The notes under the pieces: generated by a model
Seen by the model: only the letters and a program-made list of their open reading frames with translations
What the model was told of the DNA's origin: nothing
Databases searched by the model: none
NCBI RefSeq assembly: GCF_025822765.1
Contig: NZ_JACKUK010000011.1
Location: forward strand, 119,475-183,474
Source: Mycobacterium barrassiae
Lineage (GTDB): Bacteria > Actinomycetota > Actinomycetes > Mycobacteriales > Mycobacteriaceae
DNA length: 64,000 bases
Reading direction: 5' to 3'
Part shown: piece after piece, positions 1-64,000 of the stretch
How positions within the stretch are numbered: position 1 is the first letter of the stretch
Layout of the letters: the number at the start of each line of letters is the position of its first letter
Made by a program: the position numbers and the translations under genes

Positions 1-542
1 GCGCCGGCCTGGTACGCAGCAAGGTGCTCGACGCCGGTTGTGGGACCGGTGAGCACACGATCCTGCTTACCCGGTTGGGCTACGACGTACTCGGCGTCGA
101 CTCCGCACCGACCGCGATCGAGCAGGCCCGCGCCAATGCGGCCGAGAAGGGGGTCGACGCCCGCTTCGAGGTTGCCGATGCGCTCGACCTCGGCGTTCAG
201 GGGCGCTACAACACCGTCATCGACAGCGCGTTGTTCCACATCTTCGGCGACATCTCCGGCGACGCGGACCGGGCCGGCTACGTCGCGAGCCTGCACGCGG
301 CGTGCGCGCCGGGCGCGCTGGTCCATGTGCTGGCGCTGTCCGACAAGGGTCGCGGGTTTGGTCCCGAGGTCAGCGAAACCGTCATCCGCGAGGCGTTCGG
401 GGGCGACGGCTGGGTCCTGGAGGCGCTCGACGAGACCACTTATCGCGGTGTTGTCCTCGAACCGCACGTCGAGGCCATCGGCCTGCCGGCCGGGTCGATC
501 GTCGACGAGCCGGCTTGGCTCGCCCGCGCCCGGCGGATCTGA
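1..542 (+). CDS. SAM-dependent methyltransferase, 5' truncated by window
   Basis: The 3' part of a class I S-adenosylmethionine-dependent methyltransferase. The reading frame is open from base 3, so the true start lies before the window; the GTG at 24 is just the valine before motif I (LDAGCGTGEHT). A second SAM contact follows in VLGVDSAPTAIEQARANA, and a Rossmann-like alternation continues through YNTVIDSALFHIFG. The substrate cannot be told. The stop at 540-542 runs straight into a long hairpin shared with the convergent DUF6285 gene. The family call is firm; it is too generic to name a pathway. Confidence 0.85.
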   Translation, partial: AGLVRSKVLDAGCGTGEHTILLTRLGYDVLGVDSAPTAIEQARANAAEKGVDARFEVADALDLGVQGRYNTVIDSALFHIFGDISGDADRAGYVASLHAACAPGALVHVLALSDKGRGFGPEVSETVIREAFGGDGWVLEALDETTYRGVVLEPHVEAIGLPAGSIVDEPAWLARARRI

Positions 543-596
543 GCGATTTGTGTGCATTCGCGAGCGCTCACCGCTCCTCGATGCACACAAATCGCT
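542..596. terminator. Bidirectional intergenic hairpin
   Basis: A perfect 16-bp inverted repeat: 542-557 (AGCGATTTGTGTGCAT) pairs with 581-596, around a 23-base loop. It sits exactly between the convergent stops at 542 and 595, so it probably terminates both transcripts. The stem has no long T tract, as is common for mycobacterial terminators. Confidence 0.7.
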
Positions 597-951
597 AGGA
601 ATATCCGGGGTGGGCGACATCGAGTCGCCGCCGCACGATCGTGCGCAGCGCGGCCAACACGTCGTCGGCCCGGTCGTCGAGATCGCCGGCGCGGATGGCC
701 ATCGCGAGTGCGGTCTCGTCGGGATAGCCCAACTGCTCCAGTGCGGCGGTGACGTCGGTCGCGGGCCCGTCGAGCAGCTCGCGTTCGACGATGCGCAGCA
801 CATTGGCGGCGACGCGGGCGTGGAAGTTCACCGCACCCGCTTCGGCGAGTCGAGCGTCGGGACCTGTCGCAGCCCGCACGTCGTTGTCGAGGAAATCGGC
901 GACCGCCGCGACCAGTTCGGCCGCCGTCGGCCGCCCGTACAGCCCGCTCAT
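595..951 (-). CDS. DUF6285 domain protein
   Basis: A 118-residue, mostly alpha-helical protein (MSGLYGRPTAAELVAAVADF...) of the DUF6285 type, which commonly accompanies an APH-like phosphotransferase and an acyl-CoA dehydrogenase. The ATG at 949-951 overlaps the stop of the phosphotransferase gene (ATGA), indicating translational coupling. The longer upstream reading frame to 1113 was rejected because it is arginine-rich shadow coding. The function of the family is unknown; position implies a role with the same acyl-CoA pathway. Confidence 0.8.
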   Translation of the reverse strand: MSGLYGRPTAAELVAAVADFLDNDVRAATGPDARLAEAGAVNFHARVAANVLRIVERELLDGPATDVTAALEQLGYPDETALAMAIRAGDLDDRADDVLAALRTIVRRRLDVAHPGYS

Positions 952-1904
952 CGCGGCCCACCTCCCGTCAGCAGATCCAGCACATCCCACTCGGTTTCGG
1001 CGACGCGGCGGCCGATCGCGGCCAGCTCCACCGATGGCGATGTGCCCGACAGATGCCGTTCGGCCTGGAATCGGCAGATGACGCCCCAGCGCAGCGTCGC
1101 CACGGTCAGCCACCAGCGAAAGGCCTCTCGATCCAACTGGGTACCGGCGGCCTCTTCGTAGGCGGCCAGGAAGCTTTCGACGCTGCCCAGCCCGCCCGCA
1201 CCCATATCCTCAGGCGCGCCGAACCGCCAGGCACGGATGCAGAACCAGGCCAGGTCCTCGTACACCTCACCGGTGTGCACCAACTCCCAGTCCAGGACCG
1301 CCGCGAGTCCGTTCTCGTCGACGATCAGGTTGCCCATCCGGAAATCCCCGTGCACGAGCACATGCGGTGACGGCGGCGGGCGATTCGCGGCCAGCCAGCG
1401 GAAGGCCCACTCGAACGTCGCTGTGGTGTCACCCATTTCGTCGAGCCGGTCGCGCCACTCGCTGAGCTGGTCGGACTCGGCCAAACCCACCCCCGTCGGG
1501 TCGGCGCGGTGGATCGCCGCCAGCGCCTCGGCGCACTGGCGCAGCAACCGGTCCCGCCCGGCGTCATCGAGCGTGCGGTAGATCCGCCGCACGATCGTCT
1601 CACCGGCGATCGCATCGCAGATCAGATACGGATTACCCAGTGCGGCAGAGGAATTGTCGGCCGTCACGATGTGGGGGACCGGGGCGCCGGCGGCAGCGGC
1701 GCGTTGCTGCACCGCCGCCTCGAGTTCCATGCTCGCGTGGATGTCGTCGGGCGGACCGGTGCGCAGGATCAACGCCCGCCGCTCCGAGGACACGGCGTCG
1801 AACGCCCAGGTCGTTCTGCTGGCCCCACCGGTCAACGCGCGCAGATTCTCGATGACGACTTCGCCCAATGCCGGGCGCAGCACAGCCTCGAGTTGATCCT
1901 TCAC
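948..1904 (-). CDS. APH-family phosphotransferase
   Basis: A 318-residue aminoglycoside-phosphotransferase/choline-kinase-fold protein. The Brenner-type catalytic loop is clear (LVHGDFRMGNLIVDENG, catalytic Asp in HGDF, Asn of the metal site) and is followed by the DFG-like VLDWEL. An N-terminal nucleotide-binding lobe precedes it (LRALTGGASRTTWAF, ALILRT). In actinobacteria such genes pair with acyl-CoA dehydrogenases, as here, and are thought to phosphorylate a small metabolite, possibly a hydroxyacyl substrate, rather than an antibiotic. It overlaps both neighbours by 4 bases, so it lies in the middle of a coupled three-gene unit. Confidence 0.9.
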   Translation of the reverse strand: MKDQLEAVLRPALGEVVIENLRALTGGASRTTWAFDAVSSERRALILRTGPPDDIHASMELEAAVQQRAAAAGAPVPHIVTADNSSAALGNPYLICDAIAGETIVRRIYRTLDDAGRDRLLRQCAEALAAIHRADPTGVGLAESDQLSEWRDRLDEMGDTTATFEWAFRWLAANRPPPSPHVLVHGDFRMGNLIVDENGLAAVLDWELVHTGEVYEDLAWFCIRAWRFGAPEDMGAGGLGSVESFLAAYEEAAGTQLDREAFRWWLTVATLRWGVICRFQAERHLSGTSPSVELAAIGRRVAETEWDVLDLLTGGGPR

Positions 1905-3139
1905 CGGCGCCCGAATCCGAAGAGCCGCTGCGCCACCCGACGGATCTGAATCTCCTCGGCGCCCTCGGTGATCCGGTAACGGCGGTGGTGACGGTAGATG
2001 TGTTCCATCGGCTCGTGACGGCTGTAGCCGACGCCGCCCAACACCTGCATGGCTCGGTCGGCGGCCTCACACACCAACCGGTTGGCGCGATAGTTGGCCA
2101 TCGACACCTTGTCCGACACCTCCATGTGGTGGTTGCGATCGAGTTCGGATGCGGCATACCGCACCAGCAGACGCACCATCTGCGCCTCGGTCTGCAACTC
2201 CACCAGCGGCCACTGCACGGCCTGGTTCACCGACAGCGGCTTGCCGAACACGATCCGTTCGTTGGCATATTCGACGGCGCGGTCGATGCAGTGTTGCGCG
2301 GCACCCAGGCTGCTGGCGGCCTGCCGAATCCGGTTCTCGTGCAGGAACGTCTGGCCCACCTCGAGGCCGCGATCCACCTCGCCGAGTATCGCATCGGCGG
2401 GCACCCGGACGTCCTTCAGTTCGACCTCGCCGTGGTCGGTCGGCATGTTGAACGTCCACCAGTAGTAGGGGACCGTGAAGCCGGGGGCGTCGGTCGGCAC
2501 CAGGAATGCGGTGATGCCGCGGGCCTGTCCCGGTTCGCCAGAGGTGCGGGCGAACACGAGATCATGAGTGGCCCGATGCACGCCGGTGTTGAACCGCTTG
2601 GCGCCGTTGATGACCCACTCGTCGCCGTCCAGCACGGCAGTGGTTTCCAGCCACGTCGCATCCGATCCGTGGTCGGGCTCGGTCAGCCCGAACGCCATCG
2701 ACCGCTCACCGGTGATCAGCGCGTCGGTCCACTCCTTCTTCTGTTCCTCGGTGCCGAACCGGTCCATCATGATGACCTGCGGGAAGTTGCCGACGATCGA
2801 GGACTCGTCCTGCAGATCGTTGTGCAGCCCGAGTCCCTTGTGCGCCAGGTGCTCCCGGATGACTGCCATATCGATGTTGGTGCCGTCCCGGCCGCCGAAC
2901 TGCGACGGCAGGCCGTACCGCAGCCAGCCCGCGGCATCGGCGCGCCTGCGCATCTCGCCGAGCAGGTCCTCCCATTCCCGCCGCGGGATGCCGCCGTTCT
3001 CCCAGTCGGTGCGCGCATACTCGCGGCGGTGGTCGAAGTACTGCATGTTCTCGCGTTCCAGCGGCTTGATCTCCGCTTCGATGAACGCGTCCATCTCGTC
3101 GAGCAGGCCCGGAAGGTGGTCCGGCAGGGTGAAATCCAC
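1901..3139 (-). CDS. Acyl-CoA dehydrogenase
   Basis: A 412-residue FAD-dependent acyl-CoA dehydrogenase introducing a C2-C3 double bond in an acyl-CoA. Typical blocks are seen: MAFGLTEPDHGSDATWLETTA (FAD/substrate binding), VINGAKRFNTGVHRATHDLVFAR, a C-terminal QVLGGVGYSRHEPMEHIYRHHR segment and ITEGAEEIQIRRVAQRLFG. It starts 20 bases downstream of the TetR stop and overlaps the phosphotransferase start by 4 bases. The acyl chain cannot be read from sequence; the phosphotransferase/DUF6285 partners suggest a hydroxylated or branched substrate (inference). Confidence 0.93.
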   Translation of the reverse strand: MDFTLPDHLPGLLDEMDAFIEAEIKPLERENMQYFDHRREYARTDWENGGIPRREWEDLLGEMRRRADAAGWLRYGLPSQFGGRDGTNIDMAVIREHLAHKGLGLHNDLQDESSIVGNFPQVIMMDRFGTEEQKKEWTDALITGERSMAFGLTEPDHGSDATWLETTAVLDGDEWVINGAKRFNTGVHRATHDLVFARTSGEPGQARGITAFLVPTDAPGFTVPYYWWTFNMPTDHGEVELKDVRVPADAILGEVDRGLEVGQTFLHENRIRQAASSLGAAQHCIDRAVEYANERIVFGKPLSVNQAVQWPLVELQTEAQMVRLLVRYAASELDRNHHMEVSDKVSMANYRANRLVCEAADRAMQVLGGVGYSRHEPMEHIYRHHRRYRITEGAEEIQIRRVAQRLFGFGRR

Positions 3140-3159
3140 GTTGACTCCTTTGACGTACT

Positions 3160-3771
3160 TCAGAACCCGTACAGCGTCTTCTTCCAGATCCTCGACAGTG
3201 TGGCGATCGCGTCCTCGTCCCCGATCTCGAGGCCCAGACCGGACGTACCGACGAAAACGGTGGTGAAATTCTCGAACAGCAGCGCGATCGCCGCCGCGGT
3301 GTGCTCGGGATTCAGTTCGCCACCGTAGCCCTGTTCCTGGGCTCGGCGCACGGAGGCCGCGAAGATGTCCATCCCGAAGCGGCGGAACTCGTTCTGAACG
3401 GCGGCGAATCGCGGCTGCGTCGCTGCGAGCTGCGCAACCGCGATCATGATGCCGATGTTCTGTTTGAAGATGTTCCAGTAGCCGGTTACCACGCCGTGGA
3501 AGAACGCGTCATCCTCGGGCGATTCGGGCAGGTCGACGCTCAGGCCCGACGGCGCGACCACGTCGTGCAGAAAGGATTGCGCGAGTGCGGCCAGTAGATC
3601 TTCCTTGTCGGCGAAGTAGCGGTAGAACACCGCGGGCGACTTGCCTGCCGCCGATGTGATGTCGCTCAGCGTGGTGCCGTGAAAACCGCGTTCGGCGAAC
3701 AGTTTGCGGGCGGCCTGCTCGATGGCCTCCCGGGTCTGGCGGCCCTTGGCACTCAGCGTCTCGGCTGGCAC
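3160..3771 (-). CDS. TetR-family transcriptional regulator
   Basis: A 203-residue TetR repressor. The N-terminal helix-turn-helix is clear (GRQTREAIEQAARKLFAERG, then TLSDITSAAGKSPAVFYRYF, DKEDLLAAL). The C-terminal ligand domain is generic. I chose the GTG at 3769-3771 (VPAETLSAKG) because the extra 25 residues from the ATG at 3846 do not look like protein. It lies inside the catabolic operon and probably autoregulates it; the palindrome at 8341-8360 upstream of the first gene is a candidate operator (inference). The ligand may be a CoA thioester of the pathway. Confidence 0.88.
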   Translation of the reverse strand: MPAETLSAKGRQTREAIEQAARKLFAERGFHGTTLSDITSAAGKSPAVFYRYFADKEDLLAALAQSFLHDVVAPSGLSVDLPESPEDDAFFHGVVTGYWNIFKQNIGIMIAVAQLAATQPRFAAVQNEFRRFGMDIFAASVRRAQEQGYGGELNPEHTAAAIALLFENFTTVFVGTSGLGLEIGDEDAIATLSRIWKKTLYGF

Positions 3772-3888
3772 GGCTAGGTGTCCGACGAATCTGCGTGCAG
3801 CGCCGCATGTAACCTCATGGCGCGATTTCTCCACGAAACACGCCATGGCGTTACACGCGTGACGAGGGCGACATCAGCTTTCATGGAA

Positions 3889-4794
3889 TCAGTCGAGAAT
3901 CCGGTCGCCGGCCCGCAGCAGCGAGCTCGGTAGGTCGTGTCCGACGGCGTTCTGTACGACGCGCGCCGCCGCGATGGCCGCCTGCAGGTCGACGTCGACG
4001 CCAATTCCGCTGTCGCGTAACAGGTAGACCAGGTCTTCCATCGCGATGTTGCCGCTGGCGCCGGGGGCGAACGGACAGCCGCCGAGCCCGCCGACCGACG
4101 CGTCGAGCCGGGTGATTCCCGCCTCGACCGCGGCGTAGGCGCTGGCCAGACCGGCGCCACGGGTGTTGTGGAAGTGCGCCCCCAGCGGGATGTCGCCGAT
4201 CCGCGGCCGGACGAGTGCGACCAGGTCGCTGACCCGCCGCGGGGTGGTGGTGCCGATGGTGTCGGCGATCGCCAGACGGTCAACGCCGTTGTCGCAGGCC
4301 GCCGCCACGATGTCGAGCACGCGTTGCGGCGGTGTCGGGCCGTCGAACGGGCAGTCCCACGCGGTGGCGATGATGACCTCGACGGTGACGCCGCTGTCAT
4401 GCGCGATCGCGACGATCTCGGGGATCTGCGCGGTCGCCTCCGCGCTGGACCGTCCGACGTTGGAGCGGCTGTGCCCGTCGGCGGCCGACACCACGTACTC
4501 GATCGATCGCAGTCCCGCGGCGATCGCGCGCTTGGCGCCGTTCGGACTGGCCACCAACGCCGAGAATTCGATGTCGGGAAAATTGTGCAGTTCGGCGGCG
4601 AGGTCGGCCGCGTCGGCCAGCGCGGGCACCTTCGACGGCGAGACGAACGCCGTCGCCTCCATCTCCTTGACCCCGGTGGCGGCGATGGCGGCCAGCATGT
4701 CGAGCTTGGCCGACAACGGAATCGGATCCTCGATCTGAAGTCCGTCGCGCAGTGAGACGTCGCGAATTTCGACGTGCGCCGGTAGTGCGCTCAT
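3889..4794 (-). CDS. Hydroxymethylglutaryl-CoA lyase-like enzyme
   Basis: A 301-residue HMG-CoA lyase/DRE-TIM metallolyase. The substrate-binding start EIRDVSLRDGLQIE, the metal-binding HFHNTRG and the family cysteine loop GLGGCPFAPGASGN are all present, so it should be catalytically complete. It would cleave a 3-hydroxy-3-methyl-type acyl-CoA into acetyl-CoA plus a ketoacid or ketone. The ATG at 4792-4794 overlaps the CoA-transferase stop; the longer frame to 4977 is shadow. Next to a CoA-transferase it suggests activation of a free acid followed by C-C cleavage. The true substrate may be a relative such as a citramalyl-type CoA. Confidence 0.92.
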   Translation of the reverse strand: MSALPAHVEIRDVSLRDGLQIEDPIPLSAKLDMLAAIAATGVKEMEATAFVSPSKVPALADAADLAAELHNFPDIEFSALVASPNGAKRAIAAGLRSIEYVVSAADGHSRSNVGRSSAEATAQIPEIVAIAHDSGVTVEVIIATAWDCPFDGPTPPQRVLDIVAAACDNGVDRLAIADTIGTTTPRRVSDLVALVRPRIGDIPLGAHFHNTRGAGLASAYAAVEAGITRLDASVGGLGGCPFAPGASGNIAMEDLVYLLRDSGIGVDVDLQAAIAAARVVQNAVGHDLPSSLLRAGDRILD

Positions 4795-5996
4795 AGCACA
4801 CCCTCCTCCCGCAGCTGGGCGAGCTCGGCGTCGCTGCGGCCGAGCAGACCGCCATAAATCTCCTCGTTGTGCTGGCCGGGCTTGGCCGGGCCGGCGTTGC
4901 GGATCGTCCCCGGCGTATCCGACAGCACCGGTACGACGCCCGGCCCCTTGATGTTTCGTCCGACGCGTTCGTCCCAATGATCGGCGATCATCCCGCGAGC
5001 CAGCAGTTGTGGATCCTCGACGACCTCGGCGACGGTGTTGATCGGCCCACTGATCACCCCGGCCTCCGAGAGGGTCGAGATGATGTCGGCGGGCTGACGG
5101 GTAGCCGCCCAGTCGCCGATGATCTTGTCGAGCTCATCCTGATTGCGGCCGCGGGCAACGTGATTGACGAATCGTTCGTCGGTGGCGAGCTCGGGCTGTC
5201 CCATCGCGGCGCACAGCCTGCGGAACACGGTGTCCTGGTTGGCCGCGATGACGACCCAGCTGCCGTCGGCGGTGGGGTAGATGTTCGACGGGGCGATGCC
5301 CTCGAGGCGCGTGCCGGAGGGTCCACGAACGACGCCGCCGACGTCATAGTCCGGGATGGTGGACTCCTGCACGGCCAAACAGGATTCGGTGAGCGCCGCA
5401 TCGACCACCTGGCCCTCGCCGGTGACGGTGCGCCGATACAGCGCGGCCAGCGCGCCCTGGGCGGCGAACATGCCCGCCAAACTGTCGCCCAGCGACAACG
5501 CGAGCCGCGGAGGTGGACCACCGGGGAACCCGTTCATGTGCCGCAGGCCGCTGGCCGCCTCGGCGACCGACGCGTAACCGGCTTTGTGCGACTCCGGCCC
5601 GGTCTGCCCGTATCCGGAGACCCGCACCAGGATGATGCCCCTGTTGCGTTCACGCAGCACGTCGTATCCGAGGTTCCACTTCTCCAGCGTTCCGGGGCGG
5701 AAGTTCTCGACGACGATGTCGGAGTGTTCGACGAGGTCGAGGAACAGGTCGCGTCCGGCGGCCTCGCGCAGGTTCAGCGTGACGGCTTTCTTGTTGCGCG
5801 CGTGCACGGTCCAGAAGAAGTGGTGGCCGTCGAGTTCGGCCTGCCCCCAGGTGCGCAACGGGTCTGGTGCGCCCGGCGGCTCGATTTTGACCACCTCGGC
5901 TCCCATGTCGCCGAGGAGCCGACCCGCGAACGGTCCCGAGATCAGCGTGCCGACCTCGATGACCCGGATTCCGTCAAGTGGGCCCGTGACGCTCAT
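4791..5996 (-). CDS. CaiB/BaiF-family (family III) CoA-transferase
   Basis: A 401-residue family III CoA-transferase, moving CoA between acids via an aspartyl-CoA intermediate. The N terminus is diagnostic (PLDGIRVIEVGTLISGPFAGRLLGD, MGAEVVKIEPPG), followed by NKKAVTLNLR, VVENFRPGTLEKW and a glycine-rich SGYGQTGPE segment; the later EGIAPSNIYPTADGSWVVIAAN is also typical. It is coupled to both neighbours by 4-base overlaps (hydrolase upstream, HMG-CoA lyase downstream). It likely activates the carboxylate the lyase will cleave. Donor and acceptor are unknown. Confidence 0.93.
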   Translation of the reverse strand: MSVTGPLDGIRVIEVGTLISGPFAGRLLGDMGAEVVKIEPPGAPDPLRTWGQAELDGHHFFWTVHARNKKAVTLNLREAAGRDLFLDLVEHSDIVVENFRPGTLEKWNLGYDVLRERNRGIILVRVSGYGQTGPESHKAGYASVAEAASGLRHMNGFPGGPPPRLALSLGDSLAGMFAAQGALAALYRRTVTGEGQVVDAALTESCLAVQESTIPDYDVGGVVRGPSGTRLEGIAPSNIYPTADGSWVVIAANQDTVFRRLCAAMGQPELATDERFVNHVARGRNQDELDKIIGDWAATRQPADIISTLSEAGVISGPINTVAEVVEDPQLLARGMIADHWDERVGRNIKGPGVVPVLSDTPGTIRNAGPAKPGQHNEEIYGGLLGRSDAELAQLREEGVL

Positions 5997-7174
5997 TTCG
6001 AGAACTCGTGCCTGTGCAGCCAGTCGGTGCAGATGTCGACGGCCTGGCGGAGCGTGCCGCGCTGCTCCGGTCCGGAGTAGTAGTGGTTGGCGCCGGGGAT
6101 TTCGTACATCTCCTTGTCAGGATGCCCGATCGCGCCGAACAGCCGCTGTGTGTGGCTGGGCGTGCAGGCGTCATCGGCGAGGTTGCCGATGACCAATGCC
6201 GGCACCGCGATATCGGGACCGCACTTGACGGCGTCGCCGTTGGCATCGTCGTAGCTCCATTGCGACAGCCAACTGCGCAGCGTGCAGAACCGGGCCAGTC
6301 CGACGGGGCTGTTGTTCACCACTTGAGGATCGCCGAGATAGCACTGGCCCGGGGGGCGGTCGTTCGGATCGACGGTCGGGTCGAGCCACCGCGGGTCGGC
6401 CATCGTGCCGTGCACGACGAACGCGAACTCGTCGTCGGGTCGGCCCTGCGCTTTCAGTTCGGTCAGTTTCTCCTTGACCCACTTGGTGATTCGGCGATTG
6501 CGTGCGATCTGCGCCGCGCGGTAGCGCTCCAGGAACTCGGGCGTGTACGGCGGCTGGTTCGGGTTGTCCGGGTTGTACAGATCCAACTCCGGGTCGCGCT
6601 TGGACGGGTCGGCCTCGTCGAGAATCGACGCGTCGAGCCACTCAGTCAGCGTGCCGTGGCGGCTGATGTGTGCGGCCAGCAGCATGATTCCGTCGGCGGG
6701 GATGAGGCCGAGCTTGGTGAGGTCGGGGCCATCGCCCGACGGGCTGGCCGTCACGGTCGGGTGTTGCGCCTGCTGCTGGTAGAACACCGACAGCGAGCCG
6801 CCGCCGCTCCAGCCGGCGAGCACCACCTTCTCGTAGCCCAGCCGATTCTTCGCGTCCTTGATGCATTCGCCGAGATCCTCGACCACCTTCTCCATCAGCA
6901 ACGCGGAGTCGGTGCCGCGGAATCGGCTGTTGCAGTAGATGACGTGATGTCCGGCCCGCGCCAGCGCATTCATCATCGGCAGGTACGCGCCGCCACCAAT
7001 GGGATGCATGAACACCAGCACCGTGTCGGACGGCTTGTTCTTCGGGCGCAGCAGGTGGCTTTCGAGGATGACGAGTTCGGCGACACCGCCGTACACGTCG
7101 CGAACACCCGAATTGTTCTGGTATGCCACGAGATACGGGATCCGGTCGTACTCGTGCTTCACAGCGGTGGTCAT
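5993..7174 (-). CDS. Alpha/beta-fold hydrolase
   Basis: A 393-residue alpha/beta hydrolase. The nucleophile elbow is GWSGGG (Ser about residue 143), the acid is probably in GNLADDACTP, and the histidine in PGANHYYSG. An oxyanion-hole HPIGGG motif occurs early. It is larger than a minimal hydrolase because of a cap insertion between the nucleophile and acid (rich in Pro/Asn, including LDLYNPDNPNQPPYTP). It lies between the dioxygenase-like gene (32-base gap) and the CoA-transferase (4-base overlap). A ring-fission-product or ester hydrolase role fits the context but is inferred. Confidence 0.88.
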   Translation of the reverse strand: MTTAVKHEYDRIPYLVAYQNNSGVRDVYGGVAELVILESHLLRPKNKPSDTVLVFMHPIGGGAYLPMMNALARAGHHVIYCNSRFRGTDSALLMEKVVEDLGECIKDAKNRLGYEKVVLAGWSGGGSLSVFYQQQAQHPTVTASPSGDGPDLTKLGLIPADGIMLLAAHISRHGTLTEWLDASILDEADPSKRDPELDLYNPDNPNQPPYTPEFLERYRAAQIARNRRITKWVKEKLTELKAQGRPDDEFAFVVHGTMADPRWLDPTVDPNDRPPGQCYLGDPQVVNNSPVGLARFCTLRSWLSQWSYDDANGDAVKCGPDIAVPALVIGNLADDACTPSHTQRLFGAIGHPDKEMYEIPGANHYYSGPEQRGTLRQAVDICTDWLHRHEFSK

Positions 7175-7206
7175 TCAGTACTCTCGTTTCTTCGCGCGAG
7201 TGCTCT

Positions 7207-8298
7207 CTAATGCTGTCCCAGGTCGTTGGCAAGTACCTCTTCCGACGGAATCAACCTACGTCGGGTGTCGATGGCGATCACCGACCAGTCCACCCTGTCG
7301 TACTCGTCGAACTTGCGGCGGGCCCGCTCGCGGGCCTTCTCCGGGGCTCCGTGGTGAACCCCTTGCGGCGCATGGGAAACCAGGCCGGGCGGCATCGGTA
7401 TGCCGTAGAGCGATCCGCCATGGAAGAACGCGATCTCGTCGTAGTCGACGTTGCGGTGATACCACGGTGTGCGCTCGGTCCCCGGCACGCTTTCGGCCGG
7501 CTTGGGCAGGAAGTTCATCACGTAGACGCCGGTGGCCTCCATGAACAGGTGCACTGTGGGCGGCAGGTGCACGCTGTTCGACGTCACCACGTTGTAGTCG
7601 GCGATGTTGAAGGTGAACGGGAAGTTGTCGCCGCGCCATCCCTCCACATCGAGCGGATTGTGTTGGTAATACAGCGTTGTGGGGCCGCCCTCATGTATCA
7701 GCCGGACCTCGTACTCCTCGCGACCGTCGTCGTCGATCGGCGCCGGCTCCGGAATGACGGCCTGCGACGGGTCGAACGGGAAATGACGTCCGAGGTAGCC
7801 GGGTGACGGCACCCGGAACTCGTCGGTGGCCTGAATCATCAACAGCGTTGACTCTTCGTCGGGCACCTGGCGGAAGGTGCACGCCTTGGGGATGTAGACC
7901 CAGTCGCCCTCGCGGTAGCGCAGTGGTCCGAACTCCGTCTCCAGCAGGCCCGAGCCCCTGTGTACGAAGCTGAGCAGGTCACCGTCGACATAGCGGACGT
8001 AGAACGGCATCGGCTCGGTGCGCCGCGACAACAGGACGAGGCAATCGGCATTGCTGAACATCAGCAGGGGACCACCCGCGGCGTCGCTGGCGTCGCTGGG
8101 TTTGAGCTCCGAGGACAACACGTCGACGGGCCGCAGTGGCCCGACCGAGCGGTACGCCGTCGGGTCGTTGCGGCGATACATGTTCGCGGTGCGCCCGGTG
8201 AAGCCGCCGCGGCCGAGTTCGTCGTCCTTCAGGCCGTCCAGGTCGGCGTGCAGGCGCCTGGGAGTGCGCCCTTTCCGCAGGTGAACAAAGGATTCCAT
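7207..8298 (-). CDS. Homogentisate 1,2-dioxygenase-like cupin protein
   Basis: A 363-residue two-domain cupin of the homogentisate dioxygenase family. The early block LSFVHRGSGLLETEFGPLRYREGDWVYIPK is the family beta-barrel, and the C-terminal half carries HLPPTVHLFMEATG and YHRNVDYDEIAFFHGG, the area with the non-haem iron ligands. It is shorter than classical bacterial enzymes (roughly 430 residues), and no maleylacetoacetate isomerase or fumarylacetoacetase is nearby. It may therefore open the ring of another hydroquinone-type acid. It is the first gene of the leftward operon, with a palindrome 43-62 bases upstream of its ATG. Confidence 0.85.
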   Translation of the reverse strand: MESFVHLRKGRTPRRLHADLDGLKDDELGRGGFTGRTANMYRRNDPTAYRSVGPLRPVDVLSSELKPSDASDAAGGPLLMFSNADCLVLLSRRTEPMPFYVRYVDGDLLSFVHRGSGLLETEFGPLRYREGDWVYIPKACTFRQVPDEESTLLMIQATDEFRVPSPGYLGRHFPFDPSQAVIPEPAPIDDDGREEYEVRLIHEGGPTTLYYQHNPLDVEGWRGDNFPFTFNIADYNVVTSNSVHLPPTVHLFMEATGVYVMNFLPKPAESVPGTERTPWYHRNVDYDEIAFFHGGSLYGIPMPPGLVSHAPQGVHHGAPEKARERARRKFDEYDRVDWSVIAIDTRRRLIPSEEVLANDLGQH

Positions 8299-8340
8299 GG
8301 TGTCTCCATCGACAAAGGGCGATCCGAATCAGCGCTGAAC

Positions 8341-8360
8341 TAAAACTGACATTAGTTTTA
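8341..8360. promoter_or_regulatory. Palindromic operator candidate upstream of dioxygenase operon
   Basis: TAAAACTGACATTAGTTTTA is an inverted repeat with perfect 7-base arms (TAAAACT/AGTTTTA) and a 6-base spacer. It lies between the stop of the Ddn-like gene (8389) and the dioxygenase ATG (8298), in unusually AT-rich sequence. Size and symmetry suit a TetR dimer; the regulator encoded at 3160-3771 in this operon is the obvious candidate (inference). Confidence 0.6.
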
Positions 8361-8388
8361 CTTCTGCCACAGGGTCAACCCCTCGGGG

Positions 8389-8778
8389 TCAATCGTCCAG
8401 ATCCACCCGGATGGTCAGCAGATTGGTCCCGAAGGTCCGTACGCCGAAGCTGTTGAACTGTGGAAGCGAGCGCAACCGTGCGTACGCGTCGTCGTCGGGC
8501 ACCAGGTGGGCCGTGCCGCTGTGCCACTTCCCGTTGAGCCGCACGCGGACCCTCGGGTTGGCCTGAATGTTCTTGACGTACTGCGACTTTTCGCCGAACT
8601 CCGATACGAACCAGAACTGATTGCCCTCGCGGCGTCCGCCAAGCGGTGTCCGGCGGGGCTGACCCGACTTGCGTCCGGTGGTCTCGAGCAGGGTCTGGAA
8701 CGGCACCAGACGCATCACCCGGTTCGCGACGTTCTTCTGGAACCCTTTCGTGATCCGGTCACGTAGATCGTCGGCCAT
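8389..8778 (-). CDS. Ddn-type deazaflavin (F420)-dependent nitroreductase family protein
   Basis: A 129-residue split-barrel protein of the Ddn/FDOR-A family that uses cofactor F420 to reduce enones, quinones or nitro compounds. Typical features are LLETTGRKSGQPRRTPLGGRR (phosphate-binding, F420-tail site), FWFVSEFGEKSQYVKNIQANPRVRVRLNGKWHSGTA and a closing DDDAYARL region. It is 13 bases after the monooxygenase-like gene and so probably cotranscribed. Ddn-like proteins are often quinone reductases, which fits a quinol/aromatic pathway. Substrate unknown. Confidence 0.88.
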   Translation of the reverse strand: MADDLRDRITKGFQKNVANRVMRLVPFQTLLETTGRKSGQPRRTPLGGRREGNQFWFVSEFGEKSQYVKNIQANPRVRVRLNGKWHSGTAHLVPDDDAYARLRSLPQFNSFGVRTFGTNLLTIRVDLDD

Positions 8779-8791
8779 GGGTTTCCCTCCG

Positions 8792-9955
8792 TCAGATCAT
8801 TGCGATGCGCGAGACCTTCATACCCAGTGTGAGCGCCCCGGCAAGCTCGCGACTGGTGTCGTAGTCGAACACCACGTGACCGGCAATGACATCGACGTCG
8901 CGCTTGAAGCGCTGAAGTGGATTGTCGGTGAAGTGCACGCTGGCGCCCGATGCTTCGAGCAGATCGGTGATCACCGCACGTGACTCGTGCACCATATGCG
9001 CGGCAGCCAGCCGCGCATCGGCGCGCACCGGCTTGGATACGGGTTCGCCTGACGCGACGGCGGTTTCGATGCCGGCGACGGTATCGGCGAGCAGCCCGCG
9101 CAGTGCACGCAGCCGGACCCGCGCCTCGCCGAGCCGTGCCTGAGCGATCGGTTTGTCCCTCTGGGCGACGCCCTCGTAGGCGAGGATCCGCTCGCCGAGC
9201 CGCTCGGCGAAGATCTCGGCGACGCGTTCGGCGCTGCCCAGCGCGGGCATCGCCGCCAATAACGACAGCGCCGGCACCATCGGCCACCGGTACGTGTCGG
9301 CATCGTGCAGTAGGGCACCAGGCGCGGTGCCGGAGTAGATGTCGGTGACCCGGACGAGCCGGTGCTGGGGCACGAACGCGTCGGTGATGACGACGTCGTT
9401 GGATCCGGTGGCCCGCATGCCGTCGGTGTGCCAGACGTCCTCGATGCGGGCGTCGGACATCGGCAGCAGCGCCAACGCGGGGTAGATGTCGTCGTCGGGG
9501 CCGCACAGGGCGCCCACCATGATCCAGTTGCCGTCCATCACGCCCGTCGCCCAGGACCACCGGCCGCTCAGCCGGATGCCGTCGCCGGACGGGACTCCCC
9601 GACCCGTCGGTGCGAGGGGCGCGGGCGCGAGGAACGGACGCGTGGCGAACGCCTCGTCCTGGGCGCGCTCGTCGAACAGGGCGAGCATCCAGTTGTGCAA
9701 TGCGTAGAAGCCGATGGTCCACGCGCTCGACGCGCAGCCATGAGCCATCCGGCGCACGGGGTCGAGGATTGCGGGGAAGTCGGCCTGCACACCGCCGAAC
9801 CGGGCGGGCTTCAGTAACTCGGTGAAGCTTGATGCGGTGAGGTCGGCGAGTGTTTCGGCGGGCAGCCGTCGCAGTTGTTCGGCTTCCTGCGCGCGGTCGG
9901 CCAGCCGGGCGACGAACTCGGGGGAGATGGTCGGGGTGATCTTGACCGACGTCAC
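8792..9955 (-). CDS. Acyl-CoA dehydrogenase-fold flavin monooxygenase (HsaA-like)
   Basis: A 387-residue protein with the acyl-CoA dehydrogenase fold and a type-2 C-terminal domain, as in HsaA/HpaH/DszC-type flavin-dependent monooxygenases that use reduced flavin to hydroxylate phenols. Visible blocks are LLKPARFGGVQADFPAILDPVRRMAHGCASSAWTIGF, LSGRWSWATGVMDGNWIMVGA and the C-terminal LEASGASVHFTDNPLQRFKRDVDVIAGHVVFDYD. The substrate-binding catalytic Glu of true dehydrogenases is not evident. No flavin reductase partner is adjacent. It likely hydroxylates an aromatic before the dioxygenase step. Confidence 0.85.
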   Translation of the reverse strand: MTSVKITPTISPEFVARLADRAQEAEQLRRLPAETLADLTASSFTELLKPARFGGVQADFPAILDPVRRMAHGCASSAWTIGFYALHNWMLALFDERAQDEAFATRPFLAPAPLAPTGRGVPSGDGIRLSGRWSWATGVMDGNWIMVGALCGPDDDIYPALALLPMSDARIEDVWHTDGMRATGSNDVVITDAFVPQHRLVRVTDIYSGTAPGALLHDADTYRWPMVPALSLLAAMPALGSAERVAEIFAERLGERILAYEGVAQRDKPIAQARLGEARVRLRALRGLLADTVAGIETAVASGEPVSKPVRADARLAAAHMVHESRAVITDLLEASGASVHFTDNPLQRFKRDVDVIAGHVVFDYDTSRELAGALTLGMKVSRIAMI

Positions 9956-9971
9956 GCCGGCGACGCTACCA

Positions 9972-9983
9972 TACTTTTTAGTA
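9972..9983. promoter_or_regulatory. Short palindrome upstream of monooxygenase-like gene
   Basis: TACTTTTTAGTA, nearly self-complementary, lies 17-28 bases before the ATG at 9955, in an AT-rich patch. It shares ACT...AGT half sites with the palindrome at 8341-8360. It may be an operator or part of the -10 region. Confidence 0.35.
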
Positions 9984-10007
9984 CGGAAATGGGGCGTCGG
10001 GAAGCAT

Positions 10008-10063
10008 CGAGACTGCGCACAGATCGCAATTTGCGTTGATTTCGCGATCTGTGAGCAGTCTCG
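10008..10063. terminator. Long intergenic hairpin
   Basis: A 20-base inverted repeat with one mismatch (10008-10027 against 10044-10063; stem start CGAGACTGCGCACAGATCGC) and a 16-base loop. It follows the stop of the leftward TetR gene (10073), so it probably terminates that transcript before the monooxygenase promoter. Confidence 0.65.
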
Positions 10064-10072
10064 ACGCAGATT

Positions 10073-10630
10073 TCAGCGCGTCAGCATGATGTCGAGGAAC
10101 CGCTCCCGCTGGGCTGCGCCTCGGGCACTGGGCTTCGGCCCGGACAGATGCAGGAACCCGATTCCGGCCGCGAACGTCGCCGACGCCCGCAGGTCGGCCT
10201 CCTCGGCATCGAACCCGTAATCCAGAAACGCCTGGCGGACCGCGGCCAACACCCGCCGGTCCGCGGCGCGCACGCTTGCCGCGACCGCCGCATCGGTGCG
10301 GGCCCATTCCCGCATGGCGCGCTCAAGCGTCCAATGGCGCGCGTCCACCAGCGTGGTCATCATTTGCGAGAGCCGCTCCCGCGGTGGGATGTCCGCAGGG
10401 CTGTCGAAGTGGCGTCGTTCCTCGTCGCGCGATGCGCCCCATGCGTCGACGAGCGCGATGCGATAGCTCGCGATATCGGTGAAATGCCAGTAAAAGCTGC
10501 CTTTGGTCACCCCGAGTCGGCTGCACAGCCGATCGATCTTCAGTGATTTGATGCCTTCTTCGGCAAGAATTGCGTAGCCCGCCTGGATCCAGTCGTCCAC
10601 GACCAGGCGGGGGCCGCGGGACTTTGCCAT
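10073..10630 (-). CDS. TetR-family transcriptional regulator
   Basis: A 185-residue TetR regulator. The DNA-binding domain is complete (VVDDWIQAGYAILAEEGIKSLKIDRLCSRLGVTKGSFYWHF). The C-terminal domain includes ALERAMREWARTDAAVAASV, typical of a subfamily with a conserved helix. The ATG at 10628-10630 (MAKSRGPRLV) fits the family; the frame continuing to 11173 is shadow across the Ag85 promoter and gene. It is divergent from Ag85 across 280 bases. Its target is not evident; neither neighbour is a clear regulon member. Confidence 0.87.
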   Translation of the reverse strand: MAKSRGPRLVVDDWIQAGYAILAEEGIKSLKIDRLCSRLGVTKGSFYWHFTDIASYRIALVDAWGASRDEERRHFDSPADIPPRERLSQMMTTLVDARHWTLERAMREWARTDAAVAASVRAADRRVLAAVRQAFLDYGFDAEEADLRASATFAAGIGFLHLSGPKPSARGAAQRERFLDIMLTR

Positions 10631-10829
10631 ACCCCGCAGCCTACGACGCGAAAGGCCGGTCACGCTGACGTGGGCGTTAACCGCAATGTTCACAGGAATC
10701 TCACGGTCAACGCCCGTCGGACTTTCTCCGTTGCTGGTCACGTGTTTTACTGCACACGCGACAACTGAAATTTTCTCGGTCCGCTCAATGGCCACCGGGC
10801 TCAGTCGAGCGGGCACGACAACGCGGTGA

Positions 10830-11888
<1,059 letters not shown>

Positions 11889-11895
11889 CGATAAG

Positions 11896-11947
11896 TCGCA
11901 AGGTCCCCGACACACTCGGTTCGCCGGTGTGATCGGGGACTTTTGCG
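11896..11947 (+). terminator. Terminator after Ag85 gene
   Basis: Inverted repeat with arms around 11900-11915 (AAGGTCCCCGACACAC) and 11926-11942, one bulge, followed by TTTTGCG. It begins 11 bases after the Ag85 stop and resembles a rho-independent terminator. Confidence 0.7.
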
Positions 11948-12004
11948 TTCCCCTACCTCCGCGTTCCCCTACCTTCGGTGTGGGCCTAGGTGAAAATGGG
12001 CGGC

Positions 12005-13003
12005 ATGGCTGAAGTCAATGCGCTGGTCGCACACCAGGACGCCGAGGGCTCCATCACGCTGCGCCACGAGGTCGTCGACACGTCCTTCCTGCCGGACGGC
12101 GACGTGCAGATCGCCGTTGAATACTCGGGGATCAATTACAAGGACGCCCTGGCGATCACACCCAAGGGCGGTGTTGCGCGGGAGTACCCGCTGATACCTG
12201 GTATCGATGTCGCCGGCACGGTCACGGCCAGCCTGTCGTCCGATTTCGCCGTCGGCGATCGCGTCGTCGCCCACGGGTACGACATCGGCACCGGCCGCCA
12301 CGGCGGCTACACCGACACCGCTCGCTACCCGGCCGACTATCTGGTGAAGCTCGACGAGCTGACGACAGCCGAAGCGGCCGCCATCGGCACCGCGGGATTC
12401 ACGGCTGCCATGAGCGTCGACGCGATTCGCGCGGCCGGAGTGCAGCCGGCGGACGGTCCGATTCTGGTCACCGGTGCGACCGGGGGAGTGGGCAGCGTCA
12501 GCGTCGACCTGCTGGCCGGTCTCGGCTACGAGGTGGTCGCCTCGACGGGCAAGTCCGAGGCCCACGACTGGCTGATGGCGCTGGGCGCCTATCAGGTGAT
12601 CGGCAGGTTGCCCGCCGAGGGCGAGAAGGTCAGGCCGCTGGGCAAGTCGCGATGGGCAGCCGTGGTGGACAGCGTCGGTGGCGACACGCTCGCCTACGCG
12701 CTGAGCACCTTGAATTACGGTGGCACGGCAGCGATCTCAGGCCTGGCTCGCTCGGCCGACCTACCGACGACGGTGATGCCCTTCATCCTGCGCGGTGTCA
12801 CCCTTGTGGGCATCGACTCGGTGCAGTTGCCGATCGACGCGCGCCGCGATGTGTGGCACCAACTCGAAGGCGAACTCAAGCCCCGCCACCTCGGTGAGAT
12901 CACGAAGGACGTCTCGGTGCTCGAGGCGCCGCATACGCTGCGCACCATCATCGGCGGCGGCGTCACCGGACGGACGCGCGTCGTGGTCCACGACGGCTTC
13001 TGA
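12005..13003 (+). CDS. fadB4: MDR-family quinone oxidoreductase / acryloyl-CoA reductase-like
   Basis: A 332-residue zinc-free medium-chain dehydrogenase/reductase of the YhdH/AcuI type, NADPH-dependent reduction of an enoyl or acryloyl group. Seen are VEYSGINYKDALAITPKG, the IPGIDVAGTV block, GTAGFTAAMSVDAI and the Rossmann VTGATGGVGSVSVDLLAGLGYEVVASTGK. It is convergent with two acyl-CoA dehydrogenase genes whose pairing recalls M. tuberculosis fadE24-fadE23-fadB4 (recalled synteny). Alternative starts at 11990 (GTG) and 11996 exist; MAEVNALVAHQ at 12005 fits the family best. Confidence 0.87.
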   Translation: MAEVNALVAHQDAEGSITLRHEVVDTSFLPDGDVQIAVEYSGINYKDALAITPKGGVAREYPLIPGIDVAGTVTASLSSDFAVGDRVVAHGYDIGTGRHGGYTDTARYPADYLVKLDELTTAEAAAIGTAGFTAAMSVDAIRAAGVQPADGPILVTGATGGVGSVSVDLLAGLGYEVVASTGKSEAHDWLMALGAYQVIGRLPAEGEKVRPLGKSRWAAVVDSVGGDTLAYALSTLNYGGTAAISGLARSADLPTTVMPFILRGVTLVGIDSVQLPIDARRDVWHQLEGELKPRHLGEITKDVSVLEAPHTLRTIIGGGVTGRTRVVVHDGF

Positions 13004-13009
13004 TTTCAC

Positions 13010-13071
13010 CGCGAGCAGACGCAAAATGCCGCGACACGCCGCGGAAATTGGGCACTTTGCGTCTGCTCGCG
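13010..13071. terminator. Bidirectional intergenic hairpin (GCGAGCAGACGCAAA type)
   Basis: A perfect 16-base inverted repeat: 13010-13025 (CGCGAGCAGACGCAAA) pairs with 13056-13071, with further partial pairing inside. It sits between the convergent stops of fadB4 (13003) and fadE23 (13082). Elements with this stem are, as I recall, common between mycobacterial genes. Confidence 0.75.
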
Positions 13072-13081
13072 AGCAGAAAAG

Positions 13082-14293
13082 TTACTTCAGTTCGGACGAC
13101 GACAGGCCAAGCAGTCGACGGGCCACCACCAGTAGCTGAATCTGTTGCGTGCCTTCGAAGATGTCGAGGATCTTGCTGTCGCGCGCCCACTTCTCCAGCA
13201 GTGTCTGCTCGGAATAGCCGACGGTGCCTGCCAATTCGACGGCTTTGAGAGTGATGTCGCTCGCGACGCGGCCGGCCTTGGCCTTGCCCATCGACGCTTC
13301 CTTGGAGTTCGGAATGTTGTTGTCGGCCTGCCACGCGGAGCGCACCATCAGCAGATAGGCCGCCTCCCAGTCGGATTCCATCCGGAGGAACTCCGCGGCC
13401 GGCGCGGTCTGCGCGTGTGAGGGCTTGTCGTAGGAGATCTCGACCCCGGCCTCGGTGAGGATCTTGCGCAGTTCCTCGAGTGCGGCGCGGGCGATGCCGA
13501 CTGCCATCGCCGCAACCACCGGTCGGGTGTTGTCGAAGGTCTCCATCACCCCGGCGAAGCCCTTCTCCACCTGGATCTCCGGGCTGCCCAACAGGTTTTC
13601 CTTGGGGATGCGCACGTTGTCGAAGCGGATCACGGCGGTGTCGGAGGCCTTGATGCCGAGCTTGTCCTCGAGCCGCTCGACGGTGACCCCGGGATGCTCG
13701 CGGGGAACGATGAACGACTTGATCGCCGCGCGGCCCAACGACTTGTCCAGCGTCGCCCAGACCACGATATGCGTCGCGCGGGATCCTGCGGTGACGAAGA
13801 TCTTCTCGCCGTTGATGACGTACTCGTCGTCTTCGAGTTTGGCCGTCGTGGTCACTGCCGCAGAATCGGAGCCGAAGCCGGGCTCGGTGATGGCCATCGC
13901 GGCCCATACGTCCTTGCCGAGCCTGTCCAGCTGCTCGGGGGTCGCGACGCTGGAGATCGCGGCGTTGCCAAGGCCCTGACGCGGCACCGACAGCATCAAA
14001 GCGACGTCGCCCCAACTGATTTCCATCACGTTTAGCACGGCCGACATGTTGGCGCCGTTGTGGTTGGAATCCTTGGCCTCACCGGCGGCGAACGCTTCGG
14101 CGCCGGCGAAGGCGATAGCGTTGGCCTGAGAGATGCCCTCGAAGAGCGTGGCCAGCGTGTCGAGTTCGACCGGATACTCATGCTCGCGCAGATCCCACTT
14201 GCGGGATATCGGTCGCAACATCTCGGCGGCACCCTGGTGCGCCTTCTCGATCACCGCTTCGAGCTTGCGGGGCAGTTCCAGATTGATTGCCAT
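13082..14293 (-). CDS. fadE23: Acyl-CoA dehydrogenase FadE23-like
   Basis: A 403-residue FAD acyl-CoA dehydrogenase. Blocks include MAITEPGFGSDSAAVTTTAKL, VINGEKIFVTAGSRATHIVVWAT, a C-terminal VELAGTVGYSEQTLLEKWARDSKILDIFEGTQQIQ with the usual catalytic-base and FAD-contact area. It begins 28 bases after the fadE24 stop, forming an operon with it. This tandem pair, convergent with a YhdH-type reductase, matches my memory of M. tuberculosis Rv3139-Rv3141, where the pair is induced by isoniazid. The gene name rests on that synteny plus family, not on a search. Confidence 0.9.
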   Translation of the reverse strand: MAINLELPRKLEAVIEKAHQGAAEMLRPISRKWDLREHEYPVELDTLATLFEGISQANAIAFAGAEAFAAGEAKDSNHNGANMSAVLNVMEISWGDVALMLSVPRQGLGNAAISSVATPEQLDRLGKDVWAAMAITEPGFGSDSAAVTTTAKLEDDEYVINGEKIFVTAGSRATHIVVWATLDKSLGRAAIKSFIVPREHPGVTVERLEDKLGIKASDTAVIRFDNVRIPKENLLGSPEIQVEKGFAGVMETFDNTRPVVAAMAVGIARAALEELRKILTEAGVEISYDKPSHAQTAPAAEFLRMESDWEAAYLLMVRSAWQADNNIPNSKEASMGKAKAGRVASDITLKAVELAGTVGYSEQTLLEKWARDSKILDIFEGTQQIQLLVVARRLLGLSSSELK

Positions 14294-14321
14294 GATCAGT
14301 CTTCCAGTAGGTCTTGACGGC

Positions 14322-15719
14322 TCAAATAACTACGATGCCCTCGGCGACGCCGATCGCGCGCAGATCGCGATACCACCGTTCGACGGGGTGTTCCTTGGTG
14401 TAGCCGTGGCCGCCGAGCAGCTGTACACCGTCCAGCCCGATCTGCATGCCCTTGTCGGTGCCGAGCCGCTTGGCCAGTGCCGCTTCCCGGGCGAACGGCA
14501 GACCCTGATCGGCGCGCGACGCTCCACGCCACGTGATCAACCGCAGCCCGTCGAACTCGATCGCCATGTTCGCGCACATGAACGCGACCGCCTGGCGGTG
14601 CGCGATCGGCTCGCCGAACGCGTGGCGTTCCTTCACATAAGGCACGACGTAGTCGAGTACTGCATGCGCTGTGCCGACGGCCAACGCCGCCCAGCCGAGA
14701 CGGGACAGCGCGATGGCCTCCGAGTAGTCCTCATCCGTCGCGCCGTCCTCGCCGAGGCGCGCAGACAGCGGAACGGTGACGTGGTCCAGCTCGACCTGCC
14801 CGAGCGCCGCCGCACGGATGCCCATGCTCGGGTCCGGCGTGACGGACACACCTTGCGACGACGACTCGACGATGAACAGCGCCGGCTTTCCGTTCAATTG
14901 CGCTGCCACGATGAATAATTCGGCGTTCGCAGCCGCGGGCACCAACGACTTGACGCCGTCGAGCCGGTAGCCGCTGGGGGTGCGCGTCGCCGTCGTCTTC
15001 AGCGCCGTTGGATCGAACAGCGGATGCGGTTCGGCGATCGCGACGCATGCCTGCGGCACGCTCTCGCCTGCGAACTCCTTCAGGTAGGTCGCCTGCTGAT
15101 CGGCGCTGCCCCAGTGGGTCAGCGCGGACGCGACGCCTGCGGGGGCCAGGATCGGCAGCGCAAGTCCCATGTCCCCGTACGCCAGTGCCTCGGCGACCAG
15201 GACGTTGGTGACCGCCGCGCGGTGCGCCGCGATGCCGTCGAAATCCTCGGGCACGTTGATCGCGGTGATGCCGAGTTCGGTGGCCTTGCTGACGAGGTCC
15301 TCAGGATAGGAGGCGGATTCGTCGCAGTCCTTCGCCGCGGGGCGGATGACCTCCTCGGCGAACTCGGTCACCGTGTCGACGATCATCTGCTGCTCATCGT
15401 CCGGGGTCAGGTCGAAGTAGTCGGACCCACTCTTCTTCAGTCGCGTCGGCCCGCTCTGTGCACCGGAGATGCGCTTGAACTGGCGATTGGCCGCACCCGC
15501 GACGGAGAACACCTGCTTCACGCCGTATTTCAGACCGCGGTTGAGCGGCCCGCGCAGGTTGTAGCGGTCGAGAAATTCCTGGCCGACCAGCGGCGTCACG
15601 ATCGCCAGCCCCACGTCGGTCGGGGTGCGCCTGTGCTTACGCAGACCGACGGCACTTTGCTTGCCTGCCCGCTTTGGCCTCGGAGCGGATCCGTTTTTCG
15701 ACGGCAGGGTATTGGTCAT
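14322..15719 (-). CDS. fadE24: Acyl-CoA dehydrogenase FadE24-like
   Basis: A 465-residue acyl-CoA dehydrogenase with an unusual basic N-terminal extension of about 110 residues (SAPRPKRAGKQSAVGLRKHR, then LKYGVKQVFSVAGAANRQFKR) before the dehydrogenase core (DLTPDDEQQMIVDTVTEFAEEVIRP). Core blocks: QACVAIAEPHPLFDPTALKTTA, RLDGVKSLVPAAANAELFIVAA, and the C-terminal VQLLGGHGYTKEHPVERWYRDLRAIGVAEG. Length and extension match FadE24. Start is the ATG at 15717-15719; the frame continues to 17213 only as a shadow of the kinase gene. It is the first gene of the fadE24-fadE23 operon, with its promoter in the 156-base gap facing the kinase. Confidence 0.9.
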   Translation of the reverse strand: MTNTLPSKNGSAPRPKRAGKQSAVGLRKHRRTPTDVGLAIVTPLVGQEFLDRYNLRGPLNRGLKYGVKQVFSVAGAANRQFKRISGAQSGPTRLKKSGSDYFDLTPDDEQQMIVDTVTEFAEEVIRPAAKDCDESASYPEDLVSKATELGITAINVPEDFDGIAAHRAAVTNVLVAEALAYGDMGLALPILAPAGVASALTHWGSADQQATYLKEFAGESVPQACVAIAEPHPLFDPTALKTTATRTPSGYRLDGVKSLVPAAANAELFIVAAQLNGKPALFIVESSSQGVSVTPDPSMGIRAAALGQVELDHVTVPLSARLGEDGATDEDYSEAIALSRLGWAALAVGTAHAVLDYVVPYVKERHAFGEPIAHRQAVAFMCANMAIEFDGLRLITWRGASRADQGLPFAREAALAKRLGTDKGMQIGLDGVQLLGGHGYTKEHPVERWYRDLRAIGVAEGIVVI

Positions 15720-15875
15720 GTAGCTGCCTCGCTGTGAGATTTCGCGGAACTGACTCCAGAGTAAGGTATGGGCGGCTCCGCGACCAAAGACGCCGGATCT
15801 GTTGCCCAACTCACATACTTGCCCGAAGGGCGGCATACTCACCTGCAACGATCCCCGAATCCGAGGTGAGCCGGC

Positions 15876-17750
15876 GTGCGAGGCGGTTTGATCACGCGAG
15901 TCGTCGTGGTGGCCGTGATACTCGCCGCGATTCTCGCGTTGTCGTTCGGGTTCCTGCTCTCCGCGCTGTCGGGCGTGGACGATGCCCGAGCCGTCGCAGT
16001 GAACTCCGCAGAAGAGGCGTTCGCCGCGCGGGACGTCCGCCGTTCGCTCATCGATATGGAGACCGCCGCACGCGGCTTCCTGCTCACCGGTGACGCCAGC
16101 TTTCTCGGGCCGTGGGAAGTCGGCAGGCAACGCATCCCGGGGCGGTTGGTGACGCTGGTGGACATCGTCGACAACCCCGAACAGAAGGCGCACGCCGAGC
16201 AGCTTCAACGCGACGCGCTCTCCTACGTCAACGATTACTCGATCCCCTTGGTGGCGGCCGCACGCCTTGGAGAGCCGTGGGTCAGAGACCCCGCCGTGAC
16301 CGAAGAGGGCAAGCGGCGGATGGACGAGCTGCGACGTCAGCTGGAGGCATACCTCGCGGCCGAAACGATGCAGAGCATGGAGCAACAGGAAAAGGCGGAG
16401 ATGTTGTATCAGCGCGCGCTCGCGGTGGCGGGCGCCGGTCTCGTCGTCACGGTCCTGGTGACTGTGGTGAGCGCCGTGTACCTCGGACGGTCGGTCGTCA
16501 ACCCGGTTCGACGCACCGCCCGCATGGCCGAACGGCTGTCGTCGGGCGACCTGGAGGCGCGTGTGCCGCAGACCGGTAACGCTGAGATCGGCGTGCTGGA
16601 AAGCAATTTCAACTCGATGGCCGAGTCGCTCAAGGACCAGCGCGATGAGCTGGCCCGGCTCAACGACGAGCAGACCGCACTGCGGCACGTCGCGACACTC
16701 GTCGCCGAGGGCCGACCGTCGAGTGAGATCTTCGCCGCGGTCACCAACGAAATCGGGTTGCTGGTGGGTGCAGACGTCGCCCGACTTCTGCGATTCGAGT
16801 CGGACGGCAGCGCGACGGTCTGCGGGGCATGGGCGCAGACGCACGATCCCGTCGCGGTGGGCGAACGCATTTCGATCGACACCACCGTCGCCGCACATGT
16901 GCGAAAGACCGGCATGCCCGCGCGGCGTACCGAGATCGCGCCGCCGTACCTGCCTGAGGGCACCTACTCCGCCGTCGGCGCGCCGATCACGGTCAGCGGC
17001 ATGGAATGGGGTGCGATCACCGTGCTGTCGCCGATCGACCGTCCCCTGCCGGACGACACGCAAACCCGGATGGCGGAATTCACCGATCTGGTCGCGACCG
17101 CCATCGCGAACGCACAGGCGCGCGCCGACCTGATGGCGTCGCGGGCGCGCATCGTCGCGGCCGCAGACGAGTCGCGGCGACGCATCGAACGTGATCTGCA
17201 CGACGGAATCCAACAGCGCCTCGTGACGCTCGCGCTGAAGCTGCGCACGGTGGACGTCGATCTCCCGGAGGCGTCAGAGGTGCGGGAGCCGGTGGCGGCC
17301 GTCCACGCCGGTCTCGTCGATGCCGTGGAGGAACTGCGCGAGGTCTCCCGCGGTATCCACCCGGCGATCCTGTCGGAGGGCGGTCTCGGACCGGCTCTGC
17401 GGAGCCTGTCCCGACGTTCCAGCGTCCCGGTCGAACTGGACCTGCAGGTCGAGAATCGTCTGCCGCCAGCGGTCGAGGCGGCGGCGTACTACGTGGCGGC
17501 GGAATCGATGACGAACGTCGCCAAGCACGCCGACGCGTCGTTCATCGACTTCAGTGCCGTCGTTCAGGACGATCGTCTGCTCATGACGATCCGCGACGAC
17601 GGAGTCGGCGGTGCGGACCTGTCGCGCGGGTCCGGCCTCATCGGCCTCGTCGACCGGGTCGAGGCGCTCGGGGGTTCCTTGACCGTCGACAGCACGCCGG
17701 GCGCAGGCACCACGTTGCGAATTGCGGTCCCGCTCGACGGGCGGGGCTGA
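15876..17750 (+). CDS. Sensor histidine kinase (CHASE3-HAMP-GAF-HisKA_3)
   Basis: A 624-residue membrane kinase of the NarL-partner class. Order: TM1 (residues about 6-30), periplasmic CHASE3-type helical domain (about 35-170, with LIDMETAARGFLLTGD), TM2 (about 178-203), HAMP (RSVVNPVRRTARMAERLSSG), GAF (about 260-410), HisKA_3 with phospho-acceptor His442 in ERDLHDGIQQRLV, and an HATPase_c domain (ESMTNVAKHADAS N-box; IRDDGVGGADLSRGSGLIGL). It starts with GTG. The receiver gene follows 19 bases after its stop. The signal is unknown; the GAF lacks an obvious haem-ligand signature I could assign. Confidence 0.93.
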   Translation: MRGGLITRVVVVAVILAAILALSFGFLLSALSGVDDARAVAVNSAEEAFAARDVRRSLIDMETAARGFLLTGDASFLGPWEVGRQRIPGRLVTLVDIVDNPEQKAHAEQLQRDALSYVNDYSIPLVAAARLGEPWVRDPAVTEEGKRRMDELRRQLEAYLAAETMQSMEQQEKAEMLYQRALAVAGAGLVVTVLVTVVSAVYLGRSVVNPVRRTARMAERLSSGDLEARVPQTGNAEIGVLESNFNSMAESLKDQRDELARLNDEQTALRHVATLVAEGRPSSEIFAAVTNEIGLLVGADVARLLRFESDGSATVCGAWAQTHDPVAVGERISIDTTVAAHVRKTGMPARRTEIAPPYLPEGTYSAVGAPITVSGMEWGAITVLSPIDRPLPDDTQTRMAEFTDLVATAIANAQARADLMASRARIVAAADESRRRIERDLHDGIQQRLVTLALKLRTVDVDLPEASEVREPVAAVHAGLVDAVEELREVSRGIHPAILSEGGLGPALRSLSRRSSVPVELDLQVENRLPPAVEAAAYYVAAESMTNVAKHADASFIDFSAVVQDDRLLMTIRDDGVGGADLSRGSGLIGLVDRVEALGGSLTVDSTPGAGTTLRIAVPLDGRG

Positions 17751-17769
17751 TGAATTCCGGCTACCTGCA

Positions 17770-18177
17770 ATGACCACCGCCACGGCCGGCGGGCAAACTG
17801 ACGTTATGGAAAACGGGGCGGAGACGTTGCGCTGCGTCCTGATCGACGACAATCCGGATTTCCTCGAAACCGCGGCAAAACTTCTCGGTCGCGAGGGCGT
17901 TTCGATCGTCGGTGTCGCCACCAACAGCGCCGAGGCGCTGCGGTGCGTCGAGCAACAGAAACCGGACGTCGCGATCGTCGACATCAAGCTCGGCGAGGAA
18001 AGCGGCTTTCACCTGGCTGAACAGATCGTCGGAGGCCCGGTGTCGGCGCCGGTGATCTTGACCTCCACGCATTCCGGGCGTGAGTACGGCGAACTGATCG
18101 CCTCCAGCTCTGCGCTGGGCTTCGTCCCGAAGGAACAGTTGTCGCTGGAAGCGATACGGCGGCTACTCAAGCCCTAA
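17770..18177 (+). CDS. Receiver-only response regulator
   Basis: A 135-residue REC-domain protein. The acidic pair is in VLIDDNPDF, the phospho-acceptor Asp in VAIVDIKLG, Thr/Ser in VILTSTHSG and Lys in GFVPKEQLS. The protein ends just after the receiver (IRRLLKP), with no LuxR-type output domain, although its kinase is of the class that normally feeds NarL/LuxR regulators. Possible starts are 17722, 17770 and 17806; I favour 17770. Its end overlaps the end of hisN by 4 bases (convergent). It may act by protein-protein contact or phosphotransfer. Confidence 0.88.
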
Positions 18178-18950
18178 CCCGACAGCCGTGCCAGCACCGC
18201 CTCATGCAGTAAACCGTTGGTGGCGACGGCGCTGCCACCGTGCGGACCCGCCTGTCCGGCGACGTTGGTGAAGGTGCCGCCCGCCTCGCGCACCAGGATG
18301 TCGAGCGCCGCCAGGTCCCAGAGCTTCACCTCCGGCTCGACGGCGATGTCGACCGAACCCTCGGCGACCAGGCAGTACGACCAGAAATCTCCGTAGCCGC
18401 GGACGCGCCAGACCGCATCGGTCAGCTCCAGGAATCGCGGTCGCAGCCCATCCCAGCCGGTGGTGAGATCCGAGTAGGACAGACTGGCCGACGCGAGGTC
18501 GTCGACACCCGACACCGAAATGCGCCGCTGGCCGCCGAACGACGTGAACGCCCCTTCGCCGTGGCCGGCCCACCACCGCCGCTGCAACGCCGGAGCGCTG
18601 ACGACGCCGACGACGGGTACGCCGTCCTCGAGGAGCGCGATCAACGTGGCCCATACCGGGACCCCGCGCACGAAGTTCTTGGTTCCGTCGATGGGGTCGA
18701 CCACCCACTGGCGGCCCGCAAAAACCGCTGTGCCACCGAACTCTTCGCCGAGGACGACGTCGCCGGGCCGCTGGCTCGACAACGTCCCACGGACCATTTC
18801 CTCCACCGAACGGTCGGCATCGGTCACCGGCGTGAGGTCAGGTTTGGTCTCGACACGTAGATCGAGCGCACCGAAGCGATCCAGCGTCTGCGTGTCCGCC
18901 GCATCGGCCAGCTGCAGCGCAAAGTCGATGTCATCACGGACGCTTGTCAT
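18174..18950 (-). CDS. hisN: Histidinol-phosphatase, inositol monophosphatase family
   Basis: A 258-residue Mg-dependent phosphatase of the inositol monophosphatase fold, in actinobacteria typically HisN, removing phosphate from histidinol phosphate in histidine synthesis. Motifs: [21 protein letters not shown] (metal Glu), [17 protein letters not shown] (DPIDGT metal site) and [21 protein letters not shown] (WD..A metal Asp). Presence near fadE23/24 matches M. tuberculosis Rv3137 as I recall. An inositol-phosphate phosphatase activity cannot be excluded from sequence. Confidence 0.88.
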
Positions 18951-18973
18951 GAGTCACGTCCTACCATGTCCGT

Positions 18974-19330
18974 GTGTGGGAAATCGCGATGGTCCTGGTC
19001 ATGGTCGGGGTGCTCGTAGCCATCGCAGCCCCGTGGATCATGCGACGACGCGGTGCAGGCAGCGACTGGCTGCAGGGCCAGCTGCTGGTCACCGGTGTCA
19101 GCCCGCGCCCCGACGGCGTCACCGGCGAACAGTTCGTCACGATCACCGGCGTCATCAACGGCCCGACGGTCGACGAGCATGTGGTCTACCAACGCCTGGC
19201 GGTCGACGTCGAGCAGTGGCCGACGATGTCCCAGCTCTTCCCCGTGGTGTACTCGCCGAAGAATCCGGACAACTGGCGGTTCGCGCCCACCGCGCCGCCA
19301 CCACCACCGCCAGGACCCGAGATCTACTGA
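18974..19330 (+). CDS. Small single-pass membrane protein, unknown
   Basis: A 118-residue protein: an N-terminal TM helix (about residues 5-24, IAMVLVMVGVLVAIAAPWIM) with RRR after it, then a soluble beta-rich domain (LQGQLLVTGVSPRPDGVTGEQFVTITGVINGPTVDEH) and a proline run at the C terminus (APPPPPPGPEIY). Positive-inside rule puts the domain in the cytoplasm. The GTG at 18974 is in a short divergent gap with hisN. I do not recognise a function. Confidence 0.7.
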   Translation: MWEIAMVLVMVGVLVAIAAPWIMRRRGAGSDWLQGQLLVTGVSPRPDGVTGEQFVTITGVINGPTVDEHVVYQRLAVDVEQWPTMSQLFPVVYSPKNPDNWRFAPTAPPPPPPGPEIY

Positions 19331-19341
19331 CGCCCAACCGC

Positions 19342-20706
19342 TCAGCCGTGGGCGATGCGTAACAGCTCGGCCACACTGGTCAGCTTCACCCGCGGCCGTC
19401 CGTGCGGCGCACCGGACGAGCGTTCGTGTTCGTCGATCAGCTTCCAGTGGTCGTCGGTGATCACCTTCGGCTGCCGCTCCACCAGCCATTCGGCCAGCTG
19501 CTCGGCATGATCGTCGCCGAAGTCGGCGAGCGAGGCACCGGCGAGATCGGCGATCACGGTGTCGACGGTCTCCTGCGAGTCGCTCTTGTTGCTGCCGATC
19601 ACGCCGGTGGGACCGCGCTTGATCCAGCCGACGACGTACTCGTTGCGGCTGCCCTCGATACGGCCGGCGGTATGCGGAATGGTGCCGCTGCGATCGTCGA
19701 ACGGCAGACCCTTCAACTCGACCCCGCGGTAGCCGACGGCGCGCACCACCAGCTGGGCCGGTATCTCCTCGCGTTCGCCGGTGTCCCTGGCGACCACGCG
19801 TCCGTTCTCTTCGACCAGTTCGTTGCGCCCGAGCACGATCGACTCGACTTTCTTGTCACCCTTGATCTCGATGGGAGAGGTGCAGAAGCGGAACACGATC
19901 CGGCGCTTGGCGCCCTCGGGTGTGGTTTCGGCGTAGCCGCGCAGCACCTTGATGTTGTTGCGCACGGTCTTGCTCGCGGCCTCCAGCTGCTCGTCGGTGA
20001 TGCCGGCGAAGTCCGCCGGATCGACGATGATGTCGACGTCGCCGAGGCCCTCCAGCGCGCCGAGCTCCCGCAGTTCCAGTGTGGTGAACGGGGCTTGCAG
20101 CGGGCCGCGCCTGCCGATGATCAGGACCTCTTCGACGCCGCGGTCATGCAACGACTTCAGCGCGTGGTCGGCGATGTCGGTGGTGGCCAAGATATCGGGG
20201 TCGGTGACCAGGATCCGCGCCACGTCCAGCGCGACGTTGCCGTTACCCACGACCACGGCCCGGCCGGTCGACAGGTCGGGGGCCATCTCCTGGAAGTGCG
20301 GGTGCGCGTTGTACCAACCCACGAAGTCGACGGCGGGCACACTGCCGTCGAGATCCTCGCCGGGGATGCCCAGCGACCGGTCGGACTGCGCACCGACCGC
20401 ATAGATCACCGCGTCGTATCGCTCGGCGAGCTCGGCAGCCTGCACATGGTCGCCCACCACGATGTTGCCGAAGAACCGGAACCGCGGATCCAAGGCAGTC
20501 TTCTCGAACTGCGCGCTGATCGACTTGATCTTCGGGTGGTCGGGCGCCACACCGGAGCGCACCAGCCCCCACGGGGTGGGCAGCATCTCGAGCATGTCGA
20601 TACGCAGATCCGATACTTCTGAGGCGTCTGCGAATTTCAGAAGCGACGCGGCAGCGAAGTAGCCCGAGGGGCCTGAGCCGACGATCGCCACGTGATAGGG
20701 GCGCAT
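19342..20706 (-). CDS. fprA: Ferredoxin/flavodoxin-NADP reductase FprA
   Basis: A 454-residue adrenodoxin-reductase-like flavoenzyme passing electrons from NADPH to ferredoxins. FAD site HVAIVGSGPSGYFAAASLL, NADP site VVVGNGNVALDVARIL with the RRGPLQAPFTTLELRELG motif, and FAD-contact VVGWIKRGPTGVIGSNKSDSQE near the C terminus. Length and layout match mycobacterial FprA (about 456). ATG at 20704-20706; the frame extends to 21657 only as shadow of prfB. It is divergent from prfB, as in M. tuberculosis (Rv3106/Rv3105c). Confidence 0.96.
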   Translation of the reverse strand: MRPYHVAIVGSGPSGYFAAASLLKFADASEVSDLRIDMLEMLPTPWGLVRSGVAPDHPKIKSISAQFEKTALDPRFRFFGNIVVGDHVQAAELAERYDAVIYAVGAQSDRSLGIPGEDLDGSVPAVDFVGWYNAHPHFQEMAPDLSTGRAVVVGNGNVALDVARILVTDPDILATTDIADHALKSLHDRGVEEVLIIGRRGPLQAPFTTLELRELGALEGLGDVDIIVDPADFAGITDEQLEAASKTVRNNIKVLRGYAETTPEGAKRRIVFRFCTSPIEIKGDKKVESIVLGRNELVEENGRVVARDTGEREEIPAQLVVRAVGYRGVELKGLPFDDRSGTIPHTAGRIEGSRNEYVVGWIKRGPTGVIGSNKSDSQETVDTVIADLAGASLADFGDDHAEQLAEWLVERQPKVITDDHWKLIDEHERSSGAPHGRPRVKLTSVAELLRIAHG

Positions 20707-20868
20707 GGATACCTTTGGTTGAAGGTTGTCGCTGCCCGACCACGCGCAAGGGGCTGTCGCGTCGCGGCCGGGCTGATTGCCATCTCCGATGCTAAACGCG
20801 CAGCCTGTCTCCTTGCCGTGACTCACGGATAACGGTGTCCAGATCTTGCACAGGTAACCTGAACTCCC

Positions 20869-21975
20869 GTGGATCCCGACCGTCAAGCCGACCTTGCCGC
20901 CCTTGACTCCACCCTGACCACGGTGGAGAGGGTGCTTGACGTCGATGGCCTGCGGGCCCGGATAGAAAAGCTCGAGCACGAGGCATCCGACCCCAACCTG
21001 TGGGATGACCAGACCCGCGCGCAGAAAGTCACCAGCGAGCTGTCCCACACCCAGGGCGAGCTGCGCCGCGTCGAGGACCTCCGGCGGCGCCTGGACGACC
21101 TTCCGGTGCTCTACGAGTTGGCTACCGAGGAGGGTGCGGCCGACGAGCTCGCGGAGGCCGATGCCGAACTGAAGCAGCTGCGCGAGGACATCGAGGCGAT
21201 GGAAGTCCGCACGCTGTTGTCCGGCGAGTACGACGAGCGGGAGGCATTGGTCACCATCCGCTCGGGCGCAGGCGGCGTCGACGCGGCGGATTGGGCCGAG
21301 ATGCTGATGCGGATGTACATCCGCTGGGCGGAGAAGCACGACTATCCCGTCGAGGTGTTCGACACGTCCTACGCCGAAGAGGCCGGCATCAAGAGCGCGA
21401 CGTTCGCGGTGCATGCGCCGTTCGCATACGGCACGTTGTCGGTGGAGCAGGGCACCCACCGGTTGGTGCGGATCAGTCCGTTCGACAACCAGGGCAGGCG
21501 TCAGACCTCCTTCGCGGAAGTGGAAGTGCTGCCCGTCACCGAAACCACCGACCACATCGACATTCCGGAAGCCGATGTGCGCGTCGACGTGTACCGATCC
21601 AGCGGTCCCGGCGGGCAGTCGGTCAACACCACCGACTCGGCGGTTCGACTCACGCACATCCCGACCGGTATCGTGGTCACCTGTCAGAACGAGAAGTCGC
21701 AGCTGCAGAACAAGGTTTCGGCGATGCGCGTTCTGCAGGCAAAGTTATTGGAACGCAAGCGTTTAGAAGAGCGCGCCGAAATGGATGCCTTGAAGGGCGA
21801 CGGCGGAAGCTCGTGGGGCAACCAGATGCGCTCCTACGTACTACACCCCTACCAGATGGTTAAGGACTTGCGTAACGAGTACGAGGTCGGCAATCCGGCC
21901 GCAGTGCTCGACGGCGATATCGACGGTTTCCTGGAAGCCGGAATACGTTGGCGCAACAGACGAGATGACGAATAG
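20869..21975 (+). CDS. prfB: Peptide chain release factor 2
   Basis: A 368-residue class I release factor recognising UGA and UAA. The codon-reading SPF tripeptide is in [15 protein letters not shown] and the catalytic GGQ in [14 protein letters not shown]. The coiled N-terminal domain is present. It starts with GTG and is a single uninterrupted frame, so the +1 programmed frameshift used by many bacteria for RF2 autoregulation is absent here. Its end overlaps the MscS gene start by 11 bases, making it the first gene of the run to smpB. Confidence 0.97.
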
Positions 21976-22945
21976 CAACCTGATTGCACTTTCCCTGGCC
22001 GACCGGTGGACCGGTTTCTGGCAAGGGAGCATGGGCGTCTGGATTCTCGAACGCGGCGTGCCGATTGCGCTTTATCTGATCGGCGGATTGCTGGCCGCCC
22101 GGTTCATCAACTGGTCCGCGCGCCGCATCGTCCGGCGCATCGACGCCGAATATCAGGAAAGCGACCAGTTGGTGCGCAGCGAGAGCGCCAAGCACCGCCA
22201 GGCTGTCGCATCGGTGATCTCCTGGGTGTCGGTCGCACTGCTCTTCGTCGTCGTGATCATTCAGGTCACCACGATCCTCGCGATTCCGATCACATCGCTG
22301 GTGGCGCCCGCCGCGGTGCTGGGCGCTGCACTCGGTTTCGGCGCACAGCGGCTGGTGCAGGATCTGCTCTCGGGCTTCTTCATCATCACCGAGAAGCAGT
22401 ACGGGTTCGGCGACCTGGTGTCGCTCACCGTCGCCGGCATCGCGCTGCCCGCCGAAGGCACCGTCGAGGACGTCACGCTCCGCGTCACCAAGCTGCGCTC
22501 CAGCGAGGGGGAGATGTTCACGATCCCCAACGGTCAGATCGTCAAGACGGTGAACTTGTCCAAGGACTGGGCGCGCGCCGTCATCGACATCCCGGTGCCG
22601 ACGTCGGCGGACCTCAACGTCGTCAACGACGTGCTGCACGGGGTGGCCGAGAAGTCGATGGAGGATCCCGGGTTGAAGGCGCTGCTCCTGGATGCGCCGC
22701 AGCTGATGGGCGTGGAAAGCATCGAACTGGAAACCGTGAACCTGCGGATGGTGGCCCGCACGTTGCCGGGCAAACAGTTCGAGGTGGGCCGCCGCATCCG
22801 GGTGCTGGTGGTCCGTGCGCTGCGGCGCGCGGGCATCGTCTCGCCCACTGAAGGCCGCGCGCCGAAGGTCGAGGCCATCGTGCACCCGGCGACTTCCGGC
22901 GGTGCCGAGGACGAGACCCAGGGGCCTCCGGAGGACCGGAAATGA
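21965..22945 (+). CDS. MscS-family mechanosensitive channel
   Basis: A 326-residue small-conductance mechanosensitive channel-like protein. Three TM segments are seen (about 22-45, 85-110, 115-135), the last containing the pore-lining [25 protein letters not shown], followed by the beta domain ([40 protein letters not shown]). In M. tuberculosis the equivalent gene (Rv3104c) also lies between prfB and ftsE. Overlaps both neighbours, so it is translationally coupled. Possible role in turgor or cell-envelope sensing linked to FtsEX (inference). Confidence 0.9.
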
Positions 22946-23412
22946 CGTCCTGGCTGAAGTTCAAGCTCGGGGGCCGGATGCGGGTCTCGACGGTGGTGCT
23001 CCTCGTCGCGTTCATCGCCTTGTTCTGGGTGTATCACAATGTGGAACCGGCTCCGACGCCCGAGCCGCCTGCACCTGTCGTGGTGCCCCCGGGCTTCGTG
23101 CCTGATCCGAACTACACGTGGGTGCCGCGCACGAACGTGCGACGGCCCAAGGAGCCCGAGGAAATCACGACGACCACCACAACGCCGACCACGACCACAA
23201 CGTCGCCGACCACGACCACCACCAGCCCTACCGACACCACCAGTCCGACGTCGCCGACGAGCCCCACGGAGACCACTCCGACGACGACAGAGCCCACTCC
23301 GGCGGGGACCGTGATCGACCCGGACGGTCCGGGTCCGCTTGGGCCGATCACCCTGCCTCCGGTGCCGACGGTGCCTGGGCCCACCCCGGCGCTGACTCCT
23401 CCGCCCAGCTAG
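22942..23412 (+). CDS. Thr/Pro-rich single-pass membrane protein
   Basis: A 156-residue protein with one TM helix (about residues 14-33, STVVLLVAFIALFWVYHNV) and an extracytoplasmic tail. The tail has a short conserved segment (VPPGFVPDPNYTWVPRTNVRRP), then a low-complexity Thr/Pro/Ser run (about 75-125) and a Pro/Gly-rich end. Such tails often span the wall or are O-mannosylated in mycobacteria (general knowledge; not shown here). Position between the MscS gene and ftsE is conserved in M. tuberculosis (Rv3103c, from memory). Function unknown; a wall-spanning partner for FtsEX is possible. Confidence 0.82.
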   Translation: MTSWLKFKLGGRMRVSTVVLLVAFIALFWVYHNVEPAPTPEPPAPVVVPPGFVPDPNYTWVPRTNVRRPKEPEEITTTTTTPTTTTTSPTTTTTSPTDTTSPTSPTSPTETTPTTTEPTPAGTVIDPDGPGPLGPITLPPVPTVPGPTPALTPPPS

Positions 23413-23448
23413 CCCGATTGGTTTCCCCCGCTACACTGGCGACCCGTG

Positions 23449-24138
23449 ATGATCACCCTCGACCATGTCTCGAAGATGTATAAGTCGTCGGCGCGACCCG
23501 CGCTCGACGACGTATCGGTCAAGATCGACAAGGGTGAGTTCGTCTTCCTCATCGGCCCGTCGGGTTCGGGCAAGTCGACGTTCATGCGGCTGCTGCTCGC
23601 CGAGGAGACCCCGACGTCCGGGGATATCCGGGTATCGAAGTTCCACGTCAACAAATTGGCGGGCCGTCACATCCCCGGCCTGAGGCAGGTCCTGGGCTGC
23701 GTGTTCCAGGACTTCCGGCTGCTGCAGCAGAAGACAGTGTTCGAGAACGTCGCCTTCGCGCTGGAGGTCATCGGGAAGCGCTCCGAGGTGATCAACCGCG
23801 TGGTGCCCGATGTGCTGGAGATGGTCGGCCTGTCGGGCAAGGCCAACCGGCTGCCCAACGAGCTCTCCGGCGGCGAACAGCAGCGGGTGGCCATCGCCCG
23901 CGCCTTCGTCAACCGCCCGCTGGTGCTGCTGGCCGACGAGCCCACCGGAAACCTGGACCCCGAGACCAGCAAGGACATCATGGATCTACTCGAGCGCATC
24001 AACCGCACCGGGACGACGGTGGTGATGGCTACGCACGACCACCACATCGTCGACTCGATGCGCCAGCGCGTCGTTGAGTTGGAACTGGGCAGGCTTGTTC
24101 GCGATGAGCAGCGCGGCGTCTACGGAATGGATCGCTAG
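23449..24138 (+). CDS. ftsE: Cell-division ABC transporter ATP-binding protein FtsE
   Basis: A 229-residue ABC ATPase. Walker [12 protein letters not shown]-loop VFQDFRL, signature [12 protein letters not shown], Walker [13 protein letters not shown] and H-loop ATHDHH. The sequence, including the C-terminal [15 protein letters not shown], is near that of M. tuberculosis FtsE as I recall it. With FtsX it controls peptidoglycan hydrolases at division. A GTG at 23446 directly precedes the ATG at 23449; MITLDHV is the usual start. Stop overlaps the ftsX GTG by one base. Confidence 0.97.
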
Positions 24139-25034
24139 TGCGCTTCGGATTCCTCATCAATGAGGTCCTGACCGGTTTCCGTCGCAATGTGACGATGACG
24201 ATCGCGATGATCCTGACCACCGCGATCTCGATCGGCCTGTTCGGCGGCGGCCTGCTGGTGGTGCGGTTGGCCGACCAGTCGCGCGACATCTATCTCGATC
24301 GCGTGGAGAGCCAGGTCTTTCTGACCAACGACGTCTCCGCCAACGATCCCACCTGTGACGCCGATCCGTGTAAGGCGTTGCGGCAGCAGATCGAGGACCG
24401 CGACGACGTGCGCTCGGTCCGGTTCCTGAACCGCGAAGAGGCCTACGCCGATGCCGTGAAGAAGTTCCCGGAGTTCAAGGAGTTCGCCGGCCAGGACGCG
24501 TTCCCGTCGTCGTTCATCGTCAAACTCGACGATCCCGAACAGCATCAGAACTTCGACGAGGCGATGGCCGGCCAGCCGGGTGTGCAGCAGGTGCTCAACC
24601 AGAAGGTGTTGATCGACCGGCTCTTCGCCGTCCTCGACGGCGTCCGGAACGCCGCGTTCGCGGTGGCCTTCGTGCAGGCGATCGGCGCAATTCTGCTGAT
24701 TGCCAACATGGTTCAGGTGGCCGCCTACACCCGCCGCACCGAAATCGGCATCATGCGACTTGTCGGCGCGAGCCGCTGGTACACGCAGCTGCCGTTCCTG
24801 GTGGAGGCGATGCTGGCGGCGTTCGTCGGTGTGGTCATCGCCATCGTCGGGCTCATCCTGGTGCGAGCGTTGTTCCTCGAAAGCGCGCTGGACCAGTTCT
24901 ATCGGGCCAATCTGATCGCCAAGGTGGACTACGCCGACGTGCTGTACTTCAGCGCGCCGTGGATGTTGTTCCTCGGCTTGGCGATGTCGGGCGTCACGGC
25001 GTACATCACCCTGCGGCTCTACGTCCGAAGATAG
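24138..25034 (+). CDS. ftsX: Cell-division permease-like protein FtsX
   Basis: A 298-residue FtsX: cytoplasmic start, TM1 (about 21-45, [22 protein letters not shown]), a large extracytoplasmic loop (about 46-165) that in mycobacteria binds the hydrolase RipC, then three TM helices (about 170-195, 220-250, 270-292). The loop contains a Cys pair ([12 protein letters not shown]), plausibly a disulfide. Starts with GTG overlapping the ftsE stop. Works with FtsE in the inner membrane to activate wall hydrolysis. Confidence 0.96.
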
Positions 25035-25036
25035 CC

Positions 25037-25528
25037 ATGGCCAAGAAAGCTGACGCCGAAAAGTCGAACAACAAGATCATCGCGACGAATCGAAAAGCGC
25101 GGCACAACTATTCGATTCTCGAGACGTTCGAGGCCGGCGTGCAGTTGGTGGGCACCGAGGTGAAGAGTCTGCGCGACGGGCAGGCTTCACTGGTCGATGC
25201 GTTCGCCACCGTCGACGACGGCGAGGTGTGGCTGCGCAACCTGCACATCCCCGAGTATCACCACGGCACGTGGACGAATCACACGCCGCGGCGCAACCGC
25301 AAACTCTTGTTGCACCGCAAGCAGATCGACAGCCTGATCGGGCGGATCCGCGACGGCAATCTCACCCTCGTCCCGCTCTCGCTCTACTTCTCCGGAGGCA
25401 AGGTCAAAGTCGAATTGGCGCTGGCACGCGGTAAGGAAGCACGCGACAAACGCCAGGACCTGGCCAAGCGTGATGCGCAGCGCGAGATCAGCCGCGAGCT
25501 GGGCCGCCGGGCCAAGGGCATGACCTGA
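25037..25528 (+). CDS. smpB: SsrA-binding protein SmpB
   Basis: A 163-residue trans-translation factor that binds tmRNA and loads it onto stalled ribosomes. Core motifs [39 protein letters not shown] and [10 protein letters not shown] are canonical, as is the basic tail ending [18 protein letters not shown] at 25037, 2 bases after the ftsX stop. Its RNA partner ssrA is at 59168 on the same strand, about 33.6 kb away. Confidence 0.97.
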
Positions 25529-25581
25529 TCGCCTTCGTCACCGCGCTGATCGCGGCGCTGGGTTACGGCATAAGCGACTTC

Positions 25582-26370
25582 GTGGGCGGTATCGCCTCTC
25601 GCCGGGTTGCCGCGCTGCGGGTGGTGCTCATTTCTTATCCGGTGGCGCTGCTGCTGCTGACGGTGGTCGCGGTGCCGGTCGGCGGTGAGATCTCCGGGCC
25701 CGCGGTGGCGTGGGGTTTGGCTTCCGGGGTCGCGCAGGCGTTCGGTGTCTGGTGGTTCTACGCGGCGTTGGGCGCCGGGCCGATCTCGGTGGTGTCGCCG
25801 CTGACGGCGATCCTCGTCGCCGGAATACCGGTCGGGGTCGGCCTGTCGCTGGGGGAGCGGCCGGGACTCATCGCAGGTGTCGGCGTCGTGGTGGCGTTGG
25901 TCGCGGTGGTGCTCGTCAGCCGGGAGGCCACCGACGAGGACGTCACCCCGCACAAGTTCACCACGAAGGTCGCGTGGCTGACGGTCGGGTCCGGCGTGGC
26001 GTTCGGGATGAACTTCGTGCTACTGGACCAGGTGCCTGTCGAAGCCAAACTGTGGCCGTTGGTGTTCGGCAGGCTCGCCGCGACCGCGATCGTGGTGCTG
26101 GCGGCGGCGCTCACCGCGAACCTCGCGCTGGAACGGGGGGTACCCCTGCGGTTGGCGCTCACGGCAGCGGTGCTCGACGCCGTGGCCAACGTCGCGACGC
26201 TGCTGGCACTGCAGTCCGGAATGCTGTCGCTGGCCGGCGTGCTGATCGCGCTGTATCCCGCGGCGACCGTGCTGCTTGCGATCGTGGTGCTCCGCGAGCG
26301 GGTGACGCGCTGGCAGGCGGTCGGGATGGTGTCCGCGCTCGCTGCCGTCGCGATGATCGCCGCAGGTTAG
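25582..26370 (+). CDS. EamA/DMT-family transporter (5' end uncertain)
   Basis: A 10-TM-type drug/metabolite transporter with two EamA repeats (first about 1-115 with SGVAQAFGVWWFYAALGAGPISVVSPLTAILVA; second about 125-262 with MLSLAGVLIALYPAATVLLAIVVLRE). The first available ATG/GTG/TTG start is GTG 25582 (262 residues), but coding clearly continues upstream in frame: 25525-25581 encodes [19 protein letters not shown], a natural first TM helix, and the frame is closed by TGA at 25471 with no standard start between. A CTG at 25525, overlapping the smpB TGA, is the likely initiator. Substrate unknown. Confidence 0.82.
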   Translation: MGGIASRRVAALRVVLISYPVALLLLTVVAVPVGGEISGPAVAWGLASGVAQAFGVWWFYAALGAGPISVVSPLTAILVAGIPVGVGLSLGERPGLIAGVGVVVALVAVVLVSREATDEDVTPHKFTTKVAWLTVGSGVAFGMNFVLLDQVPVEAKLWPLVFGRLAATAIVVLAAALTANLALERGVPLRLALTAAVLDAVANVATLLALQSGMLSLAGVLIALYPAATVLLAIVVLRERVTRWQAVGMVSALAAVAMIAAG

Positions 26371-26428
26371 CGGCTCGCCGTCGCCCGGACCGACGAGCAG
26401 CCGCTCGATGGTCTGCTCAATAGGTGAT

Positions 26429-26444
26429 ACTGATGGCCATTAGT
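26429..26444. promoter_or_regulatory. Operator-like palindrome upstream of thioesterase gene
   Basis: ACTGATGGCCATTAGT is a 16-base inverted repeat with one mismatched pair (ACTGATGG against ACTAATGG), 30 bases before the TTG start at 26474. The outer ACTGA/TTAGT bases also occur in the palindrome at 8341-8360. It probably overlaps the promoter and binds a repressor of the TetR type (inference). Confidence 0.5.
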
Positions 26445-26473
26445 TAGGTCATCGAATCGTAGGAGCGTCACCG

Positions 26474-27295
26474 TTGGCTGAGTCGACGATCCCGCCGGAG
26501 GCACCGGGCACTGCGTATTTCGACCGTCGCGGTGAGAGCTACCACCCACGTTCGATCGCCAGGGGCGGATGGGGCCCATCGATCAGCGGACACGTCACGG
26601 GCGGCCTGTTGGGCTGGGCCGTCGAACGACTCGTCGACGATGATGACTTCCTGCCCGCGCGGCTCACCGTCGACCTACCGAGGCCATGCGCCATCGAACC
26701 GATCGAGGTGCACACCCGCGAGATTCGCGGCGGCAAGCGATTGCGCCTCGTCGAAGCGGTCATCGAGCAGGAGGGCAAGGTCGTCGCCCAGGCGAGCGGT
26801 CTGTTCCTCCGCCGTGGTGACCAGCCGTCCGGCACCATCTGGTCACCCGACGTCGAAATGCCGCCGATCCCAACGGATGTGAGGCCGAATAGCAACCCGC
26901 TGTTCGTCAGCACCTACGGCTGGGGCGCGTCCATCCAGAACCCGGACGAACACTGGGCCGGCGACGGCGGAGCGAAGTACACGTGGTTGAGGCTGTCCAT
27001 GCCGCTCATCGACGGTGAACCGCTGACCCCGTTCACCCGCGCGGCGATGGCGGCCGATGTGACTGCCTCCCTGGTCAATTGGAGCTCGGAGGGCTTGAAG
27101 TTCATCAACGCCGACTACACGCTCACCCTGAGTCGCTTGCCGAAGGGAACGCTGATCGGCCTGGCATCGCATAGCCATTCCACCCAGGACGGAATCGCGA
27201 CCGGTTCGGCGATACTTTTCGACGAGGACGGTGAGATCGGCAGCAGCATCGCTGTCTCAGTGGCCCAGGCAGGGTTCGCTCCGCCGTCGAAGTAG
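26474..27295 (+). CDS. TesB-like acyl-CoA thioesterase
   Basis: A 273-residue double-hotdog thioesterase-like protein. The N-terminal half has the acyl-CoA thioesterase pattern (RSIARGGWGPSISGHVTGGLLGWAVER, LTVDLPRPCAIEPIEVHTREIRGGKRLRLVEAVI) and the C-terminal half a second hotdog (NADYTLTLSRLPKGTLIGLASHSHSTQDGIATGSAILFDEDG). It initiates at TTG 26474, with AGGAG-like sequence upstream (GTAGGAGCGTC). It would hydrolyse or bind an acyl-CoA; substrate unknown. It stands alone between the transporter and convergent sulfotransferase. Confidence 0.87.
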   Translation: MAESTIPPEAPGTAYFDRRGESYHPRSIARGGWGPSISGHVTGGLLGWAVERLVDDDDFLPARLTVDLPRPCAIEPIEVHTREIRGGKRLRLVEAVIEQEGKVVAQASGLFLRRGDQPSGTIWSPDVEMPPIPTDVRPNSNPLFVSTYGWGASIQNPDEHWAGDGGAKYTWLRLSMPLIDGEPLTPFTRAAMAADVTASLVNWSSEGLKFINADYTLTLSRLPKGTLIGLASHSHSTQDGIATGSAILFDEDGEIGSSIAVSVAQAGFAPPSK

Positions 27296-27490
27296 CGGTC
27301 AGATGACCAGCGACCCACCGTTGAGTCCGACGGTCCGGCGTAACCACAGCAGGAGAAGGCAGATCGCTGATCGCTACCAATCCGGCAGACGGGCATAGTC
27401 CCGTAGTGAGGCCTAGTGTCCGTTTCTACATCAGGGCTGTGAATGAGGCGTCCTTGAGCGTTTTCCACAGCCATGGTGTCGAAATCGCCG

Positions 27491-28711
27491 CTAGGGACGA
27501 AAACTGCTACCTCCCAGGAGGGCGAAGCGTTCACGTACTTCGGCCGCGTCGAGTCCAAAATCGGCCAGCTCGTAGCGGTGGGTCCCGTGGGCATCGCGCG
27601 GATGGGCGGCGTGGTAATCGGAGATGAACTCGTCGAGCGCCGGCGCCGGCATGTCGACGGCGGAGTAGATCTTCTCCAGCACGCGCACGGTGTCATCGAC
27701 CAGTTCCCGGTAATCGACGTCGATGAGCGTGACCGCGTCGCGGTCCGGTGACGAGCGGAACTCCGCCGCCCGCCGGAACCACAGCTCGGTCTGATCCGCC
27801 TGGCGGCATCCGACGTCGACGGCATCCACGTCGTCGCTGTAGGTCGACTGGTACACCGCAAACAGGCTGGCGCCCGACGCGATGGTCGCCACGATATCGC
27901 GGTGGATCTGAATCACGATGGCACCGGGGAACTCTCGCGCGATATGCCGAAGTTCGGCGGTGTGGGCCGGCGCCTTCAGTACGAACCGGCGGTCGTCGTT
28001 GCACGCCAGCATCTGCAGCGCTTCGCGATAGCGCGCGTACGAATCGCCGAAGTCCTCGCCGGCCAGCCATGCGGCGTACGCGGGCAGCCGCATGAACGAC
28101 GTGAAGCCCCAGTTGCGCATGTCGGTGCCCATTCCGAGAACGCACTCCTCGGGCAGCGTCGGACCCGACGGATGCACGAACGCCATATCGGGATTGAGCG
28201 TGTGAAGCATTTCGGTTCCGGCGGCGGACAATTCGGGCCCGGCGTTCGGTGCCGACTCCGCGAACAACCACGGCGCGGCGAGTTCGGCGGGGAGCTGGGC
28301 GTGTAGCCGCGGATCGCTGCCGAGCAGACGGAACAGGAACGTCGTCCCGGTGCGCCATCCGCCGACGATGACGATCGGCGGTGCCAGTGGTACGTCGGCT
28401 CTCGCAGGGTTCTCCTCGCGCCACTGCGTGATCTTCGCCCCGGCGGTCAACCGGCCGATCGCCGACTGCACCGCCGTCCGTGCGCCCACCGCGTTGAGGC
28501 GACCCTCCTCGTCCGCCGACCGCAGGAACGCCTCCAGTCCGGCGCGCCACCCCGTGGCGAACTGGTCTTCGTGAAAGCCGCGCGCTGCCAGGCGATCAAG
28601 TACTGCGCTGGGTTTCAAGAGGTAGCGTTCCGGCCGACTCGCGCGGTCCTGTTCGGCGGCCTCGTAGATCGCGCGGGCGGTGGCGGTGCGTGGGGTGGGC
28701 TGCCACGTCAT
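27491..28711 (-). CDS. Sulfotransferase family protein
   Basis: A 406-residue PAPS-dependent sulfotransferase-like enzyme. The 5'-phosphosulfate loop is VGGWRTGTTFLFRLLGSDP and the 3'-phosphate site lies in DRRFVLKAPAHTAELRHIAREFPGA; IHRDIVATIASGASLF continues the fold. Mycobacterial members sulfate lipids or sugars. Its ATG overlaps the stop of the DUF1214 gene by 4 bases, so the two are coupled. Substrate unknown. Confidence 0.9.
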   Translation of the reverse strand: MTWQPTPRTATARAIYEAAEQDRASRPERYLLKPSAVLDRLAARGFHEDQFATGWRAGLEAFLRSADEEGRLNAVGARTAVQSAIGRLTAGAKITQWREENPARADVPLAPPIVIVGGWRTGTTFLFRLLGSDPRLHAQLPAELAAPWLFAESAPNAGPELSAAGTEMLHTLNPDMAFVHPSGPTLPEECVLGMGTDMRNWGFTSFMRLPAYAAWLAGEDFGDSYARYREALQMLACNDDRRFVLKAPAHTAELRHIAREFPGAIVIQIHRDIVATIASGASLFAVYQSTYSDDVDAVDVGCRQADQTELWFRRAAEFRSSPDRDAVTLIDVDYRELVDDTVRVLEKIYSAVDMPAPALDEFISDYHAAHPRDAHGTHRYELADFGLDAAEVRERFALLGGSSFRP

Positions 28712-29760
28712 GTGCGCACCACTTGCACGTCGGGGAGGGTCGGTTCGGAAGCGGGTTGCAGGAACCGCATCACGAATATTCCGAACGTGCGGCCCTCGGT
28801 GTCCAGCCAGTCATGGCCGGCCAGGCCCGGATCGCGGCCGGCGAGCGCGAACCGATACCGCCCGTCGTCGACAGTGGCGGTCGTCGCGGTTCGGGACACC
28901 GTGCGGCGCCGATAGTCGAGGGAATTCAGAAATCTGCTGTACAGCACGATGTTCCAGTGTCGGCACGCCACGAGCGGGCCGTCGAGGACCAGGCACTCGT
29001 CGGGTGCCAACGACCACGACCCTCGCAGGTAGTGGATGCCGGGTTCGGTGAACGCCGCGCCGCCCGTCATCTCCGACCAGTGCCGCACGGAGTTGGACTG
29101 CGCGAGGTCTTCGGCCGCCGACATCTCGAATGCGCGCGGGACCTGTGAGATGAACGCCCCGAGACGCGACAGATCGCGTGCGAACTTGGCGTCGTCGGGT
29201 GCCGTCGGCGGGCCAGGCGCGTCGAGCCGTTCGATCCGGCATGAGCCCGGCTCCTCCGGTGCCTGCTCGTCGTGGACGTAGCGCACCCAGACCGACGACG
29301 CCTCGGCCGGAATTTCCACCTCCGACGGCGAGGTGCCGGGCCCGCGGGTAAGCGTGACGGTGAAGTTGCCGTCCGCGTCGACCGCGACATCGTCGGAATC
29401 CACCCGCGCCACTGCCGAGGCATCGGCGACGCTGCGCCCGGCGTACACCGTGATCGATTGGTAGACCGACGATCCGACGTTGCCGGTGACGCGATAGCCG
29501 GTGCCGTCACCGATGTCGGTGATCCAGTAGCGGTAGTCGGGGTTGTCCATGAAGAACTTCTGCCGCCACCCGTTGAACGGCGTGAGTTCTGGTATGTCGC
29601 CTGAGGTTTCGAACCGACCGAGCAGGTTGTTGACCGCGCGCAGCAGTGCGCGTTGACCATCGGCGCGCTCGGCGGGATCGAGATCCCGGGTGGATTCGTC
29701 GAGGTGCTTTCCTGCGGCTTCGAGCCCGGCGACCAGATTCGCCCACCCCGATTCGGTCAC
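28708..29760 (-). CDS. DUF1214 domain protein
   Basis: A 350-residue protein with an N-terminal domain (MDNPDYRYWITDIGDGTGYRVTGNVG, a beta-sandwich pattern) and a C-terminal DUF1214 region (RGSWSLAPDECLVLDGPLVACRHWNIVLYSRFLNSLDYR ... GRTFGIFVMRFLQP). DUF1214 proteins are frequent beside sulfotransferases in mycobacteria. No catalytic residues are obvious. It is the first gene of a two-gene unit with the sulfotransferase. Confidence 0.85.
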   Translation of the reverse strand: MTESGWANLVAGLEAAGKHLDESTRDLDPAERADGQRALLRAVNNLLGRFETSGDIPELTPFNGWRQKFFMDNPDYRYWITDIGDGTGYRVTGNVGSSVYQSITVYAGRSVADASAVARVDSDDVAVDADGNFTVTLTRGPGTSPSEVEIPAEASSVWVRYVHDEQAPEEPGSCRIERLDAPGPPTAPDDAKFARDLSRLGAFISQVPRAFEMSAAEDLAQSNSVRHWSEMTGGAAFTEPGIHYLRGSWSLAPDECLVLDGPLVACRHWNIVLYSRFLNSLDYRRRTVSRTATTATVDDGRYRFALAGRDPGLAGHDWLDTEGRTFGIFVMRFLQPASEPTLPDVQVVRT

Positions 29761-29811
29761 GACCGGAGTGTTGCCGACACCCCGCGACGTGTCAACGCTC
29801 CCTATGCGCGC

Positions 29812-30288
29812 CTAGCGACTACTGGCGGCGTCCATCGGCTGTTGCACCTGGGCAACGGTGGGCTGGGCGATACGACGCGCGGGGCGGGGGCGCCGCCTGC
29901 GGGCGTCCCTGGCGACCCTGCGCGCGAGAACGCGGGCCTGCCTGCTGGTTATCGCGCGGTTCTTCGCGGCGAGCTCGTCCAGTTGTTGCCAGCTGAGCCC
30001 GTCGAGGTCACCGTCGGAGTCATGGGTGGCGATGACGACGCAGCCACGCAGGAGCGGCACGGTTCGCGCGGTGAAAGTCGTTGTTGCCATCAGTAATTCA
30101 GTGGCAGTGGTGTTGGCTCGGCGTTGACACTTCGGTGGCGACGCGGCGAACCAGAAGTCGTACTGGCGGTCTGTGCTGGTCAAGCACTGCAGACCGTGGG
30201 TTGCTACGAGCTGATCGATATCGGCCTTGCTATAGGCCCGGGTTTCATAAACGACGCCCTTTGGGCTGCAGTACAGAACGGTATGCAT
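29812..30288 (-). CDS. Hypothetical protein, basic C-terminal tail
   Basis: A 158-residue protein I do not recognise. The N-terminal half (MHTVLYCSPKGVVYETRAYSKADIDQLVATHGL, then YDFWFAASP) looks like a folded alpha/beta domain; the middle has VPLLRGCVVIATHDSDGDLDGLSWQQLDELAAKN, and the tail (about 125-158) is very rich in Arg. ATG at 30286-30288 is preferred, with purine-rich sequence (AAGAAAGAG on the coding strand) upstream; GTG at 30306 is possible. It is preceded by an AT-rich leader unlike its neighbours. Confidence 0.6.
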   Translation of the reverse strand: MHTVLYCSPKGVVYETRAYSKADIDQLVATHGLQCLTSTDRQYDFWFAASPPKCQRRANTTATELLMATTTFTARTVPLLRGCVVIATHDSDGDLDGLSWQQLDELAAKNRAITSRQARVLARRVARDARRRRPRPARRIAQPTVAQVQQPMDAASSR

Positions 30289-30504
30289 CCGAATATTCCA
30301 TTCCACTCTTTCTTCTTTTCTTGGAGCGTGGCGAGCCACGCACTCCCTTGTTACCTGTGTTACCCGTGTGACAACTGAGACAAACCTGAATAACAATCGT
30401 GAAACGGGAAGTTTGGCCGGAAAGTGCGCCTGAAACACGCCTAGCAGGCCCATCGAGGTCCCCGCTGACGGTCGACAGGTGTCGAGTTTCTATCGTGACT
30501 GGTT

Positions 30505-31698
30505 ATGAGCAACGACGCTGATGCCGAACGGGTCGCCGAACTGGCGCGGAGCGTGGTCGCCGACCACGATCCGAAGAAGGTGCCCATCCCTGAATACCTG
30601 GGCGCCTGTTACGACGCGGGCCTGTCCTGGGTGCACTTTCCCGAAGGCCTCGGCGGGCTCGGGGTCTCGCGTGGCCTGCAGGCCGTGGCCGACCGAATCC
30701 TGCAGGGTGCGGGCGGGCCGGTGCCACTCGGGCTCAACCCGATGGGCTACGGCATGGCTGCGCCGACGATCCGCGAGCACGCGCAGACCGACGAGGTGAA
30801 GCGCCAGTGGCTGCGACCGCTGGCCACCACCGAGGATCTGTGGTGTCAGTTGTTCTCCGAGCCGGGCGCCGGGTCCGATCTCGCGGGGCTGGCCACCACC
30901 GCGGTGCGCGACGGCGACGACTGGGTCATCAACGGTCAGAAGGTGTGGACGAGTTTGGCCCATCGAGCGCGCTGGGGCCTGCTCCTGGCACGCACCGATC
31001 CGGACGTGCCCAAGCACAAGGGTCTGACCTACTTCGTCATCGACATGCACGGTGAAGGCGTCGAGACGCGACCACTGCGCCAGATGACCGGGCAGGCCGA
31101 ATTCAACGAGGTGTACTTCTCCGACGCGCGCATTCCGGACAAGCACCGCCTCGGTGAGGTGGGCAACGGCTGGAACGTCGCGATGACGACGCTGATGAAC
31201 GAACGCACCGCCCTCGGCGGCAGCGGCAGCCGGCGCGGCGCGGGCACCATCGCCGATGCGACCGCGCTGTGGGCGTCCCGACCCGAGCGCCACACGCCCG
31301 TGCTGCGTGACCGGCTCACCCAGCTGTGGCTGCGCTCGGAGGCGCAGCGCCTGACCTCGGAACGCTCACGTGCCGCCGCGACGGTCGGCGGCCCCGGCCC
31401 GGAGGGTTCGATCGGCAAGCTGGTCGGTGCCGAGCTGAATCAGCACATCTACCAGTGGTGCATGGATTTCCTTGGGCCCGAAGGACTTCTATACCGCGGC
31501 TACAGCCAGGGCGCGGCCACCGGCGAGCGGGACTGGCAGGGGCCCATCCAGCAGAAGTTTCTGCGCAGCCGCGCCAACACCATCGAAGGCGGTACCTCGG
31601 AGGTGATGCGCAACATCCTCGGCGAGCGCATCCTCGGACTGCCCGGCGACCTGCGTGCCGATTCGGGCATGCGGTGGAAGGAGATTCCCCGTGGCTGA
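30505..31698 (+). CDS. Acyl-CoA dehydrogenase, first subunit of a pair
   Basis: A 397-residue acyl-CoA dehydrogenase. FAD/substrate block LWCQLFSEPGAGSDLAGLATTA, WVINGQKVWTSLAHRARWGLLLART and the C-terminal QKFLRSRANTIEGGTSEVMRNILGERILGLP are typical of long-chain or steroid side-chain dehydrogenases. Its stop overlaps the start of a second dehydrogenase gene by 8 bases. Such coupled pairs in mycobacteria (for example FadE28-FadE29) make alpha2beta2 enzymes; assembly here is inferred. Confidence 0.92.
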   Translation: MSNDADAERVAELARSVVADHDPKKVPIPEYLGACYDAGLSWVHFPEGLGGLGVSRGLQAVADRILQGAGGPVPLGLNPMGYGMAAPTIREHAQTDEVKRQWLRPLATTEDLWCQLFSEPGAGSDLAGLATTAVRDGDDWVINGQKVWTSLAHRARWGLLLARTDPDVPKHKGLTYFVIDMHGEGVETRPLRQMTGQAEFNEVYFSDARIPDKHRLGEVGNGWNVAMTTLMNERTALGGSGSRRGAGTIADATALWASRPERHTPVLRDRLTQLWLRSEAQRLTSERSRAAATVGGPGPEGSIGKLVGAELNQHIYQWCMDFLGPEGLLYRGYSQGAATGERDWQGPIQQKFLRSRANTIEGGTSEVMRNILGERILGLPGDLRADSGMRWKEIPRG

Positions 31699-32878
31699 CA
31701 AGCTTGCGGAACAGCCTGTGTTCCAAGCGGAGTACCGGTTCACCGAAGAGCAGGCGCAACTGCGCGATGCGGTGCGCAAGTTCAGCGCCGAGCACTTCGC
31801 GGAGGACAAGATCCGGACGCTCATGGAGTCCGATCCGCCGTTCGACGCGAAGGTGTGGGCGCGGCTCGGCGCCGAGCTCGGCGTCTTGGGGTTGTCCGTG
31901 CCGGAGGCCGACGGGGGAGTCGGCGGCACGTTGGTCGATCAGGCGGTGGCCATCGAGGAACTCGGCGCGCGGTTGGCGTGTGGTCCGCTGTTCGGCACTG
32001 TCTACGTTGCGATCCCCGCGTTGGTCGCGGCCTCGTCCGGACCCGCGCGAGACGAACTGCTCGGTGACCTGATCGAGGGCAGGCGCACCGCGGCCGTTGC
32101 GGTCGCGGATCAGTCGGGCGTATTCGACCCGGATGCGGTGTCGGTGACCGCCGAGGGCGACGCCGTTTCGGGCACGGTGAACCAGGTGGTTGACGGCGGC
32201 ATCGCCGACGTGCTGTTGGTCGCGGCCCGCGGGGCAGACGGGGTGGCGCTCTACGCGGTCGACGCCGCAGCCGACGGCGTGGAACGCACGCCGCTCGCGA
32301 CGCTCGACTTGACCCGCTCCGAGGTGAACATCGCCTTCTCGAAGGCGCCCGCAACTTTGATCGCTGGGCCCGACGAAACCGCGCGCGTGCTCGAGCATGC
32401 GCTGCAGGTTGGCGCGGCACTGCTGGCGGTCGAGCAGGTCGGCGCCGCGCAGCACCTGCTCGACTTGTCCGTCGACTACGCGAAGTCGCGGCTGCAGTTC
32501 GGCAGGCCGATCGGATCGTTCCAGGCGGTCAAGCACCGGCTCGCCGATCTGCTCGTCGACGTCGAGCACGCGAGATCGACGGCGTACCACGCGATCTGGG
32601 CGCTCACCGACGGATCCGACGACGCGGCATTGGCGACGAGCATCGCGCAGGCGGTCTGCTCGGCCGCCGGCAGCCACGTCGCCGCAGACGCCATTCAGGT
32701 GCACGGCGGAATCGGGTTCACCTGGGAGCATCAGGCACACCTCTACTTCAAGCGCGCCGCCACCAATGCGGTGTTGCTGGGTAACGCCGAGCAGCACCGG
32801 GAGCGGGTCGCCACGATGGTGCTGGACGGCGCCACGGCCGGCAAGGTGCCGTGGGTGGCCGACGGCACCGCCGTCTAG
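31691..32878 (+). CDS. Acyl-CoA dehydrogenase, second subunit of a pair
   Basis: A 395-residue acyl-CoA dehydrogenase starting at GTG 31691 (VADKLAEQPVFQAEYRFTEEQ). The middle domain is degenerate (no EPG.GSD motif: it reads TAAVAVADQSGVFDPDAVSV), whereas the C-terminal part is well kept (SRLQFGRPIGSFQAVKHRLADLLVDVEHARS, IQVHGGIGFTWEHQAHLYFKRA). This division of labour, one subunit intact in each half, is the pattern of heteromeric FadE pairs. The longer frame from 31655 only duplicates the end of the upstream gene. Confidence 0.91.
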   Translation: MADKLAEQPVFQAEYRFTEEQAQLRDAVRKFSAEHFAEDKIRTLMESDPPFDAKVWARLGAELGVLGLSVPEADGGVGGTLVDQAVAIEELGARLACGPLFGTVYVAIPALVAASSGPARDELLGDLIEGRRTAAVAVADQSGVFDPDAVSVTAEGDAVSGTVNQVVDGGIADVLLVAARGADGVALYAVDAAADGVERTPLATLDLTRSEVNIAFSKAPATLIAGPDETARVLEHALQVGAALLAVEQVGAAQHLLDLSVDYAKSRLQFGRPIGSFQAVKHRLADLLVDVEHARSTAYHAIWALTDGSDDAALATSIAQAVCSAAGSHVAADAIQVHGGIGFTWEHQAHLYFKRAATNAVLLGNAEQHRERVATMVLDGATAGKVPWVADGTAV

Positions 32879-32965
32879 ACGCGGGTGCGGATCTGACGGC
32901 GACACACGGTCTTTCGCGCACGCCCGTGGGCGGGTGACACCCGCTACAGCGGTGCTGTCCCGCTG

Positions 32966-33895
32966 TCAGCGTCGGACCGGTTGACTGAGGAAGTCTTCGG
33001 AGGTGACCGCTGCCGGATCGTCGAGACCGATGCCGATCTTGGCCAACAGCACTTCGCGCAGCGTGACGTTGCGGTTGACGTCGATGCCTGCCCGCCGTTG
33101 GGCGCGGCCGATTTCGGTGATGAGGAGCCAAACCAGCAGTCCGGTGAGGACGATGGTGACGACGCCGCCGAGACAGACCAGCGCCGTGGAACTGTTGCCG
33201 TTGAGCTCGGGATCGAAGTTACTGTTCAGCGCGGTGAACGTAGGCCATCCGAGCGCGCCGTTGAGGCCGGCGTAAATGCCGGGAAGCATTGGTATCACTA
33301 TCAATTGACCCCAACCGACCAAGCGATGCCGGAGCAGGAAGAACACGAGCCCCGCGGCCAGTTGCAGGGTGGCGTCGATGGTGTACCACCACGCCGGTGC
33401 ACCGAAGAACAGGAACGGCTGCTGCCCGTAGTACTTGTAGAGCCCGAGTTGGGCGCCCGTGATCTGCAGAGCCGCATCGAACAGCCACGAAAGGCCGTAC
33501 GCGTAGAGGAAGAACTTCGCGCCCTTGCCGAGCACGATCGCACGATAGATGACGTACGCCTGTAGCCCGAAGAAGAACGAGTACCCGAGGACCACGTAGA
33601 GGGGAATGTGGCGCTGGAACAGGTTGACGGTGACGGCGACGTTGTCGCTGGCGAACCAGAGTAGGCCGAGGTAGTCCAGGTAGGGCTCGAGGAGTCCCAT
33701 GCACAACCCACCGAGCAGAAAGACCAGGCCGAGTTTTTCACCGCGCAGAGCGAGCCGGACAACCCAGGTCAGGGCGAGCAGCCAGAAGATGGCACAGATG
33801 ACGGTAAAGGCCAAGCTCCAGCCGAACGGTGCGGACAGATCCGCGGGCGGAACCGGGTACATAGGTGGCGCCTGGCTAAGGATCAGCTCGGTCAT
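32966..33895 (-). CDS. Polytopic membrane protein, unknown (paralogue 1)
   Basis: A 309-residue protein with about 7-8 TM helices (starting about residues 25-50, 55-75, 95-120, 128-150, 165-185, 195-215, 235-265). Conserved polar positions inside the helices include LEPYLDYLG, HIPLYVVLGY, GLYKYYGQQPF and WWYTIDA, which suggests an enzyme or ligand-binding membrane protein rather than a simple transporter. The same landmarks occur in the protein at 34033-34875, so the two are paralogues. I do not recognise the family. The gene is 137 bases downstream of its paralogue, with its own AT-rich upstream region. Confidence 0.75.
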   Translation of the reverse strand: MTELILSQAPPMYPVPPADLSAPFGWSLAFTVICAIFWLLALTWVVRLALRGEKLGLVFLLGGLCMGLLEPYLDYLGLLWFASDNVAVTVNLFQRHIPLYVVLGYSFFFGLQAYVIYRAIVLGKGAKFFLYAYGLSWLFDAALQITGAQLGLYKYYGQQPFLFFGAPAWWYTIDATLQLAAGLVFFLLRHRLVGWGQLIVIPMLPGIYAGLNGALGWPTFTALNSNFDPELNGNSSTALVCLGGVVTIVLTGLLVWLLITEIGRAQRRAGIDVNRNVTLREVLLAKIGIGLDDPAAVTSEDFLSQPVRR

Positions 33896-34011
33896 CGGTC
33901 ACCTCTTGTCTTTATCGGTGCTGCTGGATGTCGTTGCCTTGCAGCGACATCCGAGCATGCGGCGCTATTGGCGGCCATGTGTTGCATATGAAACCAAACT
34001 GCCATGATGCT

Positions 34012-34023
34012 CGCATATATGCG
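34012..34023. promoter_or_regulatory. CGCATATATGCG palindrome
   Basis: A perfect 12-base palindrome in the gap between the two membrane-protein genes, 117-128 bases before the ATG of the downstream one (33895) and just beyond the stop of the upstream one. CATATG-like sequence (GTTGCATATGAAAC) also occurs at about 33981-33994. It shares CGCATAT/ATATGCG with sites at 35096-35138. Candidate site for a nearby Lrp/AsnC regulator. Confidence 0.4.
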
Positions 34024-34032
34024 TATCCGAGA

Positions 34033-34875
34033 TCAATAGTTGGTACGCATCCTGTCAGGCTGTAGCGAAGGCGCCTTGCTTGACCCGACACTTTCCGGTG
34101 ACGCCTGCAAGCGACGGAGCTGGTTTACGACGCGCGGTGCACACTGCGCGACGAAGTGCGTGCACGCCAGGCTGATGCCGATGGAGGCGAGTGCACAGAC
34201 ATACTTCGCCCACATCGGCCAACCCGAATTGAGCGCGGTGGAGATCGGCCAGCCGACGATTCCCGCTGCGGCACCGAGGACTACGGACGGAACAACTAGG
34301 AGGAGCCACAACTGCTGCGCACCACGCAGGACGGGCACCAGGAACACCGCCAGCGTGGCACCCAGCACGATCTGCAGGGCGTCGATGGCCGCCCACCACA
34401 CCACGAATCCGGCAATCTTCATGGGCGGATCGCCGAAGAACTCGAGAATGCCAAGCCAAGCAGAGAGGCCGATCGCGATGAAGTCGATCACCGCGACTAT
34501 GCCGTAAAGGATCCAGATCTTGCGTGCGGTGAACTCCTTCGAGAATGCGCGGTAGAGCACATAGAGCAACCCCCCGCAGAACCACGCGTAGCCGATGGGG
34601 ACGAAGATCGGGACGGCCCGTTCGAACGCCACGAACACCGGGGTCACCTGGTGCGGCGGATATCCGACCAACACGACGTTGTCCAACCAGGGCTCCATCA
34701 ATTCGGAGATTGCGCCGCCGATCAAAAACAGCAGGAGTGCCGGCCCGCGCTTGCGCTCACGCAACGCCCACCACATGAAGAACGCCAACGTGGTAAGCAC
34801 CATCAGCACGGTGTAGGCGATGAGCGCGCCCTGCGGCGCCTCGCGTATCGGCATGTCCGGGACGGTGGGGTTCAT
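34033..34875 (-). CDS. Polytopic membrane protein, unknown (paralogue 2)
   Basis: A 280-residue membrane protein with about 7 TM helices and the same signature positions as the protein at 32966-33895: ISELMEPWLDNV, FERAVPIFVPIGYAWFCGGLLYVLYRAF, FVVWWAAIDALQ and GIVGWPISTALNSGW. Matching blocks sit at similar spacing, which shows descent from one ancestor. The start is ATG 34873-34875, with a strong ribosome-binding site (GGAGGGAA on the coding strand); the frame to 34968 is not needed. Function unknown. It is divergent from the MpaB-type oxygenase gene. Confidence 0.77.
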   Translation of the reverse strand: MNPTVPDMPIREAPQGALIAYTVLMVLTTLAFFMWWALRERKRGPALLLFLIGGAISELMEPWLDNVVLVGYPPHQVTPVFVAFERAVPIFVPIGYAWFCGGLLYVLYRAFSKEFTARKIWILYGIVAVIDFIAIGLSAWLGILEFFGDPPMKIAGFVVWWAAIDALQIVLGATLAVFLVPVLRGAQQLWLLLVVPSVVLGAAAGIVGWPISTALNSGWPMWAKYVCALASIGISLACTHFVAQCAPRVVNQLRRLQASPESVGSSKAPSLQPDRMRTNY

Positions 34876-34942
34876 CGTCTTCCCTCCTCGGCTGGGCTCG
34901 ATGATGGCAGCAGACGAGTGCAGTGTGCGTAGATAATACTGC

Positions 34943-34959
34943 AATTTGGATCGCAAATT
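34943..34959. promoter_or_regulatory. Inverted repeat in divergent promoter
   Basis: AATTTGGATCGCAAATT: 6-base perfect arms, 5-base spacer, 68-84 bases before the membrane-protein ATG. Symmetry and AT-rich arms suit a winged-helix dimer site. Confidence 0.4.
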
Positions 34960-35095
34960 TGTACTCAATGCCGGTTATAGTTAACCAACACGTATCGGCA
35001 CGGCGCCCACCCGTTGACGCGGCGACAGGGGACGTCGGATCACGGGAGGTCACAGGGACTCACGAATGATTGCGGCGTCATTGGCTAGTAAAAGT

Positions 35096-35138
35096 ACGCA
35101 TATTCTTGACTTGGAGGCGCAAGACTAAATAATATGCG
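35096..35138. promoter_or_regulatory. ACGCATATT...AATATGCGT inverted repeat
   Basis: Perfect 9-base arms (35096-35104 and 35130-35138), with inner TCTTG/CAAGA complementarity, about 100 bases before the oxygenase ATG at 35241. The spacing (about three helical turns centre to centre) fits an oligomeric Lrp/AsnC regulator. The motif core recurs at 34012-34023 and, less perfectly, at 54826-54839. Confidence 0.5.
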
Positions 35139-35240
35139 TGTTGAGACCGCTTGCAACCGCTCGTTTGGCAGCATGCAGCGCTCGGGAATCTGCTCTGGTT
35201 ATGTCCCGCCGGTGCGCCGCCTGATGCAGAGAGGCTTGAT

Positions 35241-36350
35241 ATGAAGATCGCGGCCGTATCGACCGACAAGTCGGAGACCCCGCCCGAGGAAGGTGCAACG
35301 GATTTCGCGCTCGGTCCTGGCTCCGTCACCTGGCGCGTGATGATGGACCCGACCGTGTTCATCATCGGTCTTCTGCGTGAGGCGATGCTGTTGACGCTGC
35401 ATCCGGCCTTCGCGGCGGCGGCGGTGGACCACGACAGCTTCAACGACGATCCAGTTGGCAGGTTCAAGCACGTCGCCTGGTACACGTACGCGGCAACCTA
35501 CGGCAGCCCCGATGACGCCGAGCATGTGAGTGGCATCGTGCGTCGGCGCCACGCCCGGATCGTAGGGGTGGAGCCGTTGACGCAGATCCCGTATCGGGCT
35601 GACGCCGAGTACGAGCTGGCGTTGACCCAAGCGATGCTGTCGGACTCATTTCTGGCCACCTATGAACTGTTGCACGGCGAATTGACAAGCGTTGAACGCG
35701 ATCAGTTCTGCATGGAGCAGAAGGTGCCTGCCGCGCTGCTGGGCACCAATCCCGACCATCTGCCGTCGACGTACGGTGAACTCGTCGACTTCATCGCTCA
35801 CGCCAGAAACCGCTTCGCAACGGGGCTTCAGGCGCGGGAGATCCTGTCTCCCTTCGCGACTGGTGAGTATCCGGCAGGGACTGTGATCGGAGATCTGCAT
35901 CCCGTTCTGCGCAGGCCTGCCATGTTCGCACTCCGGGCGTTTGCCGATATGGCGCTGCTGACGATGTCGTGGGAAGAGCGGGAACTGGTAGCCATCAACC
36001 GCCGCCCCAAGCTCGGTTCACAGCTGGCGACCAAGATGGCGCTGCGAGCACTGTCCAAATGGTTCACCGGAGGCCAGGGTCAGGCGGTGTTCGAGAAGTT
36101 CCTCGGTGAGCACATCGCACCGATCTACCGTCGCGGTAAGGCCGCAGATACCGCGCCAGGCTCACGCACTCGCAAAGCCAAATTCGAGGTCCCCGATGCC
36201 GCGTCGTGCCTGGTGAAGGTCGACTACCTGACCAAGAACTGGCCGGGGTCCACAGCGGAGTATGTCCTCGGTAGGGCGGCGCGCGACACCAATCCGCCAC
36301 CGCCGCAATCGATGCCGGTTCTGCGGAGTACGTCGGCCTCGACGTCGTAG
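35241..36350 (+). CDS. MpaB/DUF2236-family oxygenase-like protein
   Basis: A 369-residue protein of the oxygenase MpaB family (DUF2236), relatives of which cleave polyisoprene (Lcp) or the farnesyl chain of mycophenolic acid precursors using haem b. Family features: GPGSVTWRVMMDPTVFIIGLLREAMLLTLHP, HPAFAAAAVDH, RFKHVAWYTYAATYGS, and the HARIVGVEP segment; several conserved His could ligate haem. No signal peptide, so cytoplasmic or membrane-associated. ATG 35241 is chosen for its GAGAGG upstream; the frame from 35151 crosses the promoter. First gene of a rightward oxidative run. Confidence 0.85.
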   Translation: MKIAAVSTDKSETPPEEGATDFALGPGSVTWRVMMDPTVFIIGLLREAMLLTLHPAFAAAAVDHDSFNDDPVGRFKHVAWYTYAATYGSPDDAEHVSGIVRRRHARIVGVEPLTQIPYRADAEYELALTQAMLSDSFLATYELLHGELTSVERDQFCMEQKVPAALLGTNPDHLPSTYGELVDFIAHARNRFATGLQAREILSPFATGEYPAGTVIGDLHPVLRRPAMFALRAFADMALLTMSWEERELVAINRRPKLGSQLATKMALRALSKWFTGGQGQAVFEKFLGEHIAPIYRRGKAADTAPGSRTRKAKFEVPDAASCLVKVDYLTKNWPGSTAEYVLGRAARDTNPPPPQSMPVLRSTSASTS

Positions 36351-36431
36351 TACAGGCTCACGAGCAGCCGATGTACGCGAACGCTCGTTGTTCGCGGGCG
36401 ATTTTCTGACCAGTGAAAGGGAGAGGTCAAC

Positions 36432-38003
36432 GTGGGCGTGCAACGCGTGCTTGAGAACGTGACTCGTCGGCGCCCGAAGTCCGACACGTCGGTGGCGATC
36501 GTCGGATGCGGTTTCGGGGGACTCGCGGCAGCGATCGAACTCAAAAGGTCGGGCATCGACGACATCACGATCTTCGAGCGGGCATCGGCGATAGGTGGGG
36601 TGTGGCGCGACAACACCTATCCCGGGGCAGCGTGTGATGTGCCGTCGCCGATCTATTCGTTCTCATATGCACTGAAGCCCGACTGGTCAGCGCTGTTCGG
36701 GTCGCAGTCGGAAATCCAGCACTACCTGTCCGAAGTGGCGGTCGAGTTCGGCATTCAGCCGATGATTCGTTTCGATTCCGAAGTTGCCACCGCAGATTTC
36801 GACGAGGCCGCCGGCAAGTGGACGGTGACGACAACGGCAGGGGAGTCGGTGACGGTCGACATCTTAATCTTGGCGACAGGCCAGTTGAGCCGGCCCAAAA
36901 TGCCCAACGTGGCCGGATTGGAAAGGTTTCAGGGCGATTCCTTCCACTCGGCGCAGTGGAACCACGATGTGGATCTCACGAACAAGAAGGTTGTCGTCGT
37001 GGGCAGCGGCGCAAGCGCGATTCAGGTTGTGCCGGCCATCGCCGACCGCGTCAAAGACCTCACCGTCGTGCAGCGCTCACCCAACTGGGTGATGTGGAAG
37101 AGCAAGCGAGTGCCGGGTCGGCTGCAGACCGCGCTGATGCGTCGCTTCGGTTGGCTACGCACCCTGCACCACATCGCGTTGTTTCTGGCCTATGAAGTTC
37201 GCTATCCACTGGTAACGCGGGCCGCCGAGCCGGTGCGACGACTCTCTCAGTGGTACCTGATTTTTCGGTTGAAGCGACATGTGAAGGATCCGGCCGAGGT
37301 GGCAGCGGCAATTCCTGATTACCGACTGCTCTGCAATCGCCTGCTGCTGTCTAATGACTGGTATCCGACGATCGGACGAGACCATGTCCACCTCATCGGC
37401 TCGGCGGTCGCGTCCGTCGATGAGAGTGGCGTAATCACCGCCGACGGCCGACATATCGACGCCGACGTCATCGTGTGGTGCACCGGCTTCAAGGCGAGCG
37501 AATTCCTTGCTCCCATCAAGATTCGTGGGCGCGGCGGCGTTGATCTGCACGCGCAGTGGGCGGGTGGCCCCGCGGCGTACCTAGGCATGTCGGTTCCCAA
37601 CTTCCCGAACATGTTCATGCTGTTCGGACCCAACACCAACAGCATCACCAACACGATCGTGTTCCTGTTGGAGCGGCAGGCGTCGTATATCCGCCAGGCG
37701 GTTCAGCACAAGCAACGCGAGCGGCTGGCATCACTCGAGGTGGGCACGGCCACGTACCAGAAGTTTCAAGCCTGGCTGGATGCCAAACTCGACCGCACCG
37801 TTTTCACGGACAACTGCCCGGGCTGGTACACCAACGACCAGGGCAGGGTCACGGCGATGTGGCCCGCCTCGCACCTGGCGTACGCACGAGCGACCAGGCG
37901 CTTCAAACCAGACGAATACGTCGCGCAGCTCCACCCGCCGGCGCCCGCGCTTACGAACAAATCCGCGCAGAAGGTCACCGAACCCGAGGTAGCTACGAAA
38001 TGA
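36432..38003 (+). CDS. Flavin-containing monooxygenase (Baeyer-Villiger type)
   Basis: A 523-residue NAD(P)H/FAD monooxygenase. FAD site VAIVGCGFGGLAAAIELKRSG, the GGVWRDNTYPGAACDVPSPIYSFSY block, and NADP site KVVVVGSGASAIQVVPAI are typical of Baeyer-Villiger monooxygenases that insert oxygen next to a ketone (steroid, cyclic or terpenoid ketones). GTG start at 36432, preceded by GGGAGAGG. It is 81 bases after the MpaB-type gene and so probably cotranscribed. Substrate unknown. Confidence 0.9.
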   Translation: MGVQRVLENVTRRRPKSDTSVAIVGCGFGGLAAAIELKRSGIDDITIFERASAIGGVWRDNTYPGAACDVPSPIYSFSYALKPDWSALFGSQSEIQHYLSEVAVEFGIQPMIRFDSEVATADFDEAAGKWTVTTTAGESVTVDILILATGQLSRPKMPNVAGLERFQGDSFHSAQWNHDVDLTNKKVVVVGSGASAIQVVPAIADRVKDLTVVQRSPNWVMWKSKRVPGRLQTALMRRFGWLRTLHHIALFLAYEVRYPLVTRAAEPVRRLSQWYLIFRLKRHVKDPAEVAAAIPDYRLLCNRLLLSNDWYPTIGRDHVHLIGSAVASVDESGVITADGRHIDADVIVWCTGFKASEFLAPIKIRGRGGVDLHAQWAGGPAAYLGMSVPNFPNMFMLFGPNTNSITNTIVFLLERQASYIRQAVQHKQRERLASLEVGTATYQKFQAWLDAKLDRTVFTDNCPGWYTNDQGRVTAMWPASHLAYARATRRFKPDEYVAQLHPPAPALTNKSAQKVTEPEVATK

Positions 38004-38152
38004 CGGCGGTGGGCCCTGAGTCTCGGTGGCCGAAGTGGTGCGTGGGGTCGGCCGTTGACGGCCCCAGACTTCGACTTGAACCCTATTGTTGTCCACATCA
38101 CTTCTCGTCCCAAGGAAGGTCGACGTGGTCGCTGCCAGTGGCTCATGGTTGA

Positions 38153-38184
38153 ACGAAGTAACCGCTTCACGCGAGCTACTTCGT
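38153..38184. promoter_or_regulatory. ACGAAGTA...TACTTCGT inverted repeat
   Basis: Perfect 8-base arms (38153-38160 and 38177-38184) with a 16-base spacer, 54-85 bases before the ATG of the FAD enzyme at 38238. It could be an operator or a transcript hairpin in the 234-base gap after the monooxygenase gene. Confidence 0.4.
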
Positions 38185-38237
38185 CGAATCACCTTCGCCA
38201 CAATCGAATCGGCGTCGAGGACGGAGCATCGGAGTCG

Positions 38238-39863
38238 ATGATGAACGACCTCGACCAGAAACACTACGACGTGATTGTTGTGGGTGGGGGACACAACGGC
38301 CTAGTCGCGGGCTGTTATCTGGCCAAGGCAGGACTCCGTGTCATCGTGCTGGAGCAGCGTGACTGGCTGGGCGGAATGGCGGCGTCGCGGGCATTCGTTC
38401 CAGACGCCCCGGATCACATTCTGAGTCCAGGAGCCTGGGAGAACGTCTATTTTCGGGCGGCGGGCGTCGGTCGGGAACTCGGACTCGAGCAGTTCGGGCA
38501 TCGTGACCTCGACGCGCACGGGTGGGCCTGGCTCGGTGACAACGGCGAATCCATCGTGCTTCAGGCGGATCTCCGCAAGACGGTCGACGACATCAGGCGC
38601 TTCTCCAGGCGGGATGCCGAGACGTATGCAGAGCTCACTGAGGCTGCCATCAAGATCCTGAAAATCCAGGATGCATATGGACTCTCGCTTCCCAAGCGGC
38701 CGAGCTTGGACACCATCAGCGCGGCGCTGCGGGCCGTTGCCGGAGGACGTCGAGTTCGAGCACTACTGGCTTCCGCCCTGACCGCCACCGCTGCGGACGG
38801 CATCGAGTCGTTGTTTGAATCGGAGGCAGTTCGCGGGATTTTCGCTGGCACCGGAGCAATCCTTGCCCCACTCTCAGTTGACGGCAGCGCCATCGCGCTC
38901 TTGGCGCCTTCGATGATCCACCACAAGGGGGCGGCTCGGCCCGTCGGCGGGATGGGCGGACTGGTGGCCGCCCTGGAACGATGCCTGACAGCGCACGGCG
39001 GCACAGTTCGGCTGTCCAGTGAGGTCGCGACGATTCGGATGCACAGGCGTGGCGGCGTCGTCGAGCTGGTCGACGGTACCGAACTTCACGCTGGCCACGC
39101 CGTTATCGCAGCATGCCCCGTGCACCGCGTTCCCGAGCTCGTGGGTGAGGCACTACCTGCGGAAATCGCTGCGCGGCTTCGAAAGGCTCCGGCCAATGCA
39201 ACCGGTCTTGGCACGTTCACCATCAACGCTGCCCTCTCGGGCCGAATTGAACTGTCGAACCATCAGCCGAACCGGCGAGACGGCGTGGACCTACGCAAGC
39301 CCGCCATCTATATGGGCACCCTCGAAGAAGTTGTCGCCGCAGGCGAACAGTCGGCGCGCGGCGAATTGCCCGATCGGACCACCTTCTGTCTGGGCATACT
39401 CTCTGCCGTCGATCCGAGTCAGGCGCCCGAGGGTCAAGATGTTGTTCAGCTGTACAGCCCGGCCCCGGTGGAACCGGTTGGCGGATGGGACAAGTGGCGG
39501 GGCGAGGCAGAGCGCCGACTAGAGGAGAAGGTGGCCGAAGCTGCACCGGATTTCAAACGTTTGCAGATTGGCACCTTCGTCGAGACGGCCCAAGACCTCG
39601 CCGCGCGAACAGGCGCGGAGAACGGCTGCATCTATCACATCGACAACCTGCCGACTCGCATTGGACCGATCCGTCCCGCCGCAGGCGCCGGTGGTTATCG
39701 CACTGTCATCGATGGGCTGTATCTCGGTTCTGCGAGTTGCCATCCCGGCGGAGGCGTATCCGGCCTGCCCGGAAAGCACTGCGCTAACGTCGTTCTCGTG
39801 GATATGGGCGTTGGCCGACAAAGCGCCTTCAATCGCATCCCGAAACTGAGACGATCCCGCTAG
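38238..39863 (+). CDS. Phytoene-desaturase/PYROXD2-like FAD oxidoreductase
   Basis: A 541-residue flavoprotein of the CrtI/PYROXD2-like amine-oxidase superfamily. The dinucleotide site is VIVVGGGHNGLVAGCYLAKAGLRVIVLEQRD with the following GGMAASRAF, and the C-terminal FAD clamp is GLYLGSASCHPGGGVSGLPGKHCA. These enzymes desaturate or isomerise polyenes and related lipids. Start ATG 38238 (or 38241) is after a GGAG-like site; the frame from 38055 adds implausible sequence. Stop abuts the stop of the convergent AsnC gene at 39864. Third oxidative enzyme of the run. Confidence 0.87.
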   Translation: MMNDLDQKHYDVIVVGGGHNGLVAGCYLAKAGLRVIVLEQRDWLGGMAASRAFVPDAPDHILSPGAWENVYFRAAGVGRELGLEQFGHRDLDAHGWAWLGDNGESIVLQADLRKTVDDIRRFSRRDAETYAELTEAAIKILKIQDAYGLSLPKRPSLDTISAALRAVAGGRRVRALLASALTATAADGIESLFESEAVRGIFAGTGAILAPLSVDGSAIALLAPSMIHHKGAARPVGGMGGLVAALERCLTAHGGTVRLSSEVATIRMHRRGGVVELVDGTELHAGHAVIAACPVHRVPELVGEALPAEIAARLRKAPANATGLGTFTINAALSGRIELSNHQPNRRDGVDLRKPAIYMGTLEEVVAAGEQSARGELPDRTTFCLGILSAVDPSQAPEGQDVVQLYSPAPVEPVGGWDKWRGEAERRLEEKVAEAAPDFKRLQIGTFVETAQDLAARTGAENGCIYHIDNLPTRIGPIRPAAGAGGYRTVIDGLYLGSASCHPGGGVSGLPGKHCANVVLVDMGVGRQSAFNRIPKLRRSR

Positions 39864-40886
39864 TCAGACAATCCAGGTCCACGCGTAGGTGTGCTTGAGA
39901 GTGTCGACTCCGTCGAAGACCTCGATGCTGCGAACTCCCGGCGTGACCGCGATCTCGTCGAGAATGCCGGCAATGAGTGCACTTCGGTCTGGGGCGATCA
40001 ATACGGCGATGAGATCGAAATCGTCTAGTACTCGGGTGACTTGAGCGACATCATCGCGCTTAGCGAGCGCAGTGGCGACATCGGCCACCTTGCCCGGCGC
40101 CGCCTTCACGCCGACGAACGCGTGTGCGCTGATACCCGCTGCGACGATGTCGGAGACCGCCTGGATGCGAAAAACCCTGTCAGCAAGCATTCTCTTGATA
40201 CGTACACGGACGGTGCCCTCGGAGACGCCGAGGTCCGTGGCGATCTGACGATTGCTTCGTCGCGCATTCAATTGAAGTTTTTCGATGATCGCGAGGTCCA
40301 TCTCGTCGACGGTGTCGCTCGGTTGAGCTTCGGGCATGGTGCCGGGGTCGACGTTGAGCAGCGACCACTTTGAGTCGTATTTCAAGACGTCGAGCGCGAT
40401 ACAGCCGTGTACGGCGCTGACGCCCTTGATCTTTGCAAGCGTCGTGTTGAATAGCTCGGCAAGGTGAAGTTTGTCCCGCCCCAGCATCGGCACGATGATG
40501 TCGTAGCGGCCGGTGCAGATCGTGACACCGATAGCCTCGGACAATTCGGCAACTTCGGCGGCTACGGAGTACACCGGTCGGCCAGACACGTTCATCATGG
40601 CGAAGGCGAATTCCCGGTGACCAAACAGCCGAATGTCGGTGATGGCGACCACTCGCAGCGCGCCGGCATCTTCGAGCCGGCGCAACCGGGCGGCAACGGT
40701 CACCTCATTGACGTTCAGTTCGGTTGCGAGGGAACGGTTGCCCTTGCGTCCGTCCAGGCGGAGCTGCTCGATCAGCGCTCGGTCCAGGTGGTCTAATTCT
40801 GGACCGGAACTCGCAGCAGAACTCACTGCCTCAAGGCGCTTGTGCGCAGGCCCGACTGCTTTAGCCACCATCTTTCCCATCTGCAT
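39864..40886 (-). CDS. Double-length Lrp/AsnC regulator 1
   Basis: A 340-residue protein made of two full Lrp/AsnC units: HTH 1 (LDRALIEQLRLDGRKGNRSLATELNVNEVTVAARLRRLE), RAM-type domain 1, HTH 2 (MDLAIIEKLQLNARRSNRQIATDLGVSEGTVRVRIKRM) and RAM-type domain 2 (AHAFVGVKAAPGKVADVATAL). Normal family members are about 150 residues. It is convergent with the FAD enzyme gene. It may respond to a pathway metabolite and control the oxidase run or the mce operon; which is not shown. Confidence 0.9.
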   Translation of the reverse strand: MQMGKMVAKAVGPAHKRLEAVSSAASSGPELDHLDRALIEQLRLDGRKGNRSLATELNVNEVTVAARLRRLEDAGALRVVAITDIRLFGHREFAFAMMNVSGRPVYSVAAEVAELSEAIGVTICTGRYDIIVPMLGRDKLHLAELFNTTLAKIKGVSAVHGCIALDVLKYDSKWSLLNVDPGTMPEAQPSDTVDEMDLAIIEKLQLNARRSNRQIATDLGVSEGTVRVRIKRMLADRVFRIQAVSDIVAAGISAHAFVGVKAAPGKVADVATALAKRDDVAQVTRVLDDFDLIAVLIAPDRSALIAGILDEIAVTPGVRSIEVFDGVDTLKHTYAWTWIV

Positions 40887-41027
40887 GACAAGAGGGGGCA
40901 GCGGCCCCCTGACCCCGCTACTCTACGCAAAGTTCGCGTGCAAGCGCTGATCATCGCCATTTAGCGAAGTCGCATGTCGCAGGAGGGGTTGTTCCGACTG
41001 ATTTGGCGGTGGCGGTGGCCGCGTCGT

Positions 41028-42092
41028 CTACCGCCCAGTGTTGGCGAGGCGTTTCATGTAGGGACTGAAGAGAACGATGTCGACGAACAGCAGAATCTCT
41101 ATGTTGTGGATTCCGGGGATGGTCTGTACCCGCTCGGCGATCACCTCGACGAGTTCTTCGGGGGCGTTCGCGGTGAGCGCGATACTGAGGTCAGAGTCGC
41201 CGACGCAGACCGCCATGAAGGCAATCTCGTGAATCGCAGCCAGCTCATTCCTGATCTCCATGATGCGAGTTCTGTCGGCTCGAATACTGATAGTGGCGAT
41301 GACGGCAGCGAACCCGAGGGCAACGGGATCAACCATCGCGACGGCTCGAACTAGGTTGGCTTGCACCAGTCGGTTGATTCGGGCGCGAACTGTGCCCTCT
41401 GATGCTCGCTGCGCATGAGCGATCCTGCGATTGGATTGGCGACCATCTTCGATCAGTGCCTCGAGAATGGCCACGTCCAGGTCGTCAAGCTGAACGCGTG
41501 GTGCGGGCAGGCGTAGGAGCGGCACCCCGCGACCCACGAACACGCGGCGTCCGTTCGGAGTGATCACCGTGTCGGTGGCGAGATCCAAACTCATGTGCGC
41601 GATTCCTGCTATCGAAGGCAAGTCATCGTTGGTAAGCCGCTTCAGTTCGGCACGGTCCTGGACCAACAGGTAAGCGACGACGTTGTGGTCGCCAAGGCTC
41701 ACCGCTGCAACGAGGCACTGCGCCAGGTTGCTCACGGCTTCTGCAACCTCTCGAGGAGGTCGGTTGTGCGTTCGTATTCGAGCGATGACCAGCCACTCGA
41801 AACCCGCCTCCTCCCAGTCGATTATGGCGGTGAAATTGATTGCGCCCGATGCGGTGAGATTGCGCAGCCGGCTGCTCACGGCCGACTCGCTGATTCCGAT
41901 GCTTGCTGCCAGCTCGCGATTCGTCATCTTGACGTCGCGGAGCAGCAAATCGATTAGTGCACGGTCGATTTCGTCGGGATCTGCACGGTTCGCGGCATTC
42001 AAATGCACCGAGGACGACACGGCGGCCGGGGGCGCGCTAGTCGCAGGCGAGCGAAGGATGACACCTTCGGACTGACGATCAGGGGCTGCCAT
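41028..42092 (-). CDS. Double-length Lrp/AsnC regulator 2
   Basis: A 354-residue tandem Lrp/AsnC protein: HTH 1 (IDRALIDLLLRDVKMTNRELAASIGISESAVSSRLRNL), domain 1 (ATDTVITPNGRRVFVGRG), HTH 2 (LDVAILEALIEDGRQSNRRIAHAQRASEGTVRARINRL) and domain 2 ending in VDIVLFSPYMKRL. It is clearly paralogous to the regulator at 53602-54672, which shares NGR+.F..RG, the DDLDVAIL.ALI.DGRQS block and the FSPY.KRL end. ATG at 42090-42092; upstream frame to 42182 rejected. It is divergent from the mce operon across about 700 bases. Confidence 0.9.
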   Translation of the reverse strand: MAAPDRQSEGVILRSPATSAPPAAVSSSVHLNAANRADPDEIDRALIDLLLRDVKMTNRELAASIGISESAVSSRLRNLTASGAINFTAIIDWEEAGFEWLVIARIRTHNRPPREVAEAVSNLAQCLVAAVSLGDHNVVAYLLVQDRAELKRLTNDDLPSIAGIAHMSLDLATDTVITPNGRRVFVGRGVPLLRLPAPRVQLDDLDVAILEALIEDGRQSNRRIAHAQRASEGTVRARINRLVQANLVRAVAMVDPVALGFAAVIATISIRADRTRIMEIRNELAAIHEIAFMAVCVGDSDLSIALTANAPEELVEVIAERVQTIPGIHNIEILLFVDIVLFSPYMKRLANTGR

Positions 42093-42798
42093 CGCAGGGT
42101 CATTCGCACCGGTACGTCGGTGTTGCGCCCCGACCGCGGGATGAGCGAGATGTCGGCAATCGTCGCCGCAGGACCCTGCCACTCAATGAGTGTTGACGTG
42201 AGCCAGCAACGTCGGATACCCGCTTATTGACGCTGCAGCTAATCTTCGCTGGACGGGTCGACGTTCCGGGTGTGCACGTCGGAGACGTGTTCTGGTATCC
42301 GCTGAAATCCCAGTCCGGTCCGCTGGCGAAGGGCGCGGACTCGATCTCGGCTCCCCCCGCATGAATGCTGACAACGTGCCCCTTTGGGATGCGCCCCGAC
42401 AGGTCCGAGATCCGCCTCAGCCTCAGTTGACTCGCCGATGGTTCGGCAGTTCGAAGCCGCGGCAAGCCGACTGCCGGCGCCCGTTCCCCACTGGCCGGGG
42501 CAGATTGCGGCCCCACGGCCGCCCAGCTCAGCTGCGTAGACATGTCGACTTCCCTCGTCAGGCGGTGTGGCGTGAGCAGTTCAAGTGATACGAAAGCTAC
42601 CCCGGGCATAGTCATATAGTCCGCAGCAGCTGGGGCATCCTGCTACGCGATCTAAACCCTAACAGCACTCATACGAAAATTTCCGGGGTTTTGGGGCTAG
42701 AACGGGGTGCGATGATGTGGTAGACATCTGACTTGTATCCCGATCAGTGAACTTCCAACAATCGACCGGGCAGGGTGGAGCATTGCGGCAGCACTCAG
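42093..42798. other. Long upstream region of the mce operon
   Basis: About 700 bases between the leftward AsnC gene and the first yrbE gene. Only a weak leftward reading frame (42100-42543) was found. The right-hand third (about 42590-42770) is AT-richer, with ACGAAAATTTCCGG and ATAGTCATATAGT patches, and is the likely promoter zone. I see no strong terminator or riboswitch. Confidence 0.5.
42100..42543 (-). CDS. Possible small protein or gene remnant
   Basis: A 147-residue leftward frame whose ATG (42541-42543) has a good ribosome-binding site (GAGGGAAG on the coding strand). The first 85 residues (to FASGPDWDFSGYQ) could be protein, but the rest is Arg/Ser-rich, and a neighbouring frame offers a neater ending (PEHVSDVHTRNVDPSSED). 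It may be a frameshifted remnant or a chance frame. No family recognised. Confidence 0.25.
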   Translation of the reverse strand: MSTQLSWAAVGPQSAPASGERAPAVGLPRLRTAEPSASQLRLRRISDLSGRIPKGHVVSIHAGGAEIESAPFASGPDWDFSGYQNTSPTCTPGTSTRPAKISCSVNKRVSDVAGSRQHSLSGRVLRRRLPTSRSSRGRGATPTYRCE

Positions 42799-43668
42799 AT
42801 GGCGATCGTGACGACTAGCGTTCGTTCCGGCGGGCAGCTGCGCGGAACAGCGCTTGCTGGTCTCAGCAAAGTCGCCGCGCGGATCGTAGCTATCCCGGTG
42901 CAAAGCGCCGCCACAACCGGGCGCGGCGTGGTCATGGCCGTCTCGGTCCTGCGATACATCGTGGTCGACGCCGTCACGTTTCGTCTGCCCTGGGGGGAGA
43001 CGATTTCCCAGGCGTGGTTCTTGTTGAAGGTGACAGCGACACCGGCGATCCTCATGGCGATCCCGTTCGGTGCGATGGTGTCGGTTCAGACCTCAGGACT
43101 CGTCAACCAGATCGGCGCCAGCTCGCTGGTCGGCGCGGCGAGCGGCGTTGGCGTGATTCGCCAGGGCGCACCGATTACGGCCGGCCTGCTGATGGGCGGT
43201 GCAGCCGCTTCAGCTATTGCGTCCGATCTTGGCGCCCGGCAGATACGCGAAGAGCTCGACGCGATGCGCGTCCTCGGAATCGATCCTGTGCGCAGGCTCG
43301 TTGTGCCGCGCTTCATTGCCCTCATTCTCATCTCGCCGATTCTGTGCACCATCATCATCGCCTCCGCGGTCGCCGCGTCCTATGCACTGGCGTTGACCGT
43401 GAGCGGCGTGACGTCAGGCAGCTTTTGGATGTCGTTCGGGTCCTTCGCCAAGATGACCGACGTCTGGTTCGCCATGGCCAAGGCCGCTACGTTCGCCGCG
43501 ATCGTCGCGATCATTTCCTCGCTTCGAGGTACCGAGGCCAAGGGTGGTCCGCGCGGCGTCGCCGATGCGGTGAATTCTTCCGTGGCGCTCAACGTCGTGG
43601 GCGTAGTGATCGTGAATCTTGCCATCACCCAACTGCAATCGATGTTCTTCCCGATGGCGGTCGCGTGA
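42799..43668 (+). CDS. YrbE/MlaE-family permease A of mce operon
   Basis: A 289-residue permease subunit of a Mce lipid-import ABC system. About five TM helices; the family EExDAxxxxG motif is QIREELDAMRVLGIDPVRRLV, followed by the permease block and SLRGTEAKGGPRGVADAVNSSVA. It pairs with the second YrbE and a general ATPase (MceG) encoded elsewhere. ATG 42799 is favoured over GTG 42775; both have weak ribosome-binding sites. First gene of a 12-gene operon. Stop overlaps the next ATG. Confidence 0.93.
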   Translation: MAIVTTSVRSGGQLRGTALAGLSKVAARIVAIPVQSAATTGRGVVMAVSVLRYIVVDAVTFRLPWGETISQAWFLLKVTATPAILMAIPFGAMVSVQTSGLVNQIGASSLVGAASGVGVIRQGAPITAGLLMGGAAASAIASDLGARQIREELDAMRVLGIDPVRRLVVPRFIALILISPILCTIIIASAVAASYALALTVSGVTSGSFWMSFGSFAKMTDVWFAMAKAATFAAIVAIISSLRGTEAKGGPRGVADAVNSSVALNVVGVVIVNLAITQLQSMFFPMAVA

Positions 43669-44531
43669 TGACGGTGTCTCGGGTCGCCGCGCCGACGCGG
43701 TCCTGGAATCTCGCGAGAACGGTAGCCCGTGTCGTTCGTGAGCCATTCCGGACCGCGGGTCAATGGGCGATGTTCATCGGGCAGACCCTCTGGCTGCTCC
43801 CATGGGTGTTTCGGCGCTACCGCCGGCAGACCTTTCAGGTCATGAACAACCTGGCCTGGGGCCGCGGATCCTTGATCGTCGACGGCGGGGTGATCAGCGT
43901 CCTGATCATCCTCGGCGTGGCCGTGGGTGCCTCGATCGCGATCGAAGCGTTCTCCACGTTGAACATCATTGGGTTTGGCGCTCTGTCCGGCATCGTCGGC
44001 GGTCTTGCAAACGTCCGAGAGATGGCTCCGCTCGTCGCAGGAATTGCGTTCTCAGCTCAAGCGGGTTGTCGGATGACCGCGGAGATCGGGTCCATGCGGA
44101 TCTCGGAGGAAATCGACGCGACCGAAGCGATGGGACTGCGGCCGATACCGTTCGTGGTAGGCACCCGCCTCGTTGGTGCCATGTTGTGCGTCGTGCCGGG
44201 TTTCGTCCTGACGTTGATTCTCAGCTTCTTCGTGTCCGACAGGATGATCCGGGTCTTCTTCAGCCAGCCCGGCGGAACGTACGAACACTACTTCGTCCAG
44301 TTCCTGTCACCCACGGATCTCGCGTATTCGTTGTTGAAGGCCGCTGTCTTCTGCGCGGCAGTGACCATCATTCACTGCTATTACGGATATTTCGCATCGG
44401 GCGGTCCGGTAGGCGTGGGTCAGGCCTCCGGACGTGCGGTACGCGCCAGCCTCGTCGCGATCATGGTCTTGGATTTCCTGCTCACTGTTGCCCTTTGGGG
44501 ACTACGTCCCGAGTTCGTCTTCAAGGGTTAG
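43668..44531 (+). CDS. YrbE/MlaE-family permease B of mce operon
   Basis: A 287-residue second permease. The EExDAxxxxG motif is RISEEIDATEAMGLRPIPFVVGTRL; the preceding GIVGGLANVREMAPLVAGIAFSAQAGCRMTAEIGSM is typical, and the end (YGYFASGGPVGVGQASGRAVRASLVAIMVLDFLLTVALWG) matches YrbEB proteins. ATG 43668 overlaps the yrbEA stop (TGATG). With its partner it forms the inner-membrane channel fed by the Mce tunnel. Confidence 0.94.
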   Translation: MTVSRVAAPTRSWNLARTVARVVREPFRTAGQWAMFIGQTLWLLPWVFRRYRRQTFQVMNNLAWGRGSLIVDGGVISVLIILGVAVGASIAIEAFSTLNIIGFGALSGIVGGLANVREMAPLVAGIAFSAQAGCRMTAEIGSMRISEEIDATEAMGLRPIPFVVGTRLVGAMLCVVPGFVLTLILSFFVSDRMIRVFFSQPGGTYEHYFVQFLSPTDLAYSLLKAAVFCAAVTIIHCYYGYFASGGPVGVGQASGRAVRASLVAIMVLDFLLTVALWGLRPEFVFKG

Positions 44532-45587
44532 GTGATCGACGTGCTGATGCGGAAGACAGCAGATGAGGAGACACGCATCCTCACAGTCGTCGGCGTGGGT
44601 GTCGTTCTCGCGATTGCCGTCGCCATCGCGCTCGTCGTTGCCAATCCCTTCGCAAGCCGCCCAAAGGATCTCATCTCGATCCAGATCGACAGTCCATACG
44701 TCGGTCAAGGTGTCGACACCGGCACGGCTCTGATCATGCACGGCGTCGAAGTGGGGGAGGTCAAGAAGGTTTCGAGCCTGCCCGGTGGCGCCGTGCGCCT
44801 CAACGCCGACCTGCGCACGAGCGCGGCGGCAGGGCTCACCGACACGTTTACCATCGACTTCCGGCCCGCCAACTACTTCGGTGTCACAGGTATCAATATC
44901 TCGAAAGGCCATGGCGGCCAACCCCTGCGTGACGGTATGCAGATCGAGGCGGCCACGCGTGGCAACTACACGCTGCAGACCCTGCTCTCTCGATTGGGTG
45001 ACATCACCGATGGTGTCGTCACCCCCCAGTTGGTCAGCGTCATCGACCGCTCCACGCGATATGTGGACGGGCTGAATCCCTTGGTCGAGACGATGTTGAC
45101 TGTCACCAAGGCCGTCGACAACGTGCAGACGGTGAGTACGGCGCAATTGATGAGAAATGCGGCCGGCCTCAGCGTCGCGTTCCCGGGATTCGTGGACGCT
45201 GCGACGGACGCGGGCGACAGGTTCGACCGTGCCGGTCTGGTCGAGTTCGACCATACGGGTGGTGAAGTGACAGAACAGTTCTGGAAGGATCACTATCTAC
45301 CCACGGTTGAACTTGCCGCATTCGGACTCTTCGCGGCCGTCGGTCGACTGGAATCATCACACGTCGACGACCTTCTCCCAGCCGTCGAAATCGTCAAAAT
45401 CCTCTCCGACACGGTGCCAGGACTCGTCAGGCCCCCGGACATCTCCGAGACCTTGGTCGAGCTTCGGCGGCGCTTCGAGAACATGTACGGGGGGACGCCC
45501 GAGCAGAGGGCGATGCAGGTGCATATCGTGCTCGACAGCCTCCCCGGCGTCGCGGCTCCGCTGGGCGTAATGGGAGCCACGCCATGA
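44532..45587 (+). CDS. Mce family protein, A position
   Basis: A 351-residue Mce protein: N-terminal TM anchor (about 17-37), MCE domain (about 45-120, SIQIDSPYVGQGVDTGTALIMHGVEVGEVKKV), then the helical tail that forms the lipid tunnel. It differs from classical MceA proteins by its short length and a Trp/His segment EQFWKDHYLPTVELAAFGLF. GTG 44532 follows the yrbEB stop directly. One of six different subunits of a hexameric substrate-binding complex. Confidence 0.9.
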   Translation: MIDVLMRKTADEETRILTVVGVGVVLAIAVAIALVVANPFASRPKDLISIQIDSPYVGQGVDTGTALIMHGVEVGEVKKVSSLPGGAVRLNADLRTSAAAGLTDTFTIDFRPANYFGVTGINISKGHGGQPLRDGMQIEAATRGNYTLQTLLSRLGDITDGVVTPQLVSVIDRSTRYVDGLNPLVETMLTVTKAVDNVQTVSTAQLMRNAAGLSVAFPGFVDAATDAGDRFDRAGLVEFDHTGGEVTEQFWKDHYLPTVELAAFGLFAAVGRLESSHVDDLLPAVEIVKILSDTVPGLVRPPDISETLVELRRRFENMYGGTPEQRAMQVHIVLDSLPGVAAPLGVMGATP

Positions 45588-46588
45588 AGCATGTCGGCGA
45601 TCTTTGGAAGTTCGGCCTCAGCGCGGCTGCCGCGCTGGTCCTGTTCATCCTGTTGGCAAATGTGATGCTTCAGCCAGTCTCGAGCGAAACACGGGACTAT
45701 TCCGCCGCTTTCACGGACGTGTCGGGACTTCATCTCGACGCAGATGTACGTGTGATGGGCGTGCGCGTCGGCAAGGTGCAGTCGATCGAGCTCGTCAGGG
45801 AATCCGGGCGAAGCCTGGCAATGGTTGCCTTCACGCTCGATAAGCGATTCGCAGTCACGCCGGAGACCAAATTAGCGGTCAAGTACCAGGCACTGACTGG
45901 TCTTCGTTACATCGACGTGGTCGACCCGTCGGAAGAAGACCCGACGGCACAGGTCGTGACGCATGTGCCGACAGCTATGACGCAACCGTCGCTGGACATC
46001 ACAACCTTGTTCAATGGCCTGCAACCGGTGCTCGCCACTTTGAACCCTGAGGAGATCAACACCTTCACTTCCAACGCAGCCGCCTACCTCGCGGGCGACG
46101 GAAGCGGATTGGGGCCCATGCTCGACAGCATCCGAACACTGACCCAGTTCGTGTCGGATCGCCAGCAGGTCGTGGCCACACTGATGCACAATCTCGACGC
46201 GGTCGCAGCGGAGATGGGCGGTAACTCCCAGAAGTTGGTCCAGGTCATCGACTGGGTCAATCGGCCCTTGGATCAAGCACTTTCGATCATCGACGAGTTT
46301 CGCAAGTCCGATCTCTATGGACCGGGCTTCGCGCTTCCGGTCGCGCGTTTGATGCGCGCGTTCGGTTTGAAACCCGGTGTCGACCTCGATATTGCCCTGG
46401 ACAAGGCTTTCACAAACCTGGACAACGCCATCGAGGCGTTCAAACGGTTCCCTGTCATCTGGGAGGGCATCGACACGCCGGCCATTGCCGAAGGGGAGCC
46501 CCTGACGTGCTCGCGTGGACCCGCCCAGCTGCCGCCGATGATGGACGTTCTCCTCAACGGTCAGAAGGTGGTCATGTGCAATTCCTGA
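45584..46588 (+). CDS. Mce family protein, B position
   Basis: A 334-residue Mce protein. TM anchor about 10-29 (SAAAALVLFILLANVML), MCE domain about 35-110 (SAAFTDVSGLHLDADVRVMGVRVGKVQSIEL, LAVKYQALTGLRYIDV), helical tail, and a C-terminal Cys pair (LTCSRGPAQ ... KVVMCNS) as in other MceB proteins. Coupled to its neighbours by overlaps of 4 and 13 bases. Periplasmic component of the import tunnel. Confidence 0.92.
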   Translation: MKHVGDLWKFGLSAAAALVLFILLANVMLQPVSSETRDYSAAFTDVSGLHLDADVRVMGVRVGKVQSIELVRESGRSLAMVAFTLDKRFAVTPETKLAVKYQALTGLRYIDVVDPSEEDPTAQVVTHVPTAMTQPSLDITTLFNGLQPVLATLNPEEINTFTSNAAAYLAGDGSGLGPMLDSIRTLTQFVSDRQQVVATLMHNLDAVAAEMGGNSQKLVQVIDWVNRPLDQALSIIDEFRKSDLYGPGFALPVARLMRAFGLKPGVDLDIALDKAFTNLDNAIEAFKRFPVIWEGIDTPAIAEGEPLTCSRGPAQLPPMMDVLLNGQKVVMCNS

Positions 46589-47544
46589 AGACGTTGCGAA
46601 ACCCGACGGTCTACGGAGTCGTTGCCCTGGCCGTCGTCACGGCCGTGGCTGTCGTCGTGGCGATGCTGTACATCAGTCCCCCCGGGCGACAGACCGTTGC
46701 CTTCTACACCACCGACGCGTCGTCGGTGCGCCCCGGAGATTCGGTCCGCATTGCCGGGATCGACGTCGGAAAGGTGAAGTCGCTCTCCAAGGAGCCGAAT
46801 CGGGTCAAGGTGGACACAAGTGTGGACGCCAGCGCCTTCGTAGGGGATCAATCTCAAGTCGACGTCCGCATGCTCACCGTCGTCGGCGGCTACTACGTGA
46901 ACATCACGTCCCTGGGCGACCAGCCACTCGGCAGCCGTGTGATTCCCGTCGAACGGGTCACCATGCCGTACAACCTCGTGCAGACGCTGACGGACGCCAC
47001 CAAGATCACCGATCAGGTCGCGCCGAAGCCCATCCGCGAATCGATCGACGAGATCGAGCGCGGGCTCGCCGGCACCAATACGGAAACCGTGTCGGCCGTC
47101 ATCCAAGCGGGCAACAGCCTCGTCGAGACGTTGGACCGCCAGCGCGGACAGATCTCGGCAATTCTCAACCTTTCTGACGAGTACATCGAGAGCTTGGCCA
47201 ACTACAAGGACGGGCTCAAGGTCCTGATCTCGAAAGTCGCCATTCTCGAGCAGACGCTCGTCATCTACGGTGAGGGGTTCGCCGGAGCGCTGCAGGCCCT
47301 GGGCGAGGTCGGTGACTCGCTGCTTCCCCTCGGGCCGTTCTACGACAAGCATCGGCAGCGATTCATCGAGAAGATGCGCAACTGGCAGCAGACATTCCGT
47401 TCTTGGGCGGATCGCAGCGGCCTCGTCGTCCGCAGCCTGCGAAAGGTGAGGAACAAGCTCGATCGCGTGCTCGATGCCCAGAATGCGCGGCCCGAGCTGT
47501 TGGCGACCGACCTGTGTTTTCCCATGCCGGGGAGTCCATGCTGA
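46576..47544 (+). CDS. Mce family protein, C position
   Basis: A 322-residue Mce protein starting at GTG 46576 (VQFLKTLRNPTVYG) inside the end of the B gene. TM anchor about 13-33 (VVALAVVTAVAVVVAMLYI); MCE domain with FYTTDASSVRPGDSVRIAGIDVGKVKSL and MLTVVGGYYVNITSLG; long helical tail. The C terminus is DLCFPMPGSPC. The last bases overlap the next ATG. Periplasmic tunnel subunit. Confidence 0.92.
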   Translation: MQFLKTLRNPTVYGVVALAVVTAVAVVVAMLYISPPGRQTVAFYTTDASSVRPGDSVRIAGIDVGKVKSLSKEPNRVKVDTSVDASAFVGDQSQVDVRMLTVVGGYYVNITSLGDQPLGSRVIPVERVTMPYNLVQTLTDATKITDQVAPKPIRESIDEIERGLAGTNTETVSAVIQAGNSLVETLDRQRGQISAILNLSDEYIESLANYKDGLKVLISKVAILEQTLVIYGEGFAGALQALGEVGDSLLPLGPFYDKHRQRFIEKMRNWQQTFRSWADRSGLVVRSLRKVRNKLDRVLDAQNARPELLATDLCFPMPGSPC

Positions 47545-48638
47545 TGCCGACGTCACGCAACGCCAACTGGTCTCGGCCCGTCGTAGCCGGGTGTATCGCG
47601 CTGACGATTGCAGGTACTGGAGTTGGTTGTGCCGCACCAGCGGGTCAGAAGCAGGCGGTTGACTACTGCGCGATCATGTCCGACAGCATCGGGCTCTACG
47701 TTGGCAACCCGGTGACCCAGATGGGTTATCGCATCGGCGAAGTGACGAAAATCGCCGACAGAACCACCGACGTGCAGGTCGACTTCTCCGTCGCCGCCGA
47801 CAACCCGTTGCCGGCCGACGTCAAGGCGATAACGCGGTCGACCTCCATCCTTGCCGACCGGGCTCTCGAGCTGGTCGGGAACTACGAGTCCGGTCCCAAA
47901 TTGACTCCTGGACAGTGTATTCCACTGAACCACAGCGTCACTCCCAAGTCGCTGTCCGAGGTGATCGGGTCGGCCACCGAATTCGTCAACTCGATCTCCC
48001 CGGAAGATTCGAGCAATGTCGCGGGCACGATCGATGGGCTGGCGCGATCACTGCACGACAACGGCGCAGGCGTGAATCGGCTGCTGTCGACTTCTTCGGC
48101 CTTGCTCGACAGTCCGGATCAAGCGATCAGTGACATGGCCTCCGTCGTTGCCAACTTGTCGGACCTGACGACCACCTTGGTAGACCTCAGGGGTCCGATG
48201 AAGCAGATTCTGCTGGACGCGGTGCAGACCACTCCTGACGTCAACTCGGCATTCGATGGGGGAGCACGGTTCACCGACGTGTTCCCGGAACTCGTCACGC
48301 TGGTCGCGGACCTCGAGAAGAACATGGGCGATGAGACTCAGCTGACGCTCGATTCGGTGGCGATGGCGTTGCGGAAGATCACCCCGCACTCCAACGCGCT
48401 GGCCGACTTGTTCAATCCCGTGCCGTGGTGGATCAACACCGCCGCCAACCACTTCAACAAGCAGCAGTTCACCATTGCGTGGCGCCCGCCGATGTACAGG
48501 ATCCCGACACACGACGGCCTGGCCCAGTGCGGCTTCATGAACACCGTGATGCCCGGCAGTTGCGCGGACGTCGCCGGTCAGCCCTACGCTGTCGACGTCG
48601 CGCTGCTCCAGTACGTACTCATGCAGGCGCACCGATGA
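47538..48638 (+). CDS. Mce family protein, D position, probable lipoprotein
   Basis: A 366-residue Mce protein with a lipoprotein-like signal: basic start (SRNANWSRPVVA), hydrophobic core (GCIALTIAGTG) and lipobox VGC-A at about residue 30. MCE domain: SDSIGLYVGNPVTQMGYRIGEVTKI, ITRSTSILADRALELVG. The C-terminal part has WWINTAANHFNKQQFTIAWRPPMYR and a Cys-containing end typical of the family. In classical mce operons only the E protein is a lipoprotein, so this second lipobox is noteworthy. ATG 47538 overlaps the C gene stop. Confidence 0.9.
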   Translation: MLMPTSRNANWSRPVVAGCIALTIAGTGVGCAAPAGQKQAVDYCAIMSDSIGLYVGNPVTQMGYRIGEVTKIADRTTDVQVDFSVAADNPLPADVKAITRSTSILADRALELVGNYESGPKLTPGQCIPLNHSVTPKSLSEVIGSATEFVNSISPEDSSNVAGTIDGLARSLHDNGAGVNRLLSTSSALLDSPDQAISDMASVVANLSDLTTTLVDLRGPMKQILLDAVQTTPDVNSAFDGGARFTDVFPELVTLVADLEKNMGDETQLTLDSVAMALRKITPHSNALADLFNPVPWWINTAANHFNKQQFTIAWRPPMYRIPTHDGLAQCGFMNTVMPGSCADVAGQPYAVDVALLQYVLMQAHR

Positions 48639-49618
48639 CCCGCCGGATCGCGGCTGCGTTGCTCGCATGTGCCGCGCTGCTCACGTCCTGCGCGTCGATC
48701 ACGGTCAACTCATTACCCCAGCCCGGCAATGCCTACCGCGACGGGTACGACATCGTGCTCGAGTTCGCCAACGTCCTCAATCTTCCGGATCGCGCGAAGG
48801 TGGTGCTCGACGGCACCGACGTTGGCGTGGTCACCGGTATCAACATCGCAGACGGCCACGCGAACGTGACCTCACGCATCGCCTCCGGTGTCGAGGTGCC
48901 GTCCAACATTCATGCGACGCTGCAACAAGCCACAGTGCTTGGCGACATTTACGTCGCGTTGGAACCGGACACCGACGTCTCCGCACCACCGCTGACACCG
49001 GGTGGGCGCATCCCGCTTATCCAAACGACATCGCCGCCCCAGCTCGAAGACACCATCGCCAACCTTGCGAACTTCGTCGCGAGCGGTTCGATCCAGCGTG
49101 CCCAGAACTCGGTGATCCGCATCAACAACGTGAATCCGCCCGAGGCCGAGATTCGGGAACTGGCAGGACGAGTCGCCGTCGACCTGTCGGACCTGTCGAA
49201 CAACCTCGACGTCGTGGACAAGTGGCTCGAAGGGGTCGCCGGCACAGACGATGTCATGTACACAAAGCTGCCGAAGTTCCAGCACTGGTTCTCGCCCGCA
49301 GGGATGCTGGGGTTCGACCGCGGCACGGAAGTCGCGTCCTACGTCGGAATTCTGCTGCCGTCGATCGGCAGCATCTACAGCGGCGGCTACTGGCTGGTGC
49401 CACTGCTGGAATCGTTGGGGACGACCATGGAGGCCATCCAGCACAGCAAGTGGGCCGTCGAGGATGAGATCCCGAGGTGGCGCAAGCTTTGGACCGACCT
49501 GTTCCTGCCGGTCGACAAGTACCCTGCGATCAACATCACCTCCATCGTTGGACCTGACGGCCGCGAAATGTCGGGCAACGTCGAGGACGTGCTCCGAATG
49601 CTGGGGGCGATGCCGTGA
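48635..49618 (+). CDS. Mce family lipoprotein, E position
   Basis: A 327-residue Mce lipoprotein: signal MTRRIAAALLACAALLTSC with lipobox LTSC at residues 16-19, MCE domain (YDIVLEFANVLNLPDRAKVVLDGTDVGVVTGI, LQQATVLGDIYVALEP), helical tail (LEDTIANLANFVASGSIQRAQNSVIR). ATG 48635 overlaps the D gene stop. By analogy with LprK-type proteins, it is lipid-anchored and completes the hexamer. Confidence 0.93.
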   Translation: MTRRIAAALLACAALLTSCASITVNSLPQPGNAYRDGYDIVLEFANVLNLPDRAKVVLDGTDVGVVTGINIADGHANVTSRIASGVEVPSNIHATLQQATVLGDIYVALEPDTDVSAPPLTPGGRIPLIQTTSPPQLEDTIANLANFVASGSIQRAQNSVIRINNVNPPEAEIRELAGRVAVDLSDLSNNLDVVDKWLEGVAGTDDVMYTKLPKFQHWFSPAGMLGFDRGTEVASYVGILLPSIGSIYSGGYWLVPLLESLGTTMEAIQHSKWAVEDEIPRWRKLWTDLFLPVDKYPAINITSIVGPDGREMSGNVEDVLRMLGAMP

Positions 49619-50571
49619 GACTGGTGCGAGTGTTCCTGTCGTTCGGTGTCTTTGCAGCGATCATCGTGTTCGGGATCGCCTACATCGCCGCCCTCGGAAT
49701 CCGGATCGCCCCTCCCTCCAACCGTATCGACCTCTCCATGCAGGTGCCCGACATCAACGGCCTGGTCGTCGACTCGAGGGTTCTTCTGCGCGGCGTTCCG
49801 GTCGGCAAGGTCACTCACATCGATGCCAACGTCGATCACGCCACCGTCGACTTCTACGTCGAAGGCGACCATAAAGTTCCCGTAGACACCTTTGTTCGGC
49901 TGGAAAATCTGTCCGCACTCGGCGAGACCTATATCGCGCTGTTTCCACAGAACTCGGTCGGCCCGATGCTGCAGAGCGGACAACGGATTGCGACCGAGGT
50001 CATACAGCAGCCTCCGTCGATCTCGGAGTTGGCGACCAGCGTCGTGCGGGTGTTGCAACAGATGGACCCGGGCCAACTCAAGCAGATCGTCGGTGAAGCC
50101 GATGCCGCGCTTCCGGACCCAGACGTCGTCTTGGTTAATCTGCGCCGCACGAGCGTGCTGCTGCGCAACGCCACATCGGATATGAACGGCCGTGGGCAGC
50201 TCACCCTCGCCAACATGCAGACACTTCTGGAGAACGCCGACTGGCTCGGCCCCACCTTGGCCAGTCTGGTGCCGGATCTGCGTCTACTCGGCCCCCGGCT
50301 ACACCACATGTATGACGTCGCGATGGACCTGGTGCGGGACAACAACCCTCACAATCTGCAGTTGCTCCAAACCTTCTTGGGACGCATCCAGACGTTCCTG
50401 GACGATCGCGCACCCGACCTCAAGGTCATCACCGAGGCGTTGTTGCCGAAGATGAGCGGCATCGCGGGATCGCTGATGAACTTCGACTCAGGTCGCATCT
50501 TGTCGAGCATGCTGGCCGCGGTACCTGAGGATGGCGCGATCACACTGCACGTCACCATTCCGCCACCGTGA
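49615..50571 (+). CDS. Mce family protein, F position
   Basis: A 318-residue Mce protein: TM anchor about 8-28 (FGVFAAIIVFGIAYIAALGI), MCE domain (LSMQVPDINGLVVDSRVLLRGVPVGKVTHIDA, FVRLENLSALGETYIALFP), helical tail ending without the long Pro-rich extension of many MceF proteins (ITLHVTIPPP). GTG 49615 overlaps the E gene stop by 4 bases. Last of the six tunnel subunits. Confidence 0.92.
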   Translation: MRLVRVFLSFGVFAAIIVFGIAYIAALGIRIAPPSNRIDLSMQVPDINGLVVDSRVLLRGVPVGKVTHIDANVDHATVDFYVEGDHKVPVDTFVRLENLSALGETYIALFPQNSVGPMLQSGQRIATEVIQQPPSISELATSVVRVLQQMDPGQLKQIVGEADAALPDPDVVLVNLRRTSVLLRNATSDMNGRGQLTLANMQTLLENADWLGPTLASLVPDLRLLGPRLHHMYDVAMDLVRDNNPHNLQLLQTFLGRIQTFLDDRAPDLKVITEALLPKMSGIAGSLMNFDSGRILSSMLAAVPEDGAITLHVTIPPP

Positions 50572-50615
50572 TCCAGCCACCGAAAATGCCGACAGCCCAA
50601 GAAGAGGAGTCCGAA

Positions 50616-51245
50616 ATGTCAACCACAGAAACCGCGAGCACCGATCTCGACGAGACTGCCAGCAGCGCTCCCAAGGTGAAAGCCGAAGAAGCCGAAGACG
50701 TTCCGGCCGCGGAAAGGCGACGTGCGACCGCAACGGTGTCGGTGCGGTCGCTGTCCGTCGGGGCCGTCATCGCGCTGCTGGCCATCGCCGTCGGTGTCCT
50801 GACGTGGCTGTACATGAGTGCCGAGCAGGAACTCGCAGCGCAGGCCCGGCAGGCGGAGAACTTCGAGCACGCTGAGAATGCGGCGCTGGAGTACGCGGTG
50901 AACGCCGCTGAGATGAACTACCAGGATCTGAACGCCTGGAAGACGAAACTAGTCGCTGGGACTTCGCCGGAGCTGAACGACAAGCTCTCCAGAGCAGCCG
51001 ACTCCATGGAGCAGCTTCTGGTGCCACTCAAATGGGACTCCACCGCCAAGCCGTTGGTGGCAAAGGTGCGATCGGAATCGGGCGGAATCTACGTCGTCGA
51101 TGCGTTCGTCAGTGTCCTTACGAAGACGTCTCAGGCACCCGAAGGGCTGCAGTCGACAGCGACCTACAGCGTCACGATGGACGGGAACCACGACTGGCAG
51201 ATCACCGATGTTGGTGGCATTGACGCCGTGGTCCCGTCCGGTTAG
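50616..51245 (+). CDS. Mce-associated membrane protein
   Basis: A 209-residue Mam-type protein: acidic/Ala-rich cytoplasmic N terminus (about 1-40), basic ERRRATATV, TM helix (about 47-68, VGAVIALLAIAVGVLTWLYM), then an NTF2-like periplasmic domain (AAEMNYQDLNAWKTKLVAGTSPELNDKL ... YSVTMDGNHDWQITDVGG). Mce-associated proteins stabilise Mce complexes. ATG 50616 has a strong site (AGAAGAGGAG, 7-base spacing); a GTG at 50568 overlapping the F stop would add 16 residues. Confidence 0.88.
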   Translation: MSTTETASTDLDETASSAPKVKAEEAEDVPAAERRRATATVSVRSLSVGAVIALLAIAVGVLTWLYMSAEQELAAQARQAENFEHAENAALEYAVNAAEMNYQDLNAWKTKLVAGTSPELNDKLSRAADSMEQLLVPLKWDSTAKPLVAKVRSESGGIYVVDAFVSVLTKTSQAPEGLQSTATYSVTMDGNHDWQITDVGGIDAVVPSG

Positions 51246-51285
51246 GCGCATTGTGGTGGCTGGTCTTCGCTGGAAGGAGCGAAAG

Positions 51286-51966
51286 ATGTTGCGTGGCAGC
51301 GATGTGCGCCGGGAGGGTGCCGTAGCGGCGATCGTTGCGGTCGCTGCGTCCGTGATTGCGCTGTTGGCCGGACCGGCACTCGCTGACCCGCGCGACTGGG
51401 CGCCGGAGCCTCCTCCTGGTCCGGGCGAGACATATGTCCCCTTCGCCGATCCGATCAGGAACGATGACTCTCCCGGCCCGCTGCTTCCGGTGTTCACGCC
51501 CACCCCGTCGAATTGGGCACCGAAGTACCCGTACCCATTTGAAGAATGGCGGGATCAGGTCACTCCCGCGGATATCACTGCGGAGGCTGAGCTGTGTCAA
51601 TGGTACAACGCGCAATTCGAGGAAGTACGCGCCCAGACCGAGCGGCTGAACATGCATCTCATCACCGCCAACGGAGACTGGGCCGCCCCAAGCATCCCCG
51701 AGCAGGCGAACGCCGTGACGGCCAACCTTGACCGTTCACTGGATTTCATCACTCCCAGAGTCCAGACCTTCACCATCGGAGAGGACTACCTGGGCGGATT
51801 GTTCTTTCCCCTGTACGGCAGCGAGAGCTTCTACCGCCTGTGGCAACAGATGTCGAACGTGCGGGACGGAATCAAGGCTCGCATGCCCACCTGGCACAGC
51901 GGTCCATCGTTTCAACAGATGATGCGCTTCGGAAGCAAGATCGAGCGCCAACACGTGTGTGACTGA
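51286..51966 (+). CDS. Exported protein of mce operon, unknown
   Basis: A 226-residue secreted protein. Signal peptide about 1-30 (hydrophobic AVAAIVAVAASVIALLAGPALA, cleavage after ALA), a Pro-rich linker, then a mostly helical domain (EEWRDQVTPADITAEAELCQWYNAQFEEVRAQTERL ... SGPSFQQMMRFGSKIERQHVCD). Cys in ELCQW and the final HVCD probably pair. AAGGAG precedes the ATG by 7 bases. I know no family; proteins of this sort are found after mceF in actinobacterial mce loci, suggesting a role in substrate capture or complex assembly (inference). Confidence 0.75.
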   Translation: MLRGSDVRREGAVAAIVAVAASVIALLAGPALADPRDWAPEPPPGPGETYVPFADPIRNDDSPGPLLPVFTPTPSNWAPKYPYPFEEWRDQVTPADITAEAELCQWYNAQFEEVRAQTERLNMHLITANGDWAAPSIPEQANAVTANLDRSLDFITPRVQTFTIGEDYLGGLFFPLYGSESFYRLWQQMSNVRDGIKARMPTWHSGPSFQQMMRFGSKIERQHVCD

Positions 51967-51977
51967 TCGGGGATAGC

Positions 51978-52439
51978 GTGAAAACTATTCGAAGTCCGAG
52001 ACTTATCGTCGGGTCGTCGGCGATCCTGACGGTAACCGTGTTGATTGCGCCCGCCGCACCAGCCGACCCGGCGCCGAGCCTGCAAGAGGCTGTCGCACAA
52101 GTCCGCGGATCTGCGACATGTGGCCAACTGGAATATGACCCCGCCGTCGAACAGGCCGCCGAAATCGTCAACCAATCGACTGATGTCTATCTGAACCACA
52201 CCGCGAGACACGTACCCGTGGCCGACCCCCTGCCGATCGTCCATGATCTCGGCGTCGCCGGCGGCAAGGCCATTTCACTGTATGGCGCCGCCGGCAACAC
52301 CGGTGATTCAATCAAAAGCGTTCTCCTGCAGGGATACCAGGCCATTCCGGATTGCGCGTACACGAAGTTCGGTGCAAGCATGCTGTGGAACGAGAGCACC
52401 GGGAAGAACCTCGCGACCGTAGTGCTGGTCGGACCATGA
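51978..52439 (+). CDS. Exported CAP-like protein of mce operon
   Basis: A 153-residue secreted protein starting at GTG. Signal peptide about 1-28 (SAILTVTVLIAPAAPA). The mature part resembles a CAP/SCP fold: SATCGQLEYDPAVEQAAEIVNQS matches the first CAP helix, and GYQAIPDCAYTKFGASMLWNESTGKNLATVVLVG matches the closing strands with the conserved Cys. The canonical CAP cavity His/Glu are not obvious, so it may bind lipid rather than catalyse. The resemblance is by eye only. Four-base overlap with the next gene. Confidence 0.65.
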   Translation: MKTIRSPRLIVGSSAILTVTVLIAPAAPADPAPSLQEAVAQVRGSATCGQLEYDPAVEQAAEIVNQSTDVYLNHTARHVPVADPLPIVHDLGVAGGKAISLYGAAGNTGDSIKSVLLQGYQAIPDCAYTKFGASMLWNESTGKNLATVVLVGP

Positions 52440-52822
52440 CCCCGATCCGCCGACGGACCATGAGCTTCGCCGCAGCAGCGTTCATCGCAGTACTCGGTTC
52501 GATGCCCGCCGCGCCTTGGGCCGAAGCGACCGACGACGTGGTCACGTACGAAGTCGTCTCCAACTTCGTCGACCGGGCGAACATCGTCTACATGGACCCG
52601 CAACAGCGGGCGTTCGTTTGGCAGGCGGCACTGCCGTGGCGGATGGATACGGCGGTGCTCGGAGGCACAGATCGCGCCGAAGTTCGAGCGGATTGGCGGC
52701 CGAACGAACGCCCGAACAAATGGGTCACGGTGCGCATACTTCAGGGCGGCAAGGTGCTCTGCCAGAGCACCCTCGACCTCGGAAACGCGACATGTTACGG
52801 CAACACGCCACACATCTTCTAG
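52436..52822 (+). CDS. Exported MmpS-like small protein of mce operon
   Basis: A 128-residue exported protein: signal peptide about 1-30 (MSFAAAAFIAVLGSMPAAPWAEA), then a beta-rich domain (VVTYEVVSNFVDRANIVYMD ... WQAALPWRMDTAVLG ... WVTVRILQGGKVLCQSTLDLGNATCYG). The order YEV - ANI.Y.D - LPW - V.I...G - C resembles the periplasmic domain of MmpS proteins, but without the MmpS membrane anchor being retained. Two Cys likely bond. ATG 52436 overlaps the CAP-like gene stop. Fold assignment is tentative. Confidence 0.6.
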   Translation: MTPIRRRTMSFAAAAFIAVLGSMPAAPWAEATDDVVTYEVVSNFVDRANIVYMDPQQRAFVWQAALPWRMDTAVLGGTDRAEVRADWRPNERPNKWVTVRILQGGKVLCQSTLDLGNATCYGNTPHIF

Positions 52823-52877
52823 CGCGGCGGTGCCGATGAAGCCGCACTACGCGCCCCGCCTCGGGAAGGATGACCAG

Positions 52878-53561
52878 ATGTCCGACCAGCGTGAAAGCCT
52901 TTGCCGAGAAGCGGATCCGGTGGTCTCTGTCGCTACACCGCGAGGGCAATGGTCGCCAGTCGTCGTGGCGGCCGCGCTGACCGTCTTGTTGCTGGCCACT
53001 GGACCGACGGCTCAGGCGGACCCCGCAGCGCCTTTGGCCCCACCCGGAGAGCCGTTTGTCTCGGAACAGCCGGCGCAGCCGTCACCGCCGCCCCCATCGC
53101 CAGAAGAGCCCAGCCCGTGGCCGGATATTCGGTACTACCAGCAGTTGGACGCGAACACTTTCGCTCTTCCCGGCGGCGTGTGGTTCGTCGCTCCGACGGG
53201 ACAGAACTGCGGCATTTGGGGCCGCGGCAACTTCGGCTGCACCGGGTACATACCCGGAGCGCCTGCCGGGGTGAGTCATATCGGATGGATCAACGGTGAT
53301 CGTGCCGTGCACTACGACTGGTCGATGGCCGTCAGATTCCCTGCCACGCGGGCCGAAAAGCCGCTGCCTCAGCGCAGTTTCATCCAGCACGAAGGCACGA
53401 AATGCGCTGTCACACCTGACAATCGCACATTCTGCGAGCGCGGTCCGATGAAGTTCTTGATCGAGCCCACCAAGACCTGGTTGTCGGCACCGTGGACGGA
53501 TCAGAGCTGGCGATGGCTAGGACCGACCGACACCAGGCCTGTGCAATCACCGCCCGGATGA
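52878..53561 (+). CDS. Pro-rich exported/anchored protein at end of mce operon
   Basis: A 227-residue protein: cytoplasmic start, one TM or signal (about 28-47, VVVAAALTVLLLATGPTAQA), Pro-rich segment (AAPLAPPGEPF ... PSPPPPSPEEPSPWP), then a domain with four Cys (TGQNCGIWGRGNFGCTGYIPG, EGTKCAVTPDNRTFCERGP), probably two disulfides. It resembles small secreted mycobacterial proteins of unknown function. The ATG at 52878 is favoured because GGGAAGGA precedes it; starts at 52830 and 52836 are also in frame. Last gene of the operon. Confidence 0.72.
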   Translation: MSDQRESLCREADPVVSVATPRGQWSPVVVAAALTVLLLATGPTAQADPAAPLAPPGEPFVSEQPAQPSPPPPSPEEPSPWPDIRYYQQLDANTFALPGGVWFVAPTGQNCGIWGRGNFGCTGYIPGAPAGVSHIGWINGDRAVHYDWSMAVRFPATRAEKPLPQRSFIQHEGTKCAVTPDNRTFCERGPMKFLIEPTKTWLSAPWTDQSWRWLGPTDTRPVQSPPG

Positions 53562-53601
53562 CACGACCTCACCGTGCCCGCAGTGTTAGCGGCCGCCGAC
53601 T

Positions 53602-54672
53602 CTATGCCTCGGAATCGAGCCGCTTGAGATAAGGGCTGAACCGGACGACATCGACCATGAACAGGGTGTCGGTGGCGTGCACACCTTCAATCGTTTGAAT
53701 CCGCGTCGATACGAGTTCGGTCAGTTGCTGGGGATCCGTTGCGGTGACTGCCACGCTGAGATCGGAGCTGCCGACGCATACCGCGATGAACACCAGGTTC
53801 GGCACTGTCCTGAGCTGCTCGTGGATTTCGTTGATCTTGGCGCGATCCGCCCTGAGGGACACGAACGCAATGACACCGGCCAAGCCCATCGCTACCGGTT
53901 CGACCATGGCGACGACGCGCACCAGACCGGCTTGGGTGAGACGCGACATCCGCGCGCGGATAGTCCCTTCTGAGACGTTGAGCGATCGCGCCGTCTTGCG
54001 ACTGGATTGGCGCCCGTCGATGATCAGTGCTTGCAGGATCGCCACGTCCAGATCGTCCAACTCGACTTTGGGCGCTGGTAGCCGGATGGGGGGCGCTCCT
54101 CGCGCCAGGAAAAGCTTGCGGCCGTTGGGTGTAACCGATGTGTCGGTCGCGAGATCGACGCGCATCGCGGAAATGCCCTTGATCGCGGGGAGGGCGTAGT
54201 TGGTCAGTTGACGCAACTCGGCGCGGTCCTCGACAAGGAAGAACGCGACGACATCGTGGGTGCCGATGGTAACGGCGACAGCTTCGCATTGGTCCAGCAC
54301 CGCCACGTCATCGGCGACTTCGCGCGGTGACCGAGAGTGTGTCTTCAGCCGGACCATTACGAACCACTCGAAACCGGCTGCTTCCCAATCGATCAGAGCT
54401 GTGAAGATGAGCGCGCCGCTCGCCGTCAACTTGCGGAGTCTAATGCTGACCGCGGATTCGCTGATTCCTGCCAGCGCGGCCAACTCGCGGTTCGTCATCT
54501 TGCCGTCGTTCAGCAACGATTCGATCAGGATGCGATCGAGGTCATCGAGATTCGCGCGGGGTAGCGCGGAGATGTCGCTCCCCGGCAGGAGTGCTACACC
54601 CGCCGAGGCCCCCTGCGTGGCCGGCGGCGATAGACGCATGTCCTTGGCGTCAGTGGAGTCGTCTCGCATCAA
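53602..54672 (-). CDS. Double-length Lrp/AsnC regulator 3
   Basis: A 356-residue tandem Lrp/AsnC protein. HTH 1: LDRILIESLLNDGKMTNRELAALAGISESAVSIRLRKL; HTH 2: LDVAILQALIIDGRQSSRKTARSLNVSEGTIRARMSRL; RAM-type domains follow each (ATDTSVTPNGRKLFLARG; VDVVRFSPYLKRL at the end). Very similar to regulator 2 at 41028-42092, on the same strand and on the opposite side of the mce operon. Its stop is 41 bases past the end of the mce operon (convergent), and its start faces the cytochrome-oxidase-like genes. Confidence 0.91.
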   Translation of the reverse strand: MMRDDSTDAKDMRLSPPATQGASAGVALLPGSDISALPRANLDDLDRILIESLLNDGKMTNRELAALAGISESAVSIRLRKLTASGALIFTALIDWEAAGFEWFVMVRLKTHSRSPREVADDVAVLDQCEAVAVTIGTHDVVAFFLVEDRAELRQLTNYALPAIKGISAMRVDLATDTSVTPNGRKLFLARGAPPIRLPAPKVELDDLDVAILQALIIDGRQSSRKTARSLNVSEGTIRARMSRLTQAGLVRVVAMVEPVAMGLAGVIAFVSLRADRAKINEIHEQLRTVPNLVFIAVCVGSSDLSVAVTATDPQQLTELVSTRIQTIEGVHATDTLFMVDVVRFSPYLKRLDSEA

Positions 54673-55124
54673 TTAGCTGCCATCTCACCGGAGGTGGCGA
54701 CCGGGCCGGCGCTGGAGTTGTCGAGGTTGTTGTGCGTAACGAAGGGTGGCTGATCGAGGCTTGGGCTCGGCAATGTCTCGGTTTCTCCCGTGGCGTGACG
54801 TTCGAATTTGCGCAGCTAAACAACAAATATTATGCGCATTCGGGGGCTGATGCGGCGGATCATCGAAAGTGATGTCCGCTATATTCGCCCGGCTGAGAGT
54901 CGGCTGATTCTTTAAGTCATGGCGCTGAATACTGCCCAATATGTCGAGAGGGAAGCGATGACTCGCGACAATGCGTAGGAAAGCTAGATGAATGCTACGC
55001 AATCCCGGTGCTCAGGGGTCTGGTGTGTGTCATGCTGATAGTCGCGTTCGGCGCGGCGGCCATCTCCGGCTCGCCGCCCGCCAGCCTTACGTCCTGTTGA
55101 GGCCCGGATCGACGAGGAGTTCTT
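54673..55124. other. 452-base divergent control region
   Basis: No gene seen. It separates the third AsnC gene (left) and the membrane-protein/oxidase-subunit operon (right). An AT-rich patch at about 54800-54840 contains AAATATTATGCGCAT, related to the CGCATAT motif near 34012 and 35096, with the perfect 8-base palindrome ATGCGCAT at 54832-54839. A GAGGAG site precedes the TTG start at 55125. Confidence 0.5.
54826..54839. promoter_or_regulatory. AAATATTATGCGCAT motif
   Basis: AT-rich half site ending in the palindrome ATGCGCAT (54832-54839), about 155 bases upstream of the AsnC 3 ATG. It is a weaker match to the ACGCATATT/AATATGCGT elements near 35100. Possible autoregulatory site of an AsnC protein. 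Confidence 0.3.
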
Positions 55125-55907
55125 TTGACCGAGCCAGTGTCTTCTGACAATCCTCCTGCCGTCCGACTGTTCGGCATCTTCTCCGGTTTCGGGATCTTGA
55201 CGTTCATTGGCCTTGGGTTCCTGCTTGCGGGTTTCCTGCCCCCGCCCGGACCGAACGCCGCCGACGTGACGGCGGCCTACTTCCACGAAAATGTCGATCT
55301 CAAGAGGCTCGGCGTCATTCTGGTGATCGTCGGGGGCACGTTCTTCATGCCGTTCGGCGTCGCCATCGCTGACCGGTTGCGCCGCGTGCGGGGCGTCGGA
55401 CTCGTCGCTGCGGTCACCGAATTCGGCTCGGCTGTCATCGCCGCAACGTTGATGATGATCTGCGGGTCGATGATGTTGGTAGGACTGTTGCGTCCGGATA
55501 TGCCTGACAGCACATATCAATTGCTGAACCACGTGACCTGGCTGGCTCTCATCGGGTTGTGGCAGCCCGGTGCGGTCCAGGCGGCGTCCACCGCGTGGGC
55601 GGTCCTCAGCGACAAGGCATCAACTCCGATCTTTCCCCGGTGGGTTGGCTGGTACAGCCTGTGCATGGCGTTCGGTTCGCTCACTGGGTCGCTGATTCCC
55701 TTCTTCACCAGCGGGCCCTTCTCGTGGACTGGGTTCATCAGCTTCTGGATCGCCGGCGCGATCTTCTTTGCCTGGTACATCATGCTTCTGATTCAGCTGA
55801 TTCTCGGGCACCGCCGTAGCCTCGCGCTCGAACGAGATAGCGGATTAAAGGGCGACCAATCGGCCGGCACCGCGCGCACCAACCGACCGAAGGTGACCGC
55901 GCGATGA
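55125..55907 (+). CDS. Membrane protein, unknown, linked to COX III/IV homologues
   Basis: A 260-residue protein with about 6 TM helices (about 18-38, 58-82, 92-122, 135-160, 172-198, 203-228). Polar residues within helices are few; LRPDMPDSTYQLLNHVTWLALIGLWQPGAVQAAS is a notable central block. It starts at TTG 55125 with GAGGAG 8 bases before it. The stop overlaps the next gene by 4 bases. I do not recognise the family. The context implies a membrane complex with the two oxidase-subunit-like proteins. Confidence 0.75.
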   Translation: MTEPVSSDNPPAVRLFGIFSGFGILTFIGLGFLLAGFLPPPGPNAADVTAAYFHENVDLKRLGVILVIVGGTFFMPFGVAIADRLRRVRGVGLVAAVTEFGSAVIAATLMMICGSMMLVGLLRPDMPDSTYQLLNHVTWLALIGLWQPGAVQAASTAWAVLSDKASTPIFPRWVGWYSLCMAFGSLTGSLIPFFTSGPFSWTGFISFWIAGAIFFAWYIMLLIQLILGHRRSLALERDSGLKGDQSAGTARTNRPKVTAR

Positions 55908-56512
55908 CGAGTCAATCGCTGGCGACCACCCCGACCACGGCGCCGCCGGCTCGTCGACCCGGTGTCGTTCCCGGCGAGGCCGGGGTATGGGTCTTCATCC
56001 TCACCGAAATGGCGATATTCACAGCGCTTTTCGGTGTGATCGTATGGAACCGTGCGCATGATCCGGCGATGTTCGCCGACGGCCAGTCAGTTCTGAATCA
56101 GCCATTGGGCTTGGTCAACACAGTCGTGTTGATCATTGGATCGGCATTGGTCGTACTGGCCATCGATGCGTCACAACGTGATCGGTATCGGGAGGCGTCA
56201 CAACGCCTGATCGCGGCCATGGCATGCGGGCTGGTCTTCCTCATCATCAAGGTGGCGGAATACGGCATGGCGATGGACCACGGGATGTGGATCCATACCA
56301 ACACCTTCTGGATGCTGTTCTTCGCAGTGACGGGTGCGCATCTGGTCCACGTGCTCGTCGGGACCCTGGTCCTCGGGCTGATCCGGCCACGCACGGCCTC
56401 CGGTCTGAGCGGGCCGCGAGATCGTGAGTTGTTCGTGTCGGCGACGTGCTACTGGCACATGGTCGACCTGTTGTGGCTGGTCCTCTTCCCGCTCTTCTAT
56501 TTGGTGAACTGA
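55904..56512 (+). CDS. Cytochrome c oxidase subunit III-like protein
   Basis: A 202-residue COX III family protein with five TM helices (PGEAGVWVFILTEMAIFTALFG; LVNTVVLIIGSALVVLAID; AAMACGLVFLIIKVAEYGM; FFAVTGAHLVHVLVGTLVLGL; CYWHMVDLLWLVLFPLFYLV). GAH..HV..G and YWH.VDL.W are the family signatures. Its size matches the five-helix NorE-like or actinobacterial form. Subunit I and II are not in the window, so it is an orphan that could modify an oxidase encoded elsewhere or serve a different enzyme. Confidence 0.9.
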   Translation: MTSQSLATTPTTAPPARRPGVVPGEAGVWVFILTEMAIFTALFGVIVWNRAHDPAMFADGQSVLNQPLGLVNTVVLIIGSALVVLAIDASQRDRYREASQRLIAAMACGLVFLIIKVAEYGMAMDHGMWIHTNTFWMLFFAVTGAHLVHVLVGTLVLGLIRPRTASGLSGPRDRELFVSATCYWHMVDLLWLVLFPLFYLVN

Positions 56513-56513
56513 A

Positions 56514-56801
56514 ATGGTGCTGATCGAAACACGTTCGGGTACAACCAAAACGACGGCCATTGTCGTCGGAGTGGTGCTGGCGGTGCTGACCGCGGGTTCC
56601 TACCTGCTCGGCATCGACCATCTGCTCGGTTTCAGCAGGCTGGCGATGGCCGTCATATTGGTCGTCGCCTTCGTCAAGGTGTTCCTGGTGACGCAATACT
56701 TCATGGACATCCGCCATTCGCCGACCTGGCTGAAGCTGATTGTCCACGGATGGACGATATTGACCGCCGGCATCGTCATCGGTCTCTACGTCGGCCTCTA
56801 G
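56514..56801 (+). CDS. Cytochrome c oxidase subunit IV family small protein
   Basis: A 95-residue protein with three TM helices (about 14-34, 41-63, 70-92), matching the prokaryotic COX IV (COX4_pro) family; the loop QYFMDIRHSPTWLKLIVHGW is characteristic. It begins one base after the subunit III-like stop and certainly belongs to that operon. Such proteins accompany haem-copper oxidases or NorE-type subunits. Confidence 0.88.
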   Translation: MVLIETRSGTTKTTAIVVGVVLAVLTAGSYLLGIDHLLGFSRLAMAVILVVAFVKVFLVTQYFMDIRHSPTWLKLIVHGWTILTAGIVIGLYVGL

Positions 56802-56816
56802 GACGGCGCCGCCGTC
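56802..56816 (+). terminator. Short GC hairpin after oxidase-subunit operon
   Basis: GACGGCGCCGCCGTC: 6-base perfect arms, 3-base loop, directly after the stop at 56801, followed by TCATTC. A weak terminator candidate. Confidence 0.35.
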
Positions 56817-56874
56817 TCATTCGGACCCGCGATTTCGTGGACGCTCGGGTGCCGCGAGGGCTAGCGTCGGGTGG

Positions 56875-57726
56875 GTGAGCAGCCCCTCGCGTCCCGTCAC
56901 CGTGCTCGACAAGCCGGCCGTGCTCTCCGGGCTCTTCGCCGTGTGGAGAGACATCGACGAGCTCGTCGGCAACCTCAGCGGCACCGACTGGCAGACGCCC
57001 ACGCCGCTGCCCGGCTGGAACGTGCACGACGTGGTCTCCCACCTCATCGGTACCGAATCCATGCTCCAGGGCGTCGAAACCCCGGAGGCCGACATCGACG
57101 TGTCGACGCTCGAACACGTCCGCAACGACATCGGCGTCATGAACGAGCGCTGGGTGCGCAACCTCCGGACCCTCAGTGCCGAGGCGCTGCTCGACATGTT
57201 CCGCGCCACGACCGCGGAGCGGCGACAAGCGTTGTCCGATCTATCCAATGCCAAGTGGAACGACGTGACCTTCACACCGGCCGGACCGGATAGCTACGGC
57301 CGGTTCATGCGGGTGCGCACCTTCGACTGCTGGATGCATGAGCACGACATCCGTGCCGCGGTCGGCGTCCCCGCCAGTGCGGGGGAGCTCGTCGGGCCCG
57401 CCTCTGATTTCGCGTTGGACGAGATGGCGGCCAGCATGGGCTTCGTCGTCGGCAAGCTGGGCGGCGCGCCCGACGGATCGCGCGTCTCGTTCGAGCTGAC
57501 GGGACCGCTGGGGCGGACGATCAACGTGGCGGTCGAGGGCCGCGCGAAGGTCGTCGACGACTTCGGCGACGAGGACCCCACCTCGACGATCCAGCTCGAT
57601 GGACTGCTGTTCGCCCGACTCGCCGGCGGACGCACCCCGCTGGAGCAGCACGCCGACGCGATCACCTACGGCGGCGACGAGGCCGTCGGCAGGCGAATCG
57701 TCGAGCACCTCAACTACGTGATCTGA
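56875..57726 (+). CDS. Maleylpyruvate isomerase-family mycothiol-dependent enzyme
   Basis: A 283-residue protein with an N-terminal DinB/MDMPI fold and a C-terminal SCP2-like domain. The N-terminal part has WQTPTPLPGWNVHDVVSHLIGTE (metal His) and RTFDCWMHEHDIRAAVG (second His pair), the metal-binding pattern of mycothiol-dependent enzymes. Reaction unknown; it may conjugate or isomerise with mycothiol. GTG start at 56875; the gene stands alone. Confidence 0.85.
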   Translation: MSSPSRPVTVLDKPAVLSGLFAVWRDIDELVGNLSGTDWQTPTPLPGWNVHDVVSHLIGTESMLQGVETPEADIDVSTLEHVRNDIGVMNERWVRNLRTLSAEALLDMFRATTAERRQALSDLSNAKWNDVTFTPAGPDSYGRFMRVRTFDCWMHEHDIRAAVGVPASAGELVGPASDFALDEMAASMGFVVGKLGGAPDGSRVSFELTGPLGRTINVAVEGRAKVVDDFGDEDPTSTIQLDGLLFARLAGGRTPLEQHADAITYGGDEAVGRRIVEHLNYVI

Positions 57727-57820
57727 GCACCAGGCACCAATCACCGACTCGCGCGCAAGGTTTGAATTCTGGTGTGGCCGAACTGTTGGCGGCGACCGTC
57801 ATCGGCCGCATGCTCCTGTC

Positions 57821-58447
57821 ATGACGACTATTGCGGATGCCCCTGCCGCTGCTACCAATGGCCTCACGCCCACCCGGATCTCGCGGCTCGACGTCCCCGA
57901 GGTTGACAAGCTCAAGAACCCCGCGGTGCGCGGCTTCTTCACCAAGCAGCAGCGCGAGGAAGGTCTGACATCCAACTGGTTCCGCGCGCTGTCACTGAAC
58001 GAAGACGACCTCGGCCGGCTCAACGCCTACCTGCTGCCGCTGCTCGGGACCGACGGCCGCGGCGGCCTGACCGCGCGTGAGCGCGAGGTCATCGCCACCG
58101 TCGTCTCCGGAGAGAACCGGTGCGCCTACTGCCACACCAACCACGCCCACAAACTCGGGAAGGTCGCGGGCGACTGGTCTTTCGGTCAGCGCGTCGCGAT
58201 CGATCACCATCAGGTCGCCGAGCTCACCGAGCGCGAGCGGGCGCTCGCCGACCTCGCCGTGGCGGTGAACAATGACCCGCAGTCCATTCGCGACGCGGAC
58301 TTCGACCGGTTGCGGCAGCTGGGGCTCGACGATCACCTCATCCTGGAGGGCATCTCGATCGCCGCGTTCATCGGCGCGACCAACCGGATCGGCATCGCCC
58401 TGTCGGTGCCGCCGAACCCCGAGTACACCGGCGTCCCGAACCACTGA
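57821..58447 (+). CDS. AhpD-like peroxidase-related protein
   Basis: A 208-residue alkylhydroperoxidase AhpD/carboxymuconolactone decarboxylase-family protein of the peroxidase-related type. The redox CXXC is in SGENRCAYCHTNHAHKLGKV, with the conserved His after it and Glu in the preceding LTAREREVIATVV. Likely a thiol-dependent peroxidase in the cytoplasm. Monocistronic; convergent with the nitroreductase (stop to stop 15 bases). Confidence 0.88.
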   Translation: MTTIADAPAAATNGLTPTRISRLDVPEVDKLKNPAVRGFFTKQQREEGLTSNWFRALSLNEDDLGRLNAYLLPLLGTDGRGGLTAREREVIATVVSGENRCAYCHTNHAHKLGKVAGDWSFGQRVAIDHHQVAELTERERALADLAVAVNNDPQSIRDADFDRLRQLGLDDHLILEGISIAAFIGATNRIGIALSVPPNPEYTGVPNH

Positions 58448-58462
58448 CCGCCGACGGGCTGC

Positions 58463-58978
58463 TCACCAGCGTCCGCGGTGGACGACTTCGGCGAACGGGC
58501 GGCGGTTGGGGTTGACGATCGGCTTCAGCGGGCGGTCGGCCGGATAGCCGATGCCGAGCAGGTACGCGACGATGTGATCGTCGGGCACACCGAGGATCGT
58601 GCGGGCCTTCTCCTGGTCGCCCACCGACGAGTGGCCTGTGCCGATGCCGAGGTCGGTCGCCGCAATCATCATCGCCAGCGTCGCTTGACCCAGGTCGTAC
58701 TGATCGATCAGCTTTGTCCGCTCGTCGGGCGGTGCCGGGATGACCAGTGCGATCGCCGCCGGCGCGGCCGCGATGTGACGCGCGCCCTGCCAGACCGTCG
58801 AGAGCTGCTCGAGCTGTTCGCGATCGGTGACGATGATGAAGTCCCAGTGCTGGCGGTTAGAGGCCGACGGCGCGCGCCAGCCGGCCTCCGCGATGCGGTC
58901 CAAATCGTCGTCGGGGATGGGGTCGGCCAGATAGCTCCGTACGTTGCGTCGGGCCCGGATCGCGTCCCAGGCTTCCAT
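58463..58978 (-). CDS. Nitroreductase family protein
   Basis: A 171-residue FMN-dependent nitroreductase-fold protein. MEAWDAIRARRNVRSYLADPIPDDDL is the family start, with RAPSASNRQHWDFIIVTDR (FMN contacts), LAMMIAATDLGIGTGHSS and GIGYPADRPLKPIVNPNRRPFAEVVH at the end. ATG 58976-58978 is preferred; an ATG at 59002 would add 8 residues. It is divergent from ssrA. Substrate unknown. Confidence 0.87.
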   Translation of the reverse strand: MEAWDAIRARRNVRSYLADPIPDDDLDRIAEAGWRAPSASNRQHWDFIIVTDREQLEQLSTVWQGARHIAAAPAAIALVIPAPPDERTKLIDQYDLGQATLAMMIAATDLGIGTGHSSVGDQEKARTILGVPDDHIVAYLLGIGYPADRPLKPIVNPNRRPFAEVVHRGRW

Positions 58979-59128
58979 GTCGTCCTCCGCTCTCGCAGCC
59001 ATTTCCCGTAGCGACAAACGGGGGCCGCGGCTCGAATATTTCGTCCCGGATCCGGCGATCGTGGATTTGAACAGCAGAAATAGCCCGACGCGGGAAGAAA
59101 CCCTTGGCCTGCGCTGTTGTTGCTCGCG

Positions 59129-59134
59129 TAGAAT
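59129..59134 (+). promoter_or_regulatory. Possible ssrA -10 box
   Basis: TAGAAT, 34-39 bases upstream of the mature tmRNA 5' end, in the short gap before ssrA. A TTGGCC at 59104-59109 is a poor -35 with 19-base spacing. The implied leader would be removed by RNase P. Confidence 0.4.
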
Positions 59135-59167
59135 GAATCGTCCTGCCGAAGGTCGGCGGGGATGCGA

Positions 59168-59533
59168 GGGGCTGAACGGTTTCGACTTCGCGCATCGAAT
59201 CAAGGGAAGCGTGCCGGTGCAGGCAAGAGACCACCGTAAGCGTCGTTGCAACCAATTAAGCGCCGATTCCAATCAGCGCGACTTCGCACTCGCTGCCTAA
59301 GCGACTGTGAGTCCGTCAGACCGGGAGAGCCCTCGACCCGGACCCTGGCGTCATCTAGAGGGATCAACCGATGAGTTCGGTCGCGGGACTCGTCGGGACA
59401 CCAAACAGCGACTGGGATCGTCATCCTGACTTGTTCGCGTGATCAGGAGATCCGAGTAGAGGCATAGCGAACTGCGCACGGAGAAGCCTTGAGGGAATGC
59501 CGTAGGACCCGGGTTCGATTCCCGGCAGCTCCA
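59168..59533 (+). ncRNA. ssrA: tmRNA (transfer-messenger RNA)
   Basis: One-piece tmRNA. The 5' acceptor strand GGGGCTG (59168-59174) pairs with CAGCTCC (59526-59532; one G-U), followed by discriminator A at 59533. The T-arm GGGTTCGATTCCC precedes it. The 5' D-like region GAACGGTTTCGACTTCG is typical of actinobacteria. The tag frame is 59262-59300, GCC resume codon, encoding ADSNQRDFALAA then TAA; the C-terminal ALAA is the usual protease signal. CCA is not fully encoded (ACCG), so the terminal A must be added. It rescues stalled ribosomes with SmpB (25037). Confidence 0.97.
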
Positions 59534-59538
59534 CCGAT

Positions 59539-59576
59539 AAGCGGGCCAGGTCGAGAGACCTGGCCCGCTTTATTTT
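59539..59576 (+). terminator. Rho-independent terminator of ssrA
   Basis: Perfect 14-base stem AAGCGGGCCAGGTC (59539-59552) with GACCTGGCCCGCTT (59557-59570), GAGA loop, followed by TATTTT. It starts 6 bases after the tmRNA end. The remaining 82 bases to 59658 hold no gene. Confidence 0.88.
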
Positions 59577-59658
59577 GGGCTCATCCCGAATTGGGGTCGG
59601 CAGGAGAAAGCTGGCTGGTGCATTGGGCGCCGAAGCAACGGATCTGTGAGCTGGTTCA

Positions 59659-62196
59659 TCAGGACGTCGCCAACTGCTTCGCGAGGTAGGGGGCTGTACG
59701 GCTGTGTTTGGCTCGTGCCACCTTTTTCGGCGGACCAGCCGCGACCACCCGACCGCCGTTGGTGCCCGCGCCCGGTCCCATGTCGATCACCCAGTCGGCG
59801 CCCGCGACCATGCGCATGTCGTGTTCGGCCACGACCACGGTGTTGCCCGCGTCGACTAGGCGGTGCAACTGATCGTCAAGCAGATCCACGTCGGCGGGAT
59901 GCAGCCCGGTGGTCGGCTCGTCGAGGACATAGAGGGTGTGTCCTCGACGGGGCCGCTGTAGTTCGGAGGCGAGCTTGATCCGCTGCGCCTCGCCGCCCGA
60001 TAGCTCGGTCGCGGGTTGTCCGAGACGCAGATAACCCAGTCCGACCTCTTGCAGTGTGGTCAGGCTCCGCGCTGCGCTGGCGACGTCGACGAAGAATCCC
60101 GAGGCCTCGTCGACGGTCATCGCGAGTACATCAGCGATCGTCCGATCTCGATAGCGCACCTGGAGGGTCTCTTCGGAGTAGCGGGCGCCTTCACAGGCCG
60201 GGCAGGTGGCGTATGTGCCCGGCAGGAACAACAATTCGACTGACACGAAGCCCTCGCCCTGACAGGTGGGGCAGCGACCTTCAGCCACGTTGAACGAAAA
60301 CCTGCCGGCGGTCCAACCGCGGCGACGCGCCATCGGGGTCGCGGCGAACTCCCTACGGACGGCGTCGAACAAACCGGTGTAGGTCGCCAGCGTCGAGCGC
60401 GGCGTGCGGCCGATTGGGCGCTGGTCGACGGATACCAGCCGATTGATCTTTTCGACACCGTCTGCGGTCACACCGATGCTGGCGTCATGATCGAGATCGA
60501 TGAACTCGGTCTCAGCCTCGTCATCGTCGGTGGTGGCGGGATCGGGCGTGCGCCCCGTGCCGAGGTGGCTGCTCACCACATCGCCGAGAACCTTGACGAC
60601 AAGCGTCGACTTGCCTGACCCGGACACTCCGGTGACCGCCGTGTACACGCCCAGTGGTAGGTCCACGTCGACGTCTCTCAAATTGTGGAAGTGGATCCCA
60701 CGCAGCCGCACTAGCCCCGACGCAGTGCGGGGTTGACGAGGCGCCGGCGCGACCTCTTCGAACAGGTACCTGCGAGTGACCGACCCCTCGACGTTGGCGA
60801 GACCCGGCACAGGGCCGCTGTAGAGCAGGTCCCCGCCGAGTTCGCCGGCCCCGGGTCCGACGTCGACGATCCAATCGGCACGACGGACCACGTCCATGTC
60901 GTGCTCGACCACGAACAACGAATTGCCCGCCCGCCGCAGCCGATCGAGCACCTCGAGCAGCGGTTCGGCGTCAGCGGGATGCAGTCCAGCCGACGGCTCG
61001 TCGAGCACGTAGAGCACGCCGAACAGGCCGGCACGCAGTTGTGTGGCCAGCCGCAACCGCTGCAGTTCGCCGGGTGACACCGTCGGAGTGCGGCGACTGA
61101 GCGTGAGATAGCCGAGGCCGAGATCGATGAGTATCTGAAGCCTTGCAACAAGATCGGAGGCGATCATGGTTGCCACTTCTGTGAGCTCGCCGGATTCCGT
61201 CGATTCATAGGCTGCGGCAGCATCGGTCCGAGAAGCAGTCGGGCGCAACGTGTCCGCAAGGTCGGCAAGGGGCATCGCGGCGTAGTCGGCGATGGTGCGC
61301 CCGTCGAACGTCACTTTGAGTGCGTCGGGTCTTAGCCCGGAGCCGCCGCACAGCGGGCAATCGAGGCTGTTTACGAATTGCAGCACGCGGCGACGCATCA
61401 TCGCGCTGTGCGAGTTGGCCAACGTGTGGCGCACGTGGCGCTCCGCACTGGAGAACGTGCCGTTGTAGTAGTAATCGGCCTGCACAGGGTGCTGGCCCGG
61501 ATCGATTTCCACCGTCGGCTGGTCATCAGTGAACAGAATCCAATCGCGTTGCCGCTTTGGGAGTTTCCGCCACGGCTTGTCGATGTCGTAGCCGAGAGTG
61601 ACGAGGATGTCGCGCAGGTTCTGGCCCTGCCACGCACCTGGCCACGCGGCGACGGCACCTTCGCGGATGGTCAGCGACGGGTCTGGCACCAGTGTCTCTT
61701 CGGTGACTTGGTGGACTCGTCCAAGCCCGTGACACTCAGGGCATGCTCCGATCGCCGTGTTCGGGGAGAACGCGTCGGAGTCCAGCCGTTCGGTGGCCCC
61801 GCGCGGGTAGGTCCCGGCGCGAGAGAAGAGCATCCTCAGAAGGTTCGACAGCGTGGTGACTGTACCGACCGTCGACCGCGACGTCGCCGAACCTCGGCGT
61901 TGTTGCAATGCGACTGCAGGGGGTAGCCCGGTGATGTCATCCACCTTTGGCGCGCCGGTTGGCAGGAGCAGGCGACGGGCGTATGGGGCGACGGACTCGA
62001 AGTAGCGCCGTTGGGCCTCGGCGTAGATAGTTCCGAAGGCCAACGACGATTTGCCGGATCCGGAGATTCCGGTGAATGCGACCAGCGCGTCACGCGGCGC
62101 CACGAGATCGACGCCCCGGAGGTTGTGCACCCGCGTCCCGTACACACGCACGAAAGGGTCGATGTCGTCGGTGCTTCGATAGGACTTTTCTGTCAT
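59659..62196 (-). CDS. UvrA-like ABC ATPase
   Basis: An 845-residue protein with two ABC ATPase modules arranged as in UvrA: Walker A GISGSGKSSLAFGT and GVSGSGKSTLVVKV, signatures SPGELQRLRLATQL and LSGGEAQRIKLASEL, Walker B LYVLDEPSAGLHPAD and LYVLDEPTTGLHPAD, plus CXXC zinc pairs (ACPECHG, DCPLCGG, RCPTCQG, TCPACEG). It is about 100 residues shorter than UvrA, and fits the UvrA2/DrrC-like class linked to drug tolerance rather than the repair protein. ATG 62196 has GGGAG upstream; 62217 is possible. It is convergent with ssrA. Confidence 0.9.
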   Translation of the reverse strand: MTEKSYRSTDDIDPFVRVYGTRVHNLRGVDLVAPRDALVAFTGISGSGKSSLAFGTIYAEAQRRYFESVAPYARRLLLPTGAPKVDDITGLPPAVALQQRRGSATSRSTVGTVTTLSNLLRMLFSRAGTYPRGATERLDSDAFSPNTAIGACPECHGLGRVHQVTEETLVPDPSLTIREGAVAAWPGAWQGQNLRDILVTLGYDIDKPWRKLPKRQRDWILFTDDQPTVEIDPGQHPVQADYYYNGTFSSAERHVRHTLANSHSAMMRRRVLQFVNSLDCPLCGGSGLRPDALKVTFDGRTIADYAAMPLADLADTLRPTASRTDAAAAYESTESGELTEVATMIASDLVARLQILIDLGLGYLTLSRRTPTVSPGELQRLRLATQLRAGLFGVLYVLDEPSAGLHPADAEPLLEVLDRLRRAGNSLFVVEHDMDVVRRADWIVDVGPGAGELGGDLLYSGPVPGLANVEGSVTRRYLFEEVAPAPRQPRTASGLVRLRGIHFHNLRDVDVDLPLGVYTAVTGVSGSGKSTLVVKVLGDVVSSHLGTGRTPDPATTDDDEAETEFIDLDHDASIGVTADGVEKINRLVSVDQRPIGRTPRSTLATYTGLFDAVRREFAATPMARRRGWTAGRFSFNVAEGRCPTCQGEGFVSVELLFLPGTYATCPACEGARYSEETLQVRYRDRTIADVLAMTVDEASGFFVDVASAARSLTTLQEVGLGYLRLGQPATELSGGEAQRIKLASELQRPRRGHTLYVLDEPTTGLHPADVDLLDDQLHRLVDAGNTVVVAEHDMRMVAGADWVIDMGPGAGTNGGRVVAAGPPKKVARAKHSRTAPYLAKQLATS

Positions 62197-62315
62197 CGCG
62201 CTCCCACGGGTACCCATGCTGCGGTACGCGAATCTTCGCAGTTCGGACGCGTTTCGGCCGAGTGGATCCCAAACTCAGGGCAATCGGTGAACGTTTCGCC
62301 ACATGGGTTGCGGGT

Positions 62316-63392
62316 ATGCGACGCTTAATGTCATTCGGCCCGTCATCAATATTGATAGTCGCCGATCCCGGTGCTCCGGCGGCCATCGCCGAACGTCTTG
62401 CTGATTCACTACCGGATGCGCTGGCGGACGCGGCTTCCGCGGATGGCACGTGGCGCGTATCTGTGCGACGCGACTCCTACCCGGTCGATGAGCACGCCGA
62501 GGTCGTAGACGTAATCCGCGCCGTCGACCCGGCAGGCGAGACCGAGGACATCGTCATCTACCTCACCGATCTGCCACGACTTCTCGGGACGACGCCAGTA
62601 ATAGCTGATATCAGCCTTGGCAGCCTGTTCGGACTGATTTCCATCCCCGGGGTTGGCGGCTTGTTCATCTATCGCCGGGTGAGGAACTTGGCGCAGACAA
62701 TTGTGGCCGAGGTGATGCACCAGTCGGACGAGCGAGAGAAGCAACACCGGTCCGTGAAGCGGCTGAAGCGAACACAGGAGGACGATGTCGTCCGCTACGT
62801 CGCGTCGACGGGTCTGTCCCGTCTGCAACTTCTGGCAGGCATGGTTTACGCAAACCGCCCGTGGCTATTGGCCGCTGGTCTGTCCAAGGTGATGATGGCA
62901 GCGTTCGCAACTGGGGCCGTGAGCCTTGCGTATCCAACGATTTGGCAGCTGTCCGACACGATGGGCCCCTGGCGCTTAAGCGCGACAACGGTTTTGGCAA
63001 CCACAGCGATGATCGCGTGGCTCATCCTTGACCACAAACTATGGGAACGGCCGCATTCGGTCGACGAACGCGAACGCGCGGAGTTGTACAACACAGCGAC
63101 TGTCGTCACCCTGACCATCGGCGTCGCTATTCTTCACATCGGGCTGTTCCTGCTGCTGCTGTTGACGGCCTGGTGGACGCTTCCGCCGCAACTGGTCGCG
63201 CGGAACATCGGCCATTCCGTTGATTTCTCAACCATTTTGCACATGGCCTGGCTGGTGGCGGCCGTCGCGACATTGGGCGGTGCTTTGGGTTCAGGGCTGG
63301 AGGATGACGAGGCCGTCAAGGCCGCGGCCTATGGGGTGCGGCAGCGCCAGCGATTCGAGCGTCGAACTGCAGGCTCAGGCTCACCCAGATGA
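62316..63392 (+). CDS. Membrane protein, unknown
   Basis: A 358-residue protein. The N-terminal half is soluble alpha/beta (SILIVADPGAPAAIAERLADSLPDAL, EDIVIYLTDLPRLLGTTPVIADIS), and is followed by about four TM helices (near 185-205, 220-238, 265-290, 310-335). The charged segment SVDERERAELYNTATVVTLTIGV precedes one helix. No family recognised. ATG 62316 (MRRLMSFGPS) is the first credible start; the frame from 62076 covers the UvrA-like gene in antisense. Divergent from the UvrA-like gene. Confidence 0.7.
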   Translation: MRRLMSFGPSSILIVADPGAPAAIAERLADSLPDALADAASADGTWRVSVRRDSYPVDEHAEVVDVIRAVDPAGETEDIVIYLTDLPRLLGTTPVIADISLGSLFGLISIPGVGGLFIYRRVRNLAQTIVAEVMHQSDEREKQHRSVKRLKRTQEDDVVRYVASTGLSRLQLLAGMVYANRPWLLAAGLSKVMMAAFATGAVSLAYPTIWQLSDTMGPWRLSATTVLATTAMIAWLILDHKLWERPHSVDERERAELYNTATVVTLTIGVAILHIGLFLLLLLTAWWTLPPQLVARNIGHSVDFSTILHMAWLVAAVATLGGALGSGLEDDEAVKAAAYGVRQRQRFERRTAGSGSPR

Positions 63393-63404
63393 TGATGGTG
63401 ACCC

Positions 63405-63521
63405 GCCGTCGCTTCAGAGCTGCCGACCCAGGATTTGAAGAACATCGGCGCCATCCATGCGGGCATGCACTCGCAGGGTTTCGACGGTCTCTGGTTGAAC
63501 ACCGCGCAGGAGATGTCGTAA
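63405..63521 (+). pseudogene. C-terminal remnant of a Rieske ring-hydroxylating oxygenase alpha subunit
   Basis: The frame ending in TAA 63519-63521 reads ASELPTQDLKNIGAIHAGMHSQGFDGLWLNTAQEMS, which resembles the last helix region of ring-hydroxylating oxygenase large subunits (E.D....I..G..S.GF.GL.LN..QE). It starts in mid-protein, has no start codon or upstream domain, and is abruptly joined to a thiolase fragment in another frame. A short, broken remnant; family call is by eye. Confidence 0.5.
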
Positions 63522-63522
63522 G

Positions 63523-63873
63523 GGACCGGACGATTTCACGGTCGCCGATGTCGATTACGCGTCGCTGTACGACGGCTTCAGTGTTTTCGTGCTGTGTTGG
63601 TTGGAAGACCTCGGCTTCTGCAAGGTGGGCGAGTCAGGCGAGTTGGTTGCCGACCCGGCGCGCATCTCGCTCGGGGGCGAACTGCCGACCAACACCGCAG
63701 GCGGTCAGTTGTCCGGCGGACGACTTCACGGATTCGGCCACCTGCATGAGGCGTGTCTTCAGGTCCGCGGCGAAGCAGGCGCGCGGCTGGTCGATGACGT
63801 CGGCCTAGCAGCCGTCGGGGTAGGCGCCGCCAACAGCGGAACGACTGCCATGTTGCTTCGCCGGTCGCGATAG
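63523..63873 (+). pseudogene. C-terminal fragment of thiolase / lipid-transfer acetyl-CoA acetyltransferase
   Basis: About 116 residues from GPDDFTVADVDYASLYDGFSV through GGELPTNTAGGQLSGGRLHGFGHLHEACLQVRGEAG to the stop at 63873. This is the C-terminal part of a steroid/lipid-type thiolase (conserved NT.GG..SGG..HG.G...EA..Q.RGEAG). The N-terminal two thirds, with the catalytic Cys, are missing; the preceding sequence is a different gene's remnant. Probably a deletion fusion product, non-functional. Confidence 0.8.
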
Positions 63874-63880
63874 GACGCTA

Positions 63881-64000
63881 GTGTCCTGAGTCATTAATTG
63901 ACCTTTAGCGGTTAGACTTGGTGGGTGCCGAACCCTGTTGCGCCGGTTGTGCGCTTGACCGAGGATGAGCGTTCTGAGTTGGTGTCGTGGTCGAGGCGGT
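63881..64000 (+). mobile_element. Left end of an IS630-type insertion sequence
   Basis: The element seems to begin at GTGTCCTGAGTCATTAATTG (63881), right after a CTA (TA target dinucleotide at 63879-63880, typical of IS630 insertion). It is cut by the window end, so the right inverted repeat and TA duplication cannot be checked. It lies just downstream of the gene fragments at 63405-63873. Confidence 0.6.
63925..64000 (+). CDS. IS630-family transposase, N-terminal part
   Basis: GTG at 63925 opens a frame reading VPNPVAPVVRLTEDERSELV and then SWSRR to the window end. This matches the start of actinobacterial IS630-type transposases (helix-turn-helix region with ...L...ER.EL..W.R...). Only 25 residues are visible, so the family call depends on this short match and the TA target. 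Confidence 0.65.
   Translation, partial: MPNPVAPVVRLTEDERSELVSWSRR

Follow-up and report, generated by a model that had tools for sequence, protein, structure and literature searches.

Relation to Described Systems

Actinobacteria harbor the mce4/cholesterol catabolic regulon, with KstR as its regulator. The locus presented here resembles it in tying an Mce importer to CoA-ligase, ACAD and oxygenase genes with common control. However, AsnC-type regulators and the motif TACGCATA are found here instead of KstR, along with DUF2236, BVMO, CrtO-like and AveC-like membrane proteins, and no steroid-ring genes were recognised by eye. To our knowledge, mycobacteria carry several mce operons, the cargo of which is largely unknown. 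The DUF2236 domain is shared with the Lcp/RoxA rubber-degradation systems. The DUF2236 core of Lcp includes R164, T168 and H198, with Thr168 being 99.6% conserved (PMC6311187); an Arg and a His that we take for R164 and H198 are conserved in our cluster proteins, V or I appears at the position aligned with Thr168, and no N-terminal secretion signal was recognised by eye in the six cluster DUF2236 proteins. The MmGI-1 island of M. massiliense is similar in bearing an mce operon together with genes for beta-oxidation and CoA ligases, a member of the phytoene-dehydrogenase family and a P450 (PMC4263727). MmGI-1 is another locus, its content (compared by description) is closer to that of the paralogous clusters, and an AveC-type membrane family, a DUF2236-BVMO pair or a common motif is not named in the part of that source available (PMC4263727). 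Finally, AveC is the spiroketal cyclase-dehydratase of avermectin biosynthesis and structural information on it is said to be lacking (PMC13303154). Like the membrane family studied here, AveC is a polytopic membrane protein, but its context is polyketide synthesis, whereas that of the family looks catabolic. Among the literature matches listed, from a coverage that mostly excludes subscription literature, no description of the present gene set was found.

Organization of the Locus

The window is the whole stretch of 64,000 nucleotides analysed. A preliminary description had proposed an oxidative module of five ORFs, all of which lie at the positions and on the strands claimed (Table 1); these five genes are genuine and form a set. 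It had made no mention of an mce operon (42898-50571) directly beside the oxidative cluster, as well as three AsnC-type regulators, two directly beside the cluster and one just past the mce operon. The operon has the arrangement of an Mce importer, with two YrbE/MlaE genes followed by six Mce/MlaD genes. At E ≤ 1e-5, both permeases match MlaE and five of the six Mce genes match MlaD, while the first one (44532-45587), without a MlaD match, was placed by its position and its similarity to the relatives' genes at the same place. Gene calling relied on a home-made program based on codon usage, which leaves start positions and small genes uncertain and lets the flavoprotein labels (CRTO, BVMO, AMOX) leak into one another. 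The stretch encoding the TM, CoxIII-like and CoxIV-like proteins is present in all five genomes read at that place (window, L055, L067, L068 and L069).

Table 1. Genes and sequence features of the locus (positions in the window).
Feature	Position	Strand	Basis
P0001, 7-TM membrane protein, apparent remote AveC relative, E70-P-x-x-D74 conserved	32966..33895	-	AlphaFold2 and orthologues
CGCATATATGCG, a perfect palindrome that overlaps with the TACGCATA site upstream of P0001	34011..34022		
P0002, second paralogue, anciently diverged, own subfamily	34033..34875	-	Orthologue in 3/6 genomes
Candidate operator in the divergent promoter of P0002 and MpaB, inverted repeat tACGCATAT...ATATGCGT	35095..35139		
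MpaB-like DUF2236 putative haem oxygenase	35241..36350	+	PF09995, 116.8 bits
Type I Baeyer-Villiger-type monooxygenase, fingerprint FQGDSFHSAQWN (residues 166-177)	36432..38003	+	
CrtO/phytoene-desaturase-type FAD oxidoreductase (amine-oxidase type)	38241..39863	+	
Lrp/AsnC-type regulator, double-domain	39864..40886	-	PF13404/PF01037
Second Lrp/AsnC-type regulator	41028..42182	-	
mce operon, two YrbE/MlaE permeases	42898..44531	+	PF02405
mce operon, six Mce-type substrate-binding genes	44532..50571	+	PF02470 MlaD in 5/6
Small proteins, Mce-associated or secreted in appearance (by eye)	50586..52822	+	Several with homologues beside relatives' mce operons
Third Lrp/AsnC-type regulator, just past the mce operon	53602..54669	-	
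256-aa TM protein, orphan CoxIII-like and CoxIV-like proteins	55137..56801	+	

Conservation of the Gene Set

Six mycobacterial genomes were found with a P0001 orthologue (orthology being BLAST-based), and each of them also carries the MpaB-BVMO pair, the CrtO-like gene, the mce operon and two AsnC genes, on one contig in five genomes and on two in the sixth, with the gene order rearranged. The proposed module thus withstood the refuting condition set for it, a lack of co-occurrence in related genomes. P0002 is its less constant member, present in three of the six in the stretches read. M. pinniadriaticum was considered as a case of P0001 without MpaB, BVMO and CrtO and was rejected, as these genes lie beyond its mce operon, on the opposite side. 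The MpaB-like orthologues are 71-75% identical in the four more distant genomes and 92% in G039, and the CrtO-like ones 76-80% and 92%, respectively. A contig from Solirubrobacterales also unites P0001 (48%), AsnC (49%) and CrtO (61%) with further family members, the orthologue of the 39864-40886 AsnC regulator adjoining P0001 and CrtO. In the stretches read, the relatives add a ligase with an ALDH (4/6), a 379-aa ACAD (5/6), an SDR (4/6), an RPE65-type gene (3/6) and up to seven paralogues of the membrane pair. None of these ligase, ALDH, SDR, ACAD or RPE65-type genes lies in the BVMO-CrtO interval of the window, whose genome represents the cluster ligase only by distant relatives (33-35%) and has two RPE65-family genes, both elsewhere.

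Concerning the genus, at least 49 strong CrtO-like genes (E below 1e-50) were counted in 148 genomes, 25 of them within 10 kb of a membrane-family gene (0.67 expected); these are lower bounds, the best nine candidates per genome having been scored. Weak CrtO-like genes from family-bearing genomes served as controls and none of 15 lay within 50 kb of a family gene, or 2/17 within 20 kb if two fragmentary G045 entries left out of the 15 are included (C1:4677961 and C1:4492978, at distances of about 1 kb and 11 kb, respectively). P0001 orthologues (at least 77% identity) were found in only three of the 148 sampled genomes, including the window's own.

Promoter Motif

The inverted repeat noticed earlier in the divergent promoter was found again, with arms at 35096-35107 and 35128-35139 (92%). 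Its core, ACGCATA, was the most frequent of 2240 7-mers tested in the intergenic DNA of the orthologous loci (27 intergenic matches, in 12/12 pieces) and lies upstream of P0001 in 6/6 genomes and of MpaB in 5/6. TACGCATA is also located upstream of P0001 in all six, and its 20 matches in the orthologous loci are all intergenic. A binomial value computed for the motif (7e-18) overstates the case, because orthologous promoters are related by descent and the counts are not independent. The genome of the window contains 24 copies, eight of them intergenic, and four of these eight (4/24 in total) belong to this locus and to two remote loci; the genes of these remote loci share 46-83% identity with in-cluster genes of the relatives. 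Since the backward control gave more matches (41 versus 24), the value of the motif rests on its placement and not on its number. No exact copy was detected on contig C26, which bears the fifth family copy of this genome, nor in the vicinity of three of the genome's four AveC_like copies, and the Solirubrobacterales locus lacks TACGCATA. An extended version of the operator pattern, TACGCATANNTTGAC (up to two mismatches), was discarded, having no site at the locus in its own genome and 13 matches versus 34 for the backward control. The common promoter motif supports probable common control of the conserved gene set, in line with the control regions proposed before. Judging from position, our guess is that an AsnC-type regulator acts on TACGCATA.

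Membrane Proteins and their Relationship to AveC

P0001 and P0002 are paralogous, as had been stated, with 34% identity over 212 aa (E-value = 2e-22), and both contain E-P-[Y/W]-L-D. The AlphaFold2 model of P0001 (pLDDT 90.8) has seven TM helices, agreeing with the seven to eight first counted, and its membrane topology was assigned from the distribution of charges. A recent tandem duplication was rejected, as the two fall into separate, old subfamilies in a quick tree with long branches. A set of 65 members (A3) comprised P0001, P0002 and 63 of the 93 family calls in L067-L125, filtered for a length of 215-370 and a mutual identity below 90%; the first family profile was built from 33 family loci minus L024 (partial) and L031 (in-frame stop). 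None of the 65 had a convincing Pfam match. In sequence searches, neither P0001 nor its family profile nor AveC_like had a convincing match among solved structures, and Foldseek with the P0001 model returned no significant match, which does not in itself make the fold a new one.

Profile comparison, on the other hand, led to AveC. The hhalign probability was 95.3% (E-value = 2e-8) against 26 AveC_like sequences and 96.4% against the 57-sequence AVEC set, beyond the membrane-protein background given by COX3 (2.6%), YrbE (0.3%), the 256-aa TM family (0.2%), COX4 (0.1%) and the reversed profile (1.0%), while 20 block-shuffled AveC profiles reached 61.6% once and at most 25.5% otherwise. The family EP..D is in register with DP..N of AveC_like and D...E with D...E, a conserved Pro precedes the next helix, and AveC_like genes accompany family members in 28 of 59 loci (by caller labels, with examples checked in Pfam). 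However, identity in the profile alignment is 14%, PF17198 does not match P0001 or P0002 at E ≤ 1 (curated cut-off 26.6 bits), and it is absent from the 14 Pfam families matched by any of the 65 members (E ≤ 0.1). From these alignments, the family members appear to be distant AveC relatives. Position 144 is E in 60/65 members, Q in the P0001 orthologues and I in P0002, so that P0001 and P0002 may have lost part of a putative acidic site.

Oxidative Enzymes

The assignments made for the three oxidative genes stood. PF09995 (DUF2236/MPAB_Lcp_cat) exceeds its curated cut-off of 23 bits in the MpaB-like protein, which gave nothing convincing in a sequence search against solved structures. In the six cluster loci the Arg and the His of H..[IV].G are kept, which we take to be the R164 and H198 of Lcp; the alignment held no Lcp sequence, and the Arg-His spacing is 30, versus 34 in Lcp. 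The monooxygenase is FMO/BVMO-like, its nearest solved relatives being steroid monooxygenase (1e-71) and phenylacetone monooxygenase. The type I BVMO fingerprint is FxGxxxHxxxW[P/D]. Five cluster orthologues (all genomes except gw790) and one gw790 paralogue were scanned and all six contain FxGxxxHxxxW, followed by N in the window and G039 and by D in the other four; both GxGxx[G/A] motifs are present in the five orthologues and one in the paralogue. The cluster protein thus belongs to type I, although its last fingerprint position is N and not P or D. The CrtO-like protein scores 219.1 bits with NF045689 (beta-carotene ketolase CrtO), below the equivalog cut-off of 1000. As for the RPE65-type enzyme of the relatives, lignostilbene dioxygenases are its nearest solved relatives (6e-55), followed by an entry named carotenoid oxygenase (1e-46) and apocarotenoid-15,15'-oxygenase (9e-27). 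The paralogous clusters carry a Rieske ring-hydroxylating oxygenase.

Proposed Function and Alternatives

We give an even chance to the reading that an inducible regulon has its core at this locus and serves, with AveC-like membrane enzymes, to break down a bulky compound that is imported and is both hydrophobic and unsaturated. The mce operon would carry the compound to the inner membrane, where P0001, P0002, the further paralogues and AveC_like would act as acid-base enzymes embedded in the membrane. Like AveC, they would isomerise, dehydrate or cyclise an intermediate bearing a carbonyl or hydroxyl group, at a predicted acidic site (E70, D74 and, in most relatives, E144) close to the outer face of the membrane. 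Double bonds might be introduced or shifted by the CrtO-like flavoenzyme, a C=C bond could be cleaved to carbonyls by the DUF2236 haem protein (and, in some relatives, by the RPE65-type dioxygenase), and the BVMO would convert a ketone to an ester or lactone. The pieces would enter beta-oxidation through the ALDH, acyl-CoA ligase and ACAD encoded nearby in relatives, with the AsnC-type regulators controlling the set through the TACGCATA sites. The remote relationship to AveC agrees with the earlier idea that the membrane proteins are enzymes not recognised so far, the enzyme role being putative. Instead of enzymes, the pair could be Insig-like substrate-binding, hand-over or sensing proteins alongside the Mce importer, which we find unlikely.

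The compound had been suggested to be hydrophobic and perhaps isoprenoid-derived. Hydrophobic cargo is supported by the mce operon, by inference from the cargo of Mce4, while the nearest relatives of the BVMO and the RPE65-type enzyme, and the V or I aligned with the Thr of Lcp, do not point to an isoprenoid. Isoprenoid, steroid and stilbenoid substrates are all possible; our first guess is a terpenoid, carotenoid or polyprenoid, all isoprenoids, and our second a steroid-like compound. A regulon of the same type for a steroid, triterpenoid or stilbenoid/aromatic compound, in place of a carotenoid or linear isoprenoid, overlaps with the preferred reading and is a serious contender at somewhat less than even chances. 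It would agree with steroid monooxygenase as the nearest relative of the BVMO, with an RPE65-type enzyme nearer to lignostilbene dioxygenases than to carotenoid-named entries, and with the Rieske oxygenase of the paralogous clusters. Sequence nearness in the broad BVMO and RPE65-type families is, however, a poor predictor of substrate, the genes found in all six loci include the DUF2236 and CrtO-type ones, and no steroid-ring gene was recognised by eye in the stretches read. The same reading draws on Mce4, described as a steroid transporter (PMC6498646). A biosynthetic or tailoring locus for a membrane lipid or terpenoid, like AveC and CrtO elsewhere, seems quite improbable: although biosynthesis is the known setting of AveC, CrtO and Polyketide_cyc2 domains, the loci include an mce importer together with an AMP-ligase, an ALDH and ACADs, and no polyketide synthase, terpene synthase or prenyltransferase was recognised in the six loci (by eye, with Pfam on selected genes). 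That chance has brought together neighbours from unrelated operons is barely conceivable; the absence of P0002 from the stretches read in three of six genomes, the variable gene order and the rarity of P0001 orthologues (3/148) would suit it, but it is contradicted by the 6/6 linkage, the CrtO linkage statistics and the common promoter motif.

For an mce operon, a full oxidative gene set with candidate regulators and a cis-motif means that the cargo can be sought by induction. The tie to AveC provides a testable catalytic idea for a membrane family without a Pfam name and joins AveC to a wider enzyme group. More speculatively, and with rather less than even probability, the family and AveC_like could make up a large superfamily, hitherto unrecognised, of enzymes that convert lipids inside the membrane. 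Its several ancient subfamilies, with as many as seven copies in a single locus, would perform successive steps on a hydrophobic substrate in the membrane before or during Mce hand-on, within an undescribed catabolic pathway that forms a regulon. Family members were found in Actinomycetota and Pseudomonadota, with up to 12 matches per genome among the 148 sampled genus genomes.

Gene content of the locus

The five open reading frames of the preliminary description agree in position with our calls, and the paralogy proposed there for the two membrane proteins is borne out by a 34% identity across 212 aa. Both P0001 and P0002 contain E-P-[YW]-L-D, while neither has a Pfam match above the Pfam cut-off nor any NCBIfam match. 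Pfam and NCBIfam also confirmed the three neighbors, as DUF2236/MPAB_Lcp_cat, FMO/BVMO-type and CrtO/amine-oxidase-type flavoprotein, respectively. Further genes missing from that description are listed in the table. The orphan CoxIII-like, CoxIV-like and 256-aa TM genes recur in clusters of the family and CrtO, and inspection by eye recognized no gene for a catalytic oxidase subunit beside the CoxIII/CoxIV-like pair. In the window and in genus genome G039, a pair of acyl-CoA dehydrogenase genes converges on P0001; the pair does not adjoin P0001 in the other four of the six genomes compared below and is probably outside the module.

Features of the locus (window positions)
Feature	Position	Remark
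Acyl-CoA dehydrogenase pair	30505-32878	convergent on P0001
P0001, membrane paralogue	32966-33895	
P0002, membrane paralogue	34033-34875	
DUF2236 protein (MpaB)	35241-36350	
BVMO	36432-38003	
CrtO-like flavoprotein	38241-39863	
AsnC-type regulator	39864-40886	adjoins module; newly added
AsnC-type regulator	41028-42182	adjoins module; newly added
mce operon	42898-50571	newly added
AsnC-type regulator	53602-54669	past mce genes; newly added
Orphan CoxIII/CoxIV pair and 256-aa TM protein	55137-56801	newly added

Conservation in mycobacterial genomes

Among 148 genus genomes, family members were found in 22, with at most 12 matches per genome, and the window's genome, G039 and G018 were the only ones with a P0001 orthologue (at least 77%). 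Scanning named genomes led to 59 family loci, four of which are P0001 orthologues (76–85%). As the G018 match and that of M. pinniadriaticum were taken as the same and counted once, the comparison comprises six genomes: the window's, G039, M. pinniadriaticum, Mycobacterium sp. AT1, gw790 and bog759. The expected co-occurrence of all five families holds for P0001, the adjacent MpaB and BVMO genes and the CrtO-like gene (6/6), but not for P0002, which was present in three of the six in the stretches read. The mce genes and two AsnC-type regulators accompany P0001 in all six, and the CoxIII/CoxIV/TM triple in the five whose stretch was read (all but G039). In the stretches read, a 379-aa ACAD occurs in five of the six genomes, an SDR in four, a ligase with an ALDH also in four and an RPE65-type dioxygenase in three; Pfam confirmed examples of the ligase, ALDH, Polyketide_cyc2, ACAD, SDR, RPE65 and AveC_like proteins. 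Family members can be numerous within one locus (seven in ~50 kb of gw790, six in ~41 kb of AT1), and in bog759 the gene set is split over two contigs. Since gene order and orientation vary among the six genomes, the linkage is more than the synteny of close strains.

Searches of the open literature gave no description of this gene set among the matches listed. The nearest case among them is the island MmGI-1 (PMC4263727), a different locus. A taxonomic paper (PMC5819568) uses as indel markers a DUF2236 protein and a "spirocyclase AveC family protein"; the passages naming them assign no function.

A shared promoter motif

The inverted repeat claimed for the divergent promoter is present. Having already noticed CGCATAT in both promoters, we compared how often each of the 2240 7-mers having four A/T occurs in the intergenic DNA of the six loci (12 pieces). 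ACGCATA ranked first (27 matches, 12/12 pieces), followed by TACGCAT (25 matches, printed as its complement). ACGCATA is located upstream of P0001 in 6/6 genomes and of MpaB in all but AT1 (5/6), as well as upstream of CrtO (three genomes), AveC_like (two), the RPE65-type gene (one) and further family genes in AT1 and gw790; 10 additional matches in the six loci are intragenic. The 8-mer TACGCATA was intergenic for 20/20 matches in the six loci, while 67 other family loci (1.26 Mb) held 8 matches, 2 of them intergenic, one being upstream of a family pair in G039.

The window's genome (5.9 Mb) contains 24 TACGCATA sites, of which 8 are intergenic by our own gene calls. Four of these 8 belong to P0001, P0002/MpaB, a family pair on contig C23 (upstream) and an AveC_like/molybdopterin-oxidoreductase pair on contig C9; 0.15 sites would be expected if 2 kb is counted to the left and right of each of the nine genes (family and AveC_like). 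The remote genes on C23 and C9 have relatives within the clusters of AT1, gw790 or bog759, with identities of 83% and 46% for the family proteins, 79% for AveC_like and 78% for the molybdopterin oxidoreductase. No TACGCATA was found near the other three AveC_like copies of this genome, which have at most 32% identity to cluster AveC proteins, or on contig C26, home of the fifth family copy. The retention of the motif by dispersed members is the strongest evidence for a joint function of these genes. However, the genome-wide TACGCATA count was lower than its backward control and a longer motif pattern failed in this genome, both of which count against a regulon. A further intergenic TACGCATA (G000:C16:10765; near base 2066 of L150) lies between genes that by eye are glyoxalase-like and acetyl-CoA-acetyltransferase-like, a possible extra regulon member.

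Enzymes and proposed pathway

The DUF2236 protein has a conserved Arg and His, taken to correspond to those of Lcp, and V/I at the putative Lcp Thr position, in an alignment made without an Lcp sequence. The BVMO retains its fingerprint, with N as the final residue in the window, and has steroid and phenylacetone monooxygenases as its nearest relatives. The CrtO-type flavoprotein reached 219 of 1000 bits, far under the CrtO equivalog cut-off, and is remotely similar to a solved phytoene dehydrogenase (5e-11). For the RPE65-type enzyme of the relatives, lignostilbene dioxygenases come closest (6e-55), followed by a "carotenoid oxygenase" entry (1e-46) and apocarotenoid-15,15'-oxygenase (9e-27). 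None of these features singles out one substrate.

Gene set, motif and families are observations, from which an order of steps on a putative substrate can be proposed. Mce would import the substrate and the membrane-embedded AveC-like proteins would perform an acid-base conversion, after which a flavin-dependent desaturation or oxidation could precede cleavage of the C=C bond by the DUF2236 haem protein. The resulting ketone would undergo Baeyer-Villiger oxidation, and aldehyde oxidation, CoA activation and beta-oxidation would follow. The window's locus lacks the ligase and ALDH; elsewhere its genome has only 33–35% relatives of the ligase, and two RPE65-family genes are on other contigs. In this strain the pathway may be shorter or dispersed.

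The family beyond the six loci

A Solirubrobacterales contig (L071) has a P0001 orthologue (48%) in a 7-kb stretch that also encodes a CrtO-like protein (61%), an AsnC regulator (49%), a Polyketide_cyc2 protein and other members of the family. In a tree made by a quick method, with some long branches, these members stand beside different mycobacterial subfamilies, that of P0001 at 97% SH-aLRT. From the Solirubrobacterales set and this placement, P0001, AsnC and CrtO look like the oldest core, and P0001 and P0002 are separate subfamilies of old standing.

Paralogous loci repeat the same picture with other partners, the recurrent ones being DUF7064, APH-type kinase, CoxIII/CoxIV, mce, Rieske and enoyl-CoA hydratase genes. 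DUF7064/7065 and APH-type kinase-like proteins, as encoded at L065:6373-7428 and L065:7442-8551, are frequent in such clusters. Of the 59 named loci, 34 have a CRTO-labeled and 28 an AVEC-labeled gene in the stretch covered, counts resting on gene-caller labels, of which those for flavoproteins can leak. Across the 148 genomes, the family is present in 13/14 with a strong CrtO-like gene versus 22/148 overall (Fisher 4e-12), and 25/49 strong CrtO-like genes have a family gene at most 10 kb away versus 0.67 expected. None of 15 weaker CrtO relatives lies within 50 kb of one, two fragmentary G045 entries near family genes being excluded; with these, 2/17 lie within 20 kb.

A class-wide sample gave the family in 7/197 genomes, counting the window's own, and the scan of named genomes showed that it also reaches Pseudomonadota. 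In the gammaproteobacterium Pseudomaricurvus alcaniphilus (L114), two members stand with CoxIII, CrtO, APH-type and DUF7064-type genes beside a gene that by eye resembles those for TonB receptors, and the gene calls for this locus include no Mce gene. In G045, which has 17 AveC_like matches genome-wide, all 12 family matches (two of which may be fragments of one gene) fall within 440 kb of contig C1 (~4.38–4.82 Mb; L062, L063, L064), perhaps a large catabolic island.
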